Positions 1 through 64,000 of a DNA stretch of 64,000 nt are shown here, in pieces (positions within the stretch are counted from its first letter, which is position 1; each line of letters begins with the position of its first letter). Origin of the DNA: Sphingosinicella microcystinivorans (GTDB lineage: Bacteria > Pseudomonadota > Alphaproteobacteria > Sphingomonadales > Sphingomonadaceae); NCBI RefSeq assembly GCF_027941835.1, contig NZ_CP116005.1, positions 4,293,501 through 4,357,500 of the forward strand, in the 5' to 3' direction. Under the pieces are notes generated by a model. It was not told where the DNA came from and made no database searches. It saw only the letters and a program-made list of their open reading frames with translations. The translations under genes and the position numbers were made by a program.

Positions 1-70
1 GCAGGTCGGCCTCCTGATGCGCGTCGATCAGGGCAATGAGGCGCTCGGCATGCGTCATGAAATCATCCAT
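1..70 (-). CDS. Partial gene at the window edge, N-terminus only
   Basis: Only the first 23 codons are inside the window, beginning MDDFMTHAERLIALIDAHQE. The ATG at 70 lies 19 bases after the argE-like stop on the same strand, so this is probably the last visible gene of the leftward operon that starts at 4423. A second in-frame ATG at 58 is an alternative start; the AAGGA stretch before it fits that ATG better than the one at 70. The fragment is too short to name a family. The operon membership is inferred from spacing and strand only. Confidence 0.5.
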   Translation of the reverse strand, partial: MDDFMTHAERLIALIDAHQEADL

Positions 71-89
71 CCTTCAACGTGATCTGTCA

Positions 90-1268
90 TCAGGCCGTCG
101 CTTCGGCGAGGCGCTCCATAAAAGCCGCGCACTGCGCGATCTGGTCGCGACCAATGAACTCGTCGGGCTGGTGCGCCTGCTCGATCGAGCCGGGCCCACA
201 GATCACCGTCGATAGGCCTGCGCTCTGAAATTGGCCGGCTTCCGAACCATAAGGGACGAGACCCAACGAATGGTTGTCACCGGTCAGGCGGCGGACACAG
301 GTCACGGCCGCGCCATCGGGCTCGGGGGCGAAGGGCGGCACATCGGCGCTGATCGTGACGTCGATCCCGCAATCGGGAAAGCGCGCACGGATCTCGCGAT
401 CATGTCGCTCCACAGCGGCGAGGAACGGCGCCATCACCGCATCGGGCGACTGATCAGGCGTGCAGCGCAGATCGAAGGTGAAGCTGCAATCCTGCGCGAG
501 GATGTTGACCGCCGTTCCGCCGTTGATCAGGCCGATCGTCAGCGTCGAGTGCGGTGGTTCTAAGCCATTGTCAGCCTGAGACCGCCGGATCAGATCCTGC
601 TCGATCGCGATCAGGTCCGTCATCAACCTGGCCGCGACCATATTGGCCGACATGCCGAGGTGGGTAAGGCTCGAATGCGCGGCATGGCCGCGAATGGTGA
701 CCGTGCACAGCCGCACGCCCTTATGACCGCCGACGATCTTCATCAGCGTCGGTTCGCCGACGATCACGGCAGCGGGCCTCGGAATGTCGCGCACGATTTC
801 ACGGATCATTGCGGGGGCGCCGATGCAGCCCACTTCCTCGTCATAGGACCAGGCGAAATGGATCGGGCGGCTCAGCGCGCGCGATGCGAAAAGCGGGGCC
901 GCCGCCATCGCGCAGGCGATGAAGGCCTTCATGTCGGATGTTCCCCGCCCGAAGAAGCGATTACCCTTCAGGGTCATCTCGAAGGGATCGGTCGACCAGC
1001 GCTGGCCCTCGCAGGGCACCACGTCGGTATGCCCCGATAGTACTGTGCCACCCGCCACATCGGGCCCGATCGTCGCGAACAAATTGGCCTTGGCGCCATT
1101 GGCGCTCGGAATCCGGCGGCTGCGGAAACCAAGCGCGGCGAGTTCCGTCTCCATATATGCGATCATCGCAAGGTTCGACTTGGCCGAGGTCGTGTCGAAG
1201 GCGACAAGCCGGGCGAGCATCTCTTCGCAGGCACGCACCAGATCGGTGCCGATCGGGATACTGGTCAT
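90..1268 (-). CDS. argE: ArgE/DapE-family (M20) deacetylase, acetylornithine-deacetylase-like
   Basis: This 392-residue protein matches the usual length of the M20 deacylases that hydrolyse N-acyl amino acids, with acetylornithine as the textbook substrate. The metal site is visible: SGHTDVVP with His80 and Asp82, GRGTSDMKAF with the bridging Asp112, and the catalytic glutamate pair in YDEEVG (144-145). YGSEAG near the C-terminus supplies a further ligand. The start has AAGGG about nine bases upstream and lies 5 bases after the TetR stop, so the two are probably co-transcribed. Its position with a hydrolase, a GMC oxidoreductase and a TonB receptor suggests a catabolic N-acyl-amino-acid role rather than arginine synthesis. 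That last point is inference. Confidence 0.85.
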   Translation of the reverse strand: MTSIPIGTDLVRACEEMLARLVAFDTTSAKSNLAMIAYMETELAALGFRSRRIPSANGAKANLFATIGPDVAGGTVLSGHTDVVPCEGQRWSTDPFEMTLKGNRFFGRGTSDMKAFIACAMAAAPLFASRALSRPIHFAWSYDEEVGCIGAPAMIREIVRDIPRPAAVIVGEPTLMKIVGGHKGVRLCTVTIRGHAAHSSLTHLGMSANMVAARLMTDLIAIEQDLIRRSQADNGLEPPHSTLTIGLINGGTAVNILAQDCSFTFDLRCTPDQSPDAVMAPFLAAVERHDREIRARFPDCGIDVTISADVPPFAPEPDGAAVTCVRRLTGDNHSLGLVPYGSEAGQFQSAGLSTVICGPGSIEQAHQPDEFIGRDQIAQCAAFMERLAEATA

Positions 1269-1273
1269 GGCGT

Positions 1274-1897
1274 TCAGCCCTTGGTTTTGAGCAGAAGGCT
1301 CAGCAGCGCGTCAAGTGAATGCTCTGCCTCGACGCGGTCCATGATCCGGTAATTGGCGATGCGTTCCAGCGCCATGCCGCGCACCGTCGATATGATCAGG
1401 CGCATCCAGATATGCGCGGTTTCACGCGCCATACCCGTCGCGACCAGCAAGCCTTCGATGTCGCTGAACGATGAGGTGTCATATTGCTGGAACTTGGGTT
1501 CGAGCGCTGCTGCCAGTTCCCTGTCACCTTTCACCGCCATGCGCAGTTCAAGCGCGGCAGCCACGGTGTCGTCCTCGAACGTCTTGCGGAGCATCTGGAC
1601 ATATTCCACGACGCGCGCAGCCGGATCCTCGGCCTTGAGCTTGCGGACCGACAGGACGCGATTGTTGTGCTGTCCGATGAAGTCCACCGTCGCCGCCATG
1701 ATCTCGGCCTTGGTCGAGAATTGGTGCTGCATCCGGCCGATGCTGATCTTCGCGGTCGCGGCGATCTGGGTGATACTCGTCGCGGCATAACCCTTGGTCA
1801 CCAGGCATTCGATCGCCGCCCGGATCACCTTGTCCCGGCTGATCGCCGTCCTTTCGGCTTGCGTCGGGGATATCGCCCGCGCCGTCGGAGTAGCCAT
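1274..1897 (-). CDS. TetR/AcrR-family transcriptional regulator
   Basis: The protein has 207 residues. The start at 1897 was chosen because GGAGG lies six bases upstream; the open frame continues further upstream without a ribosome site. An N-terminal TetR helix-turn-helix is seen in TSITQIAATAKISIGRMQHQF, read here as about residues 45-65, preceded by the usual ISRDKVIRAA helix. The rest is an all-helical ligand domain with no distinctive motif. The gene is the third in a leftward operon, 35 bases after the GMC gene and 5 bases before the deacetylase. It probably autoregulates the operon through the palindromes in the 4424-4760 promoter region. That regulatory link is inferred from position. 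Confidence 0.88.
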   Translation of the reverse strand: MATPTARAISPTQAERTAISRDKVIRAAIECLVTKGYAATSITQIAATAKISIGRMQHQFSTKAEIMAATVDFIGQHNNRVLSVRKLKAEDPAARVVEYVQMLRKTFEDDTVAAALELRMAVKGDRELAAALEPKFQQYDTSSFSDIEGLLVATGMARETAHIWMRLIISTVRGMALERIANYRIMDRVEAEHSLDALLSLLLKTKG

Positions 1898-1932
1898 GCG
1901 AACCTCCTGCTGCTTCAGGCCCACCCTTTGGC

Positions 1933-3552
1933 TCAATGCTTGCCCTCCCGCAACCAGCGGCCAAGCCGGTCGCCGATCATCATGCAGGTGCCGTTGGTGT
2001 TGCCGCTTATGAGGTCGGGCATGATCGAGGCGTCCGCGATCCACAGCCCTTCGACACCGTTGACCTTCAGCCGCGGCGACACGACGGAGCTGTTGCCCGA
2101 TCCCATCGCGCAGGTGCCGATCGGGTGATAGGCGGGCTCGGTCGAGGCACGGACATACTCCCGCGCGCGATCGCGATCGCCGTCGACCGCGAAACCGGGC
2201 ATCGTTTCTCGCGCGACGATCGCGGCCATCGGCTGCCGCGCCATGATCGCCTGCACCCTGGCCATGCCGTCGATCAGCACATCAACGTCGGCATCATTGC
2301 CGACAAGATTGTAGCGGATGATTGGCCGCGCGCGCGGATCGCTGGAGGCGAGCTCGACGCTGCCCGTGCTGCTCGGATAGCTGTGATTGACGTAAACCGT
2401 GACGCCCGATCCGCCGTCCATCGTCAGCTTGCCCGCATCGTCCTGGCGGATCGCGATCGGCAGGAAATGCAGCTGCAGATCGGGCGAGCTTCGCGCGGCG
2501 CTGCTGCGGAAGAAGCCGATCGCCTCGAACACCCCCGCCAGCGGGCCTTCGCCATGGAGCGCGTAATTCGCCATGTGGCGCGCGGCGTGGTGCCATTTTT
2601 CGGCGTCATTATAGGTCGAGACGCTTGTGTTGTACTGAAGCCGGACGAGCGGATGCTCGCGCAGATTGGCGCCGACATGGGCATTGTCGAGGATCGGATC
2701 AATGCCGAGAGCGCGGAGCTTGGGGGCGTCACCGATCCCCGAGAGCATCAGCAGCTTGGGGCTGTTGATCGACCCGGCGCAGAGGATGACGTGGCGCGCC
2801 TTCACCAGTTCGGCTGCGCCTTTGCGATTCAGCCAGGCACCGGTCACGCGCATCCCGTCGAACGCCAGGCGATCGGCCTCGCAGTTGATCGCGACCCATA
2901 AGCTCCTATGCGCGGCGAGCGCCGGCCGCAAAAACGCGTCGGCAGACGAGACGCGGAAGCCGCGGCGCTGGGTCAGCTCGATAAGAGCAACGCCTTCCTG
3001 ATCGCCGCTGTTATAGTCATCAAGCCTGGCGATGCCTGCCGCCGCCGCCGCATCGAGGAAGGCCCGCGTCGTCGGGTGCGGGCGTGCGATCTTGCGGGTC
3101 CGCAGCGAGCCCTTGCCCCGGCGCGGCCCCGCCTCAGCCTCGAGATTGCGATAGACAGGGCCGACCTCGTCCCAGCCCCACCCATCGGCGCCGTTTGCCT
3201 GCCAGCGATCGAAATCGACGGGTGCGCCCTGGACATAGACCATGCCGTTGATCGCGCTGCTGCCGCCAAGCCCCTTGCCGCGATAATAGAGATCAACCTT
3301 CCCGCCGCGCGAGGCATCGGGCTCGGTGCGATAGCCCCAGTCGAACCGTTCGGTGTCGACCAGCGACAGGCCCCGCGCGGGGAGCTTCACCGCCCATTCG
3401 CGGTTCGCGCCCCCAGCCTCCGCCATTAGGATTCGCGCATCGCTGTCTTCTGCAAGTTGCCCCGCGAGCGCGCAGCCCGCGCTGCCCGCGCCGATGATCA
3501 GATAATCCAGCGGTTCGGATGGTAGTGGCTCGTGAACGGCGATCAATGGCAT
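1933..3552 (-). CDS. GMC-family FAD oxidoreductase (choline dehydrogenase-like)
   Basis: The product has 539 residues, normal for the glucose-methanol-choline family of flavin alcohol oxidases and dehydrogenases. The N-terminal ADP-binding fold reads YLIIGAGSAGCALAGQL. The family signature GSSAINGMVYVQG follows. The C-terminal block carries YHPIGTCAMG and SGNTNGTCMM, whose His and Asn form the catalytic pair. The start at 3552 (MPLIAVHE) is preferred to longer versions because GAGGA lies just upstream and homology-like sequence begins there. The hydrolase gene ends 13 bases upstream, so the two are co-transcribed. The substrate is unknown; an alcohol released by the neighbouring hydrolase is one possibility. 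Confidence 0.9.
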   Translation of the reverse strand: MPLIAVHEPLPSEPLDYLIIGAGSAGCALAGQLAEDSDARILMAEAGGANREWAVKLPARGLSLVDTERFDWGYRTEPDASRGGKVDLYYRGKGLGGSSAINGMVYVQGAPVDFDRWQANGADGWGWDEVGPVYRNLEAEAGPRRGKGSLRTRKIARPHPTTRAFLDAAAAAGIARLDDYNSGDQEGVALIELTQRRGFRVSSADAFLRPALAAHRSLWVAINCEADRLAFDGMRVTGAWLNRKGAAELVKARHVILCAGSINSPKLLMLSGIGDAPKLRALGIDPILDNAHVGANLREHPLVRLQYNTSVSTYNDAEKWHHAARHMANYALHGEGPLAGVFEAIGFFRSSAARSSPDLQLHFLPIAIRQDDAGKLTMDGGSGVTVYVNHSYPSSTGSVELASSDPRARPIIRYNLVGNDADVDVLIDGMARVQAIMARQPMAAIVARETMPGFAVDGDRDRAREYVRASTEPAYHPIGTCAMGSGNSSVVSPRLKVNGVEGLWIADASIMPDLISGNTNGTCMMIGDRLGRWLREGKH

Positions 3553-3565
3553 GCGATATCCTCGT

Positions 3566-4423
3566 TCAGGCTCCGGACGCCGCCTTGGCAACAAAATTTC
3601 GCAGCAACGCCAGCGCGGCTTCGGGCTGATCGCGCGCCGGACCATGACCACAATCGTCGAAAATATGGAGTTCCGCTACGCCCGGCCGGAAGGATTCCGC
3701 CAGTTCGCGAACGGCGCCAGCCGAGATCACCGGATCGACCTCCCCGCCCAGCACAAGGACAGGTGCGTCGATCCGTTGCAGCTCGGCGCGATAGTCGAAG
3801 CGATGCGCGTCGCCCGCGTCCGAGAAGAAATGATCGAGAACGTCTGGCTTGAAGGGTGAGAGCACGCCGATCTGCGGCGACCGAACCGTGTAGAAGCGGA
3901 AACCGTCGACGAGGAAACGGTCGCGATGCGCGGGATCAGCCGCAGTGTAAAAGCTGTGCGCGATCGTCGCCAGCTCCTCACCGCCCAATCGGCGGAAGGT
4001 CTCGATCACCTCGGGCAGGTTGAAGCGCGCCGCGGTGGCCGCCAGAATGATCGCCGAATAATCCTCCGGATAATCCAGCGCAAAACGCTGCGTGACCATG
4101 CCGCCGAATGACTGGCCGAAGATAATCGGTTTTTCCAGGCCGAGCGTGCGAATGAGGTTGTGGAGATCAGCGGCCCATTGCGTGAGCGTCCAGTCCTCAG
4201 GGGTCGAAACGTCGCTGCGGCCGAGCCCGCGATGATCGTAGAAAACGAGCTGGGCGACGTCCGCGAGCGACTCGAGGTCGACGCGAAGTGTGAGATGATC
4301 CCACGCCGGACCGCCGTGTACGAAGACGATCGTCGGCTTCTCGACCACCTGGCCATCGCGGACGGCCAACTTTTCCCCCAGAATTTCGACAAAGAGCCGC
4401 AGCTCCCCAATATCCACTCGCAT
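3566..4423 (-). CDS. Alpha/beta hydrolase, proline-iminopeptidase-like (S33)
   Basis: This 285-residue protein is the first gene of the leftward operon. The oxyanion segment FVHGGPAWDH is typical of proline iminopeptidase relatives. The nucleophile elbow is GQSFGGM, the acid lies in GGEVDPV, and the catalytic His lies in DDCGHGP. The start at 4423 (MRVDIGEL) follows AAGGAAG by about eight bases. The open frame continues about 93 codons upstream into the AT-rich promoter region, but that part does not look like protein. No signal peptide is seen, so a cytoplasmic peptidase or esterase is likely. The divergent receptor gene suggests an imported substrate. Confidence 0.88.
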   Translation of the reverse strand: MRVDIGELRLFVEILGEKLAVRDGQVVEKPTIVFVHGGPAWDHLTLRVDLESLADVAQLVFYDHRGLGRSDVSTPEDWTLTQWAADLHNLIRTLGLEKPIIFGQSFGGMVTQRFALDYPEDYSAIILAATAARFNLPEVIETFRRLGGEELATIAHSFYTAADPAHRDRFLVDGFRFYTVRSPQIGVLSPFKPDVLDHFFSDAGDAHRFDYRAELQRIDAPVLVLGGEVDPVISAGAVRELAESFRPGVAELHIFDDCGHGPARDQPEAALALLRNFVAKAASGA

Positions 4424-4474
4424 GACGTGCGCTTCCTTGAATCGAACCCGTGCCCGCGCATTTGCGCGTTCGCA

Positions 4475-4487
4475 ACATACAATATGT
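4475..4487. promoter_or_regulatory. Palindromic element 1, candidate TetR operator
   Basis: The sequence ACATACAATATGT has 5-base inverted arms (ACATA/TATGT) around CAA. It lies 52 bases upstream of the hydrolase start and is followed by GCTTGTAAA, a tail shared with element 2. Binding by the TetR protein encoded at 1274-1897 is inferred. Confidence 0.5.
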
Positions 4488-4619
4488 TTTGCTTGTAAAA
4501 ATTGAAACGTCAAGCGATTCACTCGCGGGTCCCAATCCACGACTGCAGCCGATTCTATCACATATGAAATTGGAAATGGCTTAATTTCGAGACCCACAGC
4601 CGGCTTGACCACCATGATA

Positions 4620-4632
4620 ACATATAATATGA
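4620..4632. promoter_or_regulatory. Palindromic element 2, candidate TetR operator over a -10 box
   Basis: The sequence ACATATAATATGA repeats element 1 with 11 of 13 bases identical, 145 bp away, and contains a consensus TATAAT. Occupancy here would block RNA polymerase moving towards the receptor gene. The regulator assignment is inferred. Confidence 0.5.
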
Positions 4633-4760
4633 TCGACTTGTAAATTTGCACGTTGCCTTCTAATCCGATCGGGAGGCGAGGTGGTGGGCCAGGCGACTCC
4701 ATGCGCTGCCCCCCCCCAAAGCAACAAGAAGGTCGGCCAACTCAGGGAATGGGGTCTTAC

Positions 4761-6869
4761 ATGAACTCGAAAACTACGATGATGATCTCAACCTCGCTAC
4801 GCGCTGCAATGCTCGCCGCCGCCAGCCTCGGCGCCGCGACCGCCGCTCAGGCGCAGGGCGCCGAGGTCGATGCCGCCGCGGATGCCCCGGTCGTCGAAGA
4901 GATAGTCATCACCGCGCAGCGCCGTGAGGAATCGCTGATGCGCGTGCCCGTCGCGATTTCGGTCCTCGGTGGCGCCGCGCTCGATAAATCGACGTCGTCG
5001 GGCGTCACCGATGCCCTTCGCGCTGTACCGGGCGTCTCCACGCTCCAATCCTATCAGGGCGGCGGCACGCTCGTCACGATCCGCGGCGTAACTGCAGGCC
5101 AGGCGCTGTTCAACGGCGCTGGCACGGTCGGCTATTATCTCGATTCGGTTCCCTTCGCCGCGATCAAGAGCGCGATCGCTCCGGATGCCTCAGCCTATGA
5201 TCTCGAGCGCGTCGAAGTGCTGCGCGGGCCGCAGGGCACGCTCTATGGCGCCAGCGCGCTGAACGGCGTCGTCCGCATCCTGACTGCACCTGCCGATCCC
5301 TCTTTCTTCGGCTTCAAGAGCCGCCTGTCGGCCGCGACCACCGAAGGTGGTGCGGCAAGCTATCGTGGCGATGTGAGCGCGAACATCCCGGTTATAGCGG
5401 ACAAGCTCGCCGTGCGCGCTACAGTGGGCTACGCCCATGAAGGGGGCTGGATCGACACTGCGGCCAAGGACGATTTCAACAGCGGCGACCAGTGGAATCT
5501 GCGCCTTCGCGTCACCGCGATCCCGAACGATCGACTCACGATCGACCTCAGCGGCTGGGCGTCGCGTGGCGATTTCGAAGGTCCGCCAACGGGTGAGAGC
5601 TACAATTTCAACTCGACGAGCTTCCGTTCGCCGACCCACAACCGTTTCGACTCGCTCAATGCGAAGATCTCTTATGCATTCGACACCTTCACTGTCACCA
5701 GCGCGACCAGTTATCTGGATTATCGCAGCAAGAGCATCATCGATTTCTCGCCCTTCGCGGGTGGATTCCCCGTCCAGCTGAGCACCGATCTTGGCGTCCG
5801 CGTTTTCACCGAGGAATTGTCGGCCAGTTCGACGGGCGAAGGCCCGCTGCGCTGGTCGGTCGGGGGCATCTATCGCCACGCCAAGGAGAATCTCACGCAG
5901 GCGCTGCCCGAGTTCGCTTTCGATCTGAGCAACGACAATGTCTCGAAGTCGTGGGCGGGCTTCGGCGAGCTGACTTATGTCGCCGGCCCGTTCGAATTCA
6001 CTGGCGGTTTACGCTACTTCCACGACCGCATCACGCAGGAAAGCCAGATCCCGATCGGCTCGCCGTCGGTGGTTGTGCCCAGTGCGGTCGCAAAGGCGAC
6101 CACGCCGCGCGTCGTCGCTACCTGGCACCCGACCGAGAAGTCGAGCGTCTATCTGTCCTATTCGCAGGGCTTCCGCAGTGGTTTTCCCCAGACCGCACCG
6201 GTCCTACCGCCAGCGCGCCCTGATCGTCTGCACAATTATGAACTGGGCGCAAAGGGCACGCTGCTCGACGGCCTGCTCTCGTTTGACGGCGCCATCTATT
6301 ATATCGACTGGAAGGACGTTCAGCAGAACATCACCGTCACCGTGGAGGGGCTTCCCTTCGCGGCGACGATCAACGGCGAGGCGGCGAGCGGAATTGGCGT
6401 CGATGCGGCGGTAGCGATCCGTCCGATGCGCGGGCTGACCCTCAACGGTAGCTTTAGCTGGAACGATCTCACCACCGACGCGGATATCGTCTCGGGCGGC
6501 GTCCTACTCTTCTCCAAGGGCGACCGCCTCAATTATTCGCCAAAATATACGGCGACGAGCGGTTTCGATTATGCCTTCCCTCTGAGTGACATGCTGACAG
6601 GCCGCGCGGCTGCCTCGGCGACCTACACCTCGCGCCAGGAAAGCGTTCTGCTCCTCAACGGTGCTGCAACAGCCGGGCGCAGCGACAACGTCTTTCTCGC
6701 CAAGGCAAGTCTGGCGGTGGAATCCCGTGAAGGCTGGACTGCATCGCTCTACGCCGACAACATCACCAACTATCGCAAGATCCTGAACCCGGGCTTCGGC
6801 GACCTTGCGCAATATTATGGTCGCGCGCGGCCGAGGACCTTCGGCGTGCAGCTCGAATTCAAATATTGA
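4761..6869 (+). CDS. TonB-dependent outer-membrane receptor
   Basis: The protein has 702 residues from the ATG at 4761. A Sec signal peptide (MNSKTTMM... ending AAQAQ) is followed by EEIVITAQRREESLMRVPV, the standard TonB box and start of the plug. RVEVLRGPQGTLYG and GALNGVVRI-type sequence mark the plug end, and the chain ends in FGVQLEFKY, a terminal beta-strand with aromatic last residue. There is no STN domain, so signalling to a sigma factor is not expected. GGGGT lies 5 bases before this ATG; an alternative ATG at 4749 is possible. It is divergent from the hydrolase operon and probably imports that operon's substrate. Confidence 0.93.
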   Translation: MNSKTTMMISTSLRAAMLAAASLGAATAAQAQGAEVDAAADAPVVEEIVITAQRREESLMRVPVAISVLGGAALDKSTSSGVTDALRAVPGVSTLQSYQGGGTLVTIRGVTAGQALFNGAGTVGYYLDSVPFAAIKSAIAPDASAYDLERVEVLRGPQGTLYGASALNGVVRILTAPADPSFFGFKSRLSAATTEGGAASYRGDVSANIPVIADKLAVRATVGYAHEGGWIDTAAKDDFNSGDQWNLRLRVTAIPNDRLTIDLSGWASRGDFEGPPTGESYNFNSTSFRSPTHNRFDSLNAKISYAFDTFTVTSATSYLDYRSKSIIDFSPFAGGFPVQLSTDLGVRVFTEELSASSTGEGPLRWSVGGIYRHAKENLTQALPEFAFDLSNDNVSKSWAGFGELTYVAGPFEFTGGLRYFHDRITQESQIPIGSPSVVVPSAVAKATTPRVVATWHPTEKSSVYLSYSQGFRSGFPQTAPVLPPARPDRLHNYELGAKGTLLDGLLSFDGAIYYIDWKDVQQNITVTVEGLPFAATINGEAASGIGVDAAVAIRPMRGLTLNGSFSWNDLTTDADIVSGGVLLFSKGDRLNYSPKYTATSGFDYAFPLSDMLTGRAAASATYTSRQESVLLLNGAATAGRSDNVFLAKASLAVESREGWTASLYADNITNYRKILNPGFGDLAQYYGRARPRTFGVQLEFKY

Positions 6870-7309
6870 TCCCCTCCAGCTACAGACGGCGCGCACGAAA
6901 TCGGTCTTATCGTGTACCGCGTACTCGTCGAACAGACCATCAGCCAAGGCTTCGGCACGCACGGCGCCGCGGATTGCGCCGGCGTGCCACTGCATTGTTA
7001 AGCAACCGCGCGCTCTGACAAGCCGTGTCGTCGTCGAACCGCAGCAAGCGCGCAATGATATTTGCCGTTCGGAACAAAGCTTTACCAACAAGCACGCCCC
7101 GCCAATTTCCTGGCCCCATAGCGCCGCCGTCTTCCAATCGAAAATCCCGTAATATCCTTCGCTTGGAACAGCAGGAATAGTTGACTGCGGGCCCGGGGAG
7201 CCACCGCCTTTTTTGGCGGTTTTCTCTTTGTTTTTCAACATTTTCCCATTCGACACCACCTTTTATCCCCTAAGTCGTTGACTTCGGGACTCCTCCCATT
7301 CTCGCCCGG
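6870..7309. other. 440-bp gap between convergent genes, no convincing gene
   Basis: A minus-strand open frame runs through this gap, but it has no ribosome site, no recognisable motif and continues antisense into the receptor gene. I could not match it to a family; a decayed gene remnant is possible. A hairpin terminator lies at 7203-7220. The stretch from 7220 to 7300 is rich in T and A and marks a visible change to higher GC on its right side. Confidence 0.5.
7203..7220 (+). terminator. Rho-independent terminator-like hairpin
   Basis: ACCGCC and GGCGGT form a 6-bp stem around a TTTTTT loop, and the plus strand continues with TTTCTCTTTGTTTTTC. The stem can be extended by GAG/CTC across a small internal loop. 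It lies 333 bases after the receptor stop, so it would end rightward transcripts from region A. Confidence 0.55.
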
Positions 7310-8494
7310 CTAGAAACCGAGTTGGGATCTTTCCCGCACGCGGATGCCGTCCGCCACCCTGTCGCCGGGATGGAGGATCACGCGGGCGCCGGGGGTGAGG
7401 CCGCCGCGCAGTTCGGCGACCTCGTCGTTCATCCGGCCGATCTCGACGGGGGTCAGTCGTGCGCGGCCACTCCCGTCGACGACGAACGTCATCCAGCGGT
7501 TGCCGCTGCGGAACAATGCGCTGATCGGGACGCGCGCGACGTCGCCCGCATTCCAGACCGTTATGCGCACGGTCGCGCGATAGCCATGGCCGAGCCGGCG
7601 CCAGGCCTCCCTCGGCTCGGCGAAGTCGATCACGACGTTGACCCGCTGCTCCTCGACGCCGAGCGCGGAGAATTTGGTGAAGCCGTAAGGCTCGACCAGC
7701 CGCACCGTGCCGCGCAGCGCCTGCTGCCCGCCCCAGCCCTCGATCGAGACCGCCGCGCCGGGCTCTACCTGCACGGCGTCGGCGGACAGGAGGTCGGTCA
7801 CCATCTCCAGCCGCGCGGGGTCGCCCACCTCGACCAGCGTCGTGCCGGCGACGACCACCCGCGCGCTCTCCTGCGGGACGATGAGGACATAGCCGGAAAC
7901 GGGCGACGTGACCGACACGGCGCCGCGCCCCTGCGCGCGGCTGCCGGGCACGATCAGCGTGGCGCGCGCGGCTTCCAGCCGCTGCGCGGCGGCCTCGGCC
8001 GCACGCGCCGCCTGCTCGCGCGCGGTGCGGGCGCGGTCGAGCGTCGCCTGCGCGACGAAGCCGCGCCCGGCCAACGGTTCGATCCGCGCCAGCTCCCGCT
8101 CGGCCAGCGCTTCCTGCTCCCGCGCGCCGGCGAGGTCAGCAGCGGCCGCGCGGATATTTGCCTCCGCCTGCCGCAGCACGCGCGCATCGAGCGGACCGGG
8201 CTCTGCCGGCCGGACGCGCGCCAGCACGGTCGCGCCCGCCGCCACCGGATCGCCGGGCTTCAGCGGCACGCGCAGCAGTTCTCCGGTGATCGGGGCGGAA
8301 ACGGCGTAGAGATTGGTGACGCGGGTCTCGCCGAGATCGTCCACGGTCACCGTCATCGCGCCCCGGCTGACGACGCCCGTCTCGACCTCGACCGCCGGCG
8401 CGCGGATCAGGAAGACCAGCGCGAGCAGCACTGCAACGACGATCAGCGCGCCGATGATCCTGGGGCCGGTGACAATCTTCCTCTTCATCCTCAC
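7310..8494 (-). CDS. HlyD-family periplasmic adaptor subunit of an ABC exporter
   Basis: The protein has 394 residues. It begins with a positively charged N-terminus and one membrane segment (about residues 14-32), followed by a lipoyl-like half motif, a long alanine- and glutamate-rich coiled coil (about 105-180) and the second lipoyl and beta-barrel region. That order is typical of membrane fusion proteins. The start is either GTG at 8494, overlapping the permease stop by 4 bases, or ATG at 8488, which has GGGAG upstream. It is the last gene of a leftward ATPase-permease-adaptor set. The exported substrate cannot be told from sequence. Confidence 0.88.
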   Translation of the reverse strand: MRMKRKIVTGPRIIGALIVVAVLLALVFLIRAPAVEVETGVVSRGAMTVTVDDLGETRVTNLYAVSAPITGELLRVPLKPGDPVAAGATVLARVRPAEPGPLDARVLRQAEANIRAAAADLAGAREQEALAERELARIEPLAGRGFVAQATLDRARTAREQAARAAEAAAQRLEAARATLIVPGSRAQGRGAVSVTSPVSGYVLIVPQESARVVVAGTTLVEVGDPARLEMVTDLLSADAVQVEPGAAVSIEGWGGQQALRGTVRLVEPYGFTKFSALGVEEQRVNVVIDFAEPREAWRRLGHGYRATVRITVWNAGDVARVPISALFRSGNRWMTFVVDGSGRARLTPVEIGRMNDEVAELRGGLTPGARVILHPGDRVADGIRVRERSQLGF

Positions 8495-10863
8495 TCCCGC
8501 GTCTTGAGGGCGCGGACCAGATCCAGCCGGTCGACCCGCCCGCGAATGAGAAGCGCTGTCAACGCCGCCGCCGCGCCCACCACCAGCGCGCCTTCGGCGA
8601 GCGTCGCCGCGTTGATGCTGTAGGGGATGGTGTAGAGGTCCGCGCTGAACTGCGCCATCATGTAGCGCGACAGCGCCACGCCCATCAGCATTCCGGGCGG
8701 CAGCGCGGCCAGCACCAGCAGCGCCAGCTCGCCCAGCAGCACGAAGGCGACTTCCGGGCGGCGGAAGCCGAGCACGCGCATCGAGGCAAGGTCGCGCGCG
8801 CGCTCCGACAGGCTGATCCGCGCGCTGTTGTAGACGACGCCGAGCACGATCAGACCCGAGAAGCCGATCGTGAACAGCGTCATGATGCCCATGCTTTCGG
8901 CAAGCGTGTCGCTGATGCCGCGCAGGGTCGCCGCGCGCACCGTCACGCCCGCGACGAGCGGCGTCTGCTTGAGCGCGGCATAGAGCGCCGGGAGCTGCGC
9001 CGCGTCCACGCTCAGATATGCACCTGAAAGGCTGTCGCCCTCGCGCAGCAGGCGATTGAGATGCGCGCGGTCGATCAGCGCCGAGCCGCCGAGCGGACTG
9101 TCAACGACGGCGGCGACGGGGATTTCCAGCCGCGGCCGCTCGCCTTCGGTGACGGCGGCGGTGATCGTGTCCCCGGCGCGAACGTCCAGAAGCCGTGCCA
9201 GCCGGCCGGAGATGAGCGCGCCGCGCGCCGCCGGCTCCACCACGCGGCCGTCGATGTCGACGAGGCGGCTGAGATCGCCGCCCGGCTCCGCGCCGCTCAG
9301 CCCCTCGCGCTCCTCCCTCGGCCCCGCGATCAGCCGGGCGCCCGCCGCGCGGAACGGCTCGACCCGCAGCACGCCGGGCATACGCTGAAGCTCGTGCAGC
9401 GCGCGCGCGTCACGGACCTCGGCGAAGGTGACGGTGACGTCGCCCCGTTCGGCCTGTCCGAAGGCGAGGTCGATCATCCGGTCGAGCCCGTCGGTGGTGC
9501 TGGCCGCCGCGATGTAGAGCGCGAGCGCGGACGCGATCCCCGCCACGGTCAGCCCCGAGCGCAGCGGGCGACGCAGCAGGCCGCGCAGGATCATCCGCGA
9601 CGGCTCATCGGGGCCGAGCGCCCGGGCGATCCCGGCAGTGCCGCCCGAGAAATCCGCCGGGGCGGGCGGGCGCATCGCCTCGGCGGGCGTGAGCCGGGCG
9701 GCGCGGCGCACGGCGCCGAGCGCGCCGAGCAGGACGGCGGCGAGCGTCGCGGTCGCCGCGATCAGGAAGACGTCCGGCCCGGTGCGGAACTCGAGGAACG
9801 GGAAGGCGAAATATTGCTGGTAGAGCCCGGCGGCGGCGCGTCCCAGCCAGAGGCCGAGCAGGATGCCGAGCAGCAGTCCGCCCGCCGAGAGCAACAGCGC
9901 GAGCTGGGCGTAATGGAGCATGATCGTGCGGTTGCGATAGCCGAACGCCTTCAGGAGGCCGATCACCTCGCGTTCGGTGTCGACCAGCCGGCCGAGCACG
10001 ATGTTGAGCAGGAAAGCGGCGACGCCGAGAAAGATGGGCGGCAGTATCTCGACCGTGGTGCCGAGCTGGTTGATCTCTTCGGAGAGGAAACGGTCCGAGA
10101 TCTGCTGCTCGCGGCCATAGGCGCCGGTTCCGCCGTAGGGCGCGAGCAGCGTGTCGAGCCGGCGGATCACCTCCTCGCCCCGCGCGCCCGGCGCGAGCCG
10201 CACGGCCGCCTCGTTGAAGGCCTCGACCATGTCGAGCGACGCGGCGAGCGGCTCGCGGCCCATCCACAGGATGCCGTAGCGCCGGTTGTCGGGAAAGATC
10301 TGGCCGGGCGCGACCGCATAGACGTGCTCGGGCGAGAGCGCCGTGCCGACCAGCCGCAGCTCGACCCGCTTGCCGTAGAGGAGTGCATTGAACCGATCCC
10401 CCGGTTGGAGCCGCGTCGCGGCGGCGAACGCCTCGCTCGCCACCACTTCGCCCACCACATGGGAATCGGGCAGCCGGCCGGAGCGTATGACCAGCCGGTT
10501 GAGCGCCGGGCGGCCGTCCGGCGGCAGCGAATGGACGCGCGCGGAGACCGGCTCGGCGATGCCGGCAATGTCGAGCACCGCGCCGGTGCTGATGCGGCTT
10601 TCCGCCACCGCGACACCGGGCAGCGCGGCGACCTCGCGCATCACCGTGTCCGGCGCGCGGCGGACGGGCGCGAAGACGTCGGCGAAGCGATACTGGTCGT
10701 AGTAGGCCGCCCGCGTCGCTTCCAGCGAGCGGATCATGCCGAACGACATCACCACCATGCCCACGCCCGCCGCGATCACCAGCGCGATCGCCGCCGACTG
10801 GGCGCGCAGCCGCCACAGGTCGCGCAGCAGCTTGGTGTGGAGCGGCGAGCGCAGGGCGATCAC
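8491..10863 (-). CDS. ABC transporter permease, FtsX/MacB-like, double length
   Basis: This 790-residue protein has an N-terminal membrane helix (about 22-45), a large extracytoplasmic region, three membrane helices near 275-400, a second periplasmic region and a final set of helices near 670-770. This is the duplicated FtsX arrangement of DevC/LolCE-like permeases. [17 protein letters not shown] is the conserved cytoplasmic coupling loop. The ATG at 10863 overlaps the ATPase stop by 4 bases. With the adaptor it probably forms a tripartite exporter or a lipoprotein/lipid mechanotransmission pump; which one cannot be decided here. Confidence 0.9.
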
Positions 10864-11582
10864 CAGCTCAGCTCCGACGGCGGCTTGCGGGTTTCATTGC
10901 GGCGATGGCCGACGATCCGGCCGTCGCCGAACAGCAGCACCTCGTCCGCCATGTCGGCGATCACCGCATTGTGCGTGATGACGAACGTGGTGGTGCCGAG
11001 CTCACGGTTGATCGTGTCGATCGCGCCGAGCACGCGCACACCCGTCGCGCTGTCGAGCGCGCCAGTCGGCTCGTCGCACAGCAGCACCTCGGGCCGCTTG
11101 GCGATGGCGCGCGCGATGGCGACGCGCTGCTGCTCGCCGCCCGAGAGCTGGGCGGGGAAGTGGTCGAGCCGCGCTTCCAGCCCGACCAGCCCCAGCGCCT
11201 CGGCCGGGTCCATCGGGTCTTCGGCGATCTCGGTGATGAGCGAGACGTTCTCGCGCGCCGTGAGCGAGGCGATCAGGTTGTAGAACTGGAAGACGAAGCC
11301 GACGCTCGTGCGCCTGTATTCGGTGAGCGCGTCCTCGTCGCAGGCCGTCAGGTCGCGCCCGTGGAACCAGACATGGCCTTCGCTCGCCCGGTCGAGCCCG
11401 CCCAATATGTTGAGCAGCGTGGACTTGCCCGAGCCGGACGGCCCCAGCAGCACCAGCATCGCGCCCGCACGGACCTCCAGATCGACGCCGCGCAGCGCAT
11501 GGACCATGTTCGGCCCGCTGCCATACGTCTTGGTCAGGCCCTCGACCCGATAGACGCTCCTCTCGGTCTCCCCGTTCGTCAC
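10860..11582 (-). CDS. ABC transporter ATP-binding protein, MacB/LolD type
   Basis: The 240-residue ATPase shows Walker [10 protein letters not shown], the Q-loop in FVFQFYNL, the signature [14 protein letters not shown], Walker [13 protein letters not shown] and the switch His in FVITHNAVI. These are the marks of the MacB/LolD/FtsE clade that pairs with FtsX-type permeases, and such a permease follows with a 4-base overlap. A gap of 147 bases separates it from the slipin gene upstream on the same strand, so it may be read with the nfeD-slipin operon or from its own promoter. I saw no promoter in that gap. Confidence 0.93.
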
Positions 11583-11729
11583 GGCCGATCCCTAGCCGCC
11601 CATCGCGGCATGTTCGTCGGCGGCTTGCGCGGTCATGGCCAGTTCCCTTTCACGGCAGGCAGGATGTCTGCCGCAGCGCGGCCGGACCGTCCATAGCGCC
11701 GTCGCGGGCGGGATGATCGCCGCCGGGCC

Positions 11730-12500
11730 TTATTCCCCGCCGCGCGGCACGGCGTTCAGGAAGTCCTTGAAGTCCATCGGGAACGGGAACACGATCGTCG
11801 AGCTGCGCTCGTTCGCGATCACGTTCAGCGTGGAGAGGTAGCGGAGCTGCATCGCCTCGGGACGCTGGCCGAGGATTTCGGCGGCCTCCAGCAACTTCTG
11901 CGCGGCCTGCTGCTCGCCCTCGGCGTTGATGATCTTGGCACGCCTCTCGCGTTCGGCCTCCGCCTGACGCGCGATGGCGCGGACCATCGATTCGTCGATG
12001 TCGACATGCTTGATCTCGACATTCGTCACCTTGACGCCCCATCTGTCGGTCTGCACATCCAGCAGCTCCTGAAGGTCGGCGTTCAGCTTGTCCCGCTCCG
12101 CCAGCATCTCGTCCAGCTCGTGCTTGCCGAGCACCGAGCGCAGCGTCGTCTGGGCAAGCTCGCTGGTCGCCTGCATGAAGTTCTCGACCTGGATGGTCGC
12201 GCGCTCGGGGTCGATTACCCGGAAGTAGATGACGGCGCTGACGCGCACCGAGACGTTGTCGCGCGAGATCACGTCCTGCGTCGGCACGTCGAGGACCACG
12301 GTGCGCAGGTCCATGCGGACCATCTGCTGCACATAGGGGATGAGGATGATGAGCCCCGGCCCCTTGACGCCGGTGAAGCGCCCGAGCGTGAACACCACGC
12401 CCCGTTCGTACTCGCGCAGGATCTTGATCGCCGCCGTCAGGAACAGCAGCGCGATGATCGCGATGGGGAAGTAAAACGCCAGCGTGCCGAACATATCCAT
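11730..12500 (-). CDS. Slipin (stomatin/SPFH-domain) membrane protein
   Basis: The protein has 256 residues from the ATG at 12500. One N-terminal membrane segment (about 8-25) is followed by the stomatin core: [43 protein letters not shown] and a charged coiled coil rich in [17 protein letters not shown]. The start follows GGGAGAACGGAAA. The open frame continues far upstream but only as antisense-like, arginine-rich sequence inside nfeD. Slipins form oligomeric scaffolds in the inner membrane and are commonly encoded beside nfeD, as here with a 17-base gap. A role in membrane-domain organisation under stress is family knowledge. Confidence 0.93.
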
Positions 12501-12517
12501 TTTCCGTTCTCCCAGAA

Positions 12518-13993
12518 CTACCGCGCGGCGGCGGGAGGTGCCGCCGCGTCCATGTCGATGGGCTCCACCTCCAGCGTCAGGCCGTCGAGGGCCGTGACCC
12601 GCACCGGCGCACCAGCGGCGAGGCCGCCCGGTCCCCGCGCCCGCCAGCGTTCGCTGTGCACGAAGACGTGGCCCGCGCCGTCCTTCCAGTCGAGCACGGT
12701 GCCCTCGGCCCCGACCATCTCCTCGCGGCCGCTCACCACCTTCCGCCGGTGCGAGACAAGCGCGAGCCGGGCGATCACGACCGTCATGGCGAGGCTCGCG
12801 AGCGCGACGGCGCCGAGCACCGGCCACGCGATCCGGAACTGCGGCACGTCGGTGTCGATCAGGATCGCCGCGCCGAGGACGAAGGCGACGAAGCCGCCGA
12901 TGCCCAGAATCCCGAACGACGGCGAGAACGCCTCGGCGGCCATCAGCGCGATGCCGAGCAGGATGAGCGCAAGGCCGGCATAGTTCACTGGCAACACAGC
13001 GAACGCGTAAAGGCCGGTCAGCAGGCAGATCGCCCCGATGGTGCCCGGATAGAGCGCCCCCGGATTCATGAACTCGAACAGCAGCCCGTAGACGCCGATC
13101 ATCATCAGGATGAGCGCGACGTTGGGATCGGTGATGGTGCCGAGGAAGCGGGCGCGCCAGTCCGGCGCGACCTCGGCGAGAACGAGATTGCGGGTGTCAA
13201 GCGTGACCTCCTTGCCGCCGGCGACGACCGTGCGGCCGTGGAGCTGTTCGAGCAGATCGTCGGTGTCGCGGGCGACGAGGTCGATCACGTTCCGTTCGAG
13301 CGCCGCGCTCGCGGAAAGGCTGGCCGCCGTCCGCACCGCCGCTTCCCCCCAGTCGGCGTCGCGGCCCCTGAGCTCGGCGAGCGATCGGATATAGGCGACG
13401 GCGTCGTTGATCGCCTTCGCCTCGGCGGCGCCGGCGGCGGGCGCGGCCTCGTCCTTGCCGTCCTTGTCCTTTTCCTGCTGCGGCGGCGCGAACGGATTGC
13501 CGCCGCCGATCTGCACCGGCGTGGCCGCGCCGAGGTTGGTGCCGGGCGTCATCGCGGCGACGTGGCTGGCGTAGAGGATATAGGTCCCCGCGCTCGCCGC
13601 CCGCGCGCCGCTGGGGCTCACGTAGGTGACGACCGGCACGGGCGAGCGCAGGATCGCCCGGATGATGCCCCGCATCGCGCTGTCGAGGCCGCCGGGCGTG
13701 TCCATCCGGATGACGACGAGCGGAGCGTTCTCCTCGGCGGCGCGTTCGAGACCGCCGACGACATAGTCCGATGTCGCCGGGCCGATGGCGCCGTCGATGA
13801 GGAGCACCGGCGCCGTGCGCCCGGTCTGCGCGGCGCCCGGCGGCGTCCACAGCACCAGCGCGCCGAACAGCAGGCCGAACAGCGCCAGCGCCCGCCGCGG
13901 GCAGAAGGCTGAACCGGTACGCGCGATGCTGCATCTCCTTCTTCCAGAACGACTTGTTACGCCGGAAAGCAGGCACCGGGCACTACGTATCAT
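12518..13993 (-). CDS. nfeD: NfeD-family membrane-bound serine protease (ClpP class)
   Basis: The 491-residue form has a signal peptide ending near GAAQ, a ClpP-like protease domain, about five membrane helices (about 290-420) and a C-terminal OB-fold-like NfeD domain. The Ser-Lys dyad known in archaeal homologues is present as Ser134 in RAASAGTY and Lys193 in EAKAINDAV. These proteases cleave slipin C-termini in the studied cases, and slipin is the next gene. The start is uncertain. ATG 13993 has weak pairing, while AAGGAG lies 7 bases before an in-frame ATC at 13927, which would leave a shorter, more normal signal peptide. The FixJ-like box at 13983-13999 overlaps the longer start. Confidence 0.88.
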
Positions 13994-13999
13994 CCCTGA
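13983..13999 (+). promoter_or_regulatory. FixJ-like box in the nfeD / fixL divergent region
   Basis: CTACGTATCATCCCTGA matches the sites at 16675-16691 and 20786-20802 in core and length. It is oriented towards fixL, whose ATG lies 105 bases downstream, and overlaps the annotated start of nfeD. The core resembles the GTAMGTAG half-site described for rhizobial FixJ. Function is inferred. Confidence 0.55.
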
Positions 14000-14104
14000 C
14001 CTGTCGCCGGGCGGGCAGCATTAGGGACTTGTGTCGGTAGCGCCGGTGCTTAGGCTTGATCCGGAACATGCCGCGTATCGCTCCGCGCGCGTCAGGACGC
14101 CCCT

Positions 14105-16000
14105 ATGCAGAACAACGATGCCAGATCAGACCGCCCGCGAAATGCGCTGTCCGTCTGGTGGGGTGCGCCCGTCTTCGTTGCATTGGCCACGCTCGGCGCG
14201 GCGCTCCTCGAGCCGTACCTCGCGGACCGCCCGACATGGTTGCTGCTGACGGTCGCAGTCCTCGCCTCCGCGGCGACGGGCGGCGTCCGGGCCGCAATCC
14301 TCGCCGCGGTCCTGTCGGCGCTGGTCGGGCTCCTGCTTGTCGGCAGGCCGTTTCGCGACGCCGATCATCTGGTGCACGCAATCGGGTTCGCGGTCATTTC
14401 CACGGGTGTCATCCTGCTGACAGGGCGCCTGTCGCACTGGCGGAAAAGCGCGCACGTGCACGAGGCCGACGCCGACAGAAGCCTGCGCCGGGCCGCGGTG
14501 CTCGCGGAAGAGCTCGGCCTACTCATCGACAGCGCAACCAACTATGCCATCTACATGCTGGACCCGGAGGGCCGCGTCGCGATCTGGAACAAGGGGGCCA
14601 AACGCATCACCGGGTGGAGCGAGGAGGATATCCTCGGGAAGCCGACCGCGGTGTTCTACCCCGCGGAGGAAGTGGCCACCGGGAAACCCGCTGCCGATCT
14701 CGATCAGGCTCGGACCGAGGGCAGGTTTCAGGACGAAGGCTGGCGGGTCCGCAAGGACGGATCGGAGTTCTTCGCGGATGTGACCATCACGCCGCTCCAC
14801 CACGCGGACGGCAGGCTGCGGGGTTACGGACGGGTCGTCCGCGACATCACGGACCAGAAGGCGGCCGAACGCGCGATCGCGACCCGCGAGGCGCAGCTCA
14901 ACTCGATCCTTGCGAGCGTTCCGGACGCCATGGTGGTGATCGACGACGAGGGCACCGTGCTTTCGTTCAGCAACGCCGCCCAGCGGATGTTCGGCTACGG
15001 CGAAGCGGAGGTGCTGGGCAGGAACGTGTCCATGCTGATGCCGTCGCCGGACCGCGAGCAGCATGACGGCTATCTCGCCCATTATATCGAGACGGGAGAA
15101 CGCCGGATCATCGGCACCACGCGGCGGGTGATGGGACGCCGCAAGGACGGGTCGCTCGTCCCCCACGAGCTTTCGATCAGCGAGGCGACGGGCGGTGGCA
15201 GGCGCATGTTCACGGGCTTCATGCGCGACCTCACCGAACGGGAGGCGACCGCGGCGAGGGTGAAGGAACTCCAGTCCGAACTCGTCCATGTCTCGCGCGT
15301 GAGCGCGATGGGCGCCATGGCATCGACACTCGCGCACGAACTCAACCAGCCGATCACGGCGGTCGTCAACTACGTCGAGACGGCGCACGCGCTGCTCGAC
15401 GCCCCGACCGCCGAAACGCTCGCGCTGGTGCGGGAAGCCTTGGCGGATGCCGCGTCGGAATCGCTGCGCGCAGGCCACATCGTGCGCCACCTGCGCGACT
15501 TCGTCGCCCGGGGCGAGGTGCAGACCCGGGTCGAGGATCTCCCGGCGCTCATCGAGGATGCCTCCTCGCTCGGCTTCGTGGGCCTGCGCGAAAGCGGCAT
15601 CGCAACCGTCCTGCGGGTCGACCCCGGCGCGACGCCGGTTCTGGCCGACCGCGTCCAGATCGAGCAGGTGCTGGTCAACCTGATCCGCAACGCCGCCGAG
15701 GCCATGACGGAAAGCCGCGCGCGTGTCCTGACGATCTCGACCGCGCCCGATACGACGCCCGGCATGATCCGCGTCACGGTTTCCGATACAGGTTCCGGTC
15801 TGGCGCCGAAAATCTCGAGCCAGCTCTTTCAGGCCTTTCGCAGCACGAAGCGCGACGGCATGGGCCTCGGCCTTTCGATCTGCAGGACCATCATCGAGGC
15901 ACACGGCGGCAAGATCTGGGCCGATTCCGGTTCCGGTGAAGGAACGCATTTTCATTTCACCTTGAGACAGGCGGCCGCGGAGGTGCGCGATGGCGGATAA
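14105..16000 (+). CDS. fixL: Oxygen-sensing sensor histidine kinase FixL
   Basis: The 631-residue protein has four predicted membrane helices (about 20-108), a first PAS domain (about 135-255), a heme-PAS domain (about 265-380) and a HisKA/HATPase core. His320 aligns with the heme ligand His200 of Bradyrhizobium FixL. Arg340 lies exactly 20 residues on, as Arg220 does there, within IIGTTRRV. The phospho-accepting His411 sits in LAHELNQPITAV. The ATPase has NLIRNAAEA, DTGSGLAP and GMGLGLSI. AGGAC precedes the start. FixL shuts off when O2 binds its heme and phosphorylates FixJ at low O2. It overlaps fixJ by 11 bases. Confidence 0.93.
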   Translation: MQNNDARSDRPRNALSVWWGAPVFVALATLGAALLEPYLADRPTWLLLTVAVLASAATGGVRAAILAAVLSALVGLLLVGRPFRDADHLVHAIGFAVISTGVILLTGRLSHWRKSAHVHEADADRSLRRAAVLAEELGLLIDSATNYAIYMLDPEGRVAIWNKGAKRITGWSEEDILGKPTAVFYPAEEVATGKPAADLDQARTEGRFQDEGWRVRKDGSEFFADVTITPLHHADGRLRGYGRVVRDITDQKAAERAIATREAQLNSILASVPDAMVVIDDEGTVLSFSNAAQRMFGYGEAEVLGRNVSMLMPSPDREQHDGYLAHYIETGERRIIGTTRRVMGRRKDGSLVPHELSISEATGGGRRMFTGFMRDLTEREATAARVKELQSELVHVSRVSAMGAMASTLAHELNQPITAVVNYVETAHALLDAPTAETLALVREALADAASESLRAGHIVRHLRDFVARGEVQTRVEDLPALIEDASSLGFVGLRESGIATVLRVDPGATPVLADRVQIEQVLVNLIRNAAEAMTESRARVLTISTAPDTTPGMIRVTVSDTGSGLAPKISSQLFQAFRSTKRDGMGLGLSICRTIIEAHGGKIWADSGSGEGTHFHFTLRQAAAEVRDGG

Positions 16001-16661
16001 GCGAACGGTCCACATCATCGACGATGAAGAGGCGATCCGCCGTTCGGCGAGCTTCCTGCTGAAAAGCACGGGCTACGCGGTCGAGGCCTGGGCTTCGGGC
16101 GTCGATTTCCTCAAGGCCGCGCGCCATGCCGCCGAGGGCTGCATCCTGCTCGATGTCAGGATGCCGGAAATGGACGGTCTGGCGGTGCAGAAAGCCCTGA
16201 GCGATCAGGGCATTGCGATGCCCGTCGTGGTGCTGACCGGCCATGCCGACGTCAGTCTCGCGGTCAAGGTGATGAAGGCGGGCGCCGTCGATTTCATCGA
16301 GAAGCCGTTCGAGCGCGCCCATCTCCTCGAGGCCGTGGGATCGGCGTTCACCCGCCTCGAGGACAGGGACCGCAAGGCCAGCTCCGCCGAGGAAGCCGCG
16401 CTGGCCATCGCCCGGCTGACGCCGCGCGAGCGCGACGTGCTGGACGGCCTTGCGCGGGGCCTGCCGAACAAGACCATCGCCTATGATCTCAATATCTCCG
16501 CGCGCACGGTCGAGGTGCACCGCGCGAACATGATGGCGAAGCTCGGCGTTCGTTCCCTCTCGGACGCGCTGCGGATCGCCTTCGCGGCCGGGCTGGGCAG
16601 CAGGCAGGCCGAGCCGGACGCCGCACGTCCGGCGGACTTAGGAGGCAGCACCGCGCAGTGA
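15990..16661 (+). CDS. fixJ: Response regulator FixJ (receiver plus LuxR-type HTH)
   Basis: The protein has 223 residues. The N-terminal receiver has the acidic pair in HIIDDEEA, the phosphorylation site Asp55 in LLDVRMPEMDG, VLTGHAD and the conserved Lys in IEKPF. The C-terminal GerE/LuxR helix-turn-helix begins LTPRERDVLDGLA and contains NISARTVEVHRANMM. GGAGG lies upstream of the start inside the end of fixL, so translation is probably coupled. It is expected to activate promoters at low oxygen after phosphorylation by FixL. The local motif with core CTACGTA is a plausible binding site. Confidence 0.93.
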   Translation: MADKRTVHIIDDEEAIRRSASFLLKSTGYAVEAWASGVDFLKAARHAAEGCILLDVRMPEMDGLAVQKALSDQGIAMPVVVLTGHADVSLAVKVMKAGAVDFIEKPFERAHLLEAVGSAFTRLEDRDRKASSAEEAALAIARLTPRERDVLDGLARGLPNKTIAYDLNISARTVEVHRANMMAKLGVRSLSDALRIAFAAGLGSRQAEPDAARPADLGGSTAQ

Positions 16662-16674
16662 CTCCCGGCGCGGG

Positions 16675-16691
16675 TCAGGAGCAATACGTAG
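16675..16691 (-). promoter_or_regulatory. FixJ-like box upstream of the receiver-only gene
   Basis: Read on the minus strand this is CTACGTATTGCTCCTGA, a close match to the other two boxes. It lies 71 bases before the ATG at 16762 and points away from it, but the TACGTA core is palindromic. On the plus strand, GCGACA (16691-16696) and CATGAA (16714-16719) are spaced by 17 bases as a weak promoter. Confidence 0.5.
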
Positions 16692-16724
16692 CGACAGGCC
16701 CATCGGGCGGGCGCATGAAAGGAG

Positions 16725-16746
16725 CCGACCGGAATCGGCCGGTCGG
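16725..16746 (+). promoter_or_regulatory. Hairpin in the leader of the receiver-only gene
   Basis: CCGACCG and CGGTCGG form a perfect 7-bp stem around an 8-base loop, ending 15 bases before the ATG at 16762. No T-run follows, so a terminator is unlikely. It could affect translation of the downstream gene. Confidence 0.4.
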
Positions 16747-16761
16747 GAGCCGGAACTCCGC

Positions 16762-17151
16762 ATGATTGTTCAGGCGCAGATCGAGCGCCCCCGCGTACTT
16801 CTCGTCGAGGACGACAGCGGCGTCCGCCGGTCAATCCAGCTTTTGCTTCAGGCGCGGGGCTATGATGTGAGGGCGTTTTCCAGCGCGTCGCTGGCGCTCG
16901 CCGATCCCGCCGCGGCCGACGCCGCCTGCCTCGTCACCGACTATCGCATGAACGGCATGGACGGCGCCGAACTGCTGCGGAGCCTGCGCGCGGCCGGATG
17001 GTCCCGGCCCGCGATCCTCATCACCGCGCACCGCACCGACTTCGTTGTAGCAATGGAGGATGAAACCTGCTTCGACGCCGTGCTCGAGAAGCCGCTGCTC
17101 GATCATCGGCTCCTCACGTGCGTCGACCGCGCCACGGGCCGCGGCGGATGA
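16762..17151 (+). CDS. Receiver-only response regulator, FixJ-like
   Basis: The 129-residue protein is a single receiver domain with the acidic pair in LLVEDDSG, phosphorylation site Asp60 in LVTDYRMNGMDG, ILITAHR and LEKPL. It has no output domain. It starts 100 bases after fixJ and has its own FixJ-like box and leader hairpin. Receiver-only proteins beside kinases often act as phosphate sinks or feedback regulators; FixT in rhizobia inhibits FixL, although FixT is itself an unusual receiver lacking the phosphorylation site. A feedback role here is inference. The gene is convergent with ppsA, with 16 bases between the stop codons. Confidence 0.85.
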   Translation: MIVQAQIERPRVLLVEDDSGVRRSIQLLLQARGYDVRAFSSASLALADPAAADAACLVTDYRMNGMDGAELLRSLRAAGWSRPAILITAHRTDFVVAMEDETCFDAVLEKPLLDHRLLTCVDRATGRGG

Positions 17152-17167
17152 GACCCGGCGCGGCGGC

Positions 17168-19576
17168 CTATCCCGCCTGCGTCCGCGCCGCAGGGCTGCG
17201 TGCCCCCGCTTCCGCCCGCGCGATCTCGGCGACGGTGTGGACGAAGCTGTCGGGATTGAGCGAGATGGAATCGATGCCTTCCCGCACCAGAAAGGCCGCG
17301 AAGTCCGGATAGTTGCTGGGCGCCTGCCCGCAGATGCCGACCTTGATCCCGGCCCCGTGCGCCTTGCCGATCGCCTCGGCGATCATGCGCGTCACCGCCT
17401 CGTCGCGTTCGTCGAACAGGCCGGCGAGCAGGTCCGAATCCCGGTCCACGCCGAGCACGAGCTGGGTGAGATCGTTGGAGCCGATCGAAAAGCCGTCGAA
17501 CCGCCCCGCGAACTGCTCGGCCAGGACCACGTTGGAGGGGATCTCGCACATCATGTAGACTTGCAGGCCGTGCTCGCCCCGCCGCAGGCCGTTTTCGGCC
17601 ATCACCGCCAGCACGCGGTCGGCCTCCGCCGGTGTGCGGCAGAAGGGAACCATGACGATGACGTTGGCGAAGCCCAGCGTCTCGCGGACGCGCTTCAGGG
17701 CGCGGCATTCGAGCGCGAAGCCCTCCCGGTAGCGGTCATCGTAGTAGCGCGACGCCCCCCGGAACCCGAGCATCGGGTTTTCCTCCTTGGGTTCGAACGC
17801 GCTGCCGCCGATCAGATGCGCGTATTCGTTCGTCTTGAAATCGCTCAGCCGGACGATCGCCGGATGCGGGTGCCAGGGGCTCGCGAGCTTGGCGATGCCG
17901 CGCGCGAGGGTGTCCACGAAATAATCGGCCGGTTCGGCATAGCCGCGCGTCAGCTCCCGGATTTGCCGCTGATCCTCCGGGCTCGCCCGTTCGGGATGGA
18001 CGAGCGCCATCGGATGCACCTTGATCAGCGAATTGATGATGAATTCCATCCGGGCAAGCCCGACGCCGCGCGCGGGCAGGCGCCACCACTGGAACGCCGC
18101 CGCGGGATTGGCGATGTTCACCATCACGTCCGTTCCGGTTTCGGGCAGCGCCCCGACATCGACCTCGGTCTGCTCGAAGGGAATGAGCCCCGCGTACACG
18201 GTCCCCACGTCGCCCTCCGCGCAGCAGAGGGTGACATCCTGACCGTCGCCGATCAGCTTGCTCGCCCCGCCGGTGCCGACGATGGCGGGCACGCCGAGCT
18301 CGCGGCTGACGATGGCGGCATGGCTGGTGGTTCCGCCATGATCGGTGACGATCCCGGCGGCGCGCTTCATCACCGGCACCCAGTCGGGATCGGTGGTCTC
18401 CGTGACGAGCACCGCGCCGTCCCGGAAGTGCGCGATGTCCGCCGCACTGCGGATGACGCAGGCCGCGCCCGACGCGATGGCGCTGCCGACGGCGGCTCCG
18501 GTCGCCAGCGGCGTGCCTTTTCCCTTCAGCCGATAGTGGCGGAAGGCGGTGGCGCTAGCACCCGCCTGCACGGTTTCGGGCCGCGCCTGCACGATGAACA
18601 GCACGCCGGATTCGCCGTCCTTCGCCCATTCCATGTCCATCGGCCGTCCGTAGTGCGCCTCGATGGCGACCGCCCAGCGCGCGAGCTGAAGGATGTCCGC
18701 GTCGTCCAGCACGAAGGCCTCGCGCTCGGCGGGCTTGGTCTCGACGATCCGGGTGCGCCTGCTGCCGCCTTCGGCGTAGACCATCTTGAAGGCCTTGCCG
18801 CCCCTCTCCTTCTCGATGATCGGTTCCGCACCGGGCACGGCGAGGAGCGGCTTGAAGACGATGTACTTGTCGGGATCGACGCTGCCCTGCACCACCGTTT
18901 CGCCGAGTCCCCACGCGGCGCTGATCACCGCCGCGTGCGGGAACCCGGTCTCGGTGTCGATCGAGAACATCACGCCCGATCCGGCGAGGTCCGACCGGAC
19001 CATCTGCTGGACCCCGATCGACAGCGCGACGTCCATGTGATCGAAGCCCTTGGCCTCGCGGTAGCTGATCGCCCGGTCGGTGAACAGCGAGGCATAGCAG
19101 CGGCGGCAGGCGTCGAGCAGCGCGCGCGGGCCCCGGACGTTGAGGAAGGTTTCCTGCTGGCCGGCGAAGCTGGCGTCGGGCAGGTCCTCGGCGGTGGCGC
19201 TGCTGCGCACGGCGGTGGCCGGCGCCTCGCTGCCGGTGCGGCGTCCGAGTTCCTCGTAGGCGGCGCGAATCTCATCGGCGATCCCGGCCGGAAACTCGCT
19301 TTCGAGGAACAGCGCACGGATCGCCTGCCCGGTCTGCTGAAGCGTCGCCTTTTGCCCGTGGTAAGCGTCGAGCAGCGCGGAGATTTTCGGTTCGAGGCCG
19401 TTGGCATCGAGATAGGCGCGATAGGCTGCGGCGGTCGTGGCGAAGCCCGCAGGCACCCGGATGCCCGCGCCCGAGAGCGCGACCGTCATCTCGCCCAGCG
19501 AGGCGTTCTTGCCGCCGACGGCGGGGACGTCGGCGATCCCGATCCTGTCGAACCAGATGATGCTCGGCTGCGGCAT
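17168..19576 (-). CDS. ppsA: Phosphoenolpyruvate synthase
   Basis: The 802-residue enzyme has the normal length of PpsA, which converts pyruvate and ATP to phosphoenolpyruvate, AMP and phosphate. The N-terminal ATP-grasp domain begins VPAVGGKNASLGEM. The phosphohistidine is His419 in GGTTSHAAIVSREL, close to His421 of the E. coli enzyme. The C-terminal barrel includes FCRTPAEADRVL and the GSNDLTQL active-site segment. GGAAGGAGA precedes the start. It lies 49 bases after the alcohol dehydrogenase gene on the same strand, so the two form an operon. Placement in a FixLJ block suggests a role in carbon re-routing at low oxygen. Confidence 0.95.
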   Translation of the reverse strand: MPQPSIIWFDRIGIADVPAVGGKNASLGEMTVALSGAGIRVPAGFATTAAAYRAYLDANGLEPKISALLDAYHGQKATLQQTGQAIRALFLESEFPAGIADEIRAAYEELGRRTGSEAPATAVRSSATAEDLPDASFAGQQETFLNVRGPRALLDACRRCYASLFTDRAISYREAKGFDHMDVALSIGVQQMVRSDLAGSGVMFSIDTETGFPHAAVISAAWGLGETVVQGSVDPDKYIVFKPLLAVPGAEPIIEKERGGKAFKMVYAEGGSRRTRIVETKPAEREAFVLDDADILQLARWAVAIEAHYGRPMDMEWAKDGESGVLFIVQARPETVQAGASATAFRHYRLKGKGTPLATGAAVGSAIASGAACVIRSAADIAHFRDGAVLVTETTDPDWVPVMKRAAGIVTDHGGTTSHAAIVSRELGVPAIVGTGGASKLIGDGQDVTLCCAEGDVGTVYAGLIPFEQTEVDVGALPETGTDVMVNIANPAAAFQWWRLPARGVGLARMEFIINSLIKVHPMALVHPERASPEDQRQIRELTRGYAEPADYFVDTLARGIAKLASPWHPHPAIVRLSDFKTNEYAHLIGGSAFEPKEENPMLGFRGASRYYDDRYREGFALECRALKRVRETLGFANVIVMVPFCRTPAEADRVLAVMAENGLRRGEHGLQVYMMCEIPSNVVLAEQFAGRFDGFSIGSNDLTQLVLGVDRDSDLLAGLFDERDEAVTRMIAEAIGKAHGAGIKVGICGQAPSNYPDFAAFLVREGIDSISLNPDSFVHTVAEIARAEAGARSPAARTQAG

Positions 19577-19625
19577 GATTCTCCTTCCGTGCGATGCCCG
19601 GACCTGTCCCCCGAAAAGGCGGCCG

Positions 19626-20702
19626 TCAGGGATGAATGGCGACCTTCAGCACGCCGTCGCGCTGGTGCGCGAAAAGGTCGTAGGCGGTCTCGATGTCGTC
19701 AAGGCCGAAGCGGTGCGTCACCAGTGCGCCCGTGTCCACGCGCCCTGTCGCGATGACGTCCATCAGCCGCCGCATCCGCTCCTTGCCGCCCGGGCAGAGC
19801 GTGGTGACGATGCGGTTGTCGCCGAGGCCCGCCGAAAAGGCGTCGAGCGGGATGCGCAGGTCCTCCGAATAGACGCCGAGCGACGACAGCGTCCCGCCCG
19901 GCCGCAGCACGCGCAGCGCCGCCTCGAAGGTCTCTTGCCGCCCGAGCGCCTCGATGGCGACATCGACGCCGCGCCCGTCGGTGATCCGCCGGATCTCGTC
20001 GACCGGATCGACCTTCGAGAAATCGACGACATGGTCCGCGCCCATGGCGCGGGCGATCTCTGCGCGTTCGGGCAGCGATTCGACCGCGATGATCCGCGCC
20101 GCGCCCATCAGCCGCGCGCCCGCCGTCGCGCACAGGCCGATCGGCCCCTGCGCGAACACCGCGACCGTGTCGCCGATGCGGATGCGCCCCGATTCGGCGC
20201 CGCTGAAGCCGGTGGAGAGGATGTCCGGGCACATCAGCACCTGCTCGTCGGTCAGCCCGTCCGGCACAGGCGCCAGATTCGCCATCGCGTCGGGGACGAG
20301 CAGGAATTCGGCCTGCGCCCCGTCGATGGTGTTGCCGAAGCGCCAGCCGCCCAGCGGCTTCCAGCCGTGACCGTGCGCGCCGCCGCACTGCGAGCCGCAG
20401 CCCGACAGCGACGCGTTGGAATAGCCGGACGGCGTGATCGCCCCGGCGATCACCCGCTGCCCCTCGCGGTAGCCCTGAACGGCCGAGCCCAGCTTCTCGA
20501 TCACGCCCACCGGCTCGTGCCCGATGGTGAGCCCGGACGCGACCGGGTATTCCCCCTTCAGGATATGGATGTCGGTGCCGCAGATCGTGGTCGTGGTGAC
20601 GCGGATCAGCGCATCGAGCGGTCCGACGTCGGGAACGGGCTTCTCGCCGAGGACGATCCGTCCGGGCTCGATAAAGATCGCGGCTTTCATCTTCTGCGCC
20701 AT
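19626..20702 (-). CDS. Zinc-dependent alcohol dehydrogenase (isopropanol-dehydrogenase-like)
   Basis: The 358-residue medium-chain dehydrogenase has catalytic zinc ligands in ICGTDIH, IGHEPVG and MCPDILSTGF, the Cys-His-Asp set of the secondary-alcohol dehydrogenases such as the Thermoanaerobacter enzyme. The Rossmann segment reads VFAQGPIGLCATAGARL. A glycine- and cysteine-rich loop, SGCGSQCGGAHGHG, is present. The start at 20702 (MAQKMKAAIF) follows GGAGAG by about eight bases; the longer open frame upstream overlaps the divergent promoter and is not protein-like. It would interconvert ketones or aldehydes with alcohols using NAD(P)H, useful for redox balance when oxygen is low. Confidence 0.9.
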   Translation of the reverse strand: MAQKMKAAIFIEPGRIVLGEKPVPDVGPLDALIRVTTTTICGTDIHILKGEYPVASGLTIGHEPVGVIEKLGSAVQGYREGQRVIAGAITPSGYSNASLSGCGSQCGGAHGHGWKPLGGWRFGNTIDGAQAEFLLVPDAMANLAPVPDGLTDEQVLMCPDILSTGFSGAESGRIRIGDTVAVFAQGPIGLCATAGARLMGAARIIAVESLPERAEIARAMGADHVVDFSKVDPVDEIRRITDGRGVDVAIEALGRQETFEAALRVLRPGGTLSSLGVYSEDLRIPLDAFSAGLGDNRIVTTLCPGGKERMRRLMDVIATGRVDTGALVTHRFGLDDIETAYDLFAHQRDGVLKVAIHP

Positions 20703-20785
20703 GGCGGTGTCTCTCCAGCAGGCGAAGCTGCGGGCCGGCCGCAGTTCATTCGGGCCGAAAGTGAAGGATCGGGTGGGCGGCGTCG

Positions 20786-20802
20786 CTACGTAACAATCCT
20801 TA
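20786..20802 (+). promoter_or_regulatory. FixJ-like box with promoter of the usp-cgs operon
   Basis: CTACGTAACAATCCTTA is the third copy of the motif. CCTTAG (20798-20803) lies 17 bases before TATAAC (20821-20826), so the 3' half of the motif would occupy the -35 position. That arrangement fits an activator-dependent promoter reading towards the stress protein gene. The site also lies between that gene and the divergent alcohol dehydrogenase operon, so it could serve both. Confidence 0.6.
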
Positions 20803-20969
20803 GATGCGCGGGCCTCTCCGTATAACCCCGTATTTCCCCCGCGCCCGTCTTCGGTCACCGTCCCGTTTTGAGCACGAAAGACGAAGTCGTTGTCGAACGG
20901 AGACGATCCGGGCGCAACCATCGTCGTTTCGGCGCGTTGTCCTTCATGCGCAAAACGGGAGATCGTCAC

Positions 20970-21980
20970 ATGTCGACAGGAGAAGCCGTTACGCTGAATC
21001 AGCCCACCGACGCATCATCGACCGGCTTCTGTGTCACGGCCTGCGTCAACCCGTCCGGACAGGCCGCATCTGTCGTGCCCCATGCTTTCGCGATCGCGCA
21101 GGCCCTCGGCGCGCCGCTCACATTGCTGCACGTCCTCGAAGCGCGGGCGGCAAGGGAGGCGCGGCCCGATCCGATCGAATGGGACCTGCGGCGGCATGAA
21201 GCAAGACGCGCGCTGGACCGAATCGCATCGTCGTCGCAGCCCGCGGCGGCGAACGCGGACGTGGCGCTGGCGGAAGGCCCCACCGCCGACGAGATATGCC
21301 GCTTCGCCGCGGGGCACGGCGACGGGCTGATCGTCCTCGGGACGCGCGGACGCCGGGACGCGAGCCTGGACGGCATCGGCGGAACCGCCCACAACGTGCT
21401 GAACCGGGTCCCGGGCTCGATCCTGCTCGTCCCGGTCGACGCCCGGCTTGCTCCGTCCGGATACCGCCGGATCATCGTTCCGGTCGACGGCTCGTGCTGG
21501 GCCGAAAGCGTGCTGCCGCTGGCCGCACGGCTCGCGAAGGCCGCCGATGCCGAACTGCTGCTGGCGCACGTCGTCCCGATGCCGGAACTGACGGAGACGC
21601 GGCCTCTGGAACCGGAGGACCTGCTGCTCCGGCGGCGCGTCGTCGAGCGCAACGAGGAAACGGCGCGGGCCTATCTTGAACGGATGCGCGCCTCTCTGGC
21701 CGGCAGGGGTTTGCGCGTTCGCGTGCTTTCCTTGCGGGGGGACGATGTCCGCGTCACGCTCGCAAGGCTGATCGACACCGAGGCGGCGGACCTCGTCGTC
21801 CTTTCGGCGCGCGGCCACGGCGGCAGCCGCCATGACGACATGCGCTACGGCAGCGTGGCCTCCTATCTCATGACCCATTCGACCGCGCCGCTGCTCATCG
21901 TACGTCCGTCTTCGGCCCATGTGGAACCGTCCGCGATGCCGGACCACCGGGTGCGTCTTCCCGTGGCCTGCTCCGCCTGA
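20970..21980 (+). CDS. Tandem-domain universal stress protein
   Basis: The 336-residue protein consists of two UspA domains, about residues 15-145 and 155-305. The second carries SARGHGGSR and YGSVASYLM, the ATP-binding loop region, and ends in APLLIVRP. The first ends SILLVPVD with LIVLGTRGR. The start at 20970 was chosen because GGGAGA lies seven bases upstream; ATGs at 20868 and 20946 lack such a site. It is followed after 3 bases by the glucan synthase gene, so the pair is an operon. Tandem Usp proteins are commonly induced by low oxygen and stationary phase, which fits the FixJ-like promoter upstream. Confidence 0.92.
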   Translation: MSTGEAVTLNQPTDASSTGFCVTACVNPSGQAASVVPHAFAIAQALGAPLTLLHVLEARAAREARPDPIEWDLRRHEARRALDRIASSSQPAAANADVALAEGPTADEICRFAAGHGDGLIVLGTRGRRDASLDGIGGTAHNVLNRVPGSILLVPVDARLAPSGYRRIIVPVDGSCWAESVLPLAARLAKAADAELLLAHVVPMPELTETRPLEPEDLLLRRRVVERNEETARAYLERMRASLAGRGLRVRVLSLRGDDVRVTLARLIDTEAADLVVLSARGHGGSRHDDMRYGSVASYLMTHSTAPLLIVRPSSAHVEPSAMPDHRVRLPVACSA

Positions 21981-21983
21981 GAC

Positions 21984-24900
21984 ATGGCGGATGAAGGCCC
22001 GGAACCGCTCGCGGCCGAAGCGCATGAAATCGCCACGCGTCACCGCCTCGCCGGGCTGAAAGCGAAACCGTCGGCACTGCCTGCACGATCCGGGCTCCCG
22101 GAGGCACGCGCATGGCTGGAACGGGCGCGGGTCGCTGCGGGCGCCGCGGGGCCGCAGGGCAGTGCGGCGGCGGAATGGCTGCTCGACAACGACTACCATG
22201 TCCAGCGCGCGATCCTCCAGATCCGGGAAGACCTGCCGTCCCGCTTCTACAATCGGCTGCCCGGCCTCGCGGGGAGCGAAACGGGCGGCGGCCCGCGCGT
22301 CCATTCGCTTGCGCACGCCCTGCTTCGCGCGTCCCACCTGCAGGTCTCGCTCGCCGGCGCCGTACAGTTCGTCGACCGCTATCAGGATCAGGCCCCGCTC
22401 AGCATCGCCGAGGTCTGGGCGTTCCCGGCCATGCTCAGGATCGCCTGCCTCGAACTGCTGATCGCCAGCTTCTCCAGGCTTTTCCCGGATGTCGCGCCGC
22501 CGTTCGAGGTCCACCCCGAAGCCGGGCTTGCGGCGGCCACGGACGACACCGAATGCGTGGCGCGGTCCATCGCCAACCTCGCCGTCATCTCCACCATCCA
22601 GTGGAAGGATTTCTTCGACCGGACGAGCCGGGTCGAAGCGATCCTGCGGCGTGATCCGGCGGGCGTGTACCCGCGGATGGATTTCGAGACCCGCGACCGC
22701 TACCGGCACGCGATCGAGAAGCTTGCCGTTCATGCCCGGCGCCCCGAATGGGAGGTCGCGGAAAGGGCGCTGGCGCAGTGCCGCAGCGACCACGACATCC
22801 CCTCGGGACATGTCGGCTACTGGCTGGTCGACGCCGGCAGGCCGATATTCGAGGACGCGATCGACTCGCGCCCCTTCGCGCTGGAAGCGCTGGGGCGCCG
22901 CGTGCTGCGCCATCCCGGCGCGCTCTACACGCTCGCGCTGCTGCTGGCGGGCCTCGCCGCCTTCGTCGTCCCCGCGCTCTATCTTGCCTCGGTCGAGGCG
23001 ACGCTCATGTCATGGCTCCTGGGGATTGCCCTGACCATCCTTCCCGCGTCCGTCCTCAGCGTCACGGTCGTCAACTGGCTGGTGACGCAGATCGCATCGC
23101 CGCGCGTGCTTCCCAAGCTCGATTTCAAGGACGGGATGCCCGCCGATTGTCCGACCGCCGTGGTGATGCCGGTCCTCGTGGCCCGGGTCGCGGATGTCCC
23201 CCCTCTCCTCCAACGCCTCGAAAACCATCATCTCTCGAATCCCGATCCGATGCTGCGCTTCGTCCTGCTGAGCGATCCCGCCGATGCCGACGAGGCGGTC
23301 CTCGCCTCGGACGCCGCGGTCGAACAGGCGCTCGCCGAGGGGATCGGCAGGCTCAACGACAGGTACGGCGGCGACGATGGTGCCCGTCCCTTTTGCCTCA
23401 TGCACCGGCCGCGCCTCTACAATCCGGCGCAGGGCTGCTGGATGGGATGGGAGCGCAAGCGCGGCAAGCTGGAGCAGTTCAACCGCTTCGTTCTCCACGG
23501 CGATCTTGCCCCTTTCAGCCTGACCGCCGGGGAGATCGAGGTGCTGCGGCATGTCCGCTTCGTCGTGACCGCGGATGCCGACACGCGGCTTCCGCCCGGC
23601 GTGGTGAACCGCATGGCCGCGGCGCTGGCGCATCCGCTGAACACGGCCCGGTTCGATCCGGCCGGCGGCCGCGTCGCGCGCGGCTACACGATCCTGCAAC
23701 CGCGCGTGGAGATCGCGCCCGACGCCACGGGCCGCTCGCCGTTCTCCCGCATCTATGGCGGCGACACCACGATCGACATCTATTCCCGCGCGGTTTCGGA
23801 TGTCTATCAGGACCTGCTCGGCACCGGCGTCTTCATCGGGAAGGGCATCTACGAGGTCGCTGCGTTCGAACGCAGCCTCGAAGACCGGATTCCGGAGAAC
23901 CGCCTGCTCAGCCATGACCTGTTCGAGGGGTTGCACGGGCGGGTCGCGCTGGCCACCGACATCATCGTCTACGAGGGGTTCCCGTCCGCCTATCTCGACT
24001 TCGCATGGCGCTGGCATCGCTGGGTCCGCGGCGACTGGCAAATCCTCGCATGGCTGTTTCCCGTCGTGCCGGGGCGCGGCGGCAGATGGCTGCGCAATCG
24101 CCTGGACTGGTTCGACCGGCTCAAGATTTTCGACAATCTCCGCCGCAGCCTCGTCCCCGTGAGCACGGTGGCGTTGCTGCTCGGCGGCTGGTTCGTGCTT
24201 CCCGGCAGCCCCTGGGTCTGGACGCTGCTCGCGATCGCCGCGCCCGGTGGATATCTTTTCACGGAACTGGTCACGGGGCTCGCGCAGGGACGCCGCCGCG
24301 GCGTCGTGCAGAGCCTGCTGCGCCGTCTCGGCGATCATACCGTGCGCTGGCTGCTGGCCATCGTTTTCCTAGTCAGCGACGCCGCCATCGCCCTGCACGC
24401 CATCGCGGTCACGCTCGGACGGCTCGTTTCGGGACGCCGGCTTCTCGAATGGACGTCTGCGGCGCACATGTCCGCGCGCCTCGCGGAGCGCCCGCCCCGC
24501 ATGGCCGCGTGGCGGGACATGGCCGCCTCGCCCGCGCTCGCGCTGGCGGCCGGGACAGGACTGGCCCTGAACGCGCCCCCGGTGCTCGCCGTCGCCGCGC
24601 CCCTTCTGCTGCTTTGGCTGCTGGCGCCCGAGATCGCGCTCCGGGTCAGCCGCCCGCTGCGGCCGCCGGCCGAGGAGATCGACGCCGCCGACCGAAAGTT
24701 CCTGCGCGCGATGGCGCGCCGCAACTGGCTCTTCTTCGAAAGCTTCGTGCGGCCGGAGGACAACTGGCTGCCGCCCGACAATTATCAGGAGCCTCCCGAC
24801 GAGGACACGGCGCACCGGACATCGCCCACGAACATCGGCATGATGATGCTCTCGGTGCTGACCGCGTGGAAGCTCGGCCACATCGGGCTCAACGAAGCCG

Positions 24901-27900
24901 AGATGCGGCTGCGGAACGCGCTCGACGCCATCGACCGGCTGGAACGCTACCGGGGTCACGTTCTCAACTGGTACGAAACGCGGACGTTGCAGCCGCTTGA
25001 GCCGCGCTACGTCTCCACGGTCGACAGCGGCAATCTCGCGGTCAGCCTGGTCGTCGTCCAGCAGGCGTTCCGGGAGGCCGCGCGCGGACCGGCAGCCGGC
25101 GACGAGTCGTGGCCGGGCCTTCTGGACGTGATCGACCTGCTCGACGAAGCGATTGGCAAGGCCGGTCTGCCGCCTTCCCCGGAATGCGACACGCTCGTCG
25201 CGGCGATGCGCGGCGTCGCGGCCGCGCCCGGACAGGACGGCATGCGCCGCGCCGGACATCTCGACGCCCTGTGCGATGCCGATGCTCCGGCGCTGCGGCA
25301 TCTGGTCCATGACCGCATCTCGAACGCCGGGGACGCGGATACCGAGGCGCTGCGCGACGTGCAGATCTGGCTGGAGCGGCTCGATCACCACCTGATGAGC
25401 ATGAGGCGCGATCTCCGGATGTTCTCGCCGTGGCAGCCGCTGATCGCCCATTCGCCGGCCGATTGCCGCGAATTCGCCGAACAGGTCGCGGCGGCGCTGG
25501 CGGCCGCCGCGACGACCATGGCGCCGAACGGCGCGCTGGACGCCGCGCGCGCCAGGATCGAGGCTTCCATCGCGCCGCTGGCCCCGTCCGAAGCCCGCAC
25601 GTGGATGGAGGAGGTCCGCTCCGCGATCGGGAGCGGCATCGCGGCGCGACAGGCGCTGCGCAAGCGTCTGGAGTCGGTCGCCGGGCGGGCGGGCGCCCTT
25701 GCCCGCGGCATGGACTTCGCCCTGCTTTTCGACGCGAACAGCCGCCTCTTCCACATCGGCTACAATCTCAGCGCCGACCGCATTGATCCCCATCACTACG
25801 ACCTGCTGGCGAGCGAGGCCCGGCTGGCGAGCTTTTTCGCCATCGCCAAGGGCGACGTCGCGCCCGGGCACTGGTTCTATCTGGGGCGTCCGATCACAAA
25901 GAAGGCGTCCGGGCTGGCGCTCGTTTCATGGAACGGGTCGATGTTCGAGTATCTGATGCCGAACCTGTTCCTGCGCAGCGACCCGGAAACGCTGCTCGGA
26001 CAGAGCGACCGCACGGCGGTCGATGTGCAGGGTGCCTTCGCGCGCGCCCGCGATATGCCCTGGGGCATATCGGAATCGTCCTATGCCGCGATTGGGCAGG
26101 ACCGGATCTATCGCTACCACGCCTTCGGCGTTCCCGACCTCGGGCTGCGGCGCGGACTGGGGCGCGACCTCGTCGTCGCGCCCTACGCAACCGCGCTGGC
26201 GCTTGCGGTCCGCCCCGGCATGGCGGTGCGGAACCTTCGTGCGCTCGCCGGGCTCGGTCTCGTCGGCCGGTACGGCTTCTACGAGGCCGCGGACTTCACG
26301 CCCGAACGCAGACCGGCCGGAGACGATTTCGCGCTCGTCCGGTCCTACATGGCGCATCATCACGGCATGAGCCTCGCGGCGATGGGCAATGCGCTGTGCG
26401 GCGACATGTTCGTCGAATGGTTCCACGCCGATCCGCATATCCGGACGATCGACCTGCTGCTCAACGAGCGCATCCCGTGGGAGCTTCCGCCGGAAATCTC
26501 TCGCGTCGAGATCCGGGAGGCGGCCCCGGTGCCGGCGGGCGCCGTTCCGAACCTGCACGGCTGGAGCCCGAACGCGGCCGGAGCCGCGCGGGCATGGCAC
26601 GCCATCGGCAACGGCCGGCTCACCACCCGCCTCGCGGTCGACGGCAGGAGCAGCCTGCACTGGCAGGGCTTCGCGCTCACCCGGACGGAGGAAGCCGACG
26701 CCTCGGCCGGCTACTGGATACATCTCCGCGATCGCGAGACCGGCCTGAGCTGGCCGGTGACGGCGGACCCGGCGGGCGCGGGCGATGCGCAGGCGCTGTT
26801 TCACGCGCACCGGGCGGAATTCCATCGCCGCGAGCACGGCATTGCCGCGACCATGACGGTCGGCGTCGCGCACGGCGACGACCTCGAAATCCGCCGGATA
26901 ACGCTGGTAAACGAAAGCCATCGTCCGCGCACGGTCGATCTCACCAGCTATGCCGAAGTGGTGCTCGCGCCGCCGTCCGACGCCGCCCGCCACCCGGCGT
27001 TCAGCAAGCTCTTCGTCGGCAGCGAGCAGCTGCCCGGTCTGAACGGCCTGATGTTCGCGCGCCGCCCGCGCGATCCCGCCGAGCGTCCGCCCGTGCTGCT
27101 GCATCGGTTCATCGCCGACGATCAGGACATCGTGCCGCTCGGCGCCGAGACCGATCGCGGCGTCTTCCTCGGCCGTCACGGCGACGCCGGTTCCGCTGCC
27201 GCGATGCACGCGCGCAGGCTGTCGGGGAGCATCGGCTGGACTCTTGATCCCGCTTTCGCCCTGCGCGCGGAGCTGGCGCTTCCCGCCTATGGGCGGCGCG
27301 AGATCGCGTTCCTGACAATCGCCGCCGGGTCGCGCGCATCGGCGCTGGAAATCGCCGAGCGGTACACGACCCTGTCCGCGCTCGACTGGGCGATGAACGA
27401 TGCGGAAGGCGCCGCCGCGCGCGAGATGCACGCGCTCGGGCTGCCGCCCGGCCATGTCCCGCTGGCCCAGCAGATGCTGTCGCGGCTCCTGCAAGGCGAG
27501 CCTGCGTCATCCGCGCCGGGCTTCGATCCCCGGCAATGGAGAGGCGATCTGTGGGCGCTCGGCATTTCCGGCGACCATCCGGTGCTTCTGCTGCGCGCGG
27601 GCGACGGCCAGCGCAGCGCGGTGCTGCGCTTCCTCCTCGCCGTGAAGACGCTGTGGCGGAACCGCGGCCTCACGGTCGATCTGGTGATCGCCCACGAGGG
27701 CACGGCGGGCTATCTGGAACCGGTGCGCGAGCGGTTGCTGGACGTGCTGCGCGAGACCGGCGCGCACGAACAGCTCGGCCTGAACGGCGGCGTCCATCTG
27801 GTCGGCATCGGCCATTCCGATGCCGGACGCGCGCTCCTTATCGAACGCATCGCGCAGATCGTGCTCAATGAAGGCGCCGGTCCCCCCGGCGACCAGCTCC

Positions 27901-30425
27901 GGCACGATGCGCCCGCCATCCACGGCCCGCGCTTCTCGCCGGTCGTCGCGCCGTCCGTCCCGGCCCCGGCGCCGGGCCTTTCCCGTCCGGAGGAACTGGC
28001 CTTCGACAACGGCTTCGGCGGGTTCGCGGAGACCGGGGACTACGTGATCCATCAGGACGCCGGGGAAACGACACCCGCGCCGTGGGCGAACGTGCTGGCG
28101 AACGAAACCTTCGGCACGATCGTGACCGAAGCGGGCCTCGGCTTCAGCTGGGCGGTCAACAGCGGCGAGAACCGCCTGACGCCGTGGAGCAACGACCCGG
28201 TCCGCGATTCCCCGGCCGAATGCCTCTATCTGCGCGACGAGGAAAACGCGCGGATGTGGACGCCGACGCCGCAGCCCGCCGGACACGACTCGGCCTGCCG
28301 CGTGCGGCACGGCGCCGGTCACACGATCTGGGAAAGGGCCAGCGAGGGGCTCGAGCAGGCGCTTCTCGCCTTCGTTCCGGTGGACGACCCGGTGAAGATC
28401 GTCCGGTTGCGGCTGCGCAACCTGCTGCCGCGCGCGCGGCGGATCACCGCCACCTATTATGCCGAATGGCTGCTCGGCGCGGTGAACGGCGAACCGGCGC
28501 CGCTGCGCACGGCCGACTACGATCCCTCGATCCATGCGCTGCTCGCGAACAATCCCTGGACCGAGGACTTCCGCGAACGCACGGCGTTCCTGACGAGCAA
28601 CCTGCCGCCGCACAGCCTGACAACGTCGCGATCCGACTTCCTCGGCAGCACCGACGATCCCCGCCACCCGGAAGCGCTCCTGAACTGGGATCTCGGCGGT
28701 CGCCAGCGGTCCGCCGGCGCCGACTGCTGCGCCGCCCTGCAGGTGCATCTCGACATCGCACCGGGCGCGACGGCGGAGGTCGTGTTCGTGCTCGGACAGG
28801 GAGATGACCGCGCCCACGCGCGCGCGCTGGCACGCCGCTGGCAGGACGCCGCCGGGGCGGAGAGCGCCCGGCTGCAATGCCGCGACGACTGGGAGCGGCG
28901 GCTCGGCGCGGTCACGGTCAGCACGCCCGACCCGGCGTTCGACCTCGTGATCAACCGCTGGCTCCCCTATCAGGCGGCCAGTGCGCGGATACGGGCGCGC
29001 GCAGGCTTCTATCAGGCCGGCGGGGCCTTCGGCTTCCGCGACCAGCTCCAGGACGTGCTGGCGTTCCTCCACGCCGATCCCGGTCTGGTGCGCCGCCACA
29101 TCCTCACCGCCGCGGCGCATCAGTTCGAGGAAGGCGACGTCCTCCACTGGTGGCATCCGCCGTCCGATCGCGGCGTGAGGACACATTGCTCTGACGACAT
29201 GCTCTGGCTGCCCTATGCCGTCGCCGCCTATGTCGAGGCGACGGGCGACGCCGCCATACTGTCGGAACAGGTCGCGTTCCTGCGCGACCCCGCGCTCGCC
29301 GTGGGGGAGGCCGACCGCTATGCGCACTTCGAGGCCACTGACTACAAACGGCCGCTGTTCGAACATTGCGAGCGCGCCCTCGACCGCGCCTACCGGCTGG
29401 GGGCGCACGGACTGCCGCTGATCGGGACCGGCGACTGGAACGACGGCATGAACCGCGTGGGCGCACACGGCCGGGGCGAGAGCGTCTGGATGGGCTGGTT
29501 CCTGACGGCGACCATCGACGGCTTCACGCGCCTGTGCGACCGGCTCGACCGGCCCGATCTTGCGGACCTGTGGAAGGCGCGTGCCACGGCGCTCGTCGAG
29601 GCCGTCGAGCGCGCGGGCTGGGACGGCGACTGGTATCTGCGCGCCTTCGACGACGACGGCCGGCCCTGGGGTTCCGCCGCGAACGACGAATGCCGGATCG
29701 ATTCGATCGCCCAGTCCTGGGCCGTGCTGTCGGGCGCCGCGGACCCCGATCGCGCGGCGCGGGCGATGGCCTCGGCGCGCAAGCATCTGGTCCGCGAGGG
29801 CGACGCGCTCGTTCGCCTGCTCGATCCGCCCTTCGACCGGACGCCGCGCGATCCGGGATACATCAAGGCCTATCCGCCGGGCATCCGCGAGAACGGCGGC
29901 CAGTATACCCATGCCGCCGCATGGCTGGGCATGGCGTTCGCCCGGCTGGGCGACGGCGACGGCGCGAAGGCCCTGTTCGATAGGATCAACCCGATCAACC
30001 GGGCGGCGACACGCGAGGACGCCCTGCGCTACCGGCTGGAGCCTTATGTCGTCGCGGGCGATGTCGCGGGCGAGCCGCCGCATGTCGGGCGCGGGGGCTG
30101 GAGCTGGTATACCGGCGCCGCCGGATGGACGTGGCGGCTCGGCGTCGAGGAGATTCTGGGGATACGCCTCGTCGAGGGCCGCGTGCGGATCGCGCCGTGC
30201 CTGCCCGCGGCCTGGCCCGGCTTCGAAGCAATCCTGAGACAGCCGACGGGCGCGCTCCGCATCATCGTCGACACGCCGGACGGGGCAGTCCCCGACCGCG
30301 CCGAAATCACGCTCGACGGCGCCCCATGGAACGAGGAAAGCATCCCCTTCCCCGAGGACGGGTCGATGCGCGAAGTCCGCGTGCGGCTACCGCGCGCGGC
30401 GCAAATGGCTACGTCGGAAGGATGA
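21984..30425 (+). CDS. cgs: Cyclic beta-1,2-glucan synthase (NdvB/ChvB/Cgs type)
   Basis: At 2813 residues this matches the very large family of cyclic glucan synthases. The GT84 glycosyltransferase domain lies in the first third, with the DAD motif at about 531-533 and RWHRWVRGDWQI as the QxxRW-like element. Membrane helices lie near 310-375 and 725-900. The middle holds the glucoamylase-like and carbohydrate-binding regions, and the C-terminal part is a GH94 phosphorylase module whose acid is Asp2487 in GDWNDGMN. The enzyme initiates, elongates, trims and cyclises periplasmic glucan from UDP-glucose. Such glucans buffer osmotic stress and shape host interaction in rhizobia and Brucella. Confidence 0.95.
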   Translation: MADEGPEPLAAEAHEIATRHRLAGLKAKPSALPARSGLPEARAWLERARVAAGAAGPQGSAAAEWLLDNDYHVQRAILQIREDLPSRFYNRLPGLAGSETGGGPRVHSLAHALLRASHLQVSLAGAVQFVDRYQDQAPLSIAEVWAFPAMLRIACLELLIASFSRLFPDVAPPFEVHPEAGLAAATDDTECVARSIANLAVISTIQWKDFFDRTSRVEAILRRDPAGVYPRMDFETRDRYRHAIEKLAVHARRPEWEVAERALAQCRSDHDIPSGHVGYWLVDAGRPIFEDAIDSRPFALEALGRRVLRHPGALYTLALLLAGLAAFVVPALYLASVEATLMSWLLGIALTILPASVLSVTVVNWLVTQIASPRVLPKLDFKDGMPADCPTAVVMPVLVARVADVPPLLQRLENHHLSNPDPMLRFVLLSDPADADEAVLASDAAVEQALAEGIGRLNDRYGGDDGARPFCLMHRPRLYNPAQGCWMGWERKRGKLEQFNRFVLHGDLAPFSLTAGEIEVLRHVRFVVTADADTRLPPGVVNRMAAALAHPLNTARFDPAGGRVARGYTILQPRVEIAPDATGRSPFSRIYGGDTTIDIYSRAVSDVYQDLLGTGVFIGKGIYEVAAFERSLEDRIPENRLLSHDLFEGLHGRVALATDIIVYEGFPSAYLDFAWRWHRWVRGDWQILAWLFPVVPGRGGRWLRNRLDWFDRLKIFDNLRRSLVPVSTVALLLGGWFVLPGSPWVWTLLAIAAPGGYLFTELVTGLAQGRRRGVVQSLLRRLGDHTVRWLLAIVFLVSDAAIALHAIAVTLGRLVSGRRLLEWTSAAHMSARLAERPPRMAAWRDMAASPALALAAGTGLALNAPPVLAVAAPLLLLWLLAPEIALRVSRPLRPPAEEIDAADRKFLRAMARRNWLFFESFVRPEDNWLPPDNYQEPPDEDTAHRTSPTNIGMMMLSVLTAWKLGHIGLNEAEMRLRNALDAIDRLERYRGHVLNWYETRTLQPLEPRYVSTVDSGNLAVSLVVVQQAFREAARGPAAGDESWPGLLDVIDLLDEAIGKAGLPPSPECDTLVAAMRGVAAAPGQDGMRRAGHLDALCDADAPALRHLVHDRISNAGDADTEALRDVQIWLERLDHHLMSMRRDLRMFSPWQPLIAHSPADCREFAEQVAAALAAAATTMAPNGALDAARARIEASIAPLAPSEARTWMEEVRSAIGSGIAARQALRKRLESVAGRAGALARGMDFALLFDANSRLFHIGYNLSADRIDPHHYDLLASEARLASFFAIAKGDVAPGHWFYLGRPITKKASGLALVSWNGSMFEYLMPNLFLRSDPETLLGQSDRTAVDVQGAFARARDMPWGISESSYAAIGQDRIYRYHAFGVPDLGLRRGLGRDLVVAPYATALALAVRPGMAVRNLRALAGLGLVGRYGFYEAADFTPERRPAGDDFALVRSYMAHHHGMSLAAMGNALCGDMFVEWFHADPHIRTIDLLLNERIPWELPPEISRVEIREAAPVPAGAVPNLHGWSPNAAGAARAWHAIGNGRLTTRLAVDGRSSLHWQGFALTRTEEADASAGYWIHLRDRETGLSWPVTADPAGAGDAQALFHAHRAEFHRREHGIAATMTVGVAHGDDLEIRRITLVNESHRPRTVDLTSYAEVVLAPPSDAARHPAFSKLFVGSEQLPGLNGLMFARRPRDPAERPPVLLHRFIADDQDIVPLGAETDRGVFLGRHGDAGSAAAMHARRLSGSIGWTLDPAFALRAELALPAYGRREIAFLTIAAGSRASALEIAERYTTLSALDWAMNDAEGAAAREMHALGLPPGHVPLAQQMLSRLLQGEPASSAPGFDPRQWRGDLWALGISGDHPVLLLRAGDGQRSAVLRFLLAVKTLWRNRGLTVDLVIAHEGTAGYLEPVRERLLDVLRETGAHEQLGLNGGVHLVGIGHSDAGRALLIERIAQIVLNEGAGPPGDQLRHDAPAIHGPRFSPVVAPSVPAPAPGLSRPEELAFDNGFGGFAETGDYVIHQDAGETTPAPWANVLANETFGTIVTEAGLGFSWAVNSGENRLTPWSNDPVRDSPAECLYLRDEENARMWTPTPQPAGHDSACRVRHGAGHTIWERASEGLEQALLAFVPVDDPVKIVRLRLRNLLPRARRITATYYAEWLLGAVNGEPAPLRTADYDPSIHALLANNPWTEDFRERTAFLTSNLPPHSLTTSRSDFLGSTDDPRHPEALLNWDLGGRQRSAGADCCAALQVHLDIAPGATAEVVFVLGQGDDRAHARALARRWQDAAGAESARLQCRDDWERRLGAVTVSTPDPAFDLVINRWLPYQAASARIRARAGFYQAGGAFGFRDQLQDVLAFLHADPGLVRRHILTAAAHQFEEGDVLHWWHPPSDRGVRTHCSDDMLWLPYAVAAYVEATGDAAILSEQVAFLRDPALAVGEADRYAHFEATDYKRPLFEHCERALDRAYRLGAHGLPLIGTGDWNDGMNRVGAHGRGESVWMGWFLTATIDGFTRLCDRLDRPDLADLWKARATALVEAVERAGWDGDWYLRAFDDDGRPWGSAANDECRIDSIAQSWAVLSGAADPDRAARAMASARKHLVREGDALVRLLDPPFDRTPRDPGYIKAYPPGIRENGGQYTHAAAWLGMAFARLGDGDGAKALFDRINPINRAATREDALRYRLEPYVVAGDVAGEPPHVGRGGWSWYTGAAGWTWRLGVEEILGIRLVEGRVRIAPCLPAAWPGFEAILRQPTGALRIIVDTPDGAVPDRAEITLDGAPWNEESIPFPEDGSMREVRVRLPRAAQMATSEG

Positions 30426-30428
30426 ACG

Positions 30429-31490
30429 TCATTTCGGTGCAGACAGGATCAGATGACCCGGCACGACCTCCGTCACTTCGACACCCGTCATGATGTGCAG
30501 CGCTTCGACGAAGCCCTCGACCTCGCCCGCCTTGAAGTAGCCCGCAATGGGAATGTCGCGGAGGTCGTCGCCGCGAATCTCGATGTCGACGTCCGAATAG
30601 CGGCCGACCTCGACAACGACTTCCGAAAGCGGCTCGCCCGCGAAGGCAAGCATACCTTCCCGCCACGAGAGTTTCCGATCAATCTCTGCGGGCGTCACAT
30701 GCTCCAGCAGCTCGACCTGATCGGAAGAGAAGAGCGCGCTCTGGCCGGCCGTCAATTCCATGACGGTGGCGGCCGGCGCCTTCTTGATGCGCACGTTGGC
30801 CGGCGGCGATGCCAGCGACAGGGCGACGCGCCCTTCCGAAACCATGACATCCAGCTTGTCCGCCTTGAGACGAACCGAGAACGCCGTGCCGACCGCTTTT
30901 ACGACACCGTTGCCCGCATACACCGAGAACGGTTTGGATTTGTCCGGCGCGACTTCGAAAAACGCTTCGCCCTGCAACAGCGTGATGCGCCGCTCCGTCG
31001 TGGTGAAGGCGGCGGCGATCCGGCTATCCGTATTGAGCGTCACCCGCGAGCCGTCGGGCAGGTTCACGATTTCGTGCCCGCCCACCTCCGTCCTGTAGTT
31101 TGCCGCAAAGGCCGAAGGTTGCGCTTCGAAGCCGGATGACCCCCAGTCCAGAAGCTGGCGACCGGCAAACGCACCGATCGCGACGACGGCGATCAGCATT
31201 GCGGCAAGAAGGGGCAGCGCGGCACGCACGCGCTGGCGGAATGGCGGGGCGGCGTACACATCCCGGGAGGCGTAATCGTTCAGGCCATCGAGGGCGTCGA
31301 GGCCGTCCCACAGGCGCGTGTAGCGTTCAAAGGCATCCCGATTGTGATCGCTTTCCGCCTGCCAGCGCGCAAGCGCCGCATGTTCGGCTGGCGTCATCTC
31401 GCCGCCCTCCAGACGCGCAACCCATTCGGCGGCTTCCGCCTCGCTCTTCTTCATGTCGGGAAGAAGATAGATGTTGTCCGGCTCAGTCAT
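30429..31490 (-). CDS. FecR-family anti-sigma / sigma-regulatory protein
   Basis: The protein has 353 residues from the ATG at 31490, overlapping the sigma gene by 8 bases. A cytoplasmic N-terminal domain with EAAEWVARLEGGEMT (DUF4880-like) and ALARWQAESDHNRDAFER precedes one membrane helix (about 95-115). The periplasmic FecR domain includes VNLPDGSRVTLNTDSRI and LLQGEAFFEV, and the C-terminal STN-like end includes IPIAGYFKAGEVEGFVEAL. FecR proteins receive the signal from a loaded TonB receptor and control the ECF sigma factor. The receptor at 35842-38583 has the matching STN domain. The gene is convergent with cgs, 3 bases apart. Confidence 0.92.
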   Translation of the reverse strand: MTEPDNIYLLPDMKKSEAEAAEWVARLEGGEMTPAEHAALARWQAESDHNRDAFERYTRLWDGLDALDGLNDYASRDVYAAPPFRQRVRAALPLLAAMLIAVVAIGAFAGRQLLDWGSSGFEAQPSAFAANYRTEVGGHEIVNLPDGSRVTLNTDSRIAAAFTTTERRITLLQGEAFFEVAPDKSKPFSVYAGNGVVKAVGTAFSVRLKADKLDVMVSEGRVALSLASPPANVRIKKAPAATVMELTAGQSALFSSDQVELLEHVTPAEIDRKLSWREGMLAFAGEPLSEVVVEVGRYSDVDIEIRGDDLRDIPIAGYFKAGEVEGFVEALHIMTGVEVTEVVPGHLILSAPK

Positions 31491-32097
31491 TGATCTTGCG
31501 CACTTCCATTTCGGCGTCGGCCCGGGCAGCCATTCTGAGTACCGTGCCTGTCTGTGGCTTCGCCGCGCGGGGAGCCCCGAACTCGGTCGGGTCATAGCCC
31601 TGATCCCGCAAATAGGCGTTGCAGGCCGTCAATGCCGCGGCGACGCGTTTTTCGACCGTGCTCAGCGAAACATCGAGCCTCGCCGCGATCTGCTTGAACT
31701 TCAGCTTTTCGACCTTGCACATCAGCAGCGCCTGACGCAGCTCCGGTTTCAGGCTGGCGATCGCCTGGGACAGGACGAACAGCTTTCGCCGGCCGTCGAC
31801 CTGATCCTCGACAGTCCCGTGCCGGTCATCCGCAAAGACGTCCGACCGCCCGGAATCCTCGAACGATTCCGTCGCGCTGTGCGCCTTGCGCGCCGCCTCG
31901 CTGATGGCGAGGTTTTTCGTCACCCGAACGAGAAAGGCCTTCGGGTTCCGGATGTCCTGCTTTTCGCTGGCCGCGTAAGCACGCAGGAAGGCCTCCTGAA
32001 CAAGGTCCTCCACGTCGTCGCCGCGGCGGCGATAGCGCGCCGCCACCCGTCGGAGCGACGTTTCACATTCCAGGAAAGCGCGCAGCAGACCAGACAT
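31483..32097 (-). CDS. ECF sigma factor, FecI-like
   Basis: The 204-residue protein has sigma region 2 with DVEDLVQEAFLRAY and NPKAFLVRVTKNLA, and region 4 with LKPELRQALLMCKVEKLKF and the helix-turn-helix IAARLDVSLSTVEKRVA. It is somewhat longer than the usual 170-190 residues because of a C-terminal tail after about residue 170. The ribosome site is weak. It is followed directly by FecR with overlap, the standard FecI/FecR pair. The 116 bases between it and the M19-like gene upstream could hold its own promoter; I saw no clear one. Its likely target is the receptor-peptidase operon. Confidence 0.92.
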   Translation of the reverse strand: MSGLLRAFLECETSLRRVAARYRRRGDDVEDLVQEAFLRAYAASEKQDIRNPKAFLVRVTKNLAISEAARKAHSATESFEDSGRSDVFADDRHGTVEDQVDGRRKLFVLSQAIASLKPELRQALLMCKVEKLKFKQIAARLDVSLSTVEKRVAAALTACNAYLRDQGYDPTEFGAPRAAKPQTGTVLRMAARADAEMEVRKIND

Positions 32098-32213
32098 CGG
32101 CCAATCCCAAAAAACGGCTCCCGGAGGTGTCCGGAAGGTCCGAAGCTAGCACGCAAACCGCAAGCAGGCCATAATGCCCGGCGGGTCGATGACCTGTTGC
32201 CGTTCCGACGTCA

Positions 32214-33341
32214 TCAGCTGCCGATGCTCGCCGCATAAACCCGCATCCAGTTTTCGCCCATCACCTTGTCGATCTCTTCCTTGCTCCACCCCCGGCGGAC
32301 CATCTCGGCGCGAACCGCCGGCAGCTTCGAAATGTCCTCGAAGCCCTGCGCATACTGGATCGGGTCCTGAACATAGGTCATCTCCGGCGGGAACGCGAAG
32401 GACTCGTCAGGATGGATGACGGACGTCGCGCCCGTCGTGAAGTCGCCGCCGATGCCGATATGATCGACCCCGACGAGCCTTTTCAGATAATCGAGTTCAT
32501 CCACGTAGCGCTTCACGTCGGCACGCCGTTTCGGCGCCTTGCGCTTGCCGACGTCGTCGCGGCCCCAGCTCATGAACGGGTCGATGGCGCTCACCCCGAA
32601 GAGGCCGCCGGTTCCGGCGATCCCCTCGATCACGCGGTCGGAGGTGTTGCGCGGGTTTGCGTTGAGCGCCGCGACATTCGAATGCGTGCAAACGACAGGC
32701 CGCTCCGCCATCGCGATGATGTCGAGACTGGAGCGTTCCCCCGTATGGCCGCCGACATCCACGAGGATGCCGAGCGACTGCATTTGCGCGACGATTTCCC
32801 GCCCCGCCTTGGTGAGGCCGACGTGCGGGTCAAGGCAGCCGCCGGCAAAGGCATTGGTCAGGTTGTAGATGAGGCCGGCGACGCGAAGGCCGAGGTCGTA
32901 GAAGAGCCGCATCGTCGTCTTCGGCGGTTTCGACCACCAGTCGCTTTCGCCTTTCATCACGAAGAGATCGGCTTCCTGCCAGCCGATCGTGAGGGAGATC
33001 TTGCCTTCCCGCTTGATCCGGCGGATGTCGGCGGCGGTTTTCGCGATCTCCACATCCTTTGAATTCTGCGCCGCGAACTCGAGCAGCTGCGACATCTGGA
33101 GAAGCGTCGGCAACATGCTGACGTTCCAGCAATCGACACCGCCCTTGCGGAGCAAGGCAAGATACTCGGGCGTCGGTGCGGCCGGGCTGCACCCGTCGAC
33201 GACAACCGGCCCGATCGGCGCCGCTTCCGCCTCGACCGTACCGGCAACGGCGGAACCGGCCGCAGCCGTGCCCGTTGCGGCGGCAAGAAGGCTCCCACCG
33301 GCGAATTTCATCAGTCCGCGACGGTTCATTTCAGACGTCAT
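32214..33341 (-). CDS. M19 membrane-dipeptidase-like protein with altered metal site, Tat signal
   Basis: The 375-residue protein starts with a Tat-type signal, NRRGLMKFAGGSLLAAATG. Its fold markers are those of renal-dipeptidase family M19: CTHSNVAALNANPRNTSDRVIEG, cut here to its key part THSNV with His, VGVDHIGIGGDF, and GLTKAGREIV. The usual N-terminal DGHxD metal motif is replaced by VDGCSPAAP, and the usual SHVS is replaced by GGHTGERS. It may therefore bind one metal, or act on another substrate, or be a non-catalytic homologue. The ATG at 33341 overlaps the S9 peptidase stop (TGATG) and follows GGGAGA by seven bases, so the genes are coupled. Confidence 0.82.
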   Translation of the reverse strand: MTSEMNRRGLMKFAGGSLLAAATGTAAAGSAVAGTVEAEAAPIGPVVVDGCSPAAPTPEYLALLRKGGVDCWNVSMLPTLLQMSQLLEFAAQNSKDVEIAKTAADIRRIKREGKISLTIGWQEADLFVMKGESDWWSKPPKTTMRLFYDLGLRVAGLIYNLTNAFAGGCLDPHVGLTKAGREIVAQMQSLGILVDVGGHTGERSSLDIIAMAERPVVCTHSNVAALNANPRNTSDRVIEGIAGTGGLFGVSAIDPFMSWGRDDVGKRKAPKRRADVKRYVDELDYLKRLVGVDHIGIGGDFTTGATSVIHPDESFAFPPEMTYVQDPIQYAQGFEDISKLPAVRAEMVRRGWSKEEIDKVMGENWMRVYAASIGS

Positions 33342-35779
33342 CACTCAGTCTCCCGCAAAACCTGCTCCGCCCTTCGCGCGAACGGCATCGGCGGCTCCTG
33401 ATGCTTCAAATGCCGGACGAAGAATCCCGCGAGCCGGCGCACCACATAGGGGTGATACCCGACATCGTGGGCCGCGTTCGGAACGTACACGAGGTCGAAT
33501 TCCTTGCCGGCCCTGATCAGCGCGTCCGACAGCGCGACGGTCTGGTTGAAGGGCACGTTCTGGTCGATCTCGCCGGCGACCAGCATCAGCCTGCCCTGAA
33601 GGCGATCCGCGAGGTGCAGATTGTCGACCCGTGCATAGGCATCGTCCCCGCCCCCGGGAACGCCGAAGAATCGCTCGAGCGAGATCGACGAGATCATGGT
33701 TCGATAGTCGTGCGGGCCCGCGATCGAGACGGCGGCCTTGTAGAAGTCCGGAAACAACAGGATGGCGCGTGCCGAGGCGTAGCCGCCGAACGAAATGCCG
33801 GTGATGCCGACGCGCTCCAGATCCATATAGGGCCGGGTCGCAGCGGCGGACCTGATCCCGGCGACATGATCGGCGAGCGCGAACGAATCCTCGTCCTTCA
33901 TCGGCGCCGTGTGGAAAGCCCTCGATCGCCGCGGCGTGCCGCGCCCGTCCTGAATGACGATGACGAACCCCAGTTCCGCGAGCGCCTGCATCCACGCGGC
34001 GCGCGCGCCGAGCGCGTCCGTGAACCCCTGCGGCGCGAACGACACCTGCGGGCCGGCATAAATCTGCTCGATCACCGGATAGCGCCTGCGCTTGTCGAAA
34101 TTCGTCGGCTTCAGGAGAACGCCGTGGATGTCGTGCGCGCCGTCGGCGCTTTTCGCGACGAAGCGCTCCGGCGGCGACCACCCGGCCTCGAACAGCGCGC
34201 CTGCATCCGCATCGACGAGATCGGCGATGAGCGTGCCGTCTGCCGAGCGCACGACCGTGCGCGGCGGTTCCGACACGGTCGAGTAGGTGTCGACGAAATA
34301 GCGCCCGCTGGGCGAGAAGCGGCGCACCGGCGTATCGTAGTGCCCGTTGAGGCCCCGCGCCGGAAAGTTCGTGTAGGCGTGGTCCGCGTTCTCCGGCGTC
34401 AGCAGCTTCAGGCCGCTTCCGTCGAGATCGACGCGGTACAGGTGGCGATAATAGGGATTGCGCCCCGCCTCCCTGCCGCCCGCCGTGAAATAGACGACGC
34501 CCGCCGCCTCGTCGACGCGGATGATGTCGAAGACCACCCAGTCGCCCTTGGTGACGGCATTCCTGAGCGCGCCGGTTCTCGCATCGTAGCGGTAGAGATG
34601 CCCCCAGCCGCTGCGCTCCGACCACCAGAGCAATTCGCCGCGGCTCGCCAGCAGGCGCACGTTGGGCACATGGTAGTCGAAAGGGTTGAGGTTGAGATAC
34701 TGGTCATCCCGCTCTTCGAGCACCGTCCGGCTCGTGCCCGTTTCGAGATCGACGGCAACCACGCCGAGCGCGCGCGAATCGCGTGTCGACGTCACGAGGT
34801 AGAGCGTGCCGTCCTCCATGTCCCAGCCGGGCTCGCCGACGATCGCCCAGTACGGCGCATAGTCGTTGAAACCGAGCGCGCCGCCATCGACCGGAACGAC
34901 GCGGCCGCTTCGGCGGTCGATCAGCGAAAGAGCATGGCGCGTCCTTGGCGCGTCCCCGGGGGTCGGCATCGCGATCTCGTGCGCGATCGGGCGCGGCGAA
35001 TCCGGGGCGAGATACTCGACGACATAGGGCGCGGCCTTCACGCCCCGGTCGTCGGTGCGCACGGCAAGAATATAGCGCCCGTCCGGGGACCAGCTTGCGC
35101 CGGGATAGGTCGGCGCCTCCAACCCGCGGCGCTCCTCCACGTAGGTCGTCTTGAAGGCCGTATACCGGTAGGGAAACGCCGCCGTCCCGTCCGTCGTCAG
35201 CGGCCGCTCCCGGCCGTTCGACGTGTCGCGCAGCCAGAGATTATGGTCGCGGGCGAAAACCGCGTGCGCACCGTCCGGAGAGAGGGCGGCGGCCGGGTCG
35301 GACGCCGCCTCAACCCTTGTGCTGCAGAACACGGCGTCGCGGCTGCATTCGAACGTCTTGTCGCCGGCCGAGAAGATGACCCTTTTCAAGCCGTCCGAGT
35401 ATCGGAAGGACGCGAACGGCAATTTGCCCGGCGAAACCGCCTCGCCGAGTTCGAGCGAAAGCATCCGTGCGATCGCTTCATGATTGAAGGACGGCGCGGC
35501 GTCTCCGGTCGCCGCGTCGACGGTCTCGAACCGGAAGCCGCCGCTGTTCTCCCGGCGATACCAGAACTGGTCGGTTTCCCCGATCCAGTTCGGAACCGGC
35601 GCAGCGTTGAGGACGAGACTGCGGACAGCGTCCGGATAGAACTGCGCCGCACGCTCGAAATCGGCGCGCGTCAGATCAGGCGCCCGGTCGCTTGCTCCGA
35701 ACCGGTCAAGGCCTCCGCACGATCCGGAAAGCAGCATGAGCGCTCCGGCCAGTGCCCTCCACGCCAATCCCCTCGACAT
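33341..35779 (-). CDS. S9 prolyl oligopeptidase, dipeptidyl-peptidase-IV-like, exported
   Basis: The 812-residue protein has a signal peptide with a weak lipobox-like end (LSGSC). The DPP4 beta-propeller follows (about 100-540), with segments such as LSPDGAHAVFARDHNLWLRD and SWSPDGRYILAV. The C-terminal alpha/beta hydrolase has the nucleophile in GISFGGYASA, the acid Asp in VAGEIDQNVPF and His in AAHDVGYHPY. The family removes dipeptides from peptide N-termini, often after proline. The gene follows the receptor by 62 bases and is coupled to the M19-like gene. A periplasmic or outer-membrane site of action is inferred. This strongly suggests that peptides are the receptor's cargo. Confidence 0.92.
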   Translation of the reverse strand: MSRGLAWRALAGALMLLSGSCGGLDRFGASDRAPDLTRADFERAAQFYPDAVRSLVLNAAPVPNWIGETDQFWYRRENSGGFRFETVDAATGDAAPSFNHEAIARMLSLELGEAVSPGKLPFASFRYSDGLKRVIFSAGDKTFECSRDAVFCSTRVEAASDPAAALSPDGAHAVFARDHNLWLRDTSNGRERPLTTDGTAAFPYRYTAFKTTYVEERRGLEAPTYPGASWSPDGRYILAVRTDDRGVKAAPYVVEYLAPDSPRPIAHEIAMPTPGDAPRTRHALSLIDRRSGRVVPVDGGALGFNDYAPYWAIVGEPGWDMEDGTLYLVTSTRDSRALGVVAVDLETGTSRTVLEERDDQYLNLNPFDYHVPNVRLLASRGELLWWSERSGWGHLYRYDARTGALRNAVTKGDWVVFDIIRVDEAAGVVYFTAGGREAGRNPYYRHLYRVDLDGSGLKLLTPENADHAYTNFPARGLNGHYDTPVRRFSPSGRYFVDTYSTVSEPPRTVVRSADGTLIADLVDADAGALFEAGWSPPERFVAKSADGAHDIHGVLLKPTNFDKRRRYPVIEQIYAGPQVSFAPQGFTDALGARAAWMQALAELGFVIVIQDGRGTPRRSRAFHTAPMKDEDSFALADHVAGIRSAAATRPYMDLERVGITGISFGGYASARAILLFPDFYKAAVSIAGPHDYRTMISSISLERFFGVPGGGDDAYARVDNLHLADRLQGRLMLVAGEIDQNVPFNQTVALSDALIRAGKEFDLVYVPNAAHDVGYHPYVVRRLAGFFVRHLKHQEPPMPFARRAEQVLRETE

Positions 35780-35841
35780 ACGCGTCTTCCCAAGGCAAGG
35801 ACGGCGGCGCCTCGCCGGGCGCCGCCGTCATCCACGTATCG

Positions 35842-38583
35842 TCAGTAGCGGACGGTGAACGTCAGGCCCGTCGTCCGCGGCCTGTTGATGAAGGCCGACG
35901 ACCTGTTGCCGTCGAGCACACCGCCCACCAGCGTCGCCGCGCTCGTCGGAATGGTGATCGCCTGAAGTTCCAGATCGTTGAAGACGTTGTTCATGTAGGC
36001 CGTCAGCGACCACCGCTCGGTTTCAAGGCCGAGCCGCAGGTTCAGCATCTCCATGCTCCCGAGCCTGCCGGACGGGAAGTTCTGCGGGAAGGTCTCGCGC
36101 TCGCCGATATACTGGAACGCAACCTGCCCGGTCAGCTCGATATCGCCCACGCCAAGCGGATAGTTGAAATCCGCGCCGGTCGAGAACGAGACCTTCGGGA
36201 CGTTCGGCGGACGGTTCCCCTTGGCAAGGTCCTGGTAGTCCGCAGGCGCGCCGCCGATGGCGAAAACGGACATGCCCTTGGTGTATTCCGCCTCCGTGTA
36301 GTTGCCGCTGAAGAACAGCGAAACATTGCGGTTCACCTTGTAGAGACTTTCGATCTCGAGGCCGTAGATGCGCAATTGCGGTCCGTTCGCCGTCAGCGCG
36401 CCCGGATTGCTGATACCGATCTGCGGCGTGTCGAAATCGGAATAGAAGCCGGCGATATTGAACGTGACGTTGCCGTCCATCCACCGGGTCTTCAGGCCCA
36501 CCTCGCCCGTCACGATATCGTCGGAGTCGTAGGTCAGCGCGTCCTCGAATGCCGGCGAGCCGACCGGGCCGAAGCCCATCGCCGAGAACGGGCTGTTGAG
36601 GCCGCCGTTCCGGACTCCCCGCGCGATCGTTCCGTAAAGCATCGCATCGTCGGTGATATCGTATTCGAATCCGGCGCGCGGCAGGAAGGTATTCAGTTTG
36701 AAATCGAAGCTGACGCCCGGCCCTCCGGGTGCGGTCAATGCCTCCACGTCGTTCGGAACCGGGAAATAGACCGGCGCGAAGATGTCGGAAGGGTCGGTGA
36801 AGATCGGGGAGAAGATGCCGATCACGTAGGATTCGACCAGCGTCGATCGCACCTTTTCGTTCACGTAGCGCGCGCCGGCGAAAAGCCGGAAGCGCTCCGA
36901 CACGTCATAGTTGAATTCCACGAACGCGGAGAACTGGCGGGTGTCCACCTTCGTGGTCGTCCGCTCGATCTCCGTCGTGCCGCTATCCGTGATGTTGGCG
37001 TAGCCGTTCCCCGAAACGAGCGCCGTGTCGACCGATTTCGTGTCCTGATAGAACGCGCCGGCGACGAAATTCAGCGGCGATTCGAAATCCGAAATGAAGC
37101 GGAACTCCTGCGACACGCTTTTTTCCTTGCCCTGGGTGCGGGCTATCGCGGTCAGATCGGACGACAGGAGGTTGCTCGCCGTATTGAAGGGCGGGAACGC
37201 GTTGAAGAAACCTTCGAAGCCATAGGTGTAGGCCGAGCTGAAGGTCTCCCCGCGGCGCTTCCGCTTGTAGAGGCCCGTGATCGATTCGATCGTCACCGGT
37301 CCGCCGCTATAGGAAATCTTGCCGCTGTAGAGTTCGAAATCGTCCTCGTTCAGACCGTCGATGAGGCTGAGCGACGGCGCAATCAGGTCTTCCGTTCCCA
37401 CCGAACTGCCGATCGTCGTCGGCTCGATGAAGTTGAGCTCGCCGATATCGTCACGGCCTATGTGCGCCGCGAGGCGGATGCTCAGGTCCTCGGTCGGCTT
37501 GAAAAGAACGACGGCGCGCCCGCCATAGGACTCGAAATCGTTCATGTCCTTCTTGTTGAGGCCGAGGTTGTCGATATAGCCGTCGTCCTTGCGATAGAAA
37601 CCGACCACGCGCACGCCGAGCTTGCCCGGAACGAGAATGAAGCTCGTCGCGTTATCGACGCGGTAGTTGAAGCCGCCATGGTTGGTGGCGCTGAGGCCAT
37701 TGCTCCACATGCCTTCGATCACCTTGCCGCTGTCGAGATCGGGGTCGGACGAGAAATAGCGGATCGCGCCGCCCATCGCGCCCTCGCCGAAATAGGTCGG
37801 CTGCGGACCGCGAAGGATCTCGATCCGGTCGAAGTCGAAGAAGTTGAAATCGCGCTGCGCCGCAGTTGCCGACGCCACGGGAATGTCGTCGACGAGTATG
37901 GACACGAGCGGCTGGAGGCGGTTGCCCGAGACCTGGATGCTGTTCGTCACGCCGCGAATGTTGATCTCGTTCGTGTTCGGGCCGCGATCGAGAAGCTCGA
38001 CGCCGGCAACCCGGTTCGACAGGTCCTCGAAATCGACGATGCCGGAACGGCGAAGCTCCCGGCCATCGAGTGCGGCGATACTGCCGCCGATATTCTGGAT
38101 GGATTCCTGGCGGAATCGCGCCGTGACCACGATCTCCTCGCGCTCGTTGCTTTCAACGGCGACATCCTGTGCCGCAGCACCATTCGCACCGAAAATGAAC
38201 GTCGAAATCCCTGCGAAGAGCGACGCCTTCAATCCCCTGCCTGCCACTTTCATCTCCCTGCCTTCACCTGTTGGTTTGGGGGTGATGACGATCACCCCCT
38301 TCTTGGTGAGGCGGGCGGAAAATCCTGTGCGCTGAAGCAGAATTGCGAGCGCTTCATCGACCGTGTGCCGTCCGAGAACGTGCGGGACGTCCCGGACATC
38401 GGCCAGATCGGGCGGGTAGAGAAGCTGCACACCGGTAAGACGCACCAGTGACGACAGCGCCTCCCCGAGAGTCTCCTCTTCGATGCGGACATCATAAGAG
38501 CGGACTTCCGGCAAAGCCTGAGCGTTCGCGGCAGCGACCACGCAGACGGCAAGGGCGCCGCCGAGCGTGAGCTGCCGTCGCAA
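35842..38583 (-). CDS. TonB-dependent transducer with N-terminal STN domain (FecA type)
   Basis: From the TTG at 38583 the product has 913 residues; GGAGG lies nine bases upstream, whereas ATGs further up (38649, 38613) have no ribosome site. A signal peptide ending AAANA is followed by an STN domain (about 28-105) with EEETLGEALSSLVRLTGVQL and LAILLQRTGFSA. Next comes a second signal-peptide-like stretch beginning with an in-frame ATG at 38253, then the plug (EEIVVTARFRQES, EILRGPQPTYFGEGAMGG) and a barrel ending GLTFTVRY. STN receptors signal ligand loading to a FecR protein, and one is encoded downstream. A GGAAAT sequence at 38710-38715, minus strand, resembles a FecI-type -35 but no matching -10 was seen. 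Confidence 0.92.
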   Translation of the reverse strand: MRRQLTLGGALAVCVVAAANAQALPEVRSYDVRIEEETLGEALSSLVRLTGVQLLYPPDLADVRDVPHVLGRHTVDEALAILLQRTGFSARLTKKGVIVITPKPTGEGREMKVAGRGLKASLFAGISTFIFGANGAAAQDVAVESNEREEIVVTARFRQESIQNIGGSIAALDGRELRRSGIVDFEDLSNRVAGVELLDRGPNTNEINIRGVTNSIQVSGNRLQPLVSILVDDIPVASATAAQRDFNFFDFDRIEILRGPQPTYFGEGAMGGAIRYFSSDPDLDSGKVIEGMWSNGLSATNHGGFNYRVDNATSFILVPGKLGVRVVGFYRKDDGYIDNLGLNKKDMNDFESYGGRAVVLFKPTEDLSIRLAAHIGRDDIGELNFIEPTTIGSSVGTEDLIAPSLSLIDGLNEDDFELYSGKISYSGGPVTIESITGLYKRKRRGETFSSAYTYGFEGFFNAFPPFNTASNLLSSDLTAIARTQGKEKSVSQEFRFISDFESPLNFVAGAFYQDTKSVDTALVSGNGYANITDSGTTEIERTTTKVDTRQFSAFVEFNYDVSERFRLFAGARYVNEKVRSTLVESYVIGIFSPIFTDPSDIFAPVYFPVPNDVEALTAPGGPGVSFDFKLNTFLPRAGFEYDITDDAMLYGTIARGVRNGGLNSPFSAMGFGPVGSPAFEDALTYDSDDIVTGEVGLKTRWMDGNVTFNIAGFYSDFDTPQIGISNPGALTANGPQLRIYGLEIESLYKVNRNVSLFFSGNYTEAEYTKGMSVFAIGGAPADYQDLAKGNRPPNVPKVSFSTGADFNYPLGVGDIELTGQVAFQYIGERETFPQNFPSGRLGSMEMLNLRLGLETERWSLTAYMNNVFNDLELQAITIPTSAATLVGGVLDGNRSSAFINRPRTTGLTFTVRY

Positions 38584-38779
38584 GCTCAACCCCTCCCTTT
38601 TCCGGCCGGGCATAACGGCGCATATCGGATCTTCACACCAGCCCTGCAAATGAAGACTGGCGCGGTGCGAAAACCCGTAAAATTTTCTTCAAAGAAACGT
38701 CGCAACAATATTTCCCCGCGATCCGCACACGGAACCCGGCCGGCATAGCCTGCTTCACGGGTGACGCATAGGCTTCAAC

Positions 38780-38793
38780 ATACATCATTGTAT
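38780..38793. promoter_or_regulatory. ATACA-N4-TGTAT palindrome upstream of the STN receptor
   Basis: ATACATCATTGTAT has perfect 5-base arms and overlaps the stop codon of the DUF1611 gene. It lies about 197 bases upstream of the receptor start. A palindrome with the same arms and spacer length occurs at 40954-40967 before the carrier operon. Confidence 0.45.
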
Positions 38794-39834
38794 TTTCAGC
38801 TCTTTGCCCTCGGCCGCATCGGCCCGAGGGAAATCGGCCAGCACGTCCACGACGGTCTCAACGCCCGTCCGCATCGGATCGAAGCAGGCGAGTCCCGTCT
38901 CTTCCTCCGTCCGAAGCAGCGTCTCGAACGCCTCGCTTTCGGGCATCGCGGACGTGTTCAGCGATATGCCGACGAAGCGCGCCGCGGGATTGGCCGCGCG
39001 CGCCAGCGGCAGGTAGGCGTTCATGGCCTCGCTGACCGTCGGGCATCGGACGTGCGGGAAATCGTTCAGCCTCTCCCGCAGCGGATCGTCGCAAAGGACG
39101 AGGGCATCCGGCTGCGAGCCGTAGAGCAGCCCGAGCGTCACCGGGGCATAGGCGGGATGAAGGATCGCGCCCTGCCCCTCGATCACGTCCCAGTGATCCG
39201 GATCGTTGCCGGGCGACAGCATCTCCGCGGCGCCCGAGATGAAGTCGCCGACCACGGCATCGACCGCAATTCCGCCCCCGGCAATCAGGATGCCGGTCTG
39301 GCCGGTCGCGCGGAAATCGGCCTTCAATCCCCGCGCCTTCATTCCCCGCGCGATCGCCATCGCCGTATATTTCTTTCCCAGCGCGCAGTCCGTTCCGACG
39401 GTCAGCAGGCGTAGCCCGGAACGGGGTTTGCCGTTGCCCACCGGCAGGGAAAGCGTGTTGTGGCGCACGTCGTGGAGCGTGCGGCCGAGCGTTGCCGCCA
39501 GCTCCGCGATTTCCGGAATATCCTTCAGTCGGCTGTGGAGCCCGGACGCGATGTCGAGCCCGGCCCGAAGCGCGGCCTGCAAGACCGGCACCCAGTGCGC
39601 CGGCAGCACGCCGCCCTGCGGCGCGATACCGATCACGGCGGTTTTCGCGCCCTCCTGCGCAGCTTGTTCCACCGTCATCCGGGGCAGGCCGAGATCGACC
39701 GCGTCCTCGGAGAATACGAGCTGGCTGATGCAATCTTCGCGCGCCCAATCGCGCAGGCCGAACGCGGTCTTCGCGTTGCGCGGGTTGGTCATGTCGCCGA
39801 TAAGGAGAAGAAACGGCTTCTTGATCGTCAGCAT
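38785..39834 (-). CDS. DUF1611 family protein (DgcN-like)
   Basis: The 349-residue protein starts with MLTIKKPFLLLIGDMTNPRN and contains the P-loop-like segment LTVGTDCALGKKYTAM near residue 150, followed by GQTGILIAGGGIAVDAVVGDF and IEGQGAILHPAYAPVTLGLL. These are marks of DUF1611, some members of which (DgcN) are reported as N-acetyltransferases in D-glutamate catabolism. The usual partner, a dipeptide-epimerase-like gene, is not in the window. The start at 39834 has AGGG close by. It is divergent from the LysR gene and lies upstream of the receptor-peptidase operon, so a role in processing amino acids released from peptides is plausible but unproven. Confidence 0.8.
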   Translation of the reverse strand: MLTIKKPFLLLIGDMTNPRNAKTAFGLRDWAREDCISQLVFSEDAVDLGLPRMTVEQAAQEGAKTAVIGIAPQGGVLPAHWVPVLQAALRAGLDIASGLHSRLKDIPEIAELAATLGRTLHDVRHNTLSLPVGNGKPRSGLRLLTVGTDCALGKKYTAMAIARGMKARGLKADFRATGQTGILIAGGGIAVDAVVGDFISGAAEMLSPGNDPDHWDVIEGQGAILHPAYAPVTLGLLYGSQPDALVLCDDPLRERLNDFPHVRCPTVSEAMNAYLPLARAANPAARFVGISLNTSAMPESEAFETLLRTEEETGLACFDPMRTGVETVVDVLADFPRADAAEGKELKIQ

Positions 39835-39912
39835 ATTCCCTGTACATATCCGTTTGCCTGTGCGCGGACGCGGCGAAGCGCCGACGCGAACCGGTGCGTT
39901 GCGATTGCAGCC

Positions 39913-39944
39913 GGTTTGACCTGTCGCCGCACACAAGACAAACC
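39913..39944. promoter_or_regulatory. Inverted repeat, candidate LysR operator
   Basis: GGTTTGACCTGT and ACAAGACAAACC form 12-base arms with 10 matching positions around an 8-base spacer. The centre is about 52 bases before the LysR start and 95 bases before the DUF1611 start. The long spaced dyad is the shape expected for a LysR-type recognition site in a divergent promoter. Confidence 0.6.
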
Positions 39945-39979
39945 AGTAGTCCTAAGGCATGGACGAGCGCCGCTAAAGC

Positions 39980-40906
39980 ATGTTCCTGAACTCGCAGACC
40001 CTCGCCTCGCTCCGCTTTTTCGAAGCCGCCGCGCGCAAGTTGAGTTTCCGGAAAGCGGCGGCCGAGCTCCATGTGACGGACGGCGCGGTGAGCCAGCAGA
40101 TCAAGCATCTCGAAGAGGCGCTGGGACAGAAGCTGTTCCTTCGTCTGCCCCGGAGCATCGCGCTCACGGAGCAAGGCGAACGCTTCGCCTTCATCGTCCG
40201 GAAGGCCCTGACGGACATTGAAAACGAGGCGCGCGCGCTCAGCGTGGGGCGCGCAAGCACGGAAATCCGCATACGCGTCAATCCGTCCTTCGCCCTGCGC
40301 TGGCTGATGCCGCGCCTCAACGACTTTTATGCCAGGTACCCGGAGATAAAGCTCTTCATGATCGCCGAATACGGCGATATCGACCTGTCGGAACGGGATT
40401 TCGACATCACGATCGAACAATCGACGCAGCCGCTTGCCGGCCTTCACTCGGAAAGATTGTTCGACGAGTATATCACGCCCGTTTGTACGCCCGGCTATCT
40501 GGAAGCCCATCCCGGCCTCAAGACGCCTGACGGGCTCGCAGACTGTACACTCCTGCACGATGCCCATGCCTGGAGCGGCGGCGGCAACGATGCGGAATGG
40601 GAGACCTGGCTCGAGGAAGCCGGTGCCTTGCCTGCCCTACGGACGCACGGCCGGTTCTTCAGCCTCGCCGACATGGCGATCCAGGCCGCGCTCAACGATC
40701 AGGGCGTCGCGATGGGCCGAACGGCGCTGGTCGGAAACCTGCTCGAAAGCGGCGCGCTCACAGCCCCATTCCCCCTGAAAGTGAAAAGCCCCGCCTCCTA
40801 TTGGCTTGCTTACCCAAAAGAGTTTTCGGCCGCGCCGGCGATTGCGTCCGTAAGCAACTGGCTGAAGGCCCACGCTGGGCATTTTCTCCTCGCCTCACCC
40901 TTTTGA
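39980..40906 (+). CDS. LysR-family regulator, GcvA-like
   Basis: The 308-residue protein has an N-terminal winged helix with LASLRFFEAAARKLSFRKAA and LHVTDGAVSQQIKHLEEALG, where GAVSQQIKHLE is the recognition helix region typical of GcvA relatives. The C-terminal substrate-binding domain includes IRIRVNPSFALRWLMPRL and CTPGYLEAHPGL. It is transcribed divergently from DUF1611 across a clear inverted repeat, so it probably controls both genes. The next rightward genes, two carriers, start 154 bases later and may also be in its regulon. The ligand cannot be told from the sequence; an amino acid is a reasonable guess. Confidence 0.92.
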   Translation: MFLNSQTLASLRFFEAAARKLSFRKAAAELHVTDGAVSQQIKHLEEALGQKLFLRLPRSIALTEQGERFAFIVRKALTDIENEARALSVGRASTEIRIRVNPSFALRWLMPRLNDFYARYPEIKLFMIAEYGDIDLSERDFDITIEQSTQPLAGLHSERLFDEYITPVCTPGYLEAHPGLKTPDGLADCTLLHDAHAWSGGGNDAEWETWLEEAGALPALRTHGRFFSLADMAIQAALNDQGVAMGRTALVGNLLESGALTAPFPLKVKSPASYWLAYPKEFSAAPAIASVSNWLKAHAGHFLLASPF

Positions 40907-40953
40907 AGCGCCCGGCAAACGTCGGACCAGCCTTCGATCCCGTTCATCGAGAC

Positions 40954-40967
40954 ATACACTTATGTAT
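40954..40967. promoter_or_regulatory. ATACA-N4-TGTAT palindrome upstream of the carrier operon
   Basis: ATACACTTATGTAT has the same arms and spacer length as the site at 38780-38793. TTGACA (40967-40972) begins at its last base, a consensus -35 hexamer on the plus strand, but no good -10 lies 17 bases further. It is 94 bases before the MFS start. Confidence 0.45.
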
Positions 40968-41060
40968 TGACAAGATGACGGGCTGCGGCTCTTTCTGTCG
41001 GCACGCGGGAGGCGGCGGCAACACGCGATGACATTCGCCGCGTGCGTCGGGAGGGACCAA

Positions 41061-42377
41061 ATGGACGTCAACGCATCCGGCACGGTGTCAGCGCCGCCGC
41101 CTTCGTCCGGCGCGCGCCTGCCGGGGCGCTATTGGGTGCTCGCCGTGATGACGCTGGTCTATGCGCTCAACATCGCCGACCGCTTCGTGCTTTCGACGCT
41201 CATCGAACCGATCAAGGCGGAGTTCGCGCTTTCGGACAGCGCCGTCGGCTTCCTCACGGGAGTCGCGCTCGCGCTTTTCTACACGACCGCCGGTCTGCCG
41301 CTCGGCATCCTTGCGGACCGTGTCAACCGCCGGAAGATGATCGGCTGGGCGCTGGCGATCTGGTCGCTGTTCACGGCCTTTTGCGGCCTTGCGCAGAATT
41401 TCTGGCAACTGCTCGTCGCGCGCATCGGCGTCGGTATCGGCGAAGCCGGCGGAACGCCGCCCTCGCATTCCATCATCGCCGACTATTTCCGTCCGTCCGA
41501 GCGCGTTGTCGCGATGTCGATCTACGCGCTCGGCGTCTCGCTCGGGTCTGCGATCGGCGGCATCGGCGGGGGGCTGCTCACGGAACAGTTCGGCTGGCGC
41601 ACCTGCCTCATCATCTTCGCCTTCGCCAGCCTGCCCGTGCTCCTGATGCTCCTCACCATTCGCGAGCCGCGCCGCGGCGCGTGCGATCCGGGCGTCGCCG
41701 CCGACGCTCGAAAGCCGGGTTTCCGCGAAGGCCTCGACTTCATCCGCTCGCAGCGCGCGCTGATGCACGTGATCGCCGGCGGCACGGTGGCGACGTTTGC
41801 GGGCGGCGGCCTCGTCTGGTGGACACCCGCCTTCCTCGGCCGGTCCCACGGCCTCAGCGTGGGAGAGGCCGGGCTTCAGGTCGGCCTGATGAGCGGCGCG
41901 GCCGGCGCTGCGGCGATGGTGGCGGCGATGGCCCTGATGATCCGCATGGCGCGCATGGACCCGAAATGGCAGTGCTATTTCCTCGCGGGCCTCACGCTGC
42001 TGATCACGATTCCGGGCGTCGCGGCCCACGTCGTCTCCGACCGCGCGACCGCCATCGCCCTGCTCTGGCTTTTCGTCCCGTTCATCAACGTGATGATCGG
42101 CCCCACCCTCGCGCTCATCCAGAATCTGACACGCCCCGATGTCCGCGGCTTCACGGTCGCCGTGCTGCTGTTCACGGCGAACATCGCGAACCTCGCGATT
42201 GCACCGCAACTGATCGGCTTCGTGTCGGACGTGCTTGCCAGCCGGATCGCCGATCCCGTCCATTCGCTGCGTTATGCCCTCGCGGGCTTCGGGCTCACCG
42301 GTATCTGGGCGGCATGGCATTTCCATGCCGCGGTGCGCTCGCTGAAATCTGACCTCGCACGCGCCGGAAGCGCCTGA
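41061..42377 (+). CDS. MFS transporter, spinster-like
   Basis: The 438-residue carrier has twelve predicted membrane helices. The start at 41061 is fixed by GGGAGG seven bases upstream; the ATG at 41028 lacks a ribosome site. Family features include YALNIADRFVLSTLIEPIK after helix 1, GLPLGILADRVNRRKMIGW in the helix 2-3 loop and GIGEAGGTPPSHSIIADYF in helix 5. These are typical of the spinster-like carriers common in sphingomonads. Only 4 bases separate it from the POT carrier gene, so both are in one operon. The substrate is unknown; the neighbourhood points to small peptides or amino acids. Confidence 0.9.
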   Translation: MDVNASGTVSAPPPSSGARLPGRYWVLAVMTLVYALNIADRFVLSTLIEPIKAEFALSDSAVGFLTGVALALFYTTAGLPLGILADRVNRRKMIGWALAIWSLFTAFCGLAQNFWQLLVARIGVGIGEAGGTPPSHSIIADYFRPSERVVAMSIYALGVSLGSAIGGIGGGLLTEQFGWRTCLIIFAFASLPVLLMLLTIREPRRGACDPGVAADARKPGFREGLDFIRSQRALMHVIAGGTVATFAGGGLVWWTPAFLGRSHGLSVGEAGLQVGLMSGAAGAAAMVAAMALMIRMARMDPKWQCYFLAGLTLLITIPGVAAHVVSDRATAIALLWLFVPFINVMIGPTLALIQNLTRPDVRGFTVAVLLFTANIANLAIAPQLIGFVSDVLASRIADPVHSLRYALAGFGLTGIWAAWHFHAAVRSLKSDLARAGSA

Positions 42378-42381
42378 CCCG

Positions 42382-43764
42382 ATGGCAACGGCCCCGGCTG
42401 CATCCCTTTCCGCCACCGGCAGCGAGGACCGGAGCTTCCTCGGCCACCCGAAGGGCCTCGCCTATCTCGCCTTCACGGAGGCATGGGAGCGCCTTTCCTT
42501 CTATGGCATGTCTGGGCTGCTGCTGCTCTACATGATCCAGCGTCTGCTGACGCCGGAGGTCGCGGACGGCGTGCTCGGTTTCGACCGGCTGCGGGCGGGG
42601 ATCGAGGCGCTGACCGGGCCGCTTTCCGACCAGGCGTTCGCAAGCCAGGTGTTCAGCCTCTATTCGGGGCTCGTCTATTTCACGCCGGTCTTCGGCGGAT
42701 TGCTCGCCGACCGGCTTCTCGGCCAGCGCCGTGCCGTGGTGCTGGGCGCCCTGCTCATGGTGGCGGGTCATGGCCTGATGGCGTTCGACGCCAGCTTCCT
42801 GATCGCGCTGTCGCTGCTGATCGCCGGAACCGGGTGCCTCAAGGGCAACATCTCCGTGCAGGTCGGGCATCTGTACCAGCCGGACGACGAGGGGCGGCGC
42901 ACCCGCGCCTTCGCGATCTTCTACGGCGCGATCAACACCGGCGCCCTGCTCGGCCCCCTCGTCTGCGGCATCCTCGCGCAGGTCTACGGCTGGCATGTCG
43001 GCTTCGGCGCGGCCGGCGCGCTCATGCTCGTCGCGCTCATCACCTACTGCACCGGCTGGAAGCATCTCCCTCCCGACCGCAAGCGGCAACGCGGCACGGT
43101 TTCGTCCGCGCCGCTGACGGCGAGGGACTGGCGGGTCATTGCCGCATTGCTGTTCCTGAGCGCGATCGGGATTCTGCCCTGCGCGGCCTATTATCAGGAA
43201 ATGAATGCCGGCCTGCTGCTCATCGAGGCGTCAGTGGACCGCGGACTGTTCGGCTGGACCATTCCGACGCCGTCGTTCAACGCGCTCGACGGCCTCTTCT
43301 GCATTCTCGCCGTGCCCTTGCTGGTCTCCCTATGGCACCGGCAGGCGAAACATGGCCGCGAACCGGGGGACATCCGGAAGATCACGATCGGCTATCTCAT
43401 CATTTCCGGCGCCAACCTGCTGATGGTCATCCCCGCCGGATGGGCCGACAACGGCGCGACGCTCGGCCCGATCTGGCCGGTCATGCTCTACGCGCTGAAC
43501 GCCCTCGGGTTCATCTTCTATTGGCCGACGCTGCTGGCGCTATTCTCGCGCGCGGCGCCCGCGCAGGTCAATTCGACGATGATGGGCGTCCTCTTTCTTT
43601 CCATCTTTCTCGGCAATCTCCTCGTCGGCACACTCGCCGGACTGTGGGAGACGCTGAGCCACGCCAGTTTCTTCGCGCTGCACGCCGCGCTCGCCTTCGG
43701 CGCGGTTCTGGTCATGCTGCTCGTGGCGCGCCCGGTGGAACGGCTCCTCGCGCATCCATCGTAA
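42382..43764 (+). CDS. POT/PTR2-family proton-coupled peptide transporter
   Basis: The 460-residue protein carries the POT hallmark ExxERFxYY in the form EAWERLSFYGM at about residues 33-43, and FAIFYGAINTGALLGPLVCG matching the PTR2 helix 5 signature. It also has GGLLADRLLGQRR. Members import di- and tripeptides with protons. GGAAG precedes the start, and it follows the MFS gene by 4 bases. Together with the outer-membrane receptor and the S9 peptidase it completes a plausible route: uptake of oligopeptide, cleavage to dipeptides in the periplasm, and import across the inner membrane. It is convergent with the M28 gene. Confidence 0.92.
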   Translation: MATAPAASLSATGSEDRSFLGHPKGLAYLAFTEAWERLSFYGMSGLLLLYMIQRLLTPEVADGVLGFDRLRAGIEALTGPLSDQAFASQVFSLYSGLVYFTPVFGGLLADRLLGQRRAVVLGALLMVAGHGLMAFDASFLIALSLLIAGTGCLKGNISVQVGHLYQPDDEGRRTRAFAIFYGAINTGALLGPLVCGILAQVYGWHVGFGAAGALMLVALITYCTGWKHLPPDRKRQRGTVSSAPLTARDWRVIAALLFLSAIGILPCAAYYQEMNAGLLLIEASVDRGLFGWTIPTPSFNALDGLFCILAVPLLVSLWHRQAKHGREPGDIRKITIGYLIISGANLLMVIPAGWADNGATLGPIWPVMLYALNALGFIFYWPTLLALFSRAAPAQVNSTMMGVLFLSIFLGNLLVGTLAGLWETLSHASFFALHAALAFGAVLVMLLVARPVERLLAHPS

Positions 43765-43788
43765 AAAATGCGGCGATTCCCCGTGCGA

Positions 43789-45969
43789 TCACTCCATCCC
43801 GATCGTCCGCACGAGGACTTGCCGGTCGCCCACATGCACGGGTTGCGCCGTGTCCGGTCGGCTCTCGACCAGCCTCTTCATGCCCTCGCCGAGCGCATAT
43901 CGGGTGCGACGCCAGCGGATTTCGGGCAGCGGACCATTGGAAGCGAGCAGGAGCGCGATTTCCATTCGCCGGCACGACCGGCCGGTGCAGCCGACATAGG
44001 CGGGGATGCCCCTGATGTCCGGCCGCGTACCGTTGACGGTCACGCTTCGGATTGCGCCGCCCTTCGCGATGAGAAACTCCTGCCGGTCGGCCAGCGGCGA
44101 ATCCACCGCGATGACGATCTTCCGTTCGTCCCCGAGCGTAGAATCGAAACGAACCTCGACGGTGCCGTCGTCGACGATTGCCGGTGCCGGCGCGTGCCAG
44201 TTGCCGTTGTCGTCTGGCGTATCGGCGAAATCCGCGACCGCCTTCATGGATTCCGGAATCGGGCCGTTGTTCTCCACCAGGAACGCGGCCTTCCCGTCCG
44301 CATCTTCATGGACCACGGAAAGATGCCGGGGCGCGCCGCGCGTGTAGGCAGGCACGGTCAGGGCGGCGAGGGTCGCGCCCAGAGCGATGACGGCGCAAAC
44401 CGCCGGGACGAGATGCGAGCGCGGACCATGCAGCGGCATGAACAGCAGGAGCATGAGAACGAGGAGCGCGCTCACCGGCGCAGAATTCTCGATGAACAAT
44501 CCTTCCTCGAGTCCCCCGGCGAGGGGAAGGGCGATGACGGTGAACAGGACCGCCGCGACCGCGAGCAACAGGACCACGAAACGCCACGACGGCGCAAAGC
44601 ATGACGCGGCCGCGGCGGCGATGACCGCGACGAGAGGCCATGCCGCCAGGATCGACAATCCCGGGATGAACACGAAAGCCGCGAGGATCGGCACGCTGAT
44701 CCAGATCCAGGCGGATGCGGCCGACCGCGACGGGTTCTCCGCGCGCATCAGGTGGACGACGAGTCCCGCGCCCGCAAGCGCGGCCGCCGCAAAGGCGAGC
44801 CTGAGGACGGCGGGATAGGCGGTGCCGAACGCCGCATCGGCCCTCAGCGCCGCGATTAGCGCGCCGACGGCCACCGATGCGCCCACCCCCGCGATCAGCG
44901 CGAGCGGCGGCAGCAGCATCGCCTTCCGTCGCCCGCCGCGGCCCGCGCGCAGAAAGACGACGGCGGCCGCGGCCGCGCCGAGCCCGAGGAGAACGACCGC
45001 CGCGCCGTGCGGCAGCACGAGCGTGACCTTGCGGTCGAGATCGGTGAAGACGCGCTCGCCTTCCGCCCCCTTCGGCCGTGTCTCCGCAAAGCCGGTCGCA
45101 GCGGCAAGGACGCTCGCGCCCATGTGGCGCACGGAGCGCACGTCCAGATGCGAAAGATCGTCGAGCGGCGTATGATAGCGCTTGCCCGCGCCGATGATGG
45201 AATAGTTCGCGGCGTCGACGCCCATCGGCAGGAACATGGTGAGGTCGGTGTCGTTGGGCAGAAGCTCGTAGAAATCCGTCGCGAGCGCATTGGCCGAGGC
45301 CATCTGCCCGCCCGCGATCAGGGCGTCGAGATCATGGGCATTGGGCCGGCTCGTCTGGAACATGTTGACGCCGCCGGTCGTGCCGCGCGCCTCGACGTTC
45401 ACGACGGCCCCGACCTGCGCGCGCAGCGGGTCGTGCGCGGCGAAGGCGGCCGCACCGACAAGCCCGGCCTCCTCGGCGTCGCTGAGCAGCACGAGCACCG
45501 GCCGCGCGAGGTCGCGCCCTTTCAGAAGATGCGCGACCTCCAGGATGACCGCGATGCCGATACCGTCGTCCGCGGCGCCCGGGCCTGCCGGTACGGAATC
45601 ATAATGCGCCGCCAGCATCACCGCGTCGTCGCCGGGCGGCGTCACCCAGAACAGTATGTTGCGGGGGCGGGCGCAGATCGCCGCGCCTTCCCGGATCGCG
45701 TTGCAATGGAAGCGTTCCCGGACGAGCGGCGCAAATCCGGCTTTGCGTATCTCGGCAAGCAGCCGCTGCTCGACCGCGTCATTGGCTTCGCTGTCCGTCG
45801 GGTGCGGGCGCTGGTCGCCGAGAATGACCGCGAGCCGCCCGATCGCGCGTTCGGTGTCGAACGCCGTTTCGATGCTCCCCGGCGGATGGACGCCGATCGG
45901 GCGAAGCGTCCAGAGCGCAAGCAGGGCCATGCAAATCGCAAGCCCGCTCCATGCTTTCCATCCCGCCAT
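43789..45969 (-). CDS. M28-family zinc aminopeptidase with C-terminal membrane domain
   Basis: The 726-residue protein has an N-terminal signal anchor (about 5-22) and an M28 catalytic domain with two-zinc ligands His122 (AHYDS), Asp134 (GAADDG), Glu166-167 (DAEEAG), Glu193 (VNVEARG) and His266 (RYHTPLDD). Seven or eight membrane helices follow (about 310-560), then a beta-rich C-terminal domain. This layout resembles ER metallopeptidase 1-type proteins. It faces the periplasm by prediction. It is the last gene of a leftward series beginning with ALDH at 50442, 45 bases after the MFS gene. The peptide theme of region C continues here. Confidence 0.9.
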   Translation of the reverse strand: MAGWKAWSGLAICMALLALWTLRPIGVHPPGSIETAFDTERAIGRLAVILGDQRPHPTDSEANDAVEQRLLAEIRKAGFAPLVRERFHCNAIREGAAICARPRNILFWVTPPGDDAVMLAAHYDSVPAGPGAADDGIGIAVILEVAHLLKGRDLARPVLVLLSDAEEAGLVGAAAFAAHDPLRAQVGAVVNVEARGTTGGVNMFQTSRPNAHDLDALIAGGQMASANALATDFYELLPNDTDLTMFLPMGVDAANYSIIGAGKRYHTPLDDLSHLDVRSVRHMGASVLAAATGFAETRPKGAEGERVFTDLDRKVTLVLPHGAAVVLLGLGAAAAAVVFLRAGRGGRRKAMLLPPLALIAGVGASVAVGALIAALRADAAFGTAYPAVLRLAFAAAALAGAGLVVHLMRAENPSRSAASAWIWISVPILAAFVFIPGLSILAAWPLVAVIAAAAASCFAPSWRFVVLLLAVAAVLFTVIALPLAGGLEEGLFIENSAPVSALLVLMLLLFMPLHGPRSHLVPAVCAVIALGATLAALTVPAYTRGAPRHLSVVHEDADGKAAFLVENNGPIPESMKAVADFADTPDDNGNWHAPAPAIVDDGTVEVRFDSTLGDERKIVIAVDSPLADRQEFLIAKGGAIRSVTVNGTRPDIRGIPAYVGCTGRSCRRMEIALLLASNGPLPEIRWRRTRYALGEGMKRLVESRPDTAQPVHVGDRQVLVRTIGME

Positions 45970-46014
45970 GACACCCCCTTGCCCAAGGCCGATCCGGCCG
46001 ATCCCGAAACGCGC

Positions 46015-47310
46015 TCAGCGCCGCGGCAACGACAGGATCATCGCCGCTGCGACGAGCCCCCCGAGCCCCATCGCGAGCGATACGACGAGAAGGCTGTTGC
46101 CGGCCGCGAAGAGCGCGCCCGCTACGACGGGGCCCACCGCCGATCCGCCGCGGCCGATGCCGATCACGAAGCCCGTGCCGCTGGCCCGCAGCGCCGCCGG
46201 GTAGGTCTCCGCGAAGATCGGGTACAGGCCGACGACGCCCGCATTGACGAAGAAGGCGGCCACCGCGGCCGTGATCGAGAGACGCGTCAGGTCTGCGCCC
46301 GCAAGGCCGAACGCGCCGATCGCGACGAAGCCCGCGATCATCGCACCGATGACGAGCGGACGCAGTTTGAAACGCTGGCTCGCAAGGCCGATGACGACCG
46401 CGCCCAGCAGGTTGCCGACATTGGCGGCGACCAGCACGCCGCCGGCCTGCGACGCATCGAAACCCAGATCGACGACGATCTTCGGGATCCATTTCTGGAT
46501 GTAATAGAAGAACAGGATCTGCGCGAAATAGGCGGTCGTGAGCAGGATCGTGACACGCGCATAGTCGTGCGTGAACAGCGATGCGATGGACGGCTTGATC
46601 ACGCGCGCGGGCGGCGGCGGCAACACGTCGATCTCGGGATGGCCGAGCCGCTTCAGGGTCCGGTTGATGCGAACCAGCGCATCGGCCGGACGCCGCGCAA
46701 TCAGCGAGTCGATGGATTCCGGCAGGAACAGGAGGACGAGCGGAATCATGATCGCGGTCGCCACGGCGCCCAGCATGAACACGGAGCGCCAGTCGCCCGT
46801 CACCGCAAGCAGCTTCGTGGCGAGGAGGCCGCCGAGGATCGCGCCGGTCGAAAACCCGGCGATGTTGAGAACGACGTTCAATCCCCGCCGCTTGTCGTTC
46901 GAGAACTCGGCGACCATCGCGCTCGTCGTGGAGACCATGCCCCCGATGCCGATGCCGGTGAGGAACCGGATCGCGGACAGCATCTCGACACCGCTTGCGA
47001 GCGTCGCGGCATACATGCCGAACGTCATCAGCACGAGGCATCCGAGGATGGTCGGCCGCCGCCCGATGCGATCGGCGACATTGCCGATCAGGACCGACCC
47101 GGCCGCCATCCCGAAAAGCTCCATGGACAGGACGACGCCGAGCGTCGCCTTGTCCACGCCCCATTCCTCCGCGATGCCGGGGGCCGCGAAACTGATCGCG
47201 AGCACATCGAATCCGTCCAGCGCGTTCAGCGCGATGCACAGCGCCACGACGACGATCTGCAGGGTCCGCATCGGCGTCCCGGCGATCACTACCCTCGGGT
47301 CGTTCGTCAT
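46015..47310 (-). CDS. MFS transporter, aromatic acid:H+ symporter (AAHS)-like
   Basis: The 431-residue carrier starts at 47310, where GGAGG lies eight bases upstream; a longer frame to 47352 has no ribosome site. It has twelve helices. NALDGFDVLAISFAAPGIAEEW in helix 1 (key residues DGFD) matches the AAHS family that includes PcaK, BenK and related carriers. FGMAAGSVLIGNVADRIGRR and FLTGIGIGGMVSTTSAM are also family-typical. It is located between an IclR regulator and the M28 peptidase on the same strand. An acidic substrate, aromatic or not, is likely, and the ALDH and SDR upstream may act on it. The substrate is inferred. Confidence 0.88.
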   Translation of the reverse strand: MTNDPRVVIAGTPMRTLQIVVVALCIALNALDGFDVLAISFAAPGIAEEWGVDKATLGVVLSMELFGMAAGSVLIGNVADRIGRRPTILGCLVLMTFGMYAATLASGVEMLSAIRFLTGIGIGGMVSTTSAMVAEFSNDKRRGLNVVLNIAGFSTGAILGGLLATKLLAVTGDWRSVFMLGAVATAIMIPLVLLFLPESIDSLIARRPADALVRINRTLKRLGHPEIDVLPPPPARVIKPSIASLFTHDYARVTILLTTAYFAQILFFYYIQKWIPKIVVDLGFDASQAGGVLVAANVGNLLGAVVIGLASQRFKLRPLVIGAMIAGFVAIGAFGLAGADLTRLSITAAVAAFFVNAGVVGLYPIFAETYPAALRASGTGFVIGIGRGGSAVGPVVAGALFAAGNSLLVVSLAMGLGGLVAAAMILSLPRR

Positions 47311-47374
47311 GTCATGCCCTCCCGCCTGCGATGCGCGCGAAAGCACGCGCACCCGTGAAACCGACGCTACTGCC

Positions 47375-48100
47375 CTATTTCAGCCCGGCAAGATGCCGGG
47401 TGACGACCGCGGCCAGCTCCGGCCGCCGGTCGAGGCATCGCGATACCGGTCCCACCACCACCACCGACAGAAGACGTTCGCTGCCGGTGAGCGGCATGGC
47501 GACCCCCGCCAGATCGGGCGTATACTCGGTGTTGCTCTGGTGCCAGCCCATCGCGTCCGCTTCCTCGAGCCGCGCCTCGACGGCGTCGGGACTCATCGGC
47601 GTCGTCGGCGCGTAGGCGATGAAGTCGATCTTCCGGTAAAGCCGCGCGCGCTCGTCCTTCGGCATCTGCGCGAGCAGCGCCCGTCCCGCCGAGCTCGCGT
47701 GGATCGGCACCCGGTCGCCCGCTTTCGCGAAGTAGCGGACGGGCTGGGGCGATTCCGCGACGTCGACGAATATCGCGTGGACGCCCGCCGGCGCCGAGAT
47801 CGCCACCGTCTCTCCGGTCGCCGTCATCAGGTCGCGGGCAAGACGCAGGTATTTTTCGGGAAGCGGCTCGGCGCGCGTCACTGCTTCGGCAAGCACCAGC
47901 CAGCGGGAGGCGGGGTAATAGCCGCCCCGTCCACGCGGCTCGTAGAGATAGCCTTTCGACGCGAGCGTGCCCACCAGCTTGAACGTGCTCGAACGCGGCC
48001 AGCCGAGGTCTTCCGCGATTTCGGCCGCCGTCGCGGGCTTCAGCCGTCTGGCGAAGTATTCGAGGATTTCCAGCGCATTCGCGGCCTGTCTCACGATCAT
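47375..48100 (-). CDS. IclR-family transcriptional regulator
   Basis: The 241-residue protein has an N-terminal winged helix-turn-helix with ATAAEIAEDLGWPRSSTFKL and GTLASKGYL, followed by the IclR effector domain with IHASSAGRALLAQMPKDER and DLAGVAMPLTG. It ends 64 bases before the MFS start and begins 88 bases after the SDR stop, all on the same strand, so it lies inside the cluster it probably controls. IclR proteins usually regulate catabolic operons for aromatic acids or related compounds, which agrees with the AAHS-type carrier. No ribosome site of good strength was seen before the ATG at 48100. Confidence 0.92.
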   Translation of the reverse strand: MIVRQAANALEILEYFARRLKPATAAEIAEDLGWPRSSTFKLVGTLASKGYLYEPRGRGGYYPASRWLVLAEAVTRAEPLPEKYLRLARDLMTATGETVAISAPAGVHAIFVDVAESPQPVRYFAKAGDRVPIHASSAGRALLAQMPKDERARLYRKIDFIAYAPTTPMSPDAVEARLEEADAMGWHQSNTEYTPDLAGVAMPLTGSERLLSVVVVGPVSRCLDRRPELAAVVTRHLAGLK

Positions 48101-48188
48101 GGTGCTGTTTGCCTGAAGAGGAGCCCGGACATCCGTATGGCCGAAGCGCAGCGGCCCGGGAAGCCGCCGGCCTCTCCCGGCCGTCCAT

Positions 48189-48953
48189 TCAGCGCGCCGT
48201 GAAGCCGCCGTCGACGGGCAGCGCCACGCCGGTCACGAAGCTCGCCTCGTCCGAGACGAGCCACAGCGCCGCGTCGGCGACCTCGCCCGGCTTCACGAGG
48301 CGGCCCATCGGCACCGCCGCCATCAGCTTCGCCTCGTTGGCGGCGGCTTCGGCCGGATCGCCGCTGCGGCCGGTGAAGCCGATCTTCATCGGCGTGTCGG
48401 CAAGGCCGGGGCACACGACGTTGACACGGATATTGTCGGCCGCGAGCGCCAGCGCGAGCGACTTCGCGAGGCCGACGACGCCCCATTTCGCAGCCGAATA
48501 GATGGGGCTCATCATCGAGCCGACCAGTCCCGATACCGAAGCCGTGAAAAGGATCGCGCCGCCGCCGCGCGCGCGCATGTGCGGCGCCGCCTTCCCGGCG
48601 CCGAGTGCCGCCGACGTCACGTTGAGCGCGATCGCCTTGTCATAGGCGGCGAGATCAAGATTCTCGACCGAGGCCGGGCCGGGCATCCCCGCGTGCGCCC
48701 AAAGGATGTCGAGTCCGCCGAGCGCGGCGGCGGCGGCGTCGATGCTGTCCTTCGCGCCGTCGGGATCGACGAGGTCAGCGACGATCGGCACGACGTTTCC
48801 GGCGCCGAAATCGGCGACGAGCGCATCGAGCGCAGGCTTGCTGATGTCGATCGCGGCGACGCGCGCGCCTTCGCGCACGAAGCGTTCGACACCGGCGCGC
48901 CCCATGCCGGACGCGGCAGCGGTGACGGCGGCGAGTTTGCCCTGAAGGCGCAT
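48189..48953 (-). CDS. Short-chain dehydrogenase/reductase (SDR)
   Basis: The 254-residue protein is a classical SDR. The cofactor loop reads VTAAASGMGRA, where the first glycine of TGxxxGxG is replaced by alanine. The catalytic set is Ser in FTASVSGLVG and the YxxxK pair in IYSAAKWG. VNVVCPGLADTPM and DGGFTAR at the end are standard. It starts 10 bases after the ALDH stop, so the two are co-translated and may act in sequence on an alcohol and an aldehyde. An aspartate at the end of the second strand (AAIDIS) favours NAD over NADP. Confidence 0.92.
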   Translation of the reverse strand: MRLQGKLAAVTAAASGMGRAGVERFVREGARVAAIDISKPALDALVADFGAGNVVPIVADLVDPDGAKDSIDAAAAALGGLDILWAHAGMPGPASVENLDLAAYDKAIALNVTSAALGAGKAAPHMRARGGGAILFTASVSGLVGSMMSPIYSAAKWGVVGLAKSLALALAADNIRVNVVCPGLADTPMKIGFTGRSGDPAEAAANEAKLMAAVPMGRLVKPGEVADAALWLVSDEASFVTGVALPVDGGFTAR

Positions 48954-48963
48954 GGCGTTCTCC

Positions 48964-50442
48964 TCAAGCTGCGAACGGGTCCGGGAACCTGCCCGTGGTC
49001 GAAACGATGGTGGTCTTGGTCTCGAGGAACGGGTCGAGCCCTTCGATGCCGTTCTCGCGGCCCCAGCCGCTGGCCTTGACGCCGCCGTAGGGCGTCGACC
49101 AGCGGATGTAGCGATAGGTGTTCACCCACACCATGCCCGCCTCGATCCGGGCGGCGACCCGGTGCGCGCGGCCGGTATCGCCGGACCAGAGCCCCGCGGC
49201 GAGGCCGTAGGGCGTCGAGTTGGCGATGGCGATCGCATCCTCCTCGTCCTCGAAAGGGATGATCGCGGCAACCGGCCCGAAGATCTCTTCCTGCGCGATC
49301 CGCATTCCCGGGGCTACGCCGGCAAACACGGTCGGCTCGACGAAGAAGCCCTCGGAAAGTCCGGCGCGGTCGATCCGCGCGCCGCCCGTCACCAGCTCGG
49401 CGCCTTCCTCGCGCCCGATCGCCACGTAGGACAGCGTCTTTTCGAGCTGCTGCGCATGGGCCTGCGGACCCATGTGCGTCGCCGGATCGAGCGGCATACC
49501 GACGCGCACGCGCGCGGCGCGTTCGCGGAACGCCTCGACGACCCGGTCGTAGACCGGGCGCTCGACGAGCACGCGGCTGCCGAGCGCGCAGCTCTGGCCG
49601 CACAGCGCCCATGCCGAGCCCGTCGCGGCGTTCAGCGCCTGCTCGACGTCGGCATCGGCGAAGATGATGTGCGGCGCCTTGCCGCCGAGTTCGAAGGTGC
49701 AGCGGGTGAGCGTGTCCGCCCCCGCCTTCAGGATGGTCTTCGCCGTCGCGCCTTCGCCCGTGAAGCTGATCTTGGCGACGTCGGGATGCGCGACGAGCCG
49801 CGCGCCGGCGACCGGCCCGTCCCCCGGCACGACGTTGACGACGCCCGCCGGAAAGCCCGCCGCCTCGAAAATCCGTGCGAGTGCGAGCGACGATGCCGGG
49901 GTCTGCTCGGCGGGCTTCAGCACCACGGTGCAGCCCGCCGCGAGCGCGGGGCCGAGCTTCCACGCCGCCGCCATCAGCGGCACGTTCCACGGCGTGATCG
50001 CGCCGACGACGCCGACCGGATGCCGCGTCGTGAACGCGTGCACGCTGTCGTCCATCGGGATCGTGCGCCCGCCGAGCTTGTCCGCCAGCGACGCGAACCA
50101 GTGATAATATTGGGCGTGCAGCCCGATGTCGCCGCGGGATTCCCGAACGGCGCGGCCGTTGTCGCGCGTCTCGATCTCCGCCAGCGCATCGACCTGCGTC
50201 GCGTAGAGATCCGCGAACCTGCGCATCAGCGCCGCCCGCTCCCACGGCGGCATCTTCCGCCACGGTTCGAACGCGTCCTTCGCCGCTGCCACCGCGCGAT
50301 CAATGTCCCTGACCCCGCCGTAGGCGACATCGCCCCACGGGGCGCCCCGCGCGGGGTCGATGCTCGGCCGGACGCCGCCGTCGACCGGGCTTGCCCATGC
50401 GCCGCCGATGAAAAGGCGGTCGAAGCGAAAATCGGACAGCAT
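48964..50442 (-). CDS. NAD(P)-dependent aldehyde dehydrogenase
   Basis: The 492-residue enzyme has normal ALDH length. The cofactor fold includes GAITPWNVPLM and VLKPAEQTPAS. The general base Glu lies in TFELGGKAPHII, the nucleophilic Cys in CGQSCALGSRVLV, and EEIFGPVAAIIPF is also present. GGGGAG lies six bases before the ATG at 50442. It is the first gene of the leftward series with SDR, IclR, MFS and M28 peptidase. Its leader carries a GGGAC-T6-GTCCC hairpin and, further up, the palindrome at 50511-50527 with a TTACCC box. The substrate is not evident. Confidence 0.93.
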   Translation of the reverse strand: MLSDFRFDRLFIGGAWASPVDGGVRPSIDPARGAPWGDVAYGGVRDIDRAVAAAKDAFEPWRKMPPWERAALMRRFADLYATQVDALAEIETRDNGRAVRESRGDIGLHAQYYHWFASLADKLGGRTIPMDDSVHAFTTRHPVGVVGAITPWNVPLMAAAWKLGPALAAGCTVVLKPAEQTPASSLALARIFEAAGFPAGVVNVVPGDGPVAGARLVAHPDVAKISFTGEGATAKTILKAGADTLTRCTFELGGKAPHIIFADADVEQALNAATGSAWALCGQSCALGSRVLVERPVYDRVVEAFRERAARVRVGMPLDPATHMGPQAHAQQLEKTLSYVAIGREEGAELVTGGARIDRAGLSEGFFVEPTVFAGVAPGMRIAQEEIFGPVAAIIPFEDEEDAIAIANSTPYGLAAGLWSGDTGRAHRVAARIEAGMVWVNTYRYIRWSTPYGGVKASGWGRENGIEGLDPFLETKTTIVSTTGRFPDPFAA

Positions 50443-50467
50443 CCCGACTCCCCAAGGTTTCTGATCC

Positions 50468-50483
50468 GGGACTTTTTTGTCCC
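50468..50483 (-). promoter_or_regulatory. Hairpin in the ALDH leader
   Basis: GGGAC and GTCCC form a perfect 5-bp stem around six T (six A on the transcribed strand), 26 bases before the ALDH start. It is followed on the plus strand by TGTACA, so CCCTGTACA spans 50481-50489; the same 9-mer occurs at 39838-39846. Whether it acts as an RNA hairpin or a DNA site is unknown. Confidence 0.4.
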
Positions 50484-50510
50484 TGTACAGAGATTCGAGT
50501 CAAGAAAGCC

Positions 50511-50527
50511 GACGGGTAATACCCGTC
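50511..50527. promoter_or_regulatory. Perfect palindrome with TTACCC box, ALDH promoter region
   Basis: GACGGGTAATACCCGTC has 8-base arms around one central base. On the minus strand it contains TTACCC (50519-50514), 72 bases before the ALDH start, in the same orientation as the boxes upstream of three other local genes. It also lies 11 bases after the regulator stop codon, so a role as a transcript-end hairpin is the alternative. A minus-strand TTGACT (50503-50498) lies between it and ALDH. Confidence 0.5.
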
Positions 50528-50537
50528 GCGGCGTCCC

Positions 50538-53222
50538 TCAATGCGTGTGCGCCGCGACCGGTTCGCTGCTCGGTATCAGCCCCCGTTCGGCGGAGATGCG
50601 GACCGCGTCGCGGCGCTTGCTGACGCCGATCTTGCGGAAAACCGACTTCAGCCGGTATTTCACCGTGTCCGGAGACATGCCGATCAGCCGGGCGATCTCC
50701 TTGTTGGAATGCCCCTGGCTCAGATAGAGCAGCACCTCGGCCTCCGCCTCGCTGAACACGCCGAAAACCGTGGCGCTGCCGCGATGGGCGGCAAGCGCCT
50801 TGGCCAGCGATTTCAGGAACTGCGCGCGGAACCGCCCGAGCTGCGCGTCCGCCTGCAGCGCCTCGTCGAGGCAGGGCTGCACGAACTGCCGCGCTTCCAC
50901 GAACGGGCGGATGATGTTCTGGAACATGGCGATGCTGATCGCCTCGTCGAAGCAGCAGCGCGCCTCCGCCGCCGCGCCCTGCCCGCGCAGGGCTGCGGCG
51001 GCGAGGATGTTGACGTCGATCAGCAGGCGCCCGGCGCCCCGCTGCTCCGCCCACGCGCGCAGCCGCCCGATTTCCTCCAGCGCCCGGTCCCACGCGCTGA
51101 CGAGCAGGTGCAGGCGGACCCGGCACAGCGACGCCGCCGTCGCCACGGGGCGGTACTGCGGCGACTCCTCCGCCATCATGTCGGCCAGCGCGTCGAGGCC
51201 GATGACCGCCGCAGCCGCGAGCACGGCCTGCGCGGGCGCGCCCTGCGCGATCTGCACGTCGATATTGCAGATGTCGGCCAGCATCTCCAGCTGACGCAGC
51301 CGCCGCCGCGCCGCCACGCGCCGCGCGCGCGCAAGGATGTCGCAGGCCTCGTCGAACGCGCCCTCGCTCGCCAGCGCGCGCGCCTCGGTGAAATAGGCCG
51401 CCGCGTAGACATCCACCCAGCCGTCCGACTGCTCCATGTGCGGCAGCGCCCACGACAGCAGCTCGCGCGCCTCGGCGGTCTGGTCCTGTTCGAAGAGGAG
51501 TTCGGCCTGAAAGGCGGCACAGTTCGCGGCGAGGTCGGAGCGGCTGCCGAAGTTGTCGACCGTGTCGCGCCATGCGGTTTCCAGGATCGTCCCCGCTTCC
51601 TTGGAGCGGCCCTGCGCGCGCTTGATCCGCGCTTCGAGGAAACGCGTGAACAGGTCGCTGTAGAGCGAACCGATGGCGACGTAGTGATCGCGCGCGGCGA
51701 GCGTCGGCTGAAGCGCGCGTTCCAGCCAGCCGCCTTCGTAGTACTTGGCGCCCAGCGTCTCACTGAAATTGGCGAGGACGAGATGGTCGTTGGCGGGCAG
51801 CTTGCGGAGCAGCGCCTCGCGCGCGAGCAGGTCCTCGAAGGTGACGGGCTGGTTCTCGTAGTCGGAGAGCGTATCGCCGACGACGCGGATTTCCGTGCGC
51901 AGGTCGACCGGCATGTCGGCCGCGTCGGCGCCCGCCGCGAACAGGTCGAACTCCGCGCGCGCCGCGCCGATCTCGCCGCGCTTGATCTGGAGATAGACGA
52001 GCGCGAGCACGAGGCGCGGCCGGGCGCGAACGAGCGCCAGCGGCAGCTTCCCAAGGCCGCGCTCGGCGACGCCTTGCAGGCCTTGCGGGATCAGCCGCCA
52101 GCCGCCGGCCTCTTCCAGGATGTCCCCGATCAGCATGTCGTCGGCGGACAATATGGCGTGGTTGACCGCCTCGGCGATCTGGGCGCGCTCGGCGAACCAG
52201 CGCGCGATCCGCCGCTGGAGCGCCGTGAACTGCGGGCGGTCCGAACGCTCGAAACGATCGCGCAGGTAATCGGCGAACAGCTGGTGATAGCGGTATTCGC
52301 GGCGCTCCCACGTCACCGGGGAGAGGAAGACGCCCTGCTGCTCGAGCCGTTCCAGCACCATCCAGCCGTCCTGCCGGTCGCAGAGCAGATCGACCGCTTC
52401 CCCCGTCAGGCGGTCAAGCAGCGCCGTGCGCAGCACGATGTCGCGCGTCTCCTGCGGCAGCGTCATCAGCACCTGCTCGGAGAGATAGCGCGCGAGGTCA
52501 GAGCTCGATCCGCAATACTCGTCGATCACCCGCTCGGCCCCGAGGCCGCGCTTGATCGACAGCGAGGCGAGCTGCACCGCGATCGGCCAGCCTTCCGTGC
52601 GGTCGAGCAGCGTGTCGATGTCGATCGTCTCCAGCGACCCGTCGGTGCGGCAGAGGAGGCATTCGGCCTCCTGCGCCGAGAACTTGAGATCGGCCGCGGC
52701 GATCTCCAGCAGTTGCTCCTCGGCCGCCAGCACCGACTGGCCGAGCCACGGGTAGTCGCGCGATGCGAAGATGAAGTGGCAGTTGGGCGGCGCGAGCCGC
52801 ACCAGCGACTGGAGGAAATTCGCGACCGGCTCGCTGTAGGCGTGGTGCAGGTCGTCGAGGATGAGGACGACCGGCACGGGGCGGTCGGCCAGCCCGTTGA
52901 TGATCGCCGACAGGGCGGCGCGGGGCGGCAGGTCGGCGGAAACGGACCTGCCGTCGTTCTCCTGGAGCATGGCGAGCAGCAGGTAGTTCACGAACCGCTT
53001 GAGGTCGCGGTCGTCGTGTTCGAGCGTCAGCCATGCGACCTGCGCCGCGGCGGGGTCCAGGCTGTCGCGCCACTGGGCGAGAAGGCTCGTCTTCCCGTAT
53101 CCGGCAGGAGCATGGACGAGCGTCAGGCGATGGGTGAACGCGCCGTTCAGCCGTTCAAGCAGCAGGTCGCGGCTGATCTGCTCGCCCATCCACACGGGCG
53201 GATCGAACTTGGCGGCGATCAT
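50538..53222 (-). CDS. MalT-like LuxR-family ATP-dependent regulator (LAL type)
   Basis: The 894-residue protein starts at the ATG 53222 (MIAAKFDPPVWMGEQ); longer frames rely on unlikely starts. Walker A is APAGYGKTS at about residue 38-46, and Walker B is VVLILDDLHH. A long helical TPR-like region follows, and the C-terminal LuxR helix-turn-helix reads EAEVLLYLSQGHSNKEIARL with MSPDTVKYRLKSVFRKIG. This is the architecture of MalT and other STAND regulators, which assemble on repeated short DNA boxes when bound to ATP and an inducer. Repeated TTACCC boxes upstream of neighbouring genes are a plausible target set. No strong ribosome site was found. Confidence 0.9.
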   Translation of the reverse strand: MIAAKFDPPVWMGEQISRDLLLERLNGAFTHRLTLVHAPAGYGKTSLLAQWRDSLDPAAAQVAWLTLEHDDRDLKRFVNYLLLAMLQENDGRSVSADLPPRAALSAIINGLADRPVPVVLILDDLHHAYSEPVANFLQSLVRLAPPNCHFIFASRDYPWLGQSVLAAEEQLLEIAAADLKFSAQEAECLLCRTDGSLETIDIDTLLDRTEGWPIAVQLASLSIKRGLGAERVIDEYCGSSSDLARYLSEQVLMTLPQETRDIVLRTALLDRLTGEAVDLLCDRQDGWMVLERLEQQGVFLSPVTWERREYRYHQLFADYLRDRFERSDRPQFTALQRRIARWFAERAQIAEAVNHAILSADDMLIGDILEEAGGWRLIPQGLQGVAERGLGKLPLALVRARPRLVLALVYLQIKRGEIGAARAEFDLFAAGADAADMPVDLRTEIRVVGDTLSDYENQPVTFEDLLAREALLRKLPANDHLVLANFSETLGAKYYEGGWLERALQPTLAARDHYVAIGSLYSDLFTRFLEARIKRAQGRSKEAGTILETAWRDTVDNFGSRSDLAANCAAFQAELLFEQDQTAEARELLSWALPHMEQSDGWVDVYAAAYFTEARALASEGAFDEACDILARARRVAARRRLRQLEMLADICNIDVQIAQGAPAQAVLAAAAVIGLDALADMMAEESPQYRPVATAASLCRVRLHLLVSAWDRALEEIGRLRAWAEQRGAGRLLIDVNILAAAALRGQGAAAEARCCFDEAISIAMFQNIIRPFVEARQFVQPCLDEALQADAQLGRFRAQFLKSLAKALAAHRGSATVFGVFSEAEAEVLLYLSQGHSNKEIARLIGMSPDTVKYRLKSVFRKIGVSKRRDAVRISAERGLIPSSEPVAAHTH

Positions 53223-53376
53223 GTCTTGCACGTGGCCTGAGCTCCCTCTGCACCCCCTCTGCCTCGCGAAGTTACGGGTCGAGGGCCGGACTGACAACCG
53301 TGCGGCGTCGCCCCCGGCAAACGGCTTCGCAGCCGACCCGAACGGCCGGCGCCGGCAGCGGCGGGACGGTGCGTGC

Positions 53377-55164
53377 CTATTTGCTCCCCGCCGATCCCAC
53401 CGACGCCCAGTCGCCGGACACCGGTTCTCCCTTGAACAGCGTCAGCGTCACCTTGGCCTTCGAAATCTCGTGCACCGGTAGTTTGAAAATATCATTGTCG
53501 AGGATCACGAGATCGGCGTTCTTGCCCTTGACGATGGAACCGGTGAGCTTTTGCAGCCCGTTGACATAGGCGACATTGATCGTGTGACTCCGGATCGCGT
53601 CCTCGAGGCTGACGCCCTCGTCCGGAAGCAGCGGCTTCGCATCGGGCTGCCCGGCGGTGCGGCGCGTCATCGCCACTTCGATGCCTTCGAGCGGGTTTGC
53701 GCCGCCCACCGGCCAGTCTGCGCCGTAGGCGAGCTTGCCGCCCGCGCGAACGATGCTTCCGGCGGGGTAGATGTATTCCGAACGCTTCGGGCCGATCGCG
53801 GCGACCGTCAGGTCCATGTAGTCGTACCACGACGCCCATGTCGGCTGGAACTGCGCGAACGTGTTCAGATTGCCGAAGCGCGGCTGATCGGCCGGATCGA
53901 CGACGTTGAGGTGCGTGACCATGTGGTACGTGTCCTTCGCGCCGTTCGCCTTGCGCGCCGCCTCCACCGCGTCGAGCGAAATGCGCACGCCGCCGTCGCC
54001 GATGGCGTGAAAGAACGCGTGCATCCCGCGCGCGTCGACCGCCGTGGCCGCCTGCTTCAGCGTGTCGGGCGCGATCTGCGGCGTCCCGCGCTCACGCCCG
54101 CTGTTCTCGTAGGGGGCGAGCATGTACGCGGTCTTCTGCGGGATCACGCCGTCGACGTAGAACTTGACCGTATGCGTCGGGATGCCGAGCGCGTTCGCCC
54201 GCTCCGCCGCCTTCAGCAGGCTCGGCAGCTGGTCCATGCCGCGCTCGTTCTTCCATTTCAGCGAAACGGTCACGTAGCTGGTCAGCTTTCCGGCATCCTT
54301 CACCGCCTTGTAGGCGTCGATCATCGGGCTGCCGCCGTCGTCGTCGAACTCGACGCCCGCGTCGTTCCAGCCGACGATTCCAAGGCTGTTGAAATGGTCG
54401 GCGACATAGAGGATCGAGTTCTCGATCTCGGTCGCGGTCGGCGCCGGGATCATGGACTTGACGAGGTCCATCGCCGCTTCCTGAAGGCTGCCCACGGGCT
54501 CGCCCGTCGCGGGGTCGCGGTCGATCGTCCCGTTCGGCGGATTCTTCGTGTCGCGCGTGATCTTCGCGACCTCGAGCGCCTTGGAATTGAGCCAGTATGT
54601 GTGACCGCCGGTGGATTCGAAGATCAGCGGACGCGTCGTCGAGACCTTGTCGAGAACCTCCTTGCGCGGAATGCCGCTGGGCGGAAAGAGCGCGTCGCTC
54701 CAGCCGATGCCGTAGATGGCGCCGTCGCCGGGCGTATCGGCGACGCACTTCGCGATCGTCGCCTGATAGTCCTCGATGCTCTTGCCCTCGTGCAGCGGGC
54801 AGCGCGAGCGGCTGAGGCCGCCGAAAAGCGGGTGGGCGTGCGCGTCGCCGAACGCGGGAAGGACGAGGCGGCCGCCGACGTCGACCGTCCTCGTTCCGGA
54901 GCCGCCATAGGCCGCCATCTCGCCGTTCGTTCCGACGGCAACGATCTTGCCGTCCTTGATCGCCACGGCCTGCGCCCACGGATTCGCGTCGTCGACCGTA
55001 TAGACGCGGGCGTTGGTGATGACGAGGTCGGCAAGTTGCGATTCGGTGGTCGCCGTGCCGCCGCACGCCGCGAGAAGGACGGCGAGGGCGCAGCCTCCGG
55101 ACCTCGGCAAAGCCCGGGCCGGCTTCAACGGCAACGGCCTCACGTCTCGAACGGCGATACTCAT
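53377..55164 (-). CDS. YtcJ-like amidohydrolase, predicted lipoprotein
   Basis: The 595-residue protein starts at 55164, with AAGGGG seven bases upstream. It has a long N-region and then the lipobox LLAAC in ALAVLLAACGG, so it is predicted to be a periplasmic lipoprotein. The amidohydrolase-3 domain is seen in LVITNARVYTVDD, LPAFGDAHAHPLFGG with the HxH metal pair, FHAIGDGGVRISLDAV and YGADWPVGGANPLEG with the catalytic Asp. YtcJ-like enzymes hydrolyse C-N bonds in varied amides. A direct repeat of TTACCC boxes lies 122-148 bases upstream. It is divergent from the PepSY gene. The substrate is not known. Confidence 0.9.
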   Translation of the reverse strand: MSIAVRDVRPLPLKPARALPRSGGCALAVLLAACGGTATTESQLADLVITNARVYTVDDANPWAQAVAIKDGKIVAVGTNGEMAAYGGSGTRTVDVGGRLVLPAFGDAHAHPLFGGLSRSRCPLHEGKSIEDYQATIAKCVADTPGDGAIYGIGWSDALFPPSGIPRKEVLDKVSTTRPLIFESTGGHTYWLNSKALEVAKITRDTKNPPNGTIDRDPATGEPVGSLQEAAMDLVKSMIPAPTATEIENSILYVADHFNSLGIVGWNDAGVEFDDDGGSPMIDAYKAVKDAGKLTSYVTVSLKWKNERGMDQLPSLLKAAERANALGIPTHTVKFYVDGVIPQKTAYMLAPYENSGRERGTPQIAPDTLKQAATAVDARGMHAFFHAIGDGGVRISLDAVEAARKANGAKDTYHMVTHLNVVDPADQPRFGNLNTFAQFQPTWASWYDYMDLTVAAIGPKRSEYIYPAGSIVRAGGKLAYGADWPVGGANPLEGIEVAMTRRTAGQPDAKPLLPDEGVSLEDAIRSHTINVAYVNGLQKLTGSIVKGKNADLVILDNDIFKLPVHEISKAKVTLTLFKGEPVSGDWASVGSAGSK

Positions 55165-55285
55165 GCCCCACCCCTTCATGCCAGTCGCTTCGGTTGTTGC
55201 GAGGCCCCCGGAATCCGCTCCTCGTCCGGCGCGCCCCGCCTTTCCCATTCAATATCAGCCGCTCCTGCGGATGAATCTCTTTTGA

Positions 55286-55312
55286 GGGTAACGGAATGTG
55301 CAAGACGGGTAA
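55286..55312 (-). promoter_or_regulatory. Direct repeat of TTACCC boxes before the amidohydrolase
   Basis: GGGTAA occurs at 55286-55291 and 55307-55312 on the plus strand, which is TTACCC-N15-TTACCC in the sense of the amidohydrolase. The starts are 21 bp apart, two helical turns. A minus-strand GATATT (55256-55251) lies 29 bases downstream as a possible -10. The same geometry occurs at 58510-58536 before another gene. Confidence 0.6.
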
Positions 55313-55369
55313 GGCGAAGTGCCTCTCCGGCCGGGCAGGCGCCTTGCCCTCCCCATCTTCCCTCCGGTT

Positions 55370-55375
55370 TTACCC
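55370..55375 (+). promoter_or_regulatory. Single TTACCC box before the PepSY gene
   Basis: One TTACCC lies 67 bases upstream of the PepSY start in sense orientation, with a degenerate TTGCCC at 55344-55349. A single hexamer is weak evidence alone; it is listed because orientation and position agree with the other sites. Confidence 0.35.
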
Positions 55376-55441
55376 ATAAGGGCGCTTTGCCTTCCGCCTC
55401 CGGGCAATAGAGTTGCGGGCTCCCGGGAGAGAAGGGCTGTA

Positions 55442-56536
55442 ATGTCGAGTTCGCCAGTTGTCCGGCGCCCCTGGCGCAAGCGTATCGTTGCCATCCATCG
55501 CTGGCTCGGAATCGGCGCCGCCGCGTTCTGGCTGATACAGGCCGTGACCGGCACGTTGCTCACGTTCCATTTCGAGATCGAGGACGCGCTGCTTTCGGCG
55601 CGTCACCAGCCGACCGACCTCGCCGCGATCGAGCAGCGCATCGACGCTTTCGCCGCCGCGGGAGGCGAGGCGAAGGTCAACTGGATCTGGACGACCGCCG
55701 GGCTGCCCGACCGCTACATCATTTCGCATGTCGGCGCCGACGGAACCGCGCGCAGGGCCTATATCGACGGGTCCGGCGCGGTCCTCCGCGACAAGGCCGC
55801 GAACGACCACAGCGTCCTGAAACTGGTCCGCGAGATTCACCTCACGCTCGCCGCCGGCACCATCGGCCATTGGCTACTCGCGGTCACGGGCCTGCTTCTC
55901 GTCACCAATCTCGTCGCCGGCCTCGCGGTCGCATGGCCCGCGCGCGGCCAGTGGCGCGCCGCGCTTCGTCCCCGGGGCGGCACCTCCAGGCCCTCCGGCC
56001 TCCATTCATGGCACCGCGCGATCGGGCTCTGGGCCGTCGCACCGGCCATCGTCATCGCCGCCACCGGCACCCTGATGCTGTTCGAGCACGAACTCGGCGA
56101 GCTTCTCGGCGTTCCCGAGATCGCCCTGCCCGCCAATCCGCCGCGGGGCGAGGCGGTCGGCTTCGCCGCCGCGGCCCGCGCGGCGACGGCCGCCATTCCC
56201 GGCAGCCGCTTCGTCGCCACGACGCTGCCCTCGCCCGGCGATGCCAGCTACTACGCCTGGGTGCGGGCGCCCGGCGAGCTCTATCGCGGCGGCTACGGCG
56301 GCAGTCTCGTGATCGTCGACGCGAACGACGGCAGGGTGCGGGGCGCATGGCCGGTCACGGAGGCCGATCCCGCGCGGGCCTTCCTCGCGTCCTTCTACCC
56401 GCTGCACACCGGCGAAAGCATCGGGACCACCGGCAGGGTCCTCTCGATGGCGATCGGCGTCTGGCTCACCGTTTCCATCGTGCTCGGCACCCTGCTCTGG
56501 CTGCGCCGCCGCCCGGCCCGGAGACAGGCATCATGA
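55442..56536 (+). CDS. PepSY-domain transmembrane protein
   Basis: The 364-residue protein starts at 55442, with GAAGGG five bases upstream. The first helix region reads RIVAIHRWLGIGAAAFWLIQ, followed by PepSY repeats in the periplasm and helices near 135-160, 190-215 and 335-355. This is the PepSY-associated membrane helix family, often found beside iron-uptake genes and proposed to act in reductive metal release or in electron transfer. The ATGA overlap with the next gene shows tight coupling to the FAD oxidoreductase. That pairing suggests the two proteins may work together, possibly as a redox pair; this is inference. Confidence 0.85.
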   Translation: MSSSPVVRRPWRKRIVAIHRWLGIGAAAFWLIQAVTGTLLTFHFEIEDALLSARHQPTDLAAIEQRIDAFAAAGGEAKVNWIWTTAGLPDRYIISHVGADGTARRAYIDGSGAVLRDKAANDHSVLKLVREIHLTLAAGTIGHWLLAVTGLLLVTNLVAGLAVAWPARGQWRAALRPRGGTSRPSGLHSWHRAIGLWAVAPAIVIAATGTLMLFEHELGELLGVPEIALPANPPRGEAVGFAAAARAATAAIPGSRFVATTLPSPGDASYYAWVRAPGELYRGGYGGSLVIVDANDGRVRGAWPVTEADPARAFLASFYPLHTGESIGTTGRVLSMAIGVWLTVSIVLGTLLWLRRRPARRQAS

Positions 56537-58473
56537 CGGATACCCGCCGCCTCGACGCCGCCCTCGGCATGCGCGAGCGGATCACGCGCCGCGATTTCGT
56601 GAACGGCGTTCTCGTCGCAGGCGCGGCCACCCAGCTCCCGGCCTGCGGACGCACGACGGGAACCGCCGAGGGACCCTTCGCCCCCTCCGGCTCGGTGTGG
56701 ACGGGATATGGCGGCGTCGGCGACTACGCGTGGTCCAACGGCAACACGCAGGCGGTGATGGATGCTGCCCACGGCATCCGCGACCGGCTCTATCCGGACC
56801 CCGGCCGAACCCCCGTCGACGAGAGTTTCGACCTCGTCGTCGTCGGCGGCGGCTTTTCGGGCATGACCGCCGCCTACGAGTTCGGCAAGCGCGGCGGCGC
56901 GGGGCGGAATTGCCTGCTGCTGGAGAACCACCCCATCGTCGGCGGCGAGGCCAAGCAGAACGTGTTCGAGATCGACGGACGGCAGCTTGTCGCCCCGCAG
57001 GGCTCGAACGGCGGGCTGCTATTCAAGCCGGGCTATGTGCGGGGGAGCTACGGCAAGGGCCGCTACGAGGTCTACACGGACTATTACCACGAGCTCGGCC
57101 TCGCCTCCCACTACGATCTCGAGCCGCTGGCGGGCGGCGCGGAGCGGTACGAAATCCCCAACTATCATTTCGCGCCGATGGCCCCCGGCTCCGAACGCGG
57201 GTACGAGACCGGCTATCATTTCCGGGATCGCGGATGGGTGCGAAACCCGGCGCGCGACGGCTTCGCGCACACGCCCTGGCCCGCCGACGTCCGAAAGCAG
57301 ATGGACGACTACGTCCACAACCGCCGGGACATATTGTCGGACCGGAAAGACGCCGAGGCGTGGCTCGATTCGATCACCTACTACGACCTGCTCGACGGGC
57401 TGGGCTACGGCGAGCAGGTCCGCCGCTACGTCGATCCCTATCTCGCCGTCGCGAACTTCGGCGTCTGCGGCAACGCCATATCCGCCTACGCGGCGCACAG
57501 GCTCGGCCTGCCGGGGACGACCATCCCGAAACCCGCCGGGAACAGCGGCGCGGCGCACATCGGCGTCGTCTCGTTCCCGGGCGGCAATGCGGCGATCCTG
57601 AGGATGATGCTGGCGCGGATGATCCCCGGCAGCATCAAGGGCGACGGCAGCACGGCCGCCATCGCCTCCGCGCCGATCGACTTCGGCGCGCTCGACCGAC
57701 CGGGGGCGCCCGTGCGCATCCGCGGCGGTGCGACCGTCATCGACGTGCGGCACGAGGGGACGCCGTCCGCCGCCGAGCACGTGCTCGTCACCTACGTGCT
57801 GGGCGGCAAGGTCCGGAAGGCCCGCGCCCGCGCCGTCGTCATGGCCTCGGGCGGATGGGTCAACCGCAACATCGTCGCCGACCTCGGCGAGGCCCATGCG
57901 GGCGCCTACGGCGAATTCCACTACGGCCCGGTCCTCACCGCCAACGTGGCGCTGCGGCACTGGCGTTTCTTCGACAGGCTCGGGATCATGGCGGCGCGCT
58001 GGTTCGAAGGGCTCGGCTGGCACGTCGCGGTGCGCCGCAACGTCGCCTTCGGAAGCCCCGCCCCGCTCACGCCCGACGATCCCGTCGTGCTCACCTTCTA
58101 CATCCCCTTCCTCCGGCCGGACCTCCCTGCGGACGCGCAGGGACCGGCGGCGCGCATGGCGATGCTCGAGGCGAGCTACACCGATCTCGAGCGGCAGATC
58201 CGGGCGCAGATGAGCGAGATGTTCGGCGCCGCGGGCTTCGATGCGCGGCGCGACATCGCCGGCATCGTCCTCAACCGCTGGGGCCACGCCTTCTGCGCGC
58301 CGCAGCCGGGCTTCTTCCTCGGCCGCGACGGCAACGAGCCGCCCCCCGACGTCCTGCGCCGCCCGCACGGACGGATCGTTTTCGCCCATTCGGAGCTTCA
58401 GGGCCTGATGAGCATGGCCTACGCCATGACCGAGGCCTACCGGGGCGCGGATCAGGCGATGGCGATGCTCTGA
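56533..58473 (+). CDS. Tat-exported FAD oxidoreductase, spermidine-dehydrogenase-like
   Basis: The 646-residue protein begins at the ATG overlapping the PepSY stop. A twin-arginine signal ITRRDFVNGVLVAGA (Arg19-20) ends in a lipobox-like LPAC with Cys38. The FAD fold reads DLVVVGGGFSGMTAAYEFG, and VGGEAKQNVFEIDG and FAHSELQGLMSMAYAM follow the flavin oxidase pattern. The N-terminal layout and the gap between signal and Rossmann fold resemble SpdH, the Pseudomonas spermidine dehydrogenase, but substrate identity is not shown. Predicted to act in the periplasm, anchored as a lipoprotein. Electrons could pass to the PepSY membrane partner. Confidence 0.82.
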   Translation: MTDTRRLDAALGMRERITRRDFVNGVLVAGAATQLPACGRTTGTAEGPFAPSGSVWTGYGGVGDYAWSNGNTQAVMDAAHGIRDRLYPDPGRTPVDESFDLVVVGGGFSGMTAAYEFGKRGGAGRNCLLLENHPIVGGEAKQNVFEIDGRQLVAPQGSNGGLLFKPGYVRGSYGKGRYEVYTDYYHELGLASHYDLEPLAGGAERYEIPNYHFAPMAPGSERGYETGYHFRDRGWVRNPARDGFAHTPWPADVRKQMDDYVHNRRDILSDRKDAEAWLDSITYYDLLDGLGYGEQVRRYVDPYLAVANFGVCGNAISAYAAHRLGLPGTTIPKPAGNSGAAHIGVVSFPGGNAAILRMMLARMIPGSIKGDGSTAAIASAPIDFGALDRPGAPVRIRGGATVIDVRHEGTPSAAEHVLVTYVLGGKVRKARARAVVMASGGWVNRNIVADLGEAHAGAYGEFHYGPVLTANVALRHWRFFDRLGIMAARWFEGLGWHVAVRRNVAFGSPAPLTPDDPVVLTFYIPFLRPDLPADAQGPAARMAMLEASYTDLERQIRAQMSEMFGAAGFDARRDIAGIVLNRWGHAFCAPQPGFFLGRDGNEPPPDVLRRPHGRIVFAHSELQGLMSMAYAMTEAYRGADQAMAML

Positions 58474-58509
58474 CGGCCCGATAGCGGCGGCGCGCCCGCA
58501 ACCGCCGTC

Positions 58510-58536
58510 TTACCCTTCACGGGAAGCGGCTTACCC
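58510..58536 (+). promoter_or_regulatory. Direct repeat of TTACCC boxes before the secreted protein gene
   Basis: TTACCC occurs at 58510-58515 and 58531-58536, again 21 bp apart, in sense orientation and 116-142 bases before the ATG at 58652. TATGGT (58565-58570) lies 28 bases downstream as a possible -10, which puts the proximal box next to the -35 position. The geometry copies the site before the amidohydrolase. Confidence 0.6.
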
Positions 58537-58651
58537 AACAGCCTTGCTGCCCGCCTCCCCGCTTTATGGTGTCTTCGGCCCGCGCAGAATCGGATCGTTC
58601 CGGCAAGGACGGCTCCGGCACCGTCGTTCAGAACAAGGAGGGTATGAACCA

Positions 58652-59281
58652 ATGCAGACATTCACGATGAAACTATGGTCCGTCGCGGCCGGCGTCGCCG
58701 CCGCCTCGGCCGTGGCGACGCCGGCCGCGGCGATGGCCGATCCGAACGCGCCCACCGTCCCGTCCCCCACCGATTTCGTCTATCCCACCGGCTTCGACAA
58801 GGCGCTGTCGCTGATGCTGGCGGGCGAAGGCGGCGAGAACGGCATCGGCTCGCAGCGCGTCTGGCCGACGCTCTCGTTCCCCGCGCTCACCACCGATCAG
58901 ATCCGCAAGGCCGTCAGCGGCAACTCGCTCGTCATCCCCTATCACTACACGCATCAGTACAGCGCGGACGGCAAGGTCGGCGGCTACAACATCCGCTACG
59001 ACCCGGTCGACCTCAAGAAGTGCCCGAAGAAGGAAATCCCGGGCGACGGTTTCCTGCTCTACGAAGGCGTGTGCAGCGCGCAGGTGAACGAGCCCGTCAC
59101 CGGGTCGTGGCAGGCCAGGGACGACAAGCTCTGCGTCGACATCGCCTGGGCGGGCAAGTCGCAGATCAGCGGCTGCTATACAATGTTCTTCGTCATGGAT
59201 AGCGTGGCGCTGGTGAAGCCGGACGGCACCGTTTCCGGCAAGGCGCACGGCCTCAAGAAAGGCGCCGCGCCCGACATGTAA
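58652..59281 (+). CDS. Secreted protein of unknown function
   Basis: The 209-residue protein has a Sec signal peptide (MQTFTMKLWSVAAG... to about AAAMA). The mature part has four cysteines, in LKKCPKKEI, YEGVCSAQV, DDKLCVDIAW and ISGCYTMFF, which could form disulfides in the periplasm. I do not recognise a family. AAGGAGG lies ten bases before the start; another ATG at 58643 is out of frame. The gene follows the FAD oxidoreductase by 178 bases, has its own TTACCC direct repeat, and is followed by a PKHD hydroxylase after 20 bases. Confidence 0.82.
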   Translation: MQTFTMKLWSVAAGVAAASAVATPAAAMADPNAPTVPSPTDFVYPTGFDKALSLMLAGEGGENGIGSQRVWPTLSFPALTTDQIRKAVSGNSLVIPYHYTHQYSADGKVGGYNIRYDPVDLKKCPKKEIPGDGFLLYEGVCSAQVNEPVTGSWQARDDKLCVDIAWAGKSQISGCYTMFFVMDSVALVKPDGTVSGKAHGLKKGAAPDM

Positions 59282-59301
59282 GGACGGGACGGGGACAAGC
59301 G

Positions 59302-59973
59302 TTGATCATCTGCATCTCGGACATTCTGGGCGCCGACCAGATCGACCGGCTTGTTCGGATGATGGATCGGCAGGCCTTCATCGACGGTCGCGAGACCGCC
59401 GGCTGGGCGGCAACCGGGGTGAAAGAGAACAAGCAGGTCGCCGGCGACTCTGCGGACTATGCCGCCATGCAGGCAATGGTCACGGAGGCGCTGGCGGCCA
59501 ACCGTTTTTTCGCGACGGCGGCCATGCCGCGCACCATGCGCCCGATCCTTTTCAGCCGCTATCTGCCGGGCATGAGCTACGGCCTTCATGTCGACAACGC
59601 GCTGATGGGCGATGCCCCGCAGACGCGCATCGACCTCGCCTTCACGCTGTTTCTTTCGGACCCCGCGAGCTACGAGGGCGGCGAGCTTGCGATTGACGAG
59701 CCCGCCGGAACGCGCACGTTCAAGCTGCCCGCGGGCGCGGCCATCCTCTACCCCGCCAATACGCTGCATCAGGTGAACACGGTCGTCTCCGGCCGCCGGG
59801 ACGTCGCGGTCGGATGGATTCAGAGCCTCGTGCGCGAGCCCGACAAGCGGCGCATCCTGTTCGAACTGGAAAACCTCCGGGCGACGATGTTCGCCGAGAC
59901 CGGCAAGACCGCCGCCTTCGATACGCTGTCGCGCAACACCAGCGACCTCTGGCGCATGTGGGCCGAGACCTGA
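59302..59973 (+). CDS. PKHD-type Fe(II)/2-oxoglutarate hydroxylase (PiuC/YbiX-like)
   Basis: The 223-residue protein starts at a TTG at 59302, with GGGGAC six bases upstream. The iron ligands are His96 and Asp98 in YGLHVDNALMG and His156 in NTLHQV. The 2-oxoglutarate-binding Arg is in SGRRDVAVGW. The C-terminal DUF4243-like helical part ends ...TSDLWRMWAE. PKHD hydroxylases of this type are normally encoded next to iron-regulated TonB receptors (PiuA). Here no receptor is adjacent; the neighbours are a secreted protein and a CoA-transferase. The substrate is unknown. Confidence 0.9.
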   Translation: MIICISDILGADQIDRLVRMMDRQAFIDGRETAGWAATGVKENKQVAGDSADYAAMQAMVTEALAANRFFATAAMPRTMRPILFSRYLPGMSYGLHVDNALMGDAPQTRIDLAFTLFLSDPASYEGGELAIDEPAGTRTFKLPAGAAILYPANTLHQVNTVVSGRRDVAVGWIQSLVREPDKRRILFELENLRATMFAETGKTAAFDTLSRNTSDLWRMWAET

Positions 59974-60006
59974 TCCGGCGCGAAAACTGAAAAAGGAAAA
60001 GGCATC

Positions 60007-61197
60007 ATGCTGCCGCTGCTGAGCGGAACACGGATCATCGAGGTCGGCGCCGTGGTCCTCGGCCCCTACGCCGGCCAGATCCTCGCCGATCTCGGCGCGG
60101 AGGTCATCAAGGTGGAGCCGCTCGAGGGCGACATCGCCCGCCATGCCCATCCGTCGGGCGAGGGCGGCGGCGCGCTCTTCGTCAACAACAACCGCAACAA
60201 GCGGATGCTGGCTCTCGACCTCAAGCGCCCGGAGGGCCGGGCGGTGCTCGCGCGGCTCATCGCGTCAGCGGACGTCCTCTTCCACAACATGCGCGTCGAG
60301 GCGGCCGAGCGCCTCGGCCTCGGCTTCGAGGCCGTCGCCGCGATCAATCCCGCGATCATCCACTGCGCGGCGACCGGCTTCGGCCGGCGCGGCCCCTATC
60401 GCGACCGGCCCGCGTTCGACGACATCATCCAGGCCGCGAGCGGCATCGCCGGGCTCGGTACGGCCACGGGCGGCGATCCACGTTTCGTGCCCACCGTCCT
60501 CGCCGACAAGGTGGCCGCGCTTCACGCCGTCTACGGCATCCTCGCCGCGCTGGTGGCGCGCGGTCGCGGCCATCAGGGCGCGATCAAGGTCGAGGTGCCG
60601 ATGTTCGAGGCATTGACCGCCTTCCTCCTCAACGAGCACCTTGCCGCCGCGACCTTCGCGGCGGGCGGCGCGCCCGGCTATCCCCGGATACTCTCCCCCA
60701 ACCGCAGGCCGTTCCGGACTGCGGACGGCTGGATCGCGGTCCTGCCCTACACCGATCGCCAATGGCACGCCTTCCTCGCCGAGATCGGCCGCGAGGACGT
60801 GACCCGGGAGGCGTGGTTCAAGGACCCGCGCGTGCGGCCCGCCCATATCGACACCCTCTATGCGATCGTCGCCGACAGCCTGCCGCACCGCACCACCGGC
60901 GAATGGATCGCGGCGCTTTCCGCCCGCGACGTGCCCTGCTCGGAGGTGCCGGGCCTCGCGCAGTTGCTCGTCGACCCGCACCTCTCGGAAATCGGCTTCT
61001 TCGATGTTCCGGCCGGCTACCCGGAGGGGATCGCCCGCGCCCTGCCGCAGCCGGTGCTGTTCGGCGACATCGCCCATGCGCCGGACACGCCCCCGCACGC
61101 TCTCGGCGAGGACAGCCGCGCCGTCCTCGGCGAGATCGGCCTTGCCGAGACCGAGATCGCGGCGCTGATCGCGGCCGGGGTCGTCGCTGCCGACTGA
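60007..61197 (+). CDS. CaiB/BaiF-family class III CoA-transferase
   Basis: The 396-residue protein has the family start LSGTRIIEVGAVVLGPYAG and the ADLGAEVIKVEPLEGD segment. The nucleophilic Asp aligns with Asp138 in RPAFDDIIQAASG. ILSPNRRPFRTADGWIAV and RDVPCSEVPGLAQLL are also typical. These enzymes move CoA between carboxylic acids in catabolism of compounds such as oxalate, carnitine or bile acids. AAAAAGGAAAAGG lies before the start. It follows the hydroxylase by 33 bases, so both may be co-transcribed. The acid substrate cannot be named. Confidence 0.93.
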   Translation: MLPLLSGTRIIEVGAVVLGPYAGQILADLGAEVIKVEPLEGDIARHAHPSGEGGGALFVNNNRNKRMLALDLKRPEGRAVLARLIASADVLFHNMRVEAAERLGLGFEAVAAINPAIIHCAATGFGRRGPYRDRPAFDDIIQAASGIAGLGTATGGDPRFVPTVLADKVAALHAVYGILAALVARGRGHQGAIKVEVPMFEALTAFLLNEHLAAATFAAGGAPGYPRILSPNRRPFRTADGWIAVLPYTDRQWHAFLAEIGREDVTREAWFKDPRVRPAHIDTLYAIVADSLPHRTTGEWIAALSARDVPCSEVPGLAQLLVDPHLSEIGFFDVPAGYPEGIARALPQPVLFGDIAHAPDTPPHALGEDSRAVLGEIGLAETEIAALIAAGVVAAD

Positions 61198-61199
61198 TC

Positions 61200-61220
61200 G
61201 GACGGGCACCCGCCCCGTCC
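61200..61220. terminator. Hairpin between convergent genes
   Basis: GGACGGG and CCCGTCC form a perfect 7-bp stem around a 7-base loop, just after the CoA-transferase stop and 7 bases from the end of the PaiB-like gene. There is no T-run on either strand, so it may be a transcript-end structure rather than a classical intrinsic terminator. Confidence 0.45.
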
Positions 61221-61226
61221 GCCGCG

Positions 61227-61829
61227 TTACGGTATGCGATGCCGGTTGAACCGCCGCATCCATGCCACGGTTTCGGCATCCGGGAGCGATCCGAGGATCG
61301 ACGCCAATATCTCGTCCCTCTCGTCCTGCCCCAGCTTGAACACCCCCGAAAGCCGGGTGACGGTCGCCCGGAACCCGATGATGTGTTTCAGCATGGTGTG
61401 ATAGCGATCGCCCAGTTCCGCGCTGTCCCAAGGCGCCGGCCGACCGGTTTCCATCGCGGCGACGAGAACGTTGAGCGACATCTCGGTGAGCGCATCGTCG
61501 AAGACGATGTCGGCGCCGATTTTCACCTGTGCGTAGTTCCATGTCGGGCCCCAGTTCCTGAGCCCCGCGTGCTCGGGACTGACATAGGCGTCCGGCCCCT
61601 TGAACAGGATCGTCGCCCGCCCGTCCTCGCCGAGCGCGCGATACAGCGGGTTGGCCCGCCTCAGATGCCCGATCAGCGCGACGAGACGGCCGTCCGCATC
61701 ATACTCGCCGATCAGCGGCAGCAGGCTCGCCTCCATCGCGTCGACCGGCCCGCCGCAAACCCACGCCAGCGGGAATTCCTCCACAAGCGCACGCACGTCT
61801 TCGTTTTCAAACTGATCGAAATAGCCCAC
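61227..61829 (-). CDS. FMN-binding PaiB-like protein
   Basis: The 200-residue protein starts at a GTG at 61829 with GAGGG a few bases upstream; longer frames run antisense to the MocR gene. Sequence marks of the PaiB/FMN-binding negative regulator family are ASLLPLIGEYDADGRLVALI, GHLRRANPLYRAL, ATILFKGPDAYVSPEHAG and PTWNYAQVKI. The split-barrel flavin fold is known for the family; a regulatory role has been shown only for some members. It is divergent from a MocR regulator across 168 bases, a common pairing that suggests MocR controls it. Confidence 0.88.
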   Translation of the reverse strand: MGYFDQFENEDVRALVEEFPLAWVCGGPVDAMEASLLPLIGEYDADGRLVALIGHLRRANPLYRALGEDGRATILFKGPDAYVSPEHAGLRNWGPTWNYAQVKIGADIVFDDALTEMSLNVLVAAMETGRPAPWDSAELGDRYHTMLKHIIGFRATVTRLSGVFKLGQDERDEILASILGSLPDAETVAWMRRFNRHRIP

Positions 61830-61929
61830 GGCACCCTCTGAATGGCTTTCATGCTTCCGGACCCTGTCTCCCGGCATTGGAGCTCCGGCAACCGCCAAAA
61901 CCGGAAAGCCCGAGGGACCAACCGTATTG

Positions 61930-61948
61930 CCGCAGCGTTCCGCTGCGG
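61930..61948. promoter_or_regulatory. Strong inverted repeat in the PaiB / MocR divergent region
   Basis: CCGCAGCG and CGCTGCGG are perfect 8-base arms around TTC, flanked by GTATTG on the left and ATACAC on the right, which extends the symmetry (GTAT/ATAC). It is 50 bases before the MocR start and 101 bases before the PaiB-like start, a good operator position for MocR. Confidence 0.5.
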
Positions 61949-61997
61949 ATACACTTGGCCCCGAACATACACGTAAAGCTCTCACAAGGCAGGTCCA

Positions 61998-63458
61998 ATG
62001 CTGCGTCCCTGGCCCGTCAGTCTCGGGGATCGGATCGACGCCTCGCGCGACGTTCCCCTCTACATGCAGATCATTCAGGCGCTGATCCGCGACATCGAAA
62101 GAGGGCGCCTCGCGTCGGGCACCTACCTGCCGAGCAGCCGGGAGCTTGCGCGCGTGCTCGGCGTCAACCGCAAGACCGTCGTGCTCGCCTATGAGGACTT
62201 GATCGCACAGGGCTGGCTCGAATCCGCCGGAACGCGGGGCACGAGGGTCGCGGCCGCGCTTCCCGATCCGGTGAACCGCCACCGGAGCGACGCCGAGATC
62301 ACGATGAGCAGCGCCGTAGTCGACTATCGCTTCGCGCCGCCGCCCGAACGGCCGATCGCCGTCTCGTCCGGCCCCGGGCTCAAGATCGACGAGGGCGCGC
62401 CCGATGGACGGCTGTTTCCCGCCGAGCTGCTCGCGCGCGCCTATCGCGCTGCGGCGCATCGCGGCGCGCAGGGCAACGGCTTCCAGTATCGCGACCCGCG
62501 GGGTTCGCCCGCGCTGCGCGAAGCCGTGGCGACCATGCTGAAAAGCCAGCGGGGCCTTCCCGTCACGGCCGAGAACATCTGCATCACGCGCGGCAGCCAG
62601 AACGGGATTTTCCTCGCGGCGCAGGTTCTGGTCGAGCGCGGCGACTCCGTCGTCGTCGAGGAACTGACCTATGAACCCGCGGTCGCCGCGTTCCGTGCGC
62701 TCGGCGCGAATATCGTCCCGGTCGGGCTCGACGAGGGCGGCATCGACATCGAGGCCGTCGAGCACGCCTGCCGCCGCAACGCCGTGCGCGCCGTGTTCGT
62801 CACGCCGCACCACCAGTTCCCGACCACGGTGTCGATGCGGCCCGAACGTCGCCTCCGCCTGCTCGATCTCGCCCGCCGGTTCGGCTTCGCGATCATCGAG
62901 GACGACTACGATCACGAGTTTCATTTCGAATCGCAGCCGCTGCTGCCGCTCGCCTCCTACGGCCCCGCCCATGTCCTCTACGTGGGCTCGCTGTCGAAGC
63001 TCCTGCTTCCGGCGCTGCGCATCGGCTATGTCGCGGCGCCGCCGCAGGTCATCGACGCGATCGCGCACCGGGTGTCGATCACCGACGGCATGGGCAACAC
63101 GCTCACGGAGGACGCGGCGGCCGACCTCATCGGGAGCGGCGAGCTCCGGCGGCACGGCCGCAAGGTGCTGCAGGTCTACGCGAAGCGGCGCGAGAGTTTC
63201 GCCGCCGAGATCGACCGTCTCTTCGGCGATCTCGTGGAATACCGGATGCCCGGCGGCGGCCTCGCCTTCTGGCTGCGTTTCCGGACCGACCTCGACCGGA
63301 TGGAAGCGCGCGCTGCGGCAATGGGCCTTCGACTCGCGTCGTCGCGCTCCTTCATGACGACCGGGGATGCGCCGCGCGGCCTCAGGATCGGCTTCGCCAG
63401 CCTCAATGCCTACGAGGCCCGCACCGCGCTCGCCGCGCTGCGTCAGGCGGCGGGCTGA
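61998..63458 (+). CDS. MocR/PdxR-family regulator (GntR HTH plus aminotransferase-like domain)
   Basis: The 486-residue protein has a GntR winged helix in the first 80 residues (VPLYMQIIQALIRDIERGRL, LPSSRELARVLGVNRKTVVL) and a fold-type I aminotransferase-like domain. The pyridoxal phosphate lysine lies in YVGSLSKLLLPALRIGY, and the Asp and Tyr of IIEDDYDHEF are present. MocR proteins bind PLP or aminated ligands and often control a divergent gene. Here that is the PaiB-like gene, and the large inverted repeat between them is the likely site. AAGGCAGG lies just before the start. Confidence 0.93.
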   Translation: MLRPWPVSLGDRIDASRDVPLYMQIIQALIRDIERGRLASGTYLPSSRELARVLGVNRKTVVLAYEDLIAQGWLESAGTRGTRVAAALPDPVNRHRSDAEITMSSAVVDYRFAPPPERPIAVSSGPGLKIDEGAPDGRLFPAELLARAYRAAAHRGAQGNGFQYRDPRGSPALREAVATMLKSQRGLPVTAENICITRGSQNGIFLAAQVLVERGDSVVVEELTYEPAVAAFRALGANIVPVGLDEGGIDIEAVEHACRRNAVRAVFVTPHHQFPTTVSMRPERRLRLLDLARRFGFAIIEDDYDHEFHFESQPLLPLASYGPAHVLYVGSLSKLLLPALRIGYVAAPPQVIDAIAHRVSITDGMGNTLTEDAAADLIGSGELRRHGRKVLQVYAKRRESFAAEIDRLFGDLVEYRMPGGGLAFWLRFRTDLDRMEARAAAMGLRLASSRSFMTTGDAPRGLRIGFASLNAYEARTALAALRQAAG

Positions 63459-63549
63459 TATGCACTGGTCCCCTGCCCCCGGCGATAATTGGATGTTTTC
63501 CGATCCATCGCATCGGCGGAACCAGTCGATGTTCAGGAGGAGACTTCAA

Positions 63550-64000
63550 ATGAAACACAGGCTCGCCTTCATTCTCGCCGCCGCCGTCCTGCCCCTCCCC
63601 GCCCTCGCGCAGCAGGCCCCGGCAACCGCGCCCGCCGAAAGCGCACCGTGGCCCGAGGCATGGTTCGAGATCTTCAAGCTCGCCCCCGGCAAGCAGGAGG
63701 AATTCGTGCGCCTCATCGCGCAGGCGGACGAGGTCGCCGCCGCAGGCGGCCAGCCGCCGATCCAGATGTTCTTCCACGAAAACGGCGCCGATTTCGACGT
63801 CATCCTCTACAAGCCGGTCACTGGCGCAATTCCTACACCGGAACAGGCGGCGGCAATGGAGAGGAAGCACAAGGAACTCGGCATACCGAGCGGCCCCGCC
63901 TACTTCGTCAACATCCGCAAACTCGTCGCCGAACACACCGACAGCAAGACCTACGGCCCGCTCTCGGCCGCGACATGGCTCGCACGTCTCGACACGTGGC
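63550..64000 (+). CDS. Secreted protein, partial at the window edge
   Basis: One hundred and fifty codons are visible from the ATG at 63550, preceded by GGAGGAG. A signal peptide (MKHRLAFILAAAVLPLPALA, cut after AQ) is followed by APWPEAWFEIFKLAPGKQEE, FVRLIAQADEV and DFDVILYKPVT. The pattern of an alternating beta-strand and helix with W/F-E-I-F near the start resembles dimeric alpha/beta-barrel (NIPSNAP-like) proteins, but I am not certain. The frame is open at base 64000, so the C-terminus is missing. It starts 91 bases after the MocR gene on the same strand. Confidence 0.75.
   Translation, partial: MKHRLAFILAAAVLPLPALAQQAPATAPAESAPWPEAWFEIFKLAPGKQEEFVRLIAQADEVAAAGGQPPIQMFFHENGADFDVILYKPVTGAIPTPEQAAAMERKHKELGIPSGPAYFVNIRKLVAEHTDSKTYGPLSAATWLARLDTW

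Follow-up and report, generated by a model that had tools for sequence, protein, structure and literature searches.

The question raised by this locus is why the gene of a TonB-dependent receptor should hold, in the middle of its reading frame, a second complete signal peptide preceded by a possible start site. The window analyzed is a stretch of 64,000 nt from Sphingosinicella microcystinivorans (NZ_CP116005.1 of assembly GCF_027941835.1, positions 4,293,501-4,357,500), and window coordinates are used throughout. The receptor frame starts at TTG 38583 with the residues LRRQLTLGGALAVCVVAAANAQA, after which comes the STN domain; the full order is outer signal peptide, STN, a linker with the second Sec signal peptide, TonB box, plug, and barrel. 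The parts of the gene are as follows.

35842-38583, minus strand: full-length STN-plug-barrel TonB-dependent receptor, TTG start at 38583 with a GGGAGGG ribosome site (sequence and Pfam)
38515-38583, minus strand: first (outer) Sec signal peptide, ending ANAQA (assigned by sequence features)
38263-38505, minus strand: STN signaling domain (Pfam PF07660 and predicted fold)
38278-38299, minus strand: perfect inverted repeat of 9 bp within the final STN strand, immediately 5' of the old ribosome site
38254-38259, minus strand: AGGGAG, the retained ribosome site of the putative ancestral unfused receptor (alignment with five unfused orthologues; pairing energies)
38251-38253, minus strand: in-frame ATG, the start proposed earlier (sequence)
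38245-38247, minus strand: GTG homologous to the start codons of the unfused genes (alignment with the five unfused orthologues)
38170-38247, minus strand: second (inner) Sec signal peptide, probably the ancestral receptor N terminus (orthologue alignment, linker comparison, selection)
38119-38139, minus strand: EEIVVTA, which we take to be the TonB box (sequence motif)
37765-38100, minus strand: plug domain PF07715 (Pfam)
35983-37239, minus strand: matched part of the β-barrel PF00593 (Pfam)

The plug and β-barrel matches both exceed their Pfam cut-offs, which identifies the protein as a TonB-dependent receptor. The STN domain scores 27.6 bits against PF07660 (E = 2.6e-6), 0.8 bits short of the cut-off of 28.4, and 29.2 bits, above the cut-off, in a second profile search of the genome; as this score is borderline, the fold was examined. 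The predicted STN domain (pLDDT blocks of 72-92) matches the PupB-complex chain 6ovk_B with Z = 12.4 and an rmsd of 1.8 over 81 residues, and also the signaling domains of FoxA, FpvA, PupA, and FecA, with Z = 10-12 to the PupB-complex, FoxA, FpvA, and FecA chains. The linker, including the inner signal peptide, was modeled with low confidence. By Pfam and fold the STN domain thus lies between a signal peptide and the TonB box, as in a TonB-dependent transducer, and the transducers FecA, FpvA, PupB, and FoxA have the same order of signal peptide, STN, TonB box, plug, and barrel. In architecture the receptor is of a known transducer type, set apart by the intact former start and signal peptide inside it. 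Our literature searches found no published record of this fusion.

The origin of the inner segment is best seen from the orthologues. Among 84,980 species genomes scanned, eight loci were found. Three are from Sphingosinicella (L012, L013, and L018, 91%, 92%, and 87% identical, respectively) and have the same order of STN, linker, and signal peptide, with the outer ribosome site GGGAGGG also kept in the alignment; L012 is S. microcystinivorans DSM 19791. The other five, from Sphingomonas and Sphingopyxis (L014, L015, L016, L017, and L019, 76-81% identical), have no STN and begin at what is here the inner signal peptide. Their start codon, GTG in four and ATG in one, aligns with GTG 38247; three of them (L014, L016, and L019) have in-frame stops a few codons 5' of the start, and a query with the STN domain found no match in the flanks of any of the five. 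At the DNA level, the unfused L014 and the fused L018 (S. soli) align closely across ribosome site, start, and signal peptide. Taken together, the starts of the unfused orthologues and this alignment indicate that the linker of the fused genes is a former leader and signal peptide now read in frame. Four more distant homologues (L039-L042) likewise lack STN and have a signal peptide at their start.

The original prediction had placed the inner start at ATG 38253, pointing to the GAAGG before it, and had offered two explanations: the recent joining of an STN cassette onto an intact receptor, or two products, a full signaling receptor and a shorter one for transport only. Its sequence and coordinates are right: the in-frame ATG is present at 38253-38251 and GAAGG, at 38265-38261, lies seven bases before it. 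The start codon, however, was probably misassigned, as the orthologue starts align with the GTG two codons later, and the Shine-Dalgarno sequence homologous to that of the unfused orthologues is AGGGAG (38259-38254) rather than GAAGG. An ordinary STN-plug linker in the homologues, which would have spoken against an inner start, was not found in the alignment; the unfused ones start at the inner signal peptide. The fusion itself, by contrast, is borne out by the unfused starts, the homologous ribosome site, and the FecI-FecR genes discussed below, and from these sequences an STN cassette very likely became joined in frame to an intact STN-less receptor. "Recent" holds only at the genus level. 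The fused gene occurs in four of the six genus genomes (four of the four that are at least 90% complete), synonymous divergence of the barrel among the fused species ranges from 0.29 to 0.86, and the fusion, being present in all four gene-bearing Sphingosinicella at a synonymous divergence of up to ~0.9, is older than the split of these species.

No donor of the STN cassette was found among 397 genomes of the family, in which the best matches outside the genus are 33-38% identical and one is 28% identical locally. When the first 233 residues were compared with the same 397 genomes, seven matched: the four fused receptors, two unfused relatives whose match begins only at residue 87 or 119, and one receptor 34% identical over both parts. 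Plasmid relatives amounted to 44 records, all below 60% identity and thus none equal to the orthologues in closeness. The STN part (38257-38583) has a GC3 of 0.70 (0.59-0.63 in relatives) vs 0.78-0.83 for the receptor, a weak hint that may fit a foreign or differently constrained origin. As a separate observation, S. soli carries another TonB-dependent receptor-like gene (L018 2624-4981) 5' of the fused receptor in place of DgcN; the locus has thus undergone more than one rearrangement on its upstream side.

The claim that a complete Sec signal peptide directly precedes the plug was upheld. Read from GTG 38247, the inner segment is MAGRGLKASLFAGISTFIFGANGAAA followed by Q, with a basic n-region, a hydrophobic core, and a GAAA-Q end. 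We examined 45 distinct linkers between STN and TonB box, taken from the window genome and from other sphingomonads, for a basic residue, a hydrophobic core, and AxA, and this pattern, a rule set post hoc with the present case already seen, occurs in 4/4 Sphingosinicella linkers and 0/41 others. One of the others (L092) is equally hydrophobic and still lacks the pattern. In a smaller set of 20 linkers, the four fused ones are the most hydrophobic (1.91-2.11, vs at most 1.38 in the other 16). Judged by these sequence features, the presence of a signal peptide in the linker is beyond chance.

Signal-peptide features are also what selection has kept here, rather than ignored as the original prediction had allowed. 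The inner signal peptide has a pN/pS of 0.23-0.25 (two computations, four species), compared with values for true N-terminal signal peptides of 0.59 across the unfused set and 0.25 for the closest unfused pair, and its synonymous sites diverge at the normal rate. The residues substituted in S. soli leave the charge, the hydrophobic core, and AAA-Q intact. In the four species compared, purifying selection acts on the inner signal peptide.

The genes that follow the receptor bear on its function and are listed in the order in which they are read.

33341-35779, minus strand: S9/DPP IV-type peptidase, the gene after the receptor in fused and unfused loci
32214-33344, minus strand: M19 membrane-dipeptidase family protein, the next gene on in fused and unfused loci
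31483-32097, minus strand: FecI-like ECF sigma factor, in 4/4 fused loci
30429-31490, minus strand: FecR-like sigma regulator (DUF4880 and FecR), in 4/4 fused loci

The order receptor-S9-M19-FecI-FecR, on a single strand in the window, is found in all four fused genomes, so that each fused receptor has FecI-like and FecR-like genes nearby, as a transducer should. FecI and FecR have omega values of 0.15-0.18. The three other fused genomes encode a FecR at 72-76% identity, the next best match among 249 genomes being 38% identical, and the genomes of the five unfused receptors encode FecR proteins at only 29-39% identity. Receptor, S9, and M19 are orthologous between fused and unfused loci (74-84% identical). 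The unfused loci, in contrast, have neither STN nor orthologous FecI-FecR: L014-L017 read PTR2-receptor-S9-M19-Lrp-DgcN, with an Lrp-like regulator in place of FecIR and DgcN after it, and L019 has the same arrangement without Lrp. In L019 (S. colocasiae), the Lrp place (12111-13383) is taken by a different ECF-like sigma factor with a short ORF after it; this sigma factor is unrelated (26% identity, E = 2e-5) and was not counted as a FecIR member. The presence of FecI-FecR in the fused loci and their absence from the five unfused ones suggest that the fusion made a cell-surface-signaling transducer. STN and FecIR coincide exactly in this sample, although, as one historical event, the coincidence counts as one data point only.

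The window genome has four STN and four FecR matches. Three of these form adjacent pairs and the fourth pair is the present one, in which FecIR lies behind two enzymes instead of beside the receptor. The FecI-FecR genes belong to the same gene series as the receptor, as in systems of the FecA-FecR-FecI type; unlike those, the locus encodes peptidases, and the linker between its STN and plug is an entire Sec signal peptide that keeps an old ribosome site and start codon. The neighboring S9 and M19 peptidases, together with a DgcN-family protein and a POT-family transporter, suggest peptide or D-amino-acid substrates. Two further features adjoin these genes. On the opposite strand, a 2813-aa ORF with glycosyltransferase, glycoamylase, and GH94 domains (21984-30425), presumably cyclic glucan synthase-like, has its end next to FecR. 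The segment 38613-38695, 5' of the receptor start, shows strong conservation across the four fused species and is probably noncoding; it may hold a FecI-dependent promoter or leader.

One could suppose that the STN part goes untranslated or is in decay, with the receptor made from the inner start only, in keeping with the intactness of that start and its signal peptide. We regard this as highly improbable, as the STN domain has a pN/pS of 0.24 and a frame free of stops and frameshifts in the four fused species, is predicted to fold with confidence, and comes with a conserved outer ribosome site and a cognate FecIR pair.

The direction of change is a separate matter, for the STN might instead be ancestral and have been lost in the Sphingomonas/Sphingopyxis clade, with reversion to the inner start. 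In two trees the five unfused receptors form one clade with support of 98/100 and 99/99, the outgroup joins near the fused L018, and the fused rows appear as a clade in only 34% and 20% of bootstraps, all of which a loss would accommodate. The first tree had uneven N-terminal trimming and the repeat tree gave the same outcome; L025 was excluded from both as too distant (24% identity). Constraining the fused rows together, on the other hand, carries no likelihood cost (p-AU = 0.54). As the fused rows are not resolved as a clade, the tree does not show gain of the STN over loss. The direction is taken from the four outgroup homologues without STN and from the complete inner signal peptide and ribosome site, which were once an N terminus, so that even a later loss would still need an earlier fusion. 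A loss is accordingly considered unlikely. We put the probability of the preferred reading, an in-frame-fusion transducer in which STN was joined to the receptor of a peptidase locus and FecI-FecR came to lie downstream, at roughly 0.85, a figure from which the making of two products is left out.

The fusion probably proceeded as follows. In the peptidase-linked locus, the STN-less receptor would originally have begun at its own GTG, with a ribosome site before it and a signal peptide after it. A segment encoding another signal peptide and an STN domain would then, in the Sphingosinicella lineage, have been joined a few bases 5' of that ribosome site, turning the old leader and signal peptide into the STN-plug linker, and a FecI-FecR pair would have come to sit downstream in the same gene series. 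In FecA-type systems, the full-length receptor signals through its STN domain to FecR and FecI. Here, likewise, the outer signal peptide would export the full-length receptor, substrate binding would shift the TonB box and the STN, the STN would act on FecR, and FecI would raise transcription of the operon. Probably the old start can still be used, and it could yield a shorter, STN-less receptor for transport without signaling. PMC9249621 describes FecA without its signaling domain as having lost regulation and kept transport, and by analogy a short product of this gene would transport but not signal.

Several properties of the old start agree with its continued use. The string AGGGAG-ATG-AA(A/T)-GTG, that is, the second start and its ribosome site, is conserved in 4/4 fused species. 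Computed anti-Shine-Dalgarno pairing amounts to -8.0 kcal/mol for GTG 38247 and -7.5 kcal/mol for ATG 38253; the receptor body has 35 in-frame start codons, of which none is as strong as the former and one as the latter. Of 38 segments along the gene, the one around GTG shows the least structure relative to synonymous shuffles in 4/4 species, and low mRNA structure still peaks there when a local codon pool is used. The 30 codons 5' of GTG have a pS of 0.134 vs 0.406 elsewhere, with 0/5000 permutations and 1.3% of circular windows as low, although low pS spans the whole STN part (0.254), beyond the old start alone. A search for a sigma-70-like promoter gave no match in 38000-38900, which says little for alphaproteobacterial promoters. 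The constraint on the inner signal peptide, the retained ribosome site, the low structure, and the low synonymous divergence fit continued internal initiation without proving it; against it, the species with the fusion are few and related, four genomes in total. That nested starts yield two outer-membrane receptors, each with its own signal peptide, one a full-length sensor and the other a transport-only form, is at present a tentative proposal to which we would give slightly less than even odds.

An equally plausible account, itself just short of an even chance, accepts the same fusion and has only the full-length transducer made, the inner signal peptide being a constrained linker or an undecayed remnant and the old ribosome site silent. 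The retained site is weaker than those of the unfused genes (-8.0 vs -11.7 to -12.4), ribosomes arriving from the STN frame would be expected on general grounds to compete with internal initiation, and the inverted repeat at 38278-38299, with an outer stem, could mask the ribosome site. It is harder to reconcile with an inner signal peptide at a pN/pS of 0.25, against the unfused values given above, with the S. soli substitutions that spare its charge, hydrophobic core, and AAA-Q, and with the weak structure of the old start in all four species. Of the repeat itself, 8 bp are kept in the other three species, and an Rfam search with E up to 0.1 found no RNA element in 35500-39000. Relative to synonymous shuffles with a gene-wide codon pool, the region gives z = 0.11, 0.48, 0.48, and -0.55, whereas with a local pool the window beginning 30 codons before GTG is more structured (z = -2.2 to -3.6); as the two nulls disagree, no structured RNA element is claimed.

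A short receptor could also arise after translation, if signal peptidase cut the full-length chain at the inner AAA-Q to give a free STN piece and an STN-less receptor. The consensus AxA site is kept in all four species, and surplus free FecA signaling domain inhibits induction according to PMC9249621. Such a cut would, for its part, uncouple the sensor from the receptor, and a stall of the inner segment as a stop-transfer helix would leave the site on the cytoplasmic side; we consider this route improbable. For the making of two products by nested starts, bacterial ClpB provides a precedent, a second in-frame start there giving a short isoform (PMC6168691). The likeness lies in a single frame, possible internal initiation, and an N-terminally shortened product; unlike in ClpB, the inner start here would carry its own export signal, and the second product is putative.

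For the annotation of such genes, the locus serves as a warning that gene callers may pick either start. It also makes the steps from transporter to sensor visible in living species, namely the unfused relatives, the exact junction, the read-through leader, and the FecI-FecR partner, and it raises the question of how the Sec machinery lets through a second, complete signal peptide within the chain that it exports. A further question is whether one gene supplies both a signaling and a transport-only receptor; if so, the ratio of sensor to transport-only form would tune the uptake-driven induction of the operon.

Follow-up and report, generated by a model that had tools for sequence, protein, structure and literature searches.

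The 64-kb window analysed here (i.e. the whole stretch from 4293501 to 4357500 of a 4.53-Mb single-contig genome) is highly likely to encode a MalT-like STAND (LAL) activator together with several of its target promoters, which the protein would bind via direct repeats of TTACCC. Judged from sequence comparisons, promoters with these repeats are very probably switched on by the MalT-like regulator. The same pairing of box and regulator recurs in distantly related bacteria, indicating that this is a real gene-control network. An earlier note on this DNA had proposed a MalT-like regulon with TTACCC repeats, and both the distribution of the repeats and their conservation at orthologues supported that proposal.

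The regulator (894 aa) is encoded at 50538-53222 on the minus strand, between its putative targets as had been claimed, and consists of a P-loop NTPase, a MalT-type TPR region and a C-terminal GerE HTH (Pfam PF13401/PF13191, PF17874 and PF00196, respectively). The NTPase (AAA_22/AAA_16) contains Walker A and B motifs, with APAGYGKTS and VLILDD invariant in alignments of the paralogues. The TPR-type sensor matched TPR_MalT at 52.4 bits (cut-off 45), the LuxR/GerE HTH gave an E-value of 1.6e-12 and residues 2-413 matched the MalT structure 8bob (E 5.8e-50). The protein scored below the NCBIfam MalT equivalog NF003420 (303.7 bits vs a cut-off of 537) and maltose/maltodextrin genes were absent from the box-bearing set, indicating that the regulator does not qualify as a MalT equivalog. 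Repeated boxes 5' of target promoters, as expected of a STAND/LAL protein, were found by comparative evidence (two to three boxes, 19–22 bp apart). A second MalT-like gene, 77% identical to the first, lies 41 kb away and is divergent from hyuA. Both paralogues have the identical segment SNKEIARLIGMSPDTVKYRLKSVFRKIG, containing the recognition helix. The link of the boxes to a MalT-like protein stood, and either copy may act on a given promoter, as the two close paralogues share a recognition helix and a neighbourhood. Six related genes for secreted PF00756-type esterases and two MocR-type regulators surround the second MalT-like gene (4359800-4405500; L007-L009). A third MalT-like paralogue in this genome (L017; 2122162-2124825), located 1.5 kb from a HyuA paralogue, has an in-frame TAA and is possibly a pseudogene.

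Two TTACCC-N15-TTACCC arrays were present in the window where the earlier note had placed them, at 55286-55312 (minus strand) upstream of the amidohydrolase gene and at 58510-58536 (plus strand) upstream of the gene for a secreted 209-aa protein. The window contained no further pair at spacers of 10–20; 0.01 pairs were expected in a shuffled window and none of 100 shuffles contained two. The amidohydrolase pair was kept in six further orthologue loci, with a spacer of 14 or 15, and the secreted-protein pair recurred upstream of orthologues in five other loci and, in a congener (G080), on two contigs. Single sense-oriented copies of TTACCC, also claimed earlier, were located 66 bases 5' of the PepSY_TM gene (55370-55375, plus strand; ATG at 55442) and 71 bases 5' of the aldehyde dehydrogenase (ALDH) gene (50514-50519, minus strand; start at 50442). 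Both appear to be genuine targets as well. In two congeners, the PepSY orthologue is preceded by a full pair instead of the single box. The ALDH box lies inside a palindrome, GACGGGTA-N-TACCCGTC (50511-50527, minus strand), with TTGACT 10 bases later; ALDH promoters have one box with TTGACT ~10 bases on, the box has been retained in a near-identical MAG and in four loci of Sphingopyxis, and box plus TTGAC in L019, L020, L021, L022 and L026. The ALDH promoter also contains another palindrome, GGGAC-TTTTTT-GTCCC, at 50468-50483, and related GGGAC...GTCC palindromes occupy the same place in Sphingopyxis-type loci. This element may serve as an operator for the IclR regulator whose gene lies at 47375-48100. 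An Rfam scan of the region gave no match.

The putative targets in the window are an Amidohydro_3 family amidohydrolase (53377-55164, minus strand), the 209-aa protein (58652-59281, plus strand), which has a signal-like N-terminus and no match in Pfam or NCBIfam, a PepSY_TM membrane protein (55442-56536, plus strand; PF03929) and the ALDH (48964-50442, minus strand). A FAD/NAD-binding oxidoreductase recognised by Pfam (56533-58473, plus strand) overlaps the PepSY stop codon and is a probable operon partner. Downstream of the secreted-protein gene, and possibly co-transcribed with it, is a gene for a PiuC/YbiX-type Fe(II) dioxygenase (59302-59973, plus strand; NCBIfam NF003974, 254.6 bits vs a cut-off of 143).

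Across the whole genome, TTACCC-N14-16-TTACCC occurred at five sites only, preceding genes for the amidohydrolase, the secreted 209-aa protein, a cupin protein, HyuA (hydantoinase/oxoprolinase) and a TonB siderophore receptor. Four of these exact pairs fall within 39 kb, around the two MalT-like regulators (~1e-5 for random placement). The fifth is a site in trans: the receptor gene (FoxA/FhuA group) is situated at 2.82 Mb, 1.5 Mb away. Relaxation of the second box to YTACYC added one site, before a gene for a DAO-type oxidase (the orthologous gene of a congener is preceded by a perfect pair), and searching with CTACCC as the first box added no site in this genome.

When 84,980 species genomes were scanned, 31 regulator orthologue loci (48–98% identity) were found, in Sphingomonadaceae, Henriciella, Caulobacter, Niveispirillum, Pseudoxanthomonas, Luteimonas and Steroidobacter. 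The pair was present in 26 of the 31, in both Alphaproteobacteria and Xanthomonadaceae, indicating that the repeat has been kept upstream of orthologues in relatives that keep the regulator; many of these loci come from related Sphingomonadaceae, so the counts are non-independent. When spacers of 0–80 bases were scanned in these loci, lengths of 13 (6 pairs), 14 (11), 15 (26) and 16 (14) predominated, with eight scattered others. Pairs with a spacer of 14–16 numbered 51, and none of the 59 alternative orders of these letters exceeded 3 except for CTTACC, whose 12 occurrences were read as TTACCC sites shifted by one base. All 62 sites with a spacer of 13–16 had a downstream gene, drawn from nine homology groups: HyuA (24), TonB receptor (15), amidohydrolase (7), secreted protein (6), cupin (5), a 154-aa protein (2) and three single genes.

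The repeat was also rarer away from the regulator. The regulator was present in four of 150 genomes from the family. These four contained 17 sites, as compared to 1.26 expected (Poisson P ~4e-14), and the 146 others contained 46 (0.32 each). Sites in these genomes were classed by homology of the downstream gene; a coding/intergenic classing by open frames and GC3 was discarded for lack of discrimination, as open frames cross upstream regions in high-GC DNA. Apart from a single site, those in the other three genomes with the regulator precede members of the regulon families, including PepSY genes with a full pair, and in G080 the secreted-protein gene sites are in trans on two further contigs. 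Only 1 of 40 background sites was near a regulon gene, a distant amidohydrolase at 27% identity. HyuA homologues drawn from the family and the class provided a further control. A YTACCC pair at 21–22 bp was found in 5/5 HyuA promoters with an orthologous regulator and YTACCC arrays in 2/5 with a distant MalT-like neighbour. Boxes were found in none of the 31 HyuA promoters for which no MalT-like gene was detected within 1.5 kb, one of these having a distant MalT-like paralogue just past that limit.

Box and recognition helix vary together. The helix is almost unchanged among orthologues with exact pairs. Steroidobacter orthologues (48–49% identity) have an altered helix, TNKEIARLLKISPNTVKYHLKSLYEKLG. 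Three of their four HyuA promoters contain CTACCC, CTGCCC and TTACCC, spaced 21 and 22 bp, and the fourth has a more degenerate version. The orthologue at L033 has a partly changed helix and a degenerate array without an exact pair. Steroidobacter loci (L043 5865, L044 5855, L048 5864 and L049 5849) also contain CTACCC-N15-CTACCC between the NCS1 and TonB receptor genes, apparently in the opposite orientation to the receptor gene. Distant MalT-like paralogues (~31% identity; L102, L104, L108, L016 and L017) adjoin HyuA paralogues or other genes and have arrays of CTACCC...CTACCC, CTACCC-N15-TTACCC or ACCTCCT at 22 bp. These arrays hint that LAL regulators linked to HyuA, with boxes of a related kind, form a wider family.

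These data bear on three other explanations of the repeats. Chance recurrence of a short word would produce a pair at ~0.3 per genome in this family and is refuted by the counts (i.e. shuffles, clustering in the genome, letter permutations and enrichment in regulator genomes), so that it hardly merits consideration. Inheritance of non-coding sequence with the cluster, or a core-promoter element with no specific regulator binding, would fit the observation that related Sphingomonadaceae, with the repeats at syntenic positions, account for much of the conservation. This too is very improbable: spacers remain sharply at 13–16 while the surrounding intergenic DNA has diverged, these boxes are shared by genes without homology to one another and by genes in trans, and HyuA paralogues without a MalT-like neighbour have no boxes.

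Binding of the boxes by another regulator of the cluster (IclR, MocR/GntR or OmpR type), with the MalT-like gene a mere neighbour, is somewhat less implausible and still unlikely. An IclR gene is found in 15/31 orthologue loci, and IclR/MocR and MalT-like proteins are both kinds of regulator that control catabolic genes. The pair nevertheless persists in 12 of the 16 loci without IclR, the exceptions being the diverged Steroidobacter and L033 loci; MocR is found in only 4/31 loci and no regulator gene besides the MalT-like one is conserved. Direct repeats two turns apart are in general unusual for IclR or GntR dimers, and the changes in the box follow changes in the HTH of the MalT-like protein. 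Recognition by the MalT-like regulator is therefore the favoured reading.

The anatomy of the promoters suggests how this regulator might act. Over 42 two-box promoters, the distance from the last box to a -10-like hexamer (TTGAAT, TTCAAT or TGTAAT) peaked at 32–34 bases, which is the general rule. Counting from the last box makes the offset agree between promoter types, with peaks at 33–34 in two-box and at 32 in three-box promoters against 0.2–0.4 expected per offset. The earlier note had put the -10 at 28–29 bases in both window arrays. This position holds for the secreted-protein promoter, where a possible -10 (TATGGT; 58565-58570, plus strand) starts 28 bases past the proximal box, an offset that forms a minor peak among two-box promoters. 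It fails for the amidohydrolase promoter, where the likely -10, a TTGAAT conserved in relatives (55247-55252, minus strand), lies at 33. A third, degenerate box ([CT]ACCCG) starts 15–16 bases after the second in 22 promoters, nearly all of HyuA genes, giving a period of 21–22 bp. The -35 matching the -10 is poor, the best match being mostly 3/6. If the -10 is taken as -12 to -7, the proximal box would end near -45 and the next near -66. In several Sphingomonas TonB promoters (L031, L040 and L042; near 12700-12720), an inverted GGGTAA is present a few bases 5' of the first TTACCC.

By analogy with MalT, an inducer would bind the TPR sensor and ATP the NTPase, leading the regulator to multimerise. 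In this state its C-terminal HTH (NarL/GerE type) would recognise TTACCC half-sites in direct repeat (extended form YTACCC[G/A]TC), which at 19–22 bp apart would present themselves on the same DNA face. Polymerisation on the boxes is suggested by this analogy alone: the activator would assemble on two or three same-face boxes adjoining the -35 region. With the proximal box ~33 bases before the -10 (near -45) and beside a poor -35, the bound protein would recruit RNA polymerase. We infer activation rather than repression from this box position and the weak -35. The predicted targets are the HyuA / S-Me-THD / NCS1-permease operon, the FoxA/FhuA-type TonB siderophore receptor, PepSY_TM, the amidohydrolase, the secreted 209-aa protein, the cupin protein, the DAO-type oxidase and ALDH.

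The commonest partners of the regulator over the 31 orthologue loci were HyuA, S-Me-THD/DUF917 and the NCS1 permease (28/31 each), followed by the amidohydrolase (27/31) and TonB receptor (23/31). It may be speculated from these partners, PepSY_TM and the PiuC-type dioxygenase that the regulon serves to import and degrade an iron chelator or cyclic amide. A narrower version, offered with considerable doubt, is a xenosiderophore uptake-and-catabolism system under a STAND activator, in which the chelator or one of its fragments would act as inducer. Import would then involve the FoxA/FhuA-type receptor, PepSY_TM (as in FoxB), the PiuC-type dioxygenase and the esterases, and degradation the amidohydrolase, HyuA/S-Me-THD, ALDH and a CoA-transferase. 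One regulator orthologue is found in Niveispirillum irakense, a desferrioxamine degrader.

To our knowledge, few LAL/STAND regulators besides MalT have a known DNA box. Here the box, spacing, promoter position and target list are sharply defined across Alphaproteobacteria and Xanthomonadaceae, and the Steroidobacter box change matches the helix change, making box recognition by a large regulator class directly testable. Membership of the regulon also names target genes that are unannotated and connects a hydantoinase-type operon and a siderophore-type receptor with a STAND sensor, an arrangement not found described in the open-access papers searched. Searches of the open-access literature for TTACCC with LuxR, DUF917/hydantoinase with LuxR and siderophore degradation with LuxR returned no description, subscription papers being outside their coverage, in agreement with the claim that no box of this sequence had been described for such a regulator. 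The regulator class and its use of direct repeats are already known; the box, spacing, regulon and taxonomic spread were not found described in this literature.

NarL recognises the heptamer TACYYMT, and TTACCC holds the TACCC core preferred by this type of HTH, that of the present regulator belonging to the same Pfam family as the NarL/FixJ-GerE domains. NarL sites are mostly inverted pairs, whereas those described here are direct repeats 19–22 bp apart, and NarL is a phosphorylated response regulator whereas the MalT-like protein has no receiver domain. Escherichia coli MalT has the same domain order (NTPase, TPR sensor and GerE HTH), has directly repeated boxes 5' of the promoter and aligns through structure 8bob over the N-terminal half of the regulator. 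The MalT box is the decamer GGGGA(T/G)GAGG, and the present system differs in its TTACCC box, its two-turn spacing and a regulon with no maltose genes. MalT multimerises on inducer, binds its boxes cooperatively and recruits polymerase (PMC4381067). TpdR of Rhodococcus jostii TMP1, a LAL activator of tetramethylpyrazine catabolism, uses two direct repeats upstream of its promoter, box A at -79 to -65 and box B at -51 to -37 (PMC6099782). It comes from a different bacterial phylum, responds to a different ligand and has one known promoter, with 15-bp repeats 13 bp apart (i.e. a 28-bp period), yet the two-repeat layout is shared and the position of its proximal box is close to that deduced for the TTACCC promoters.
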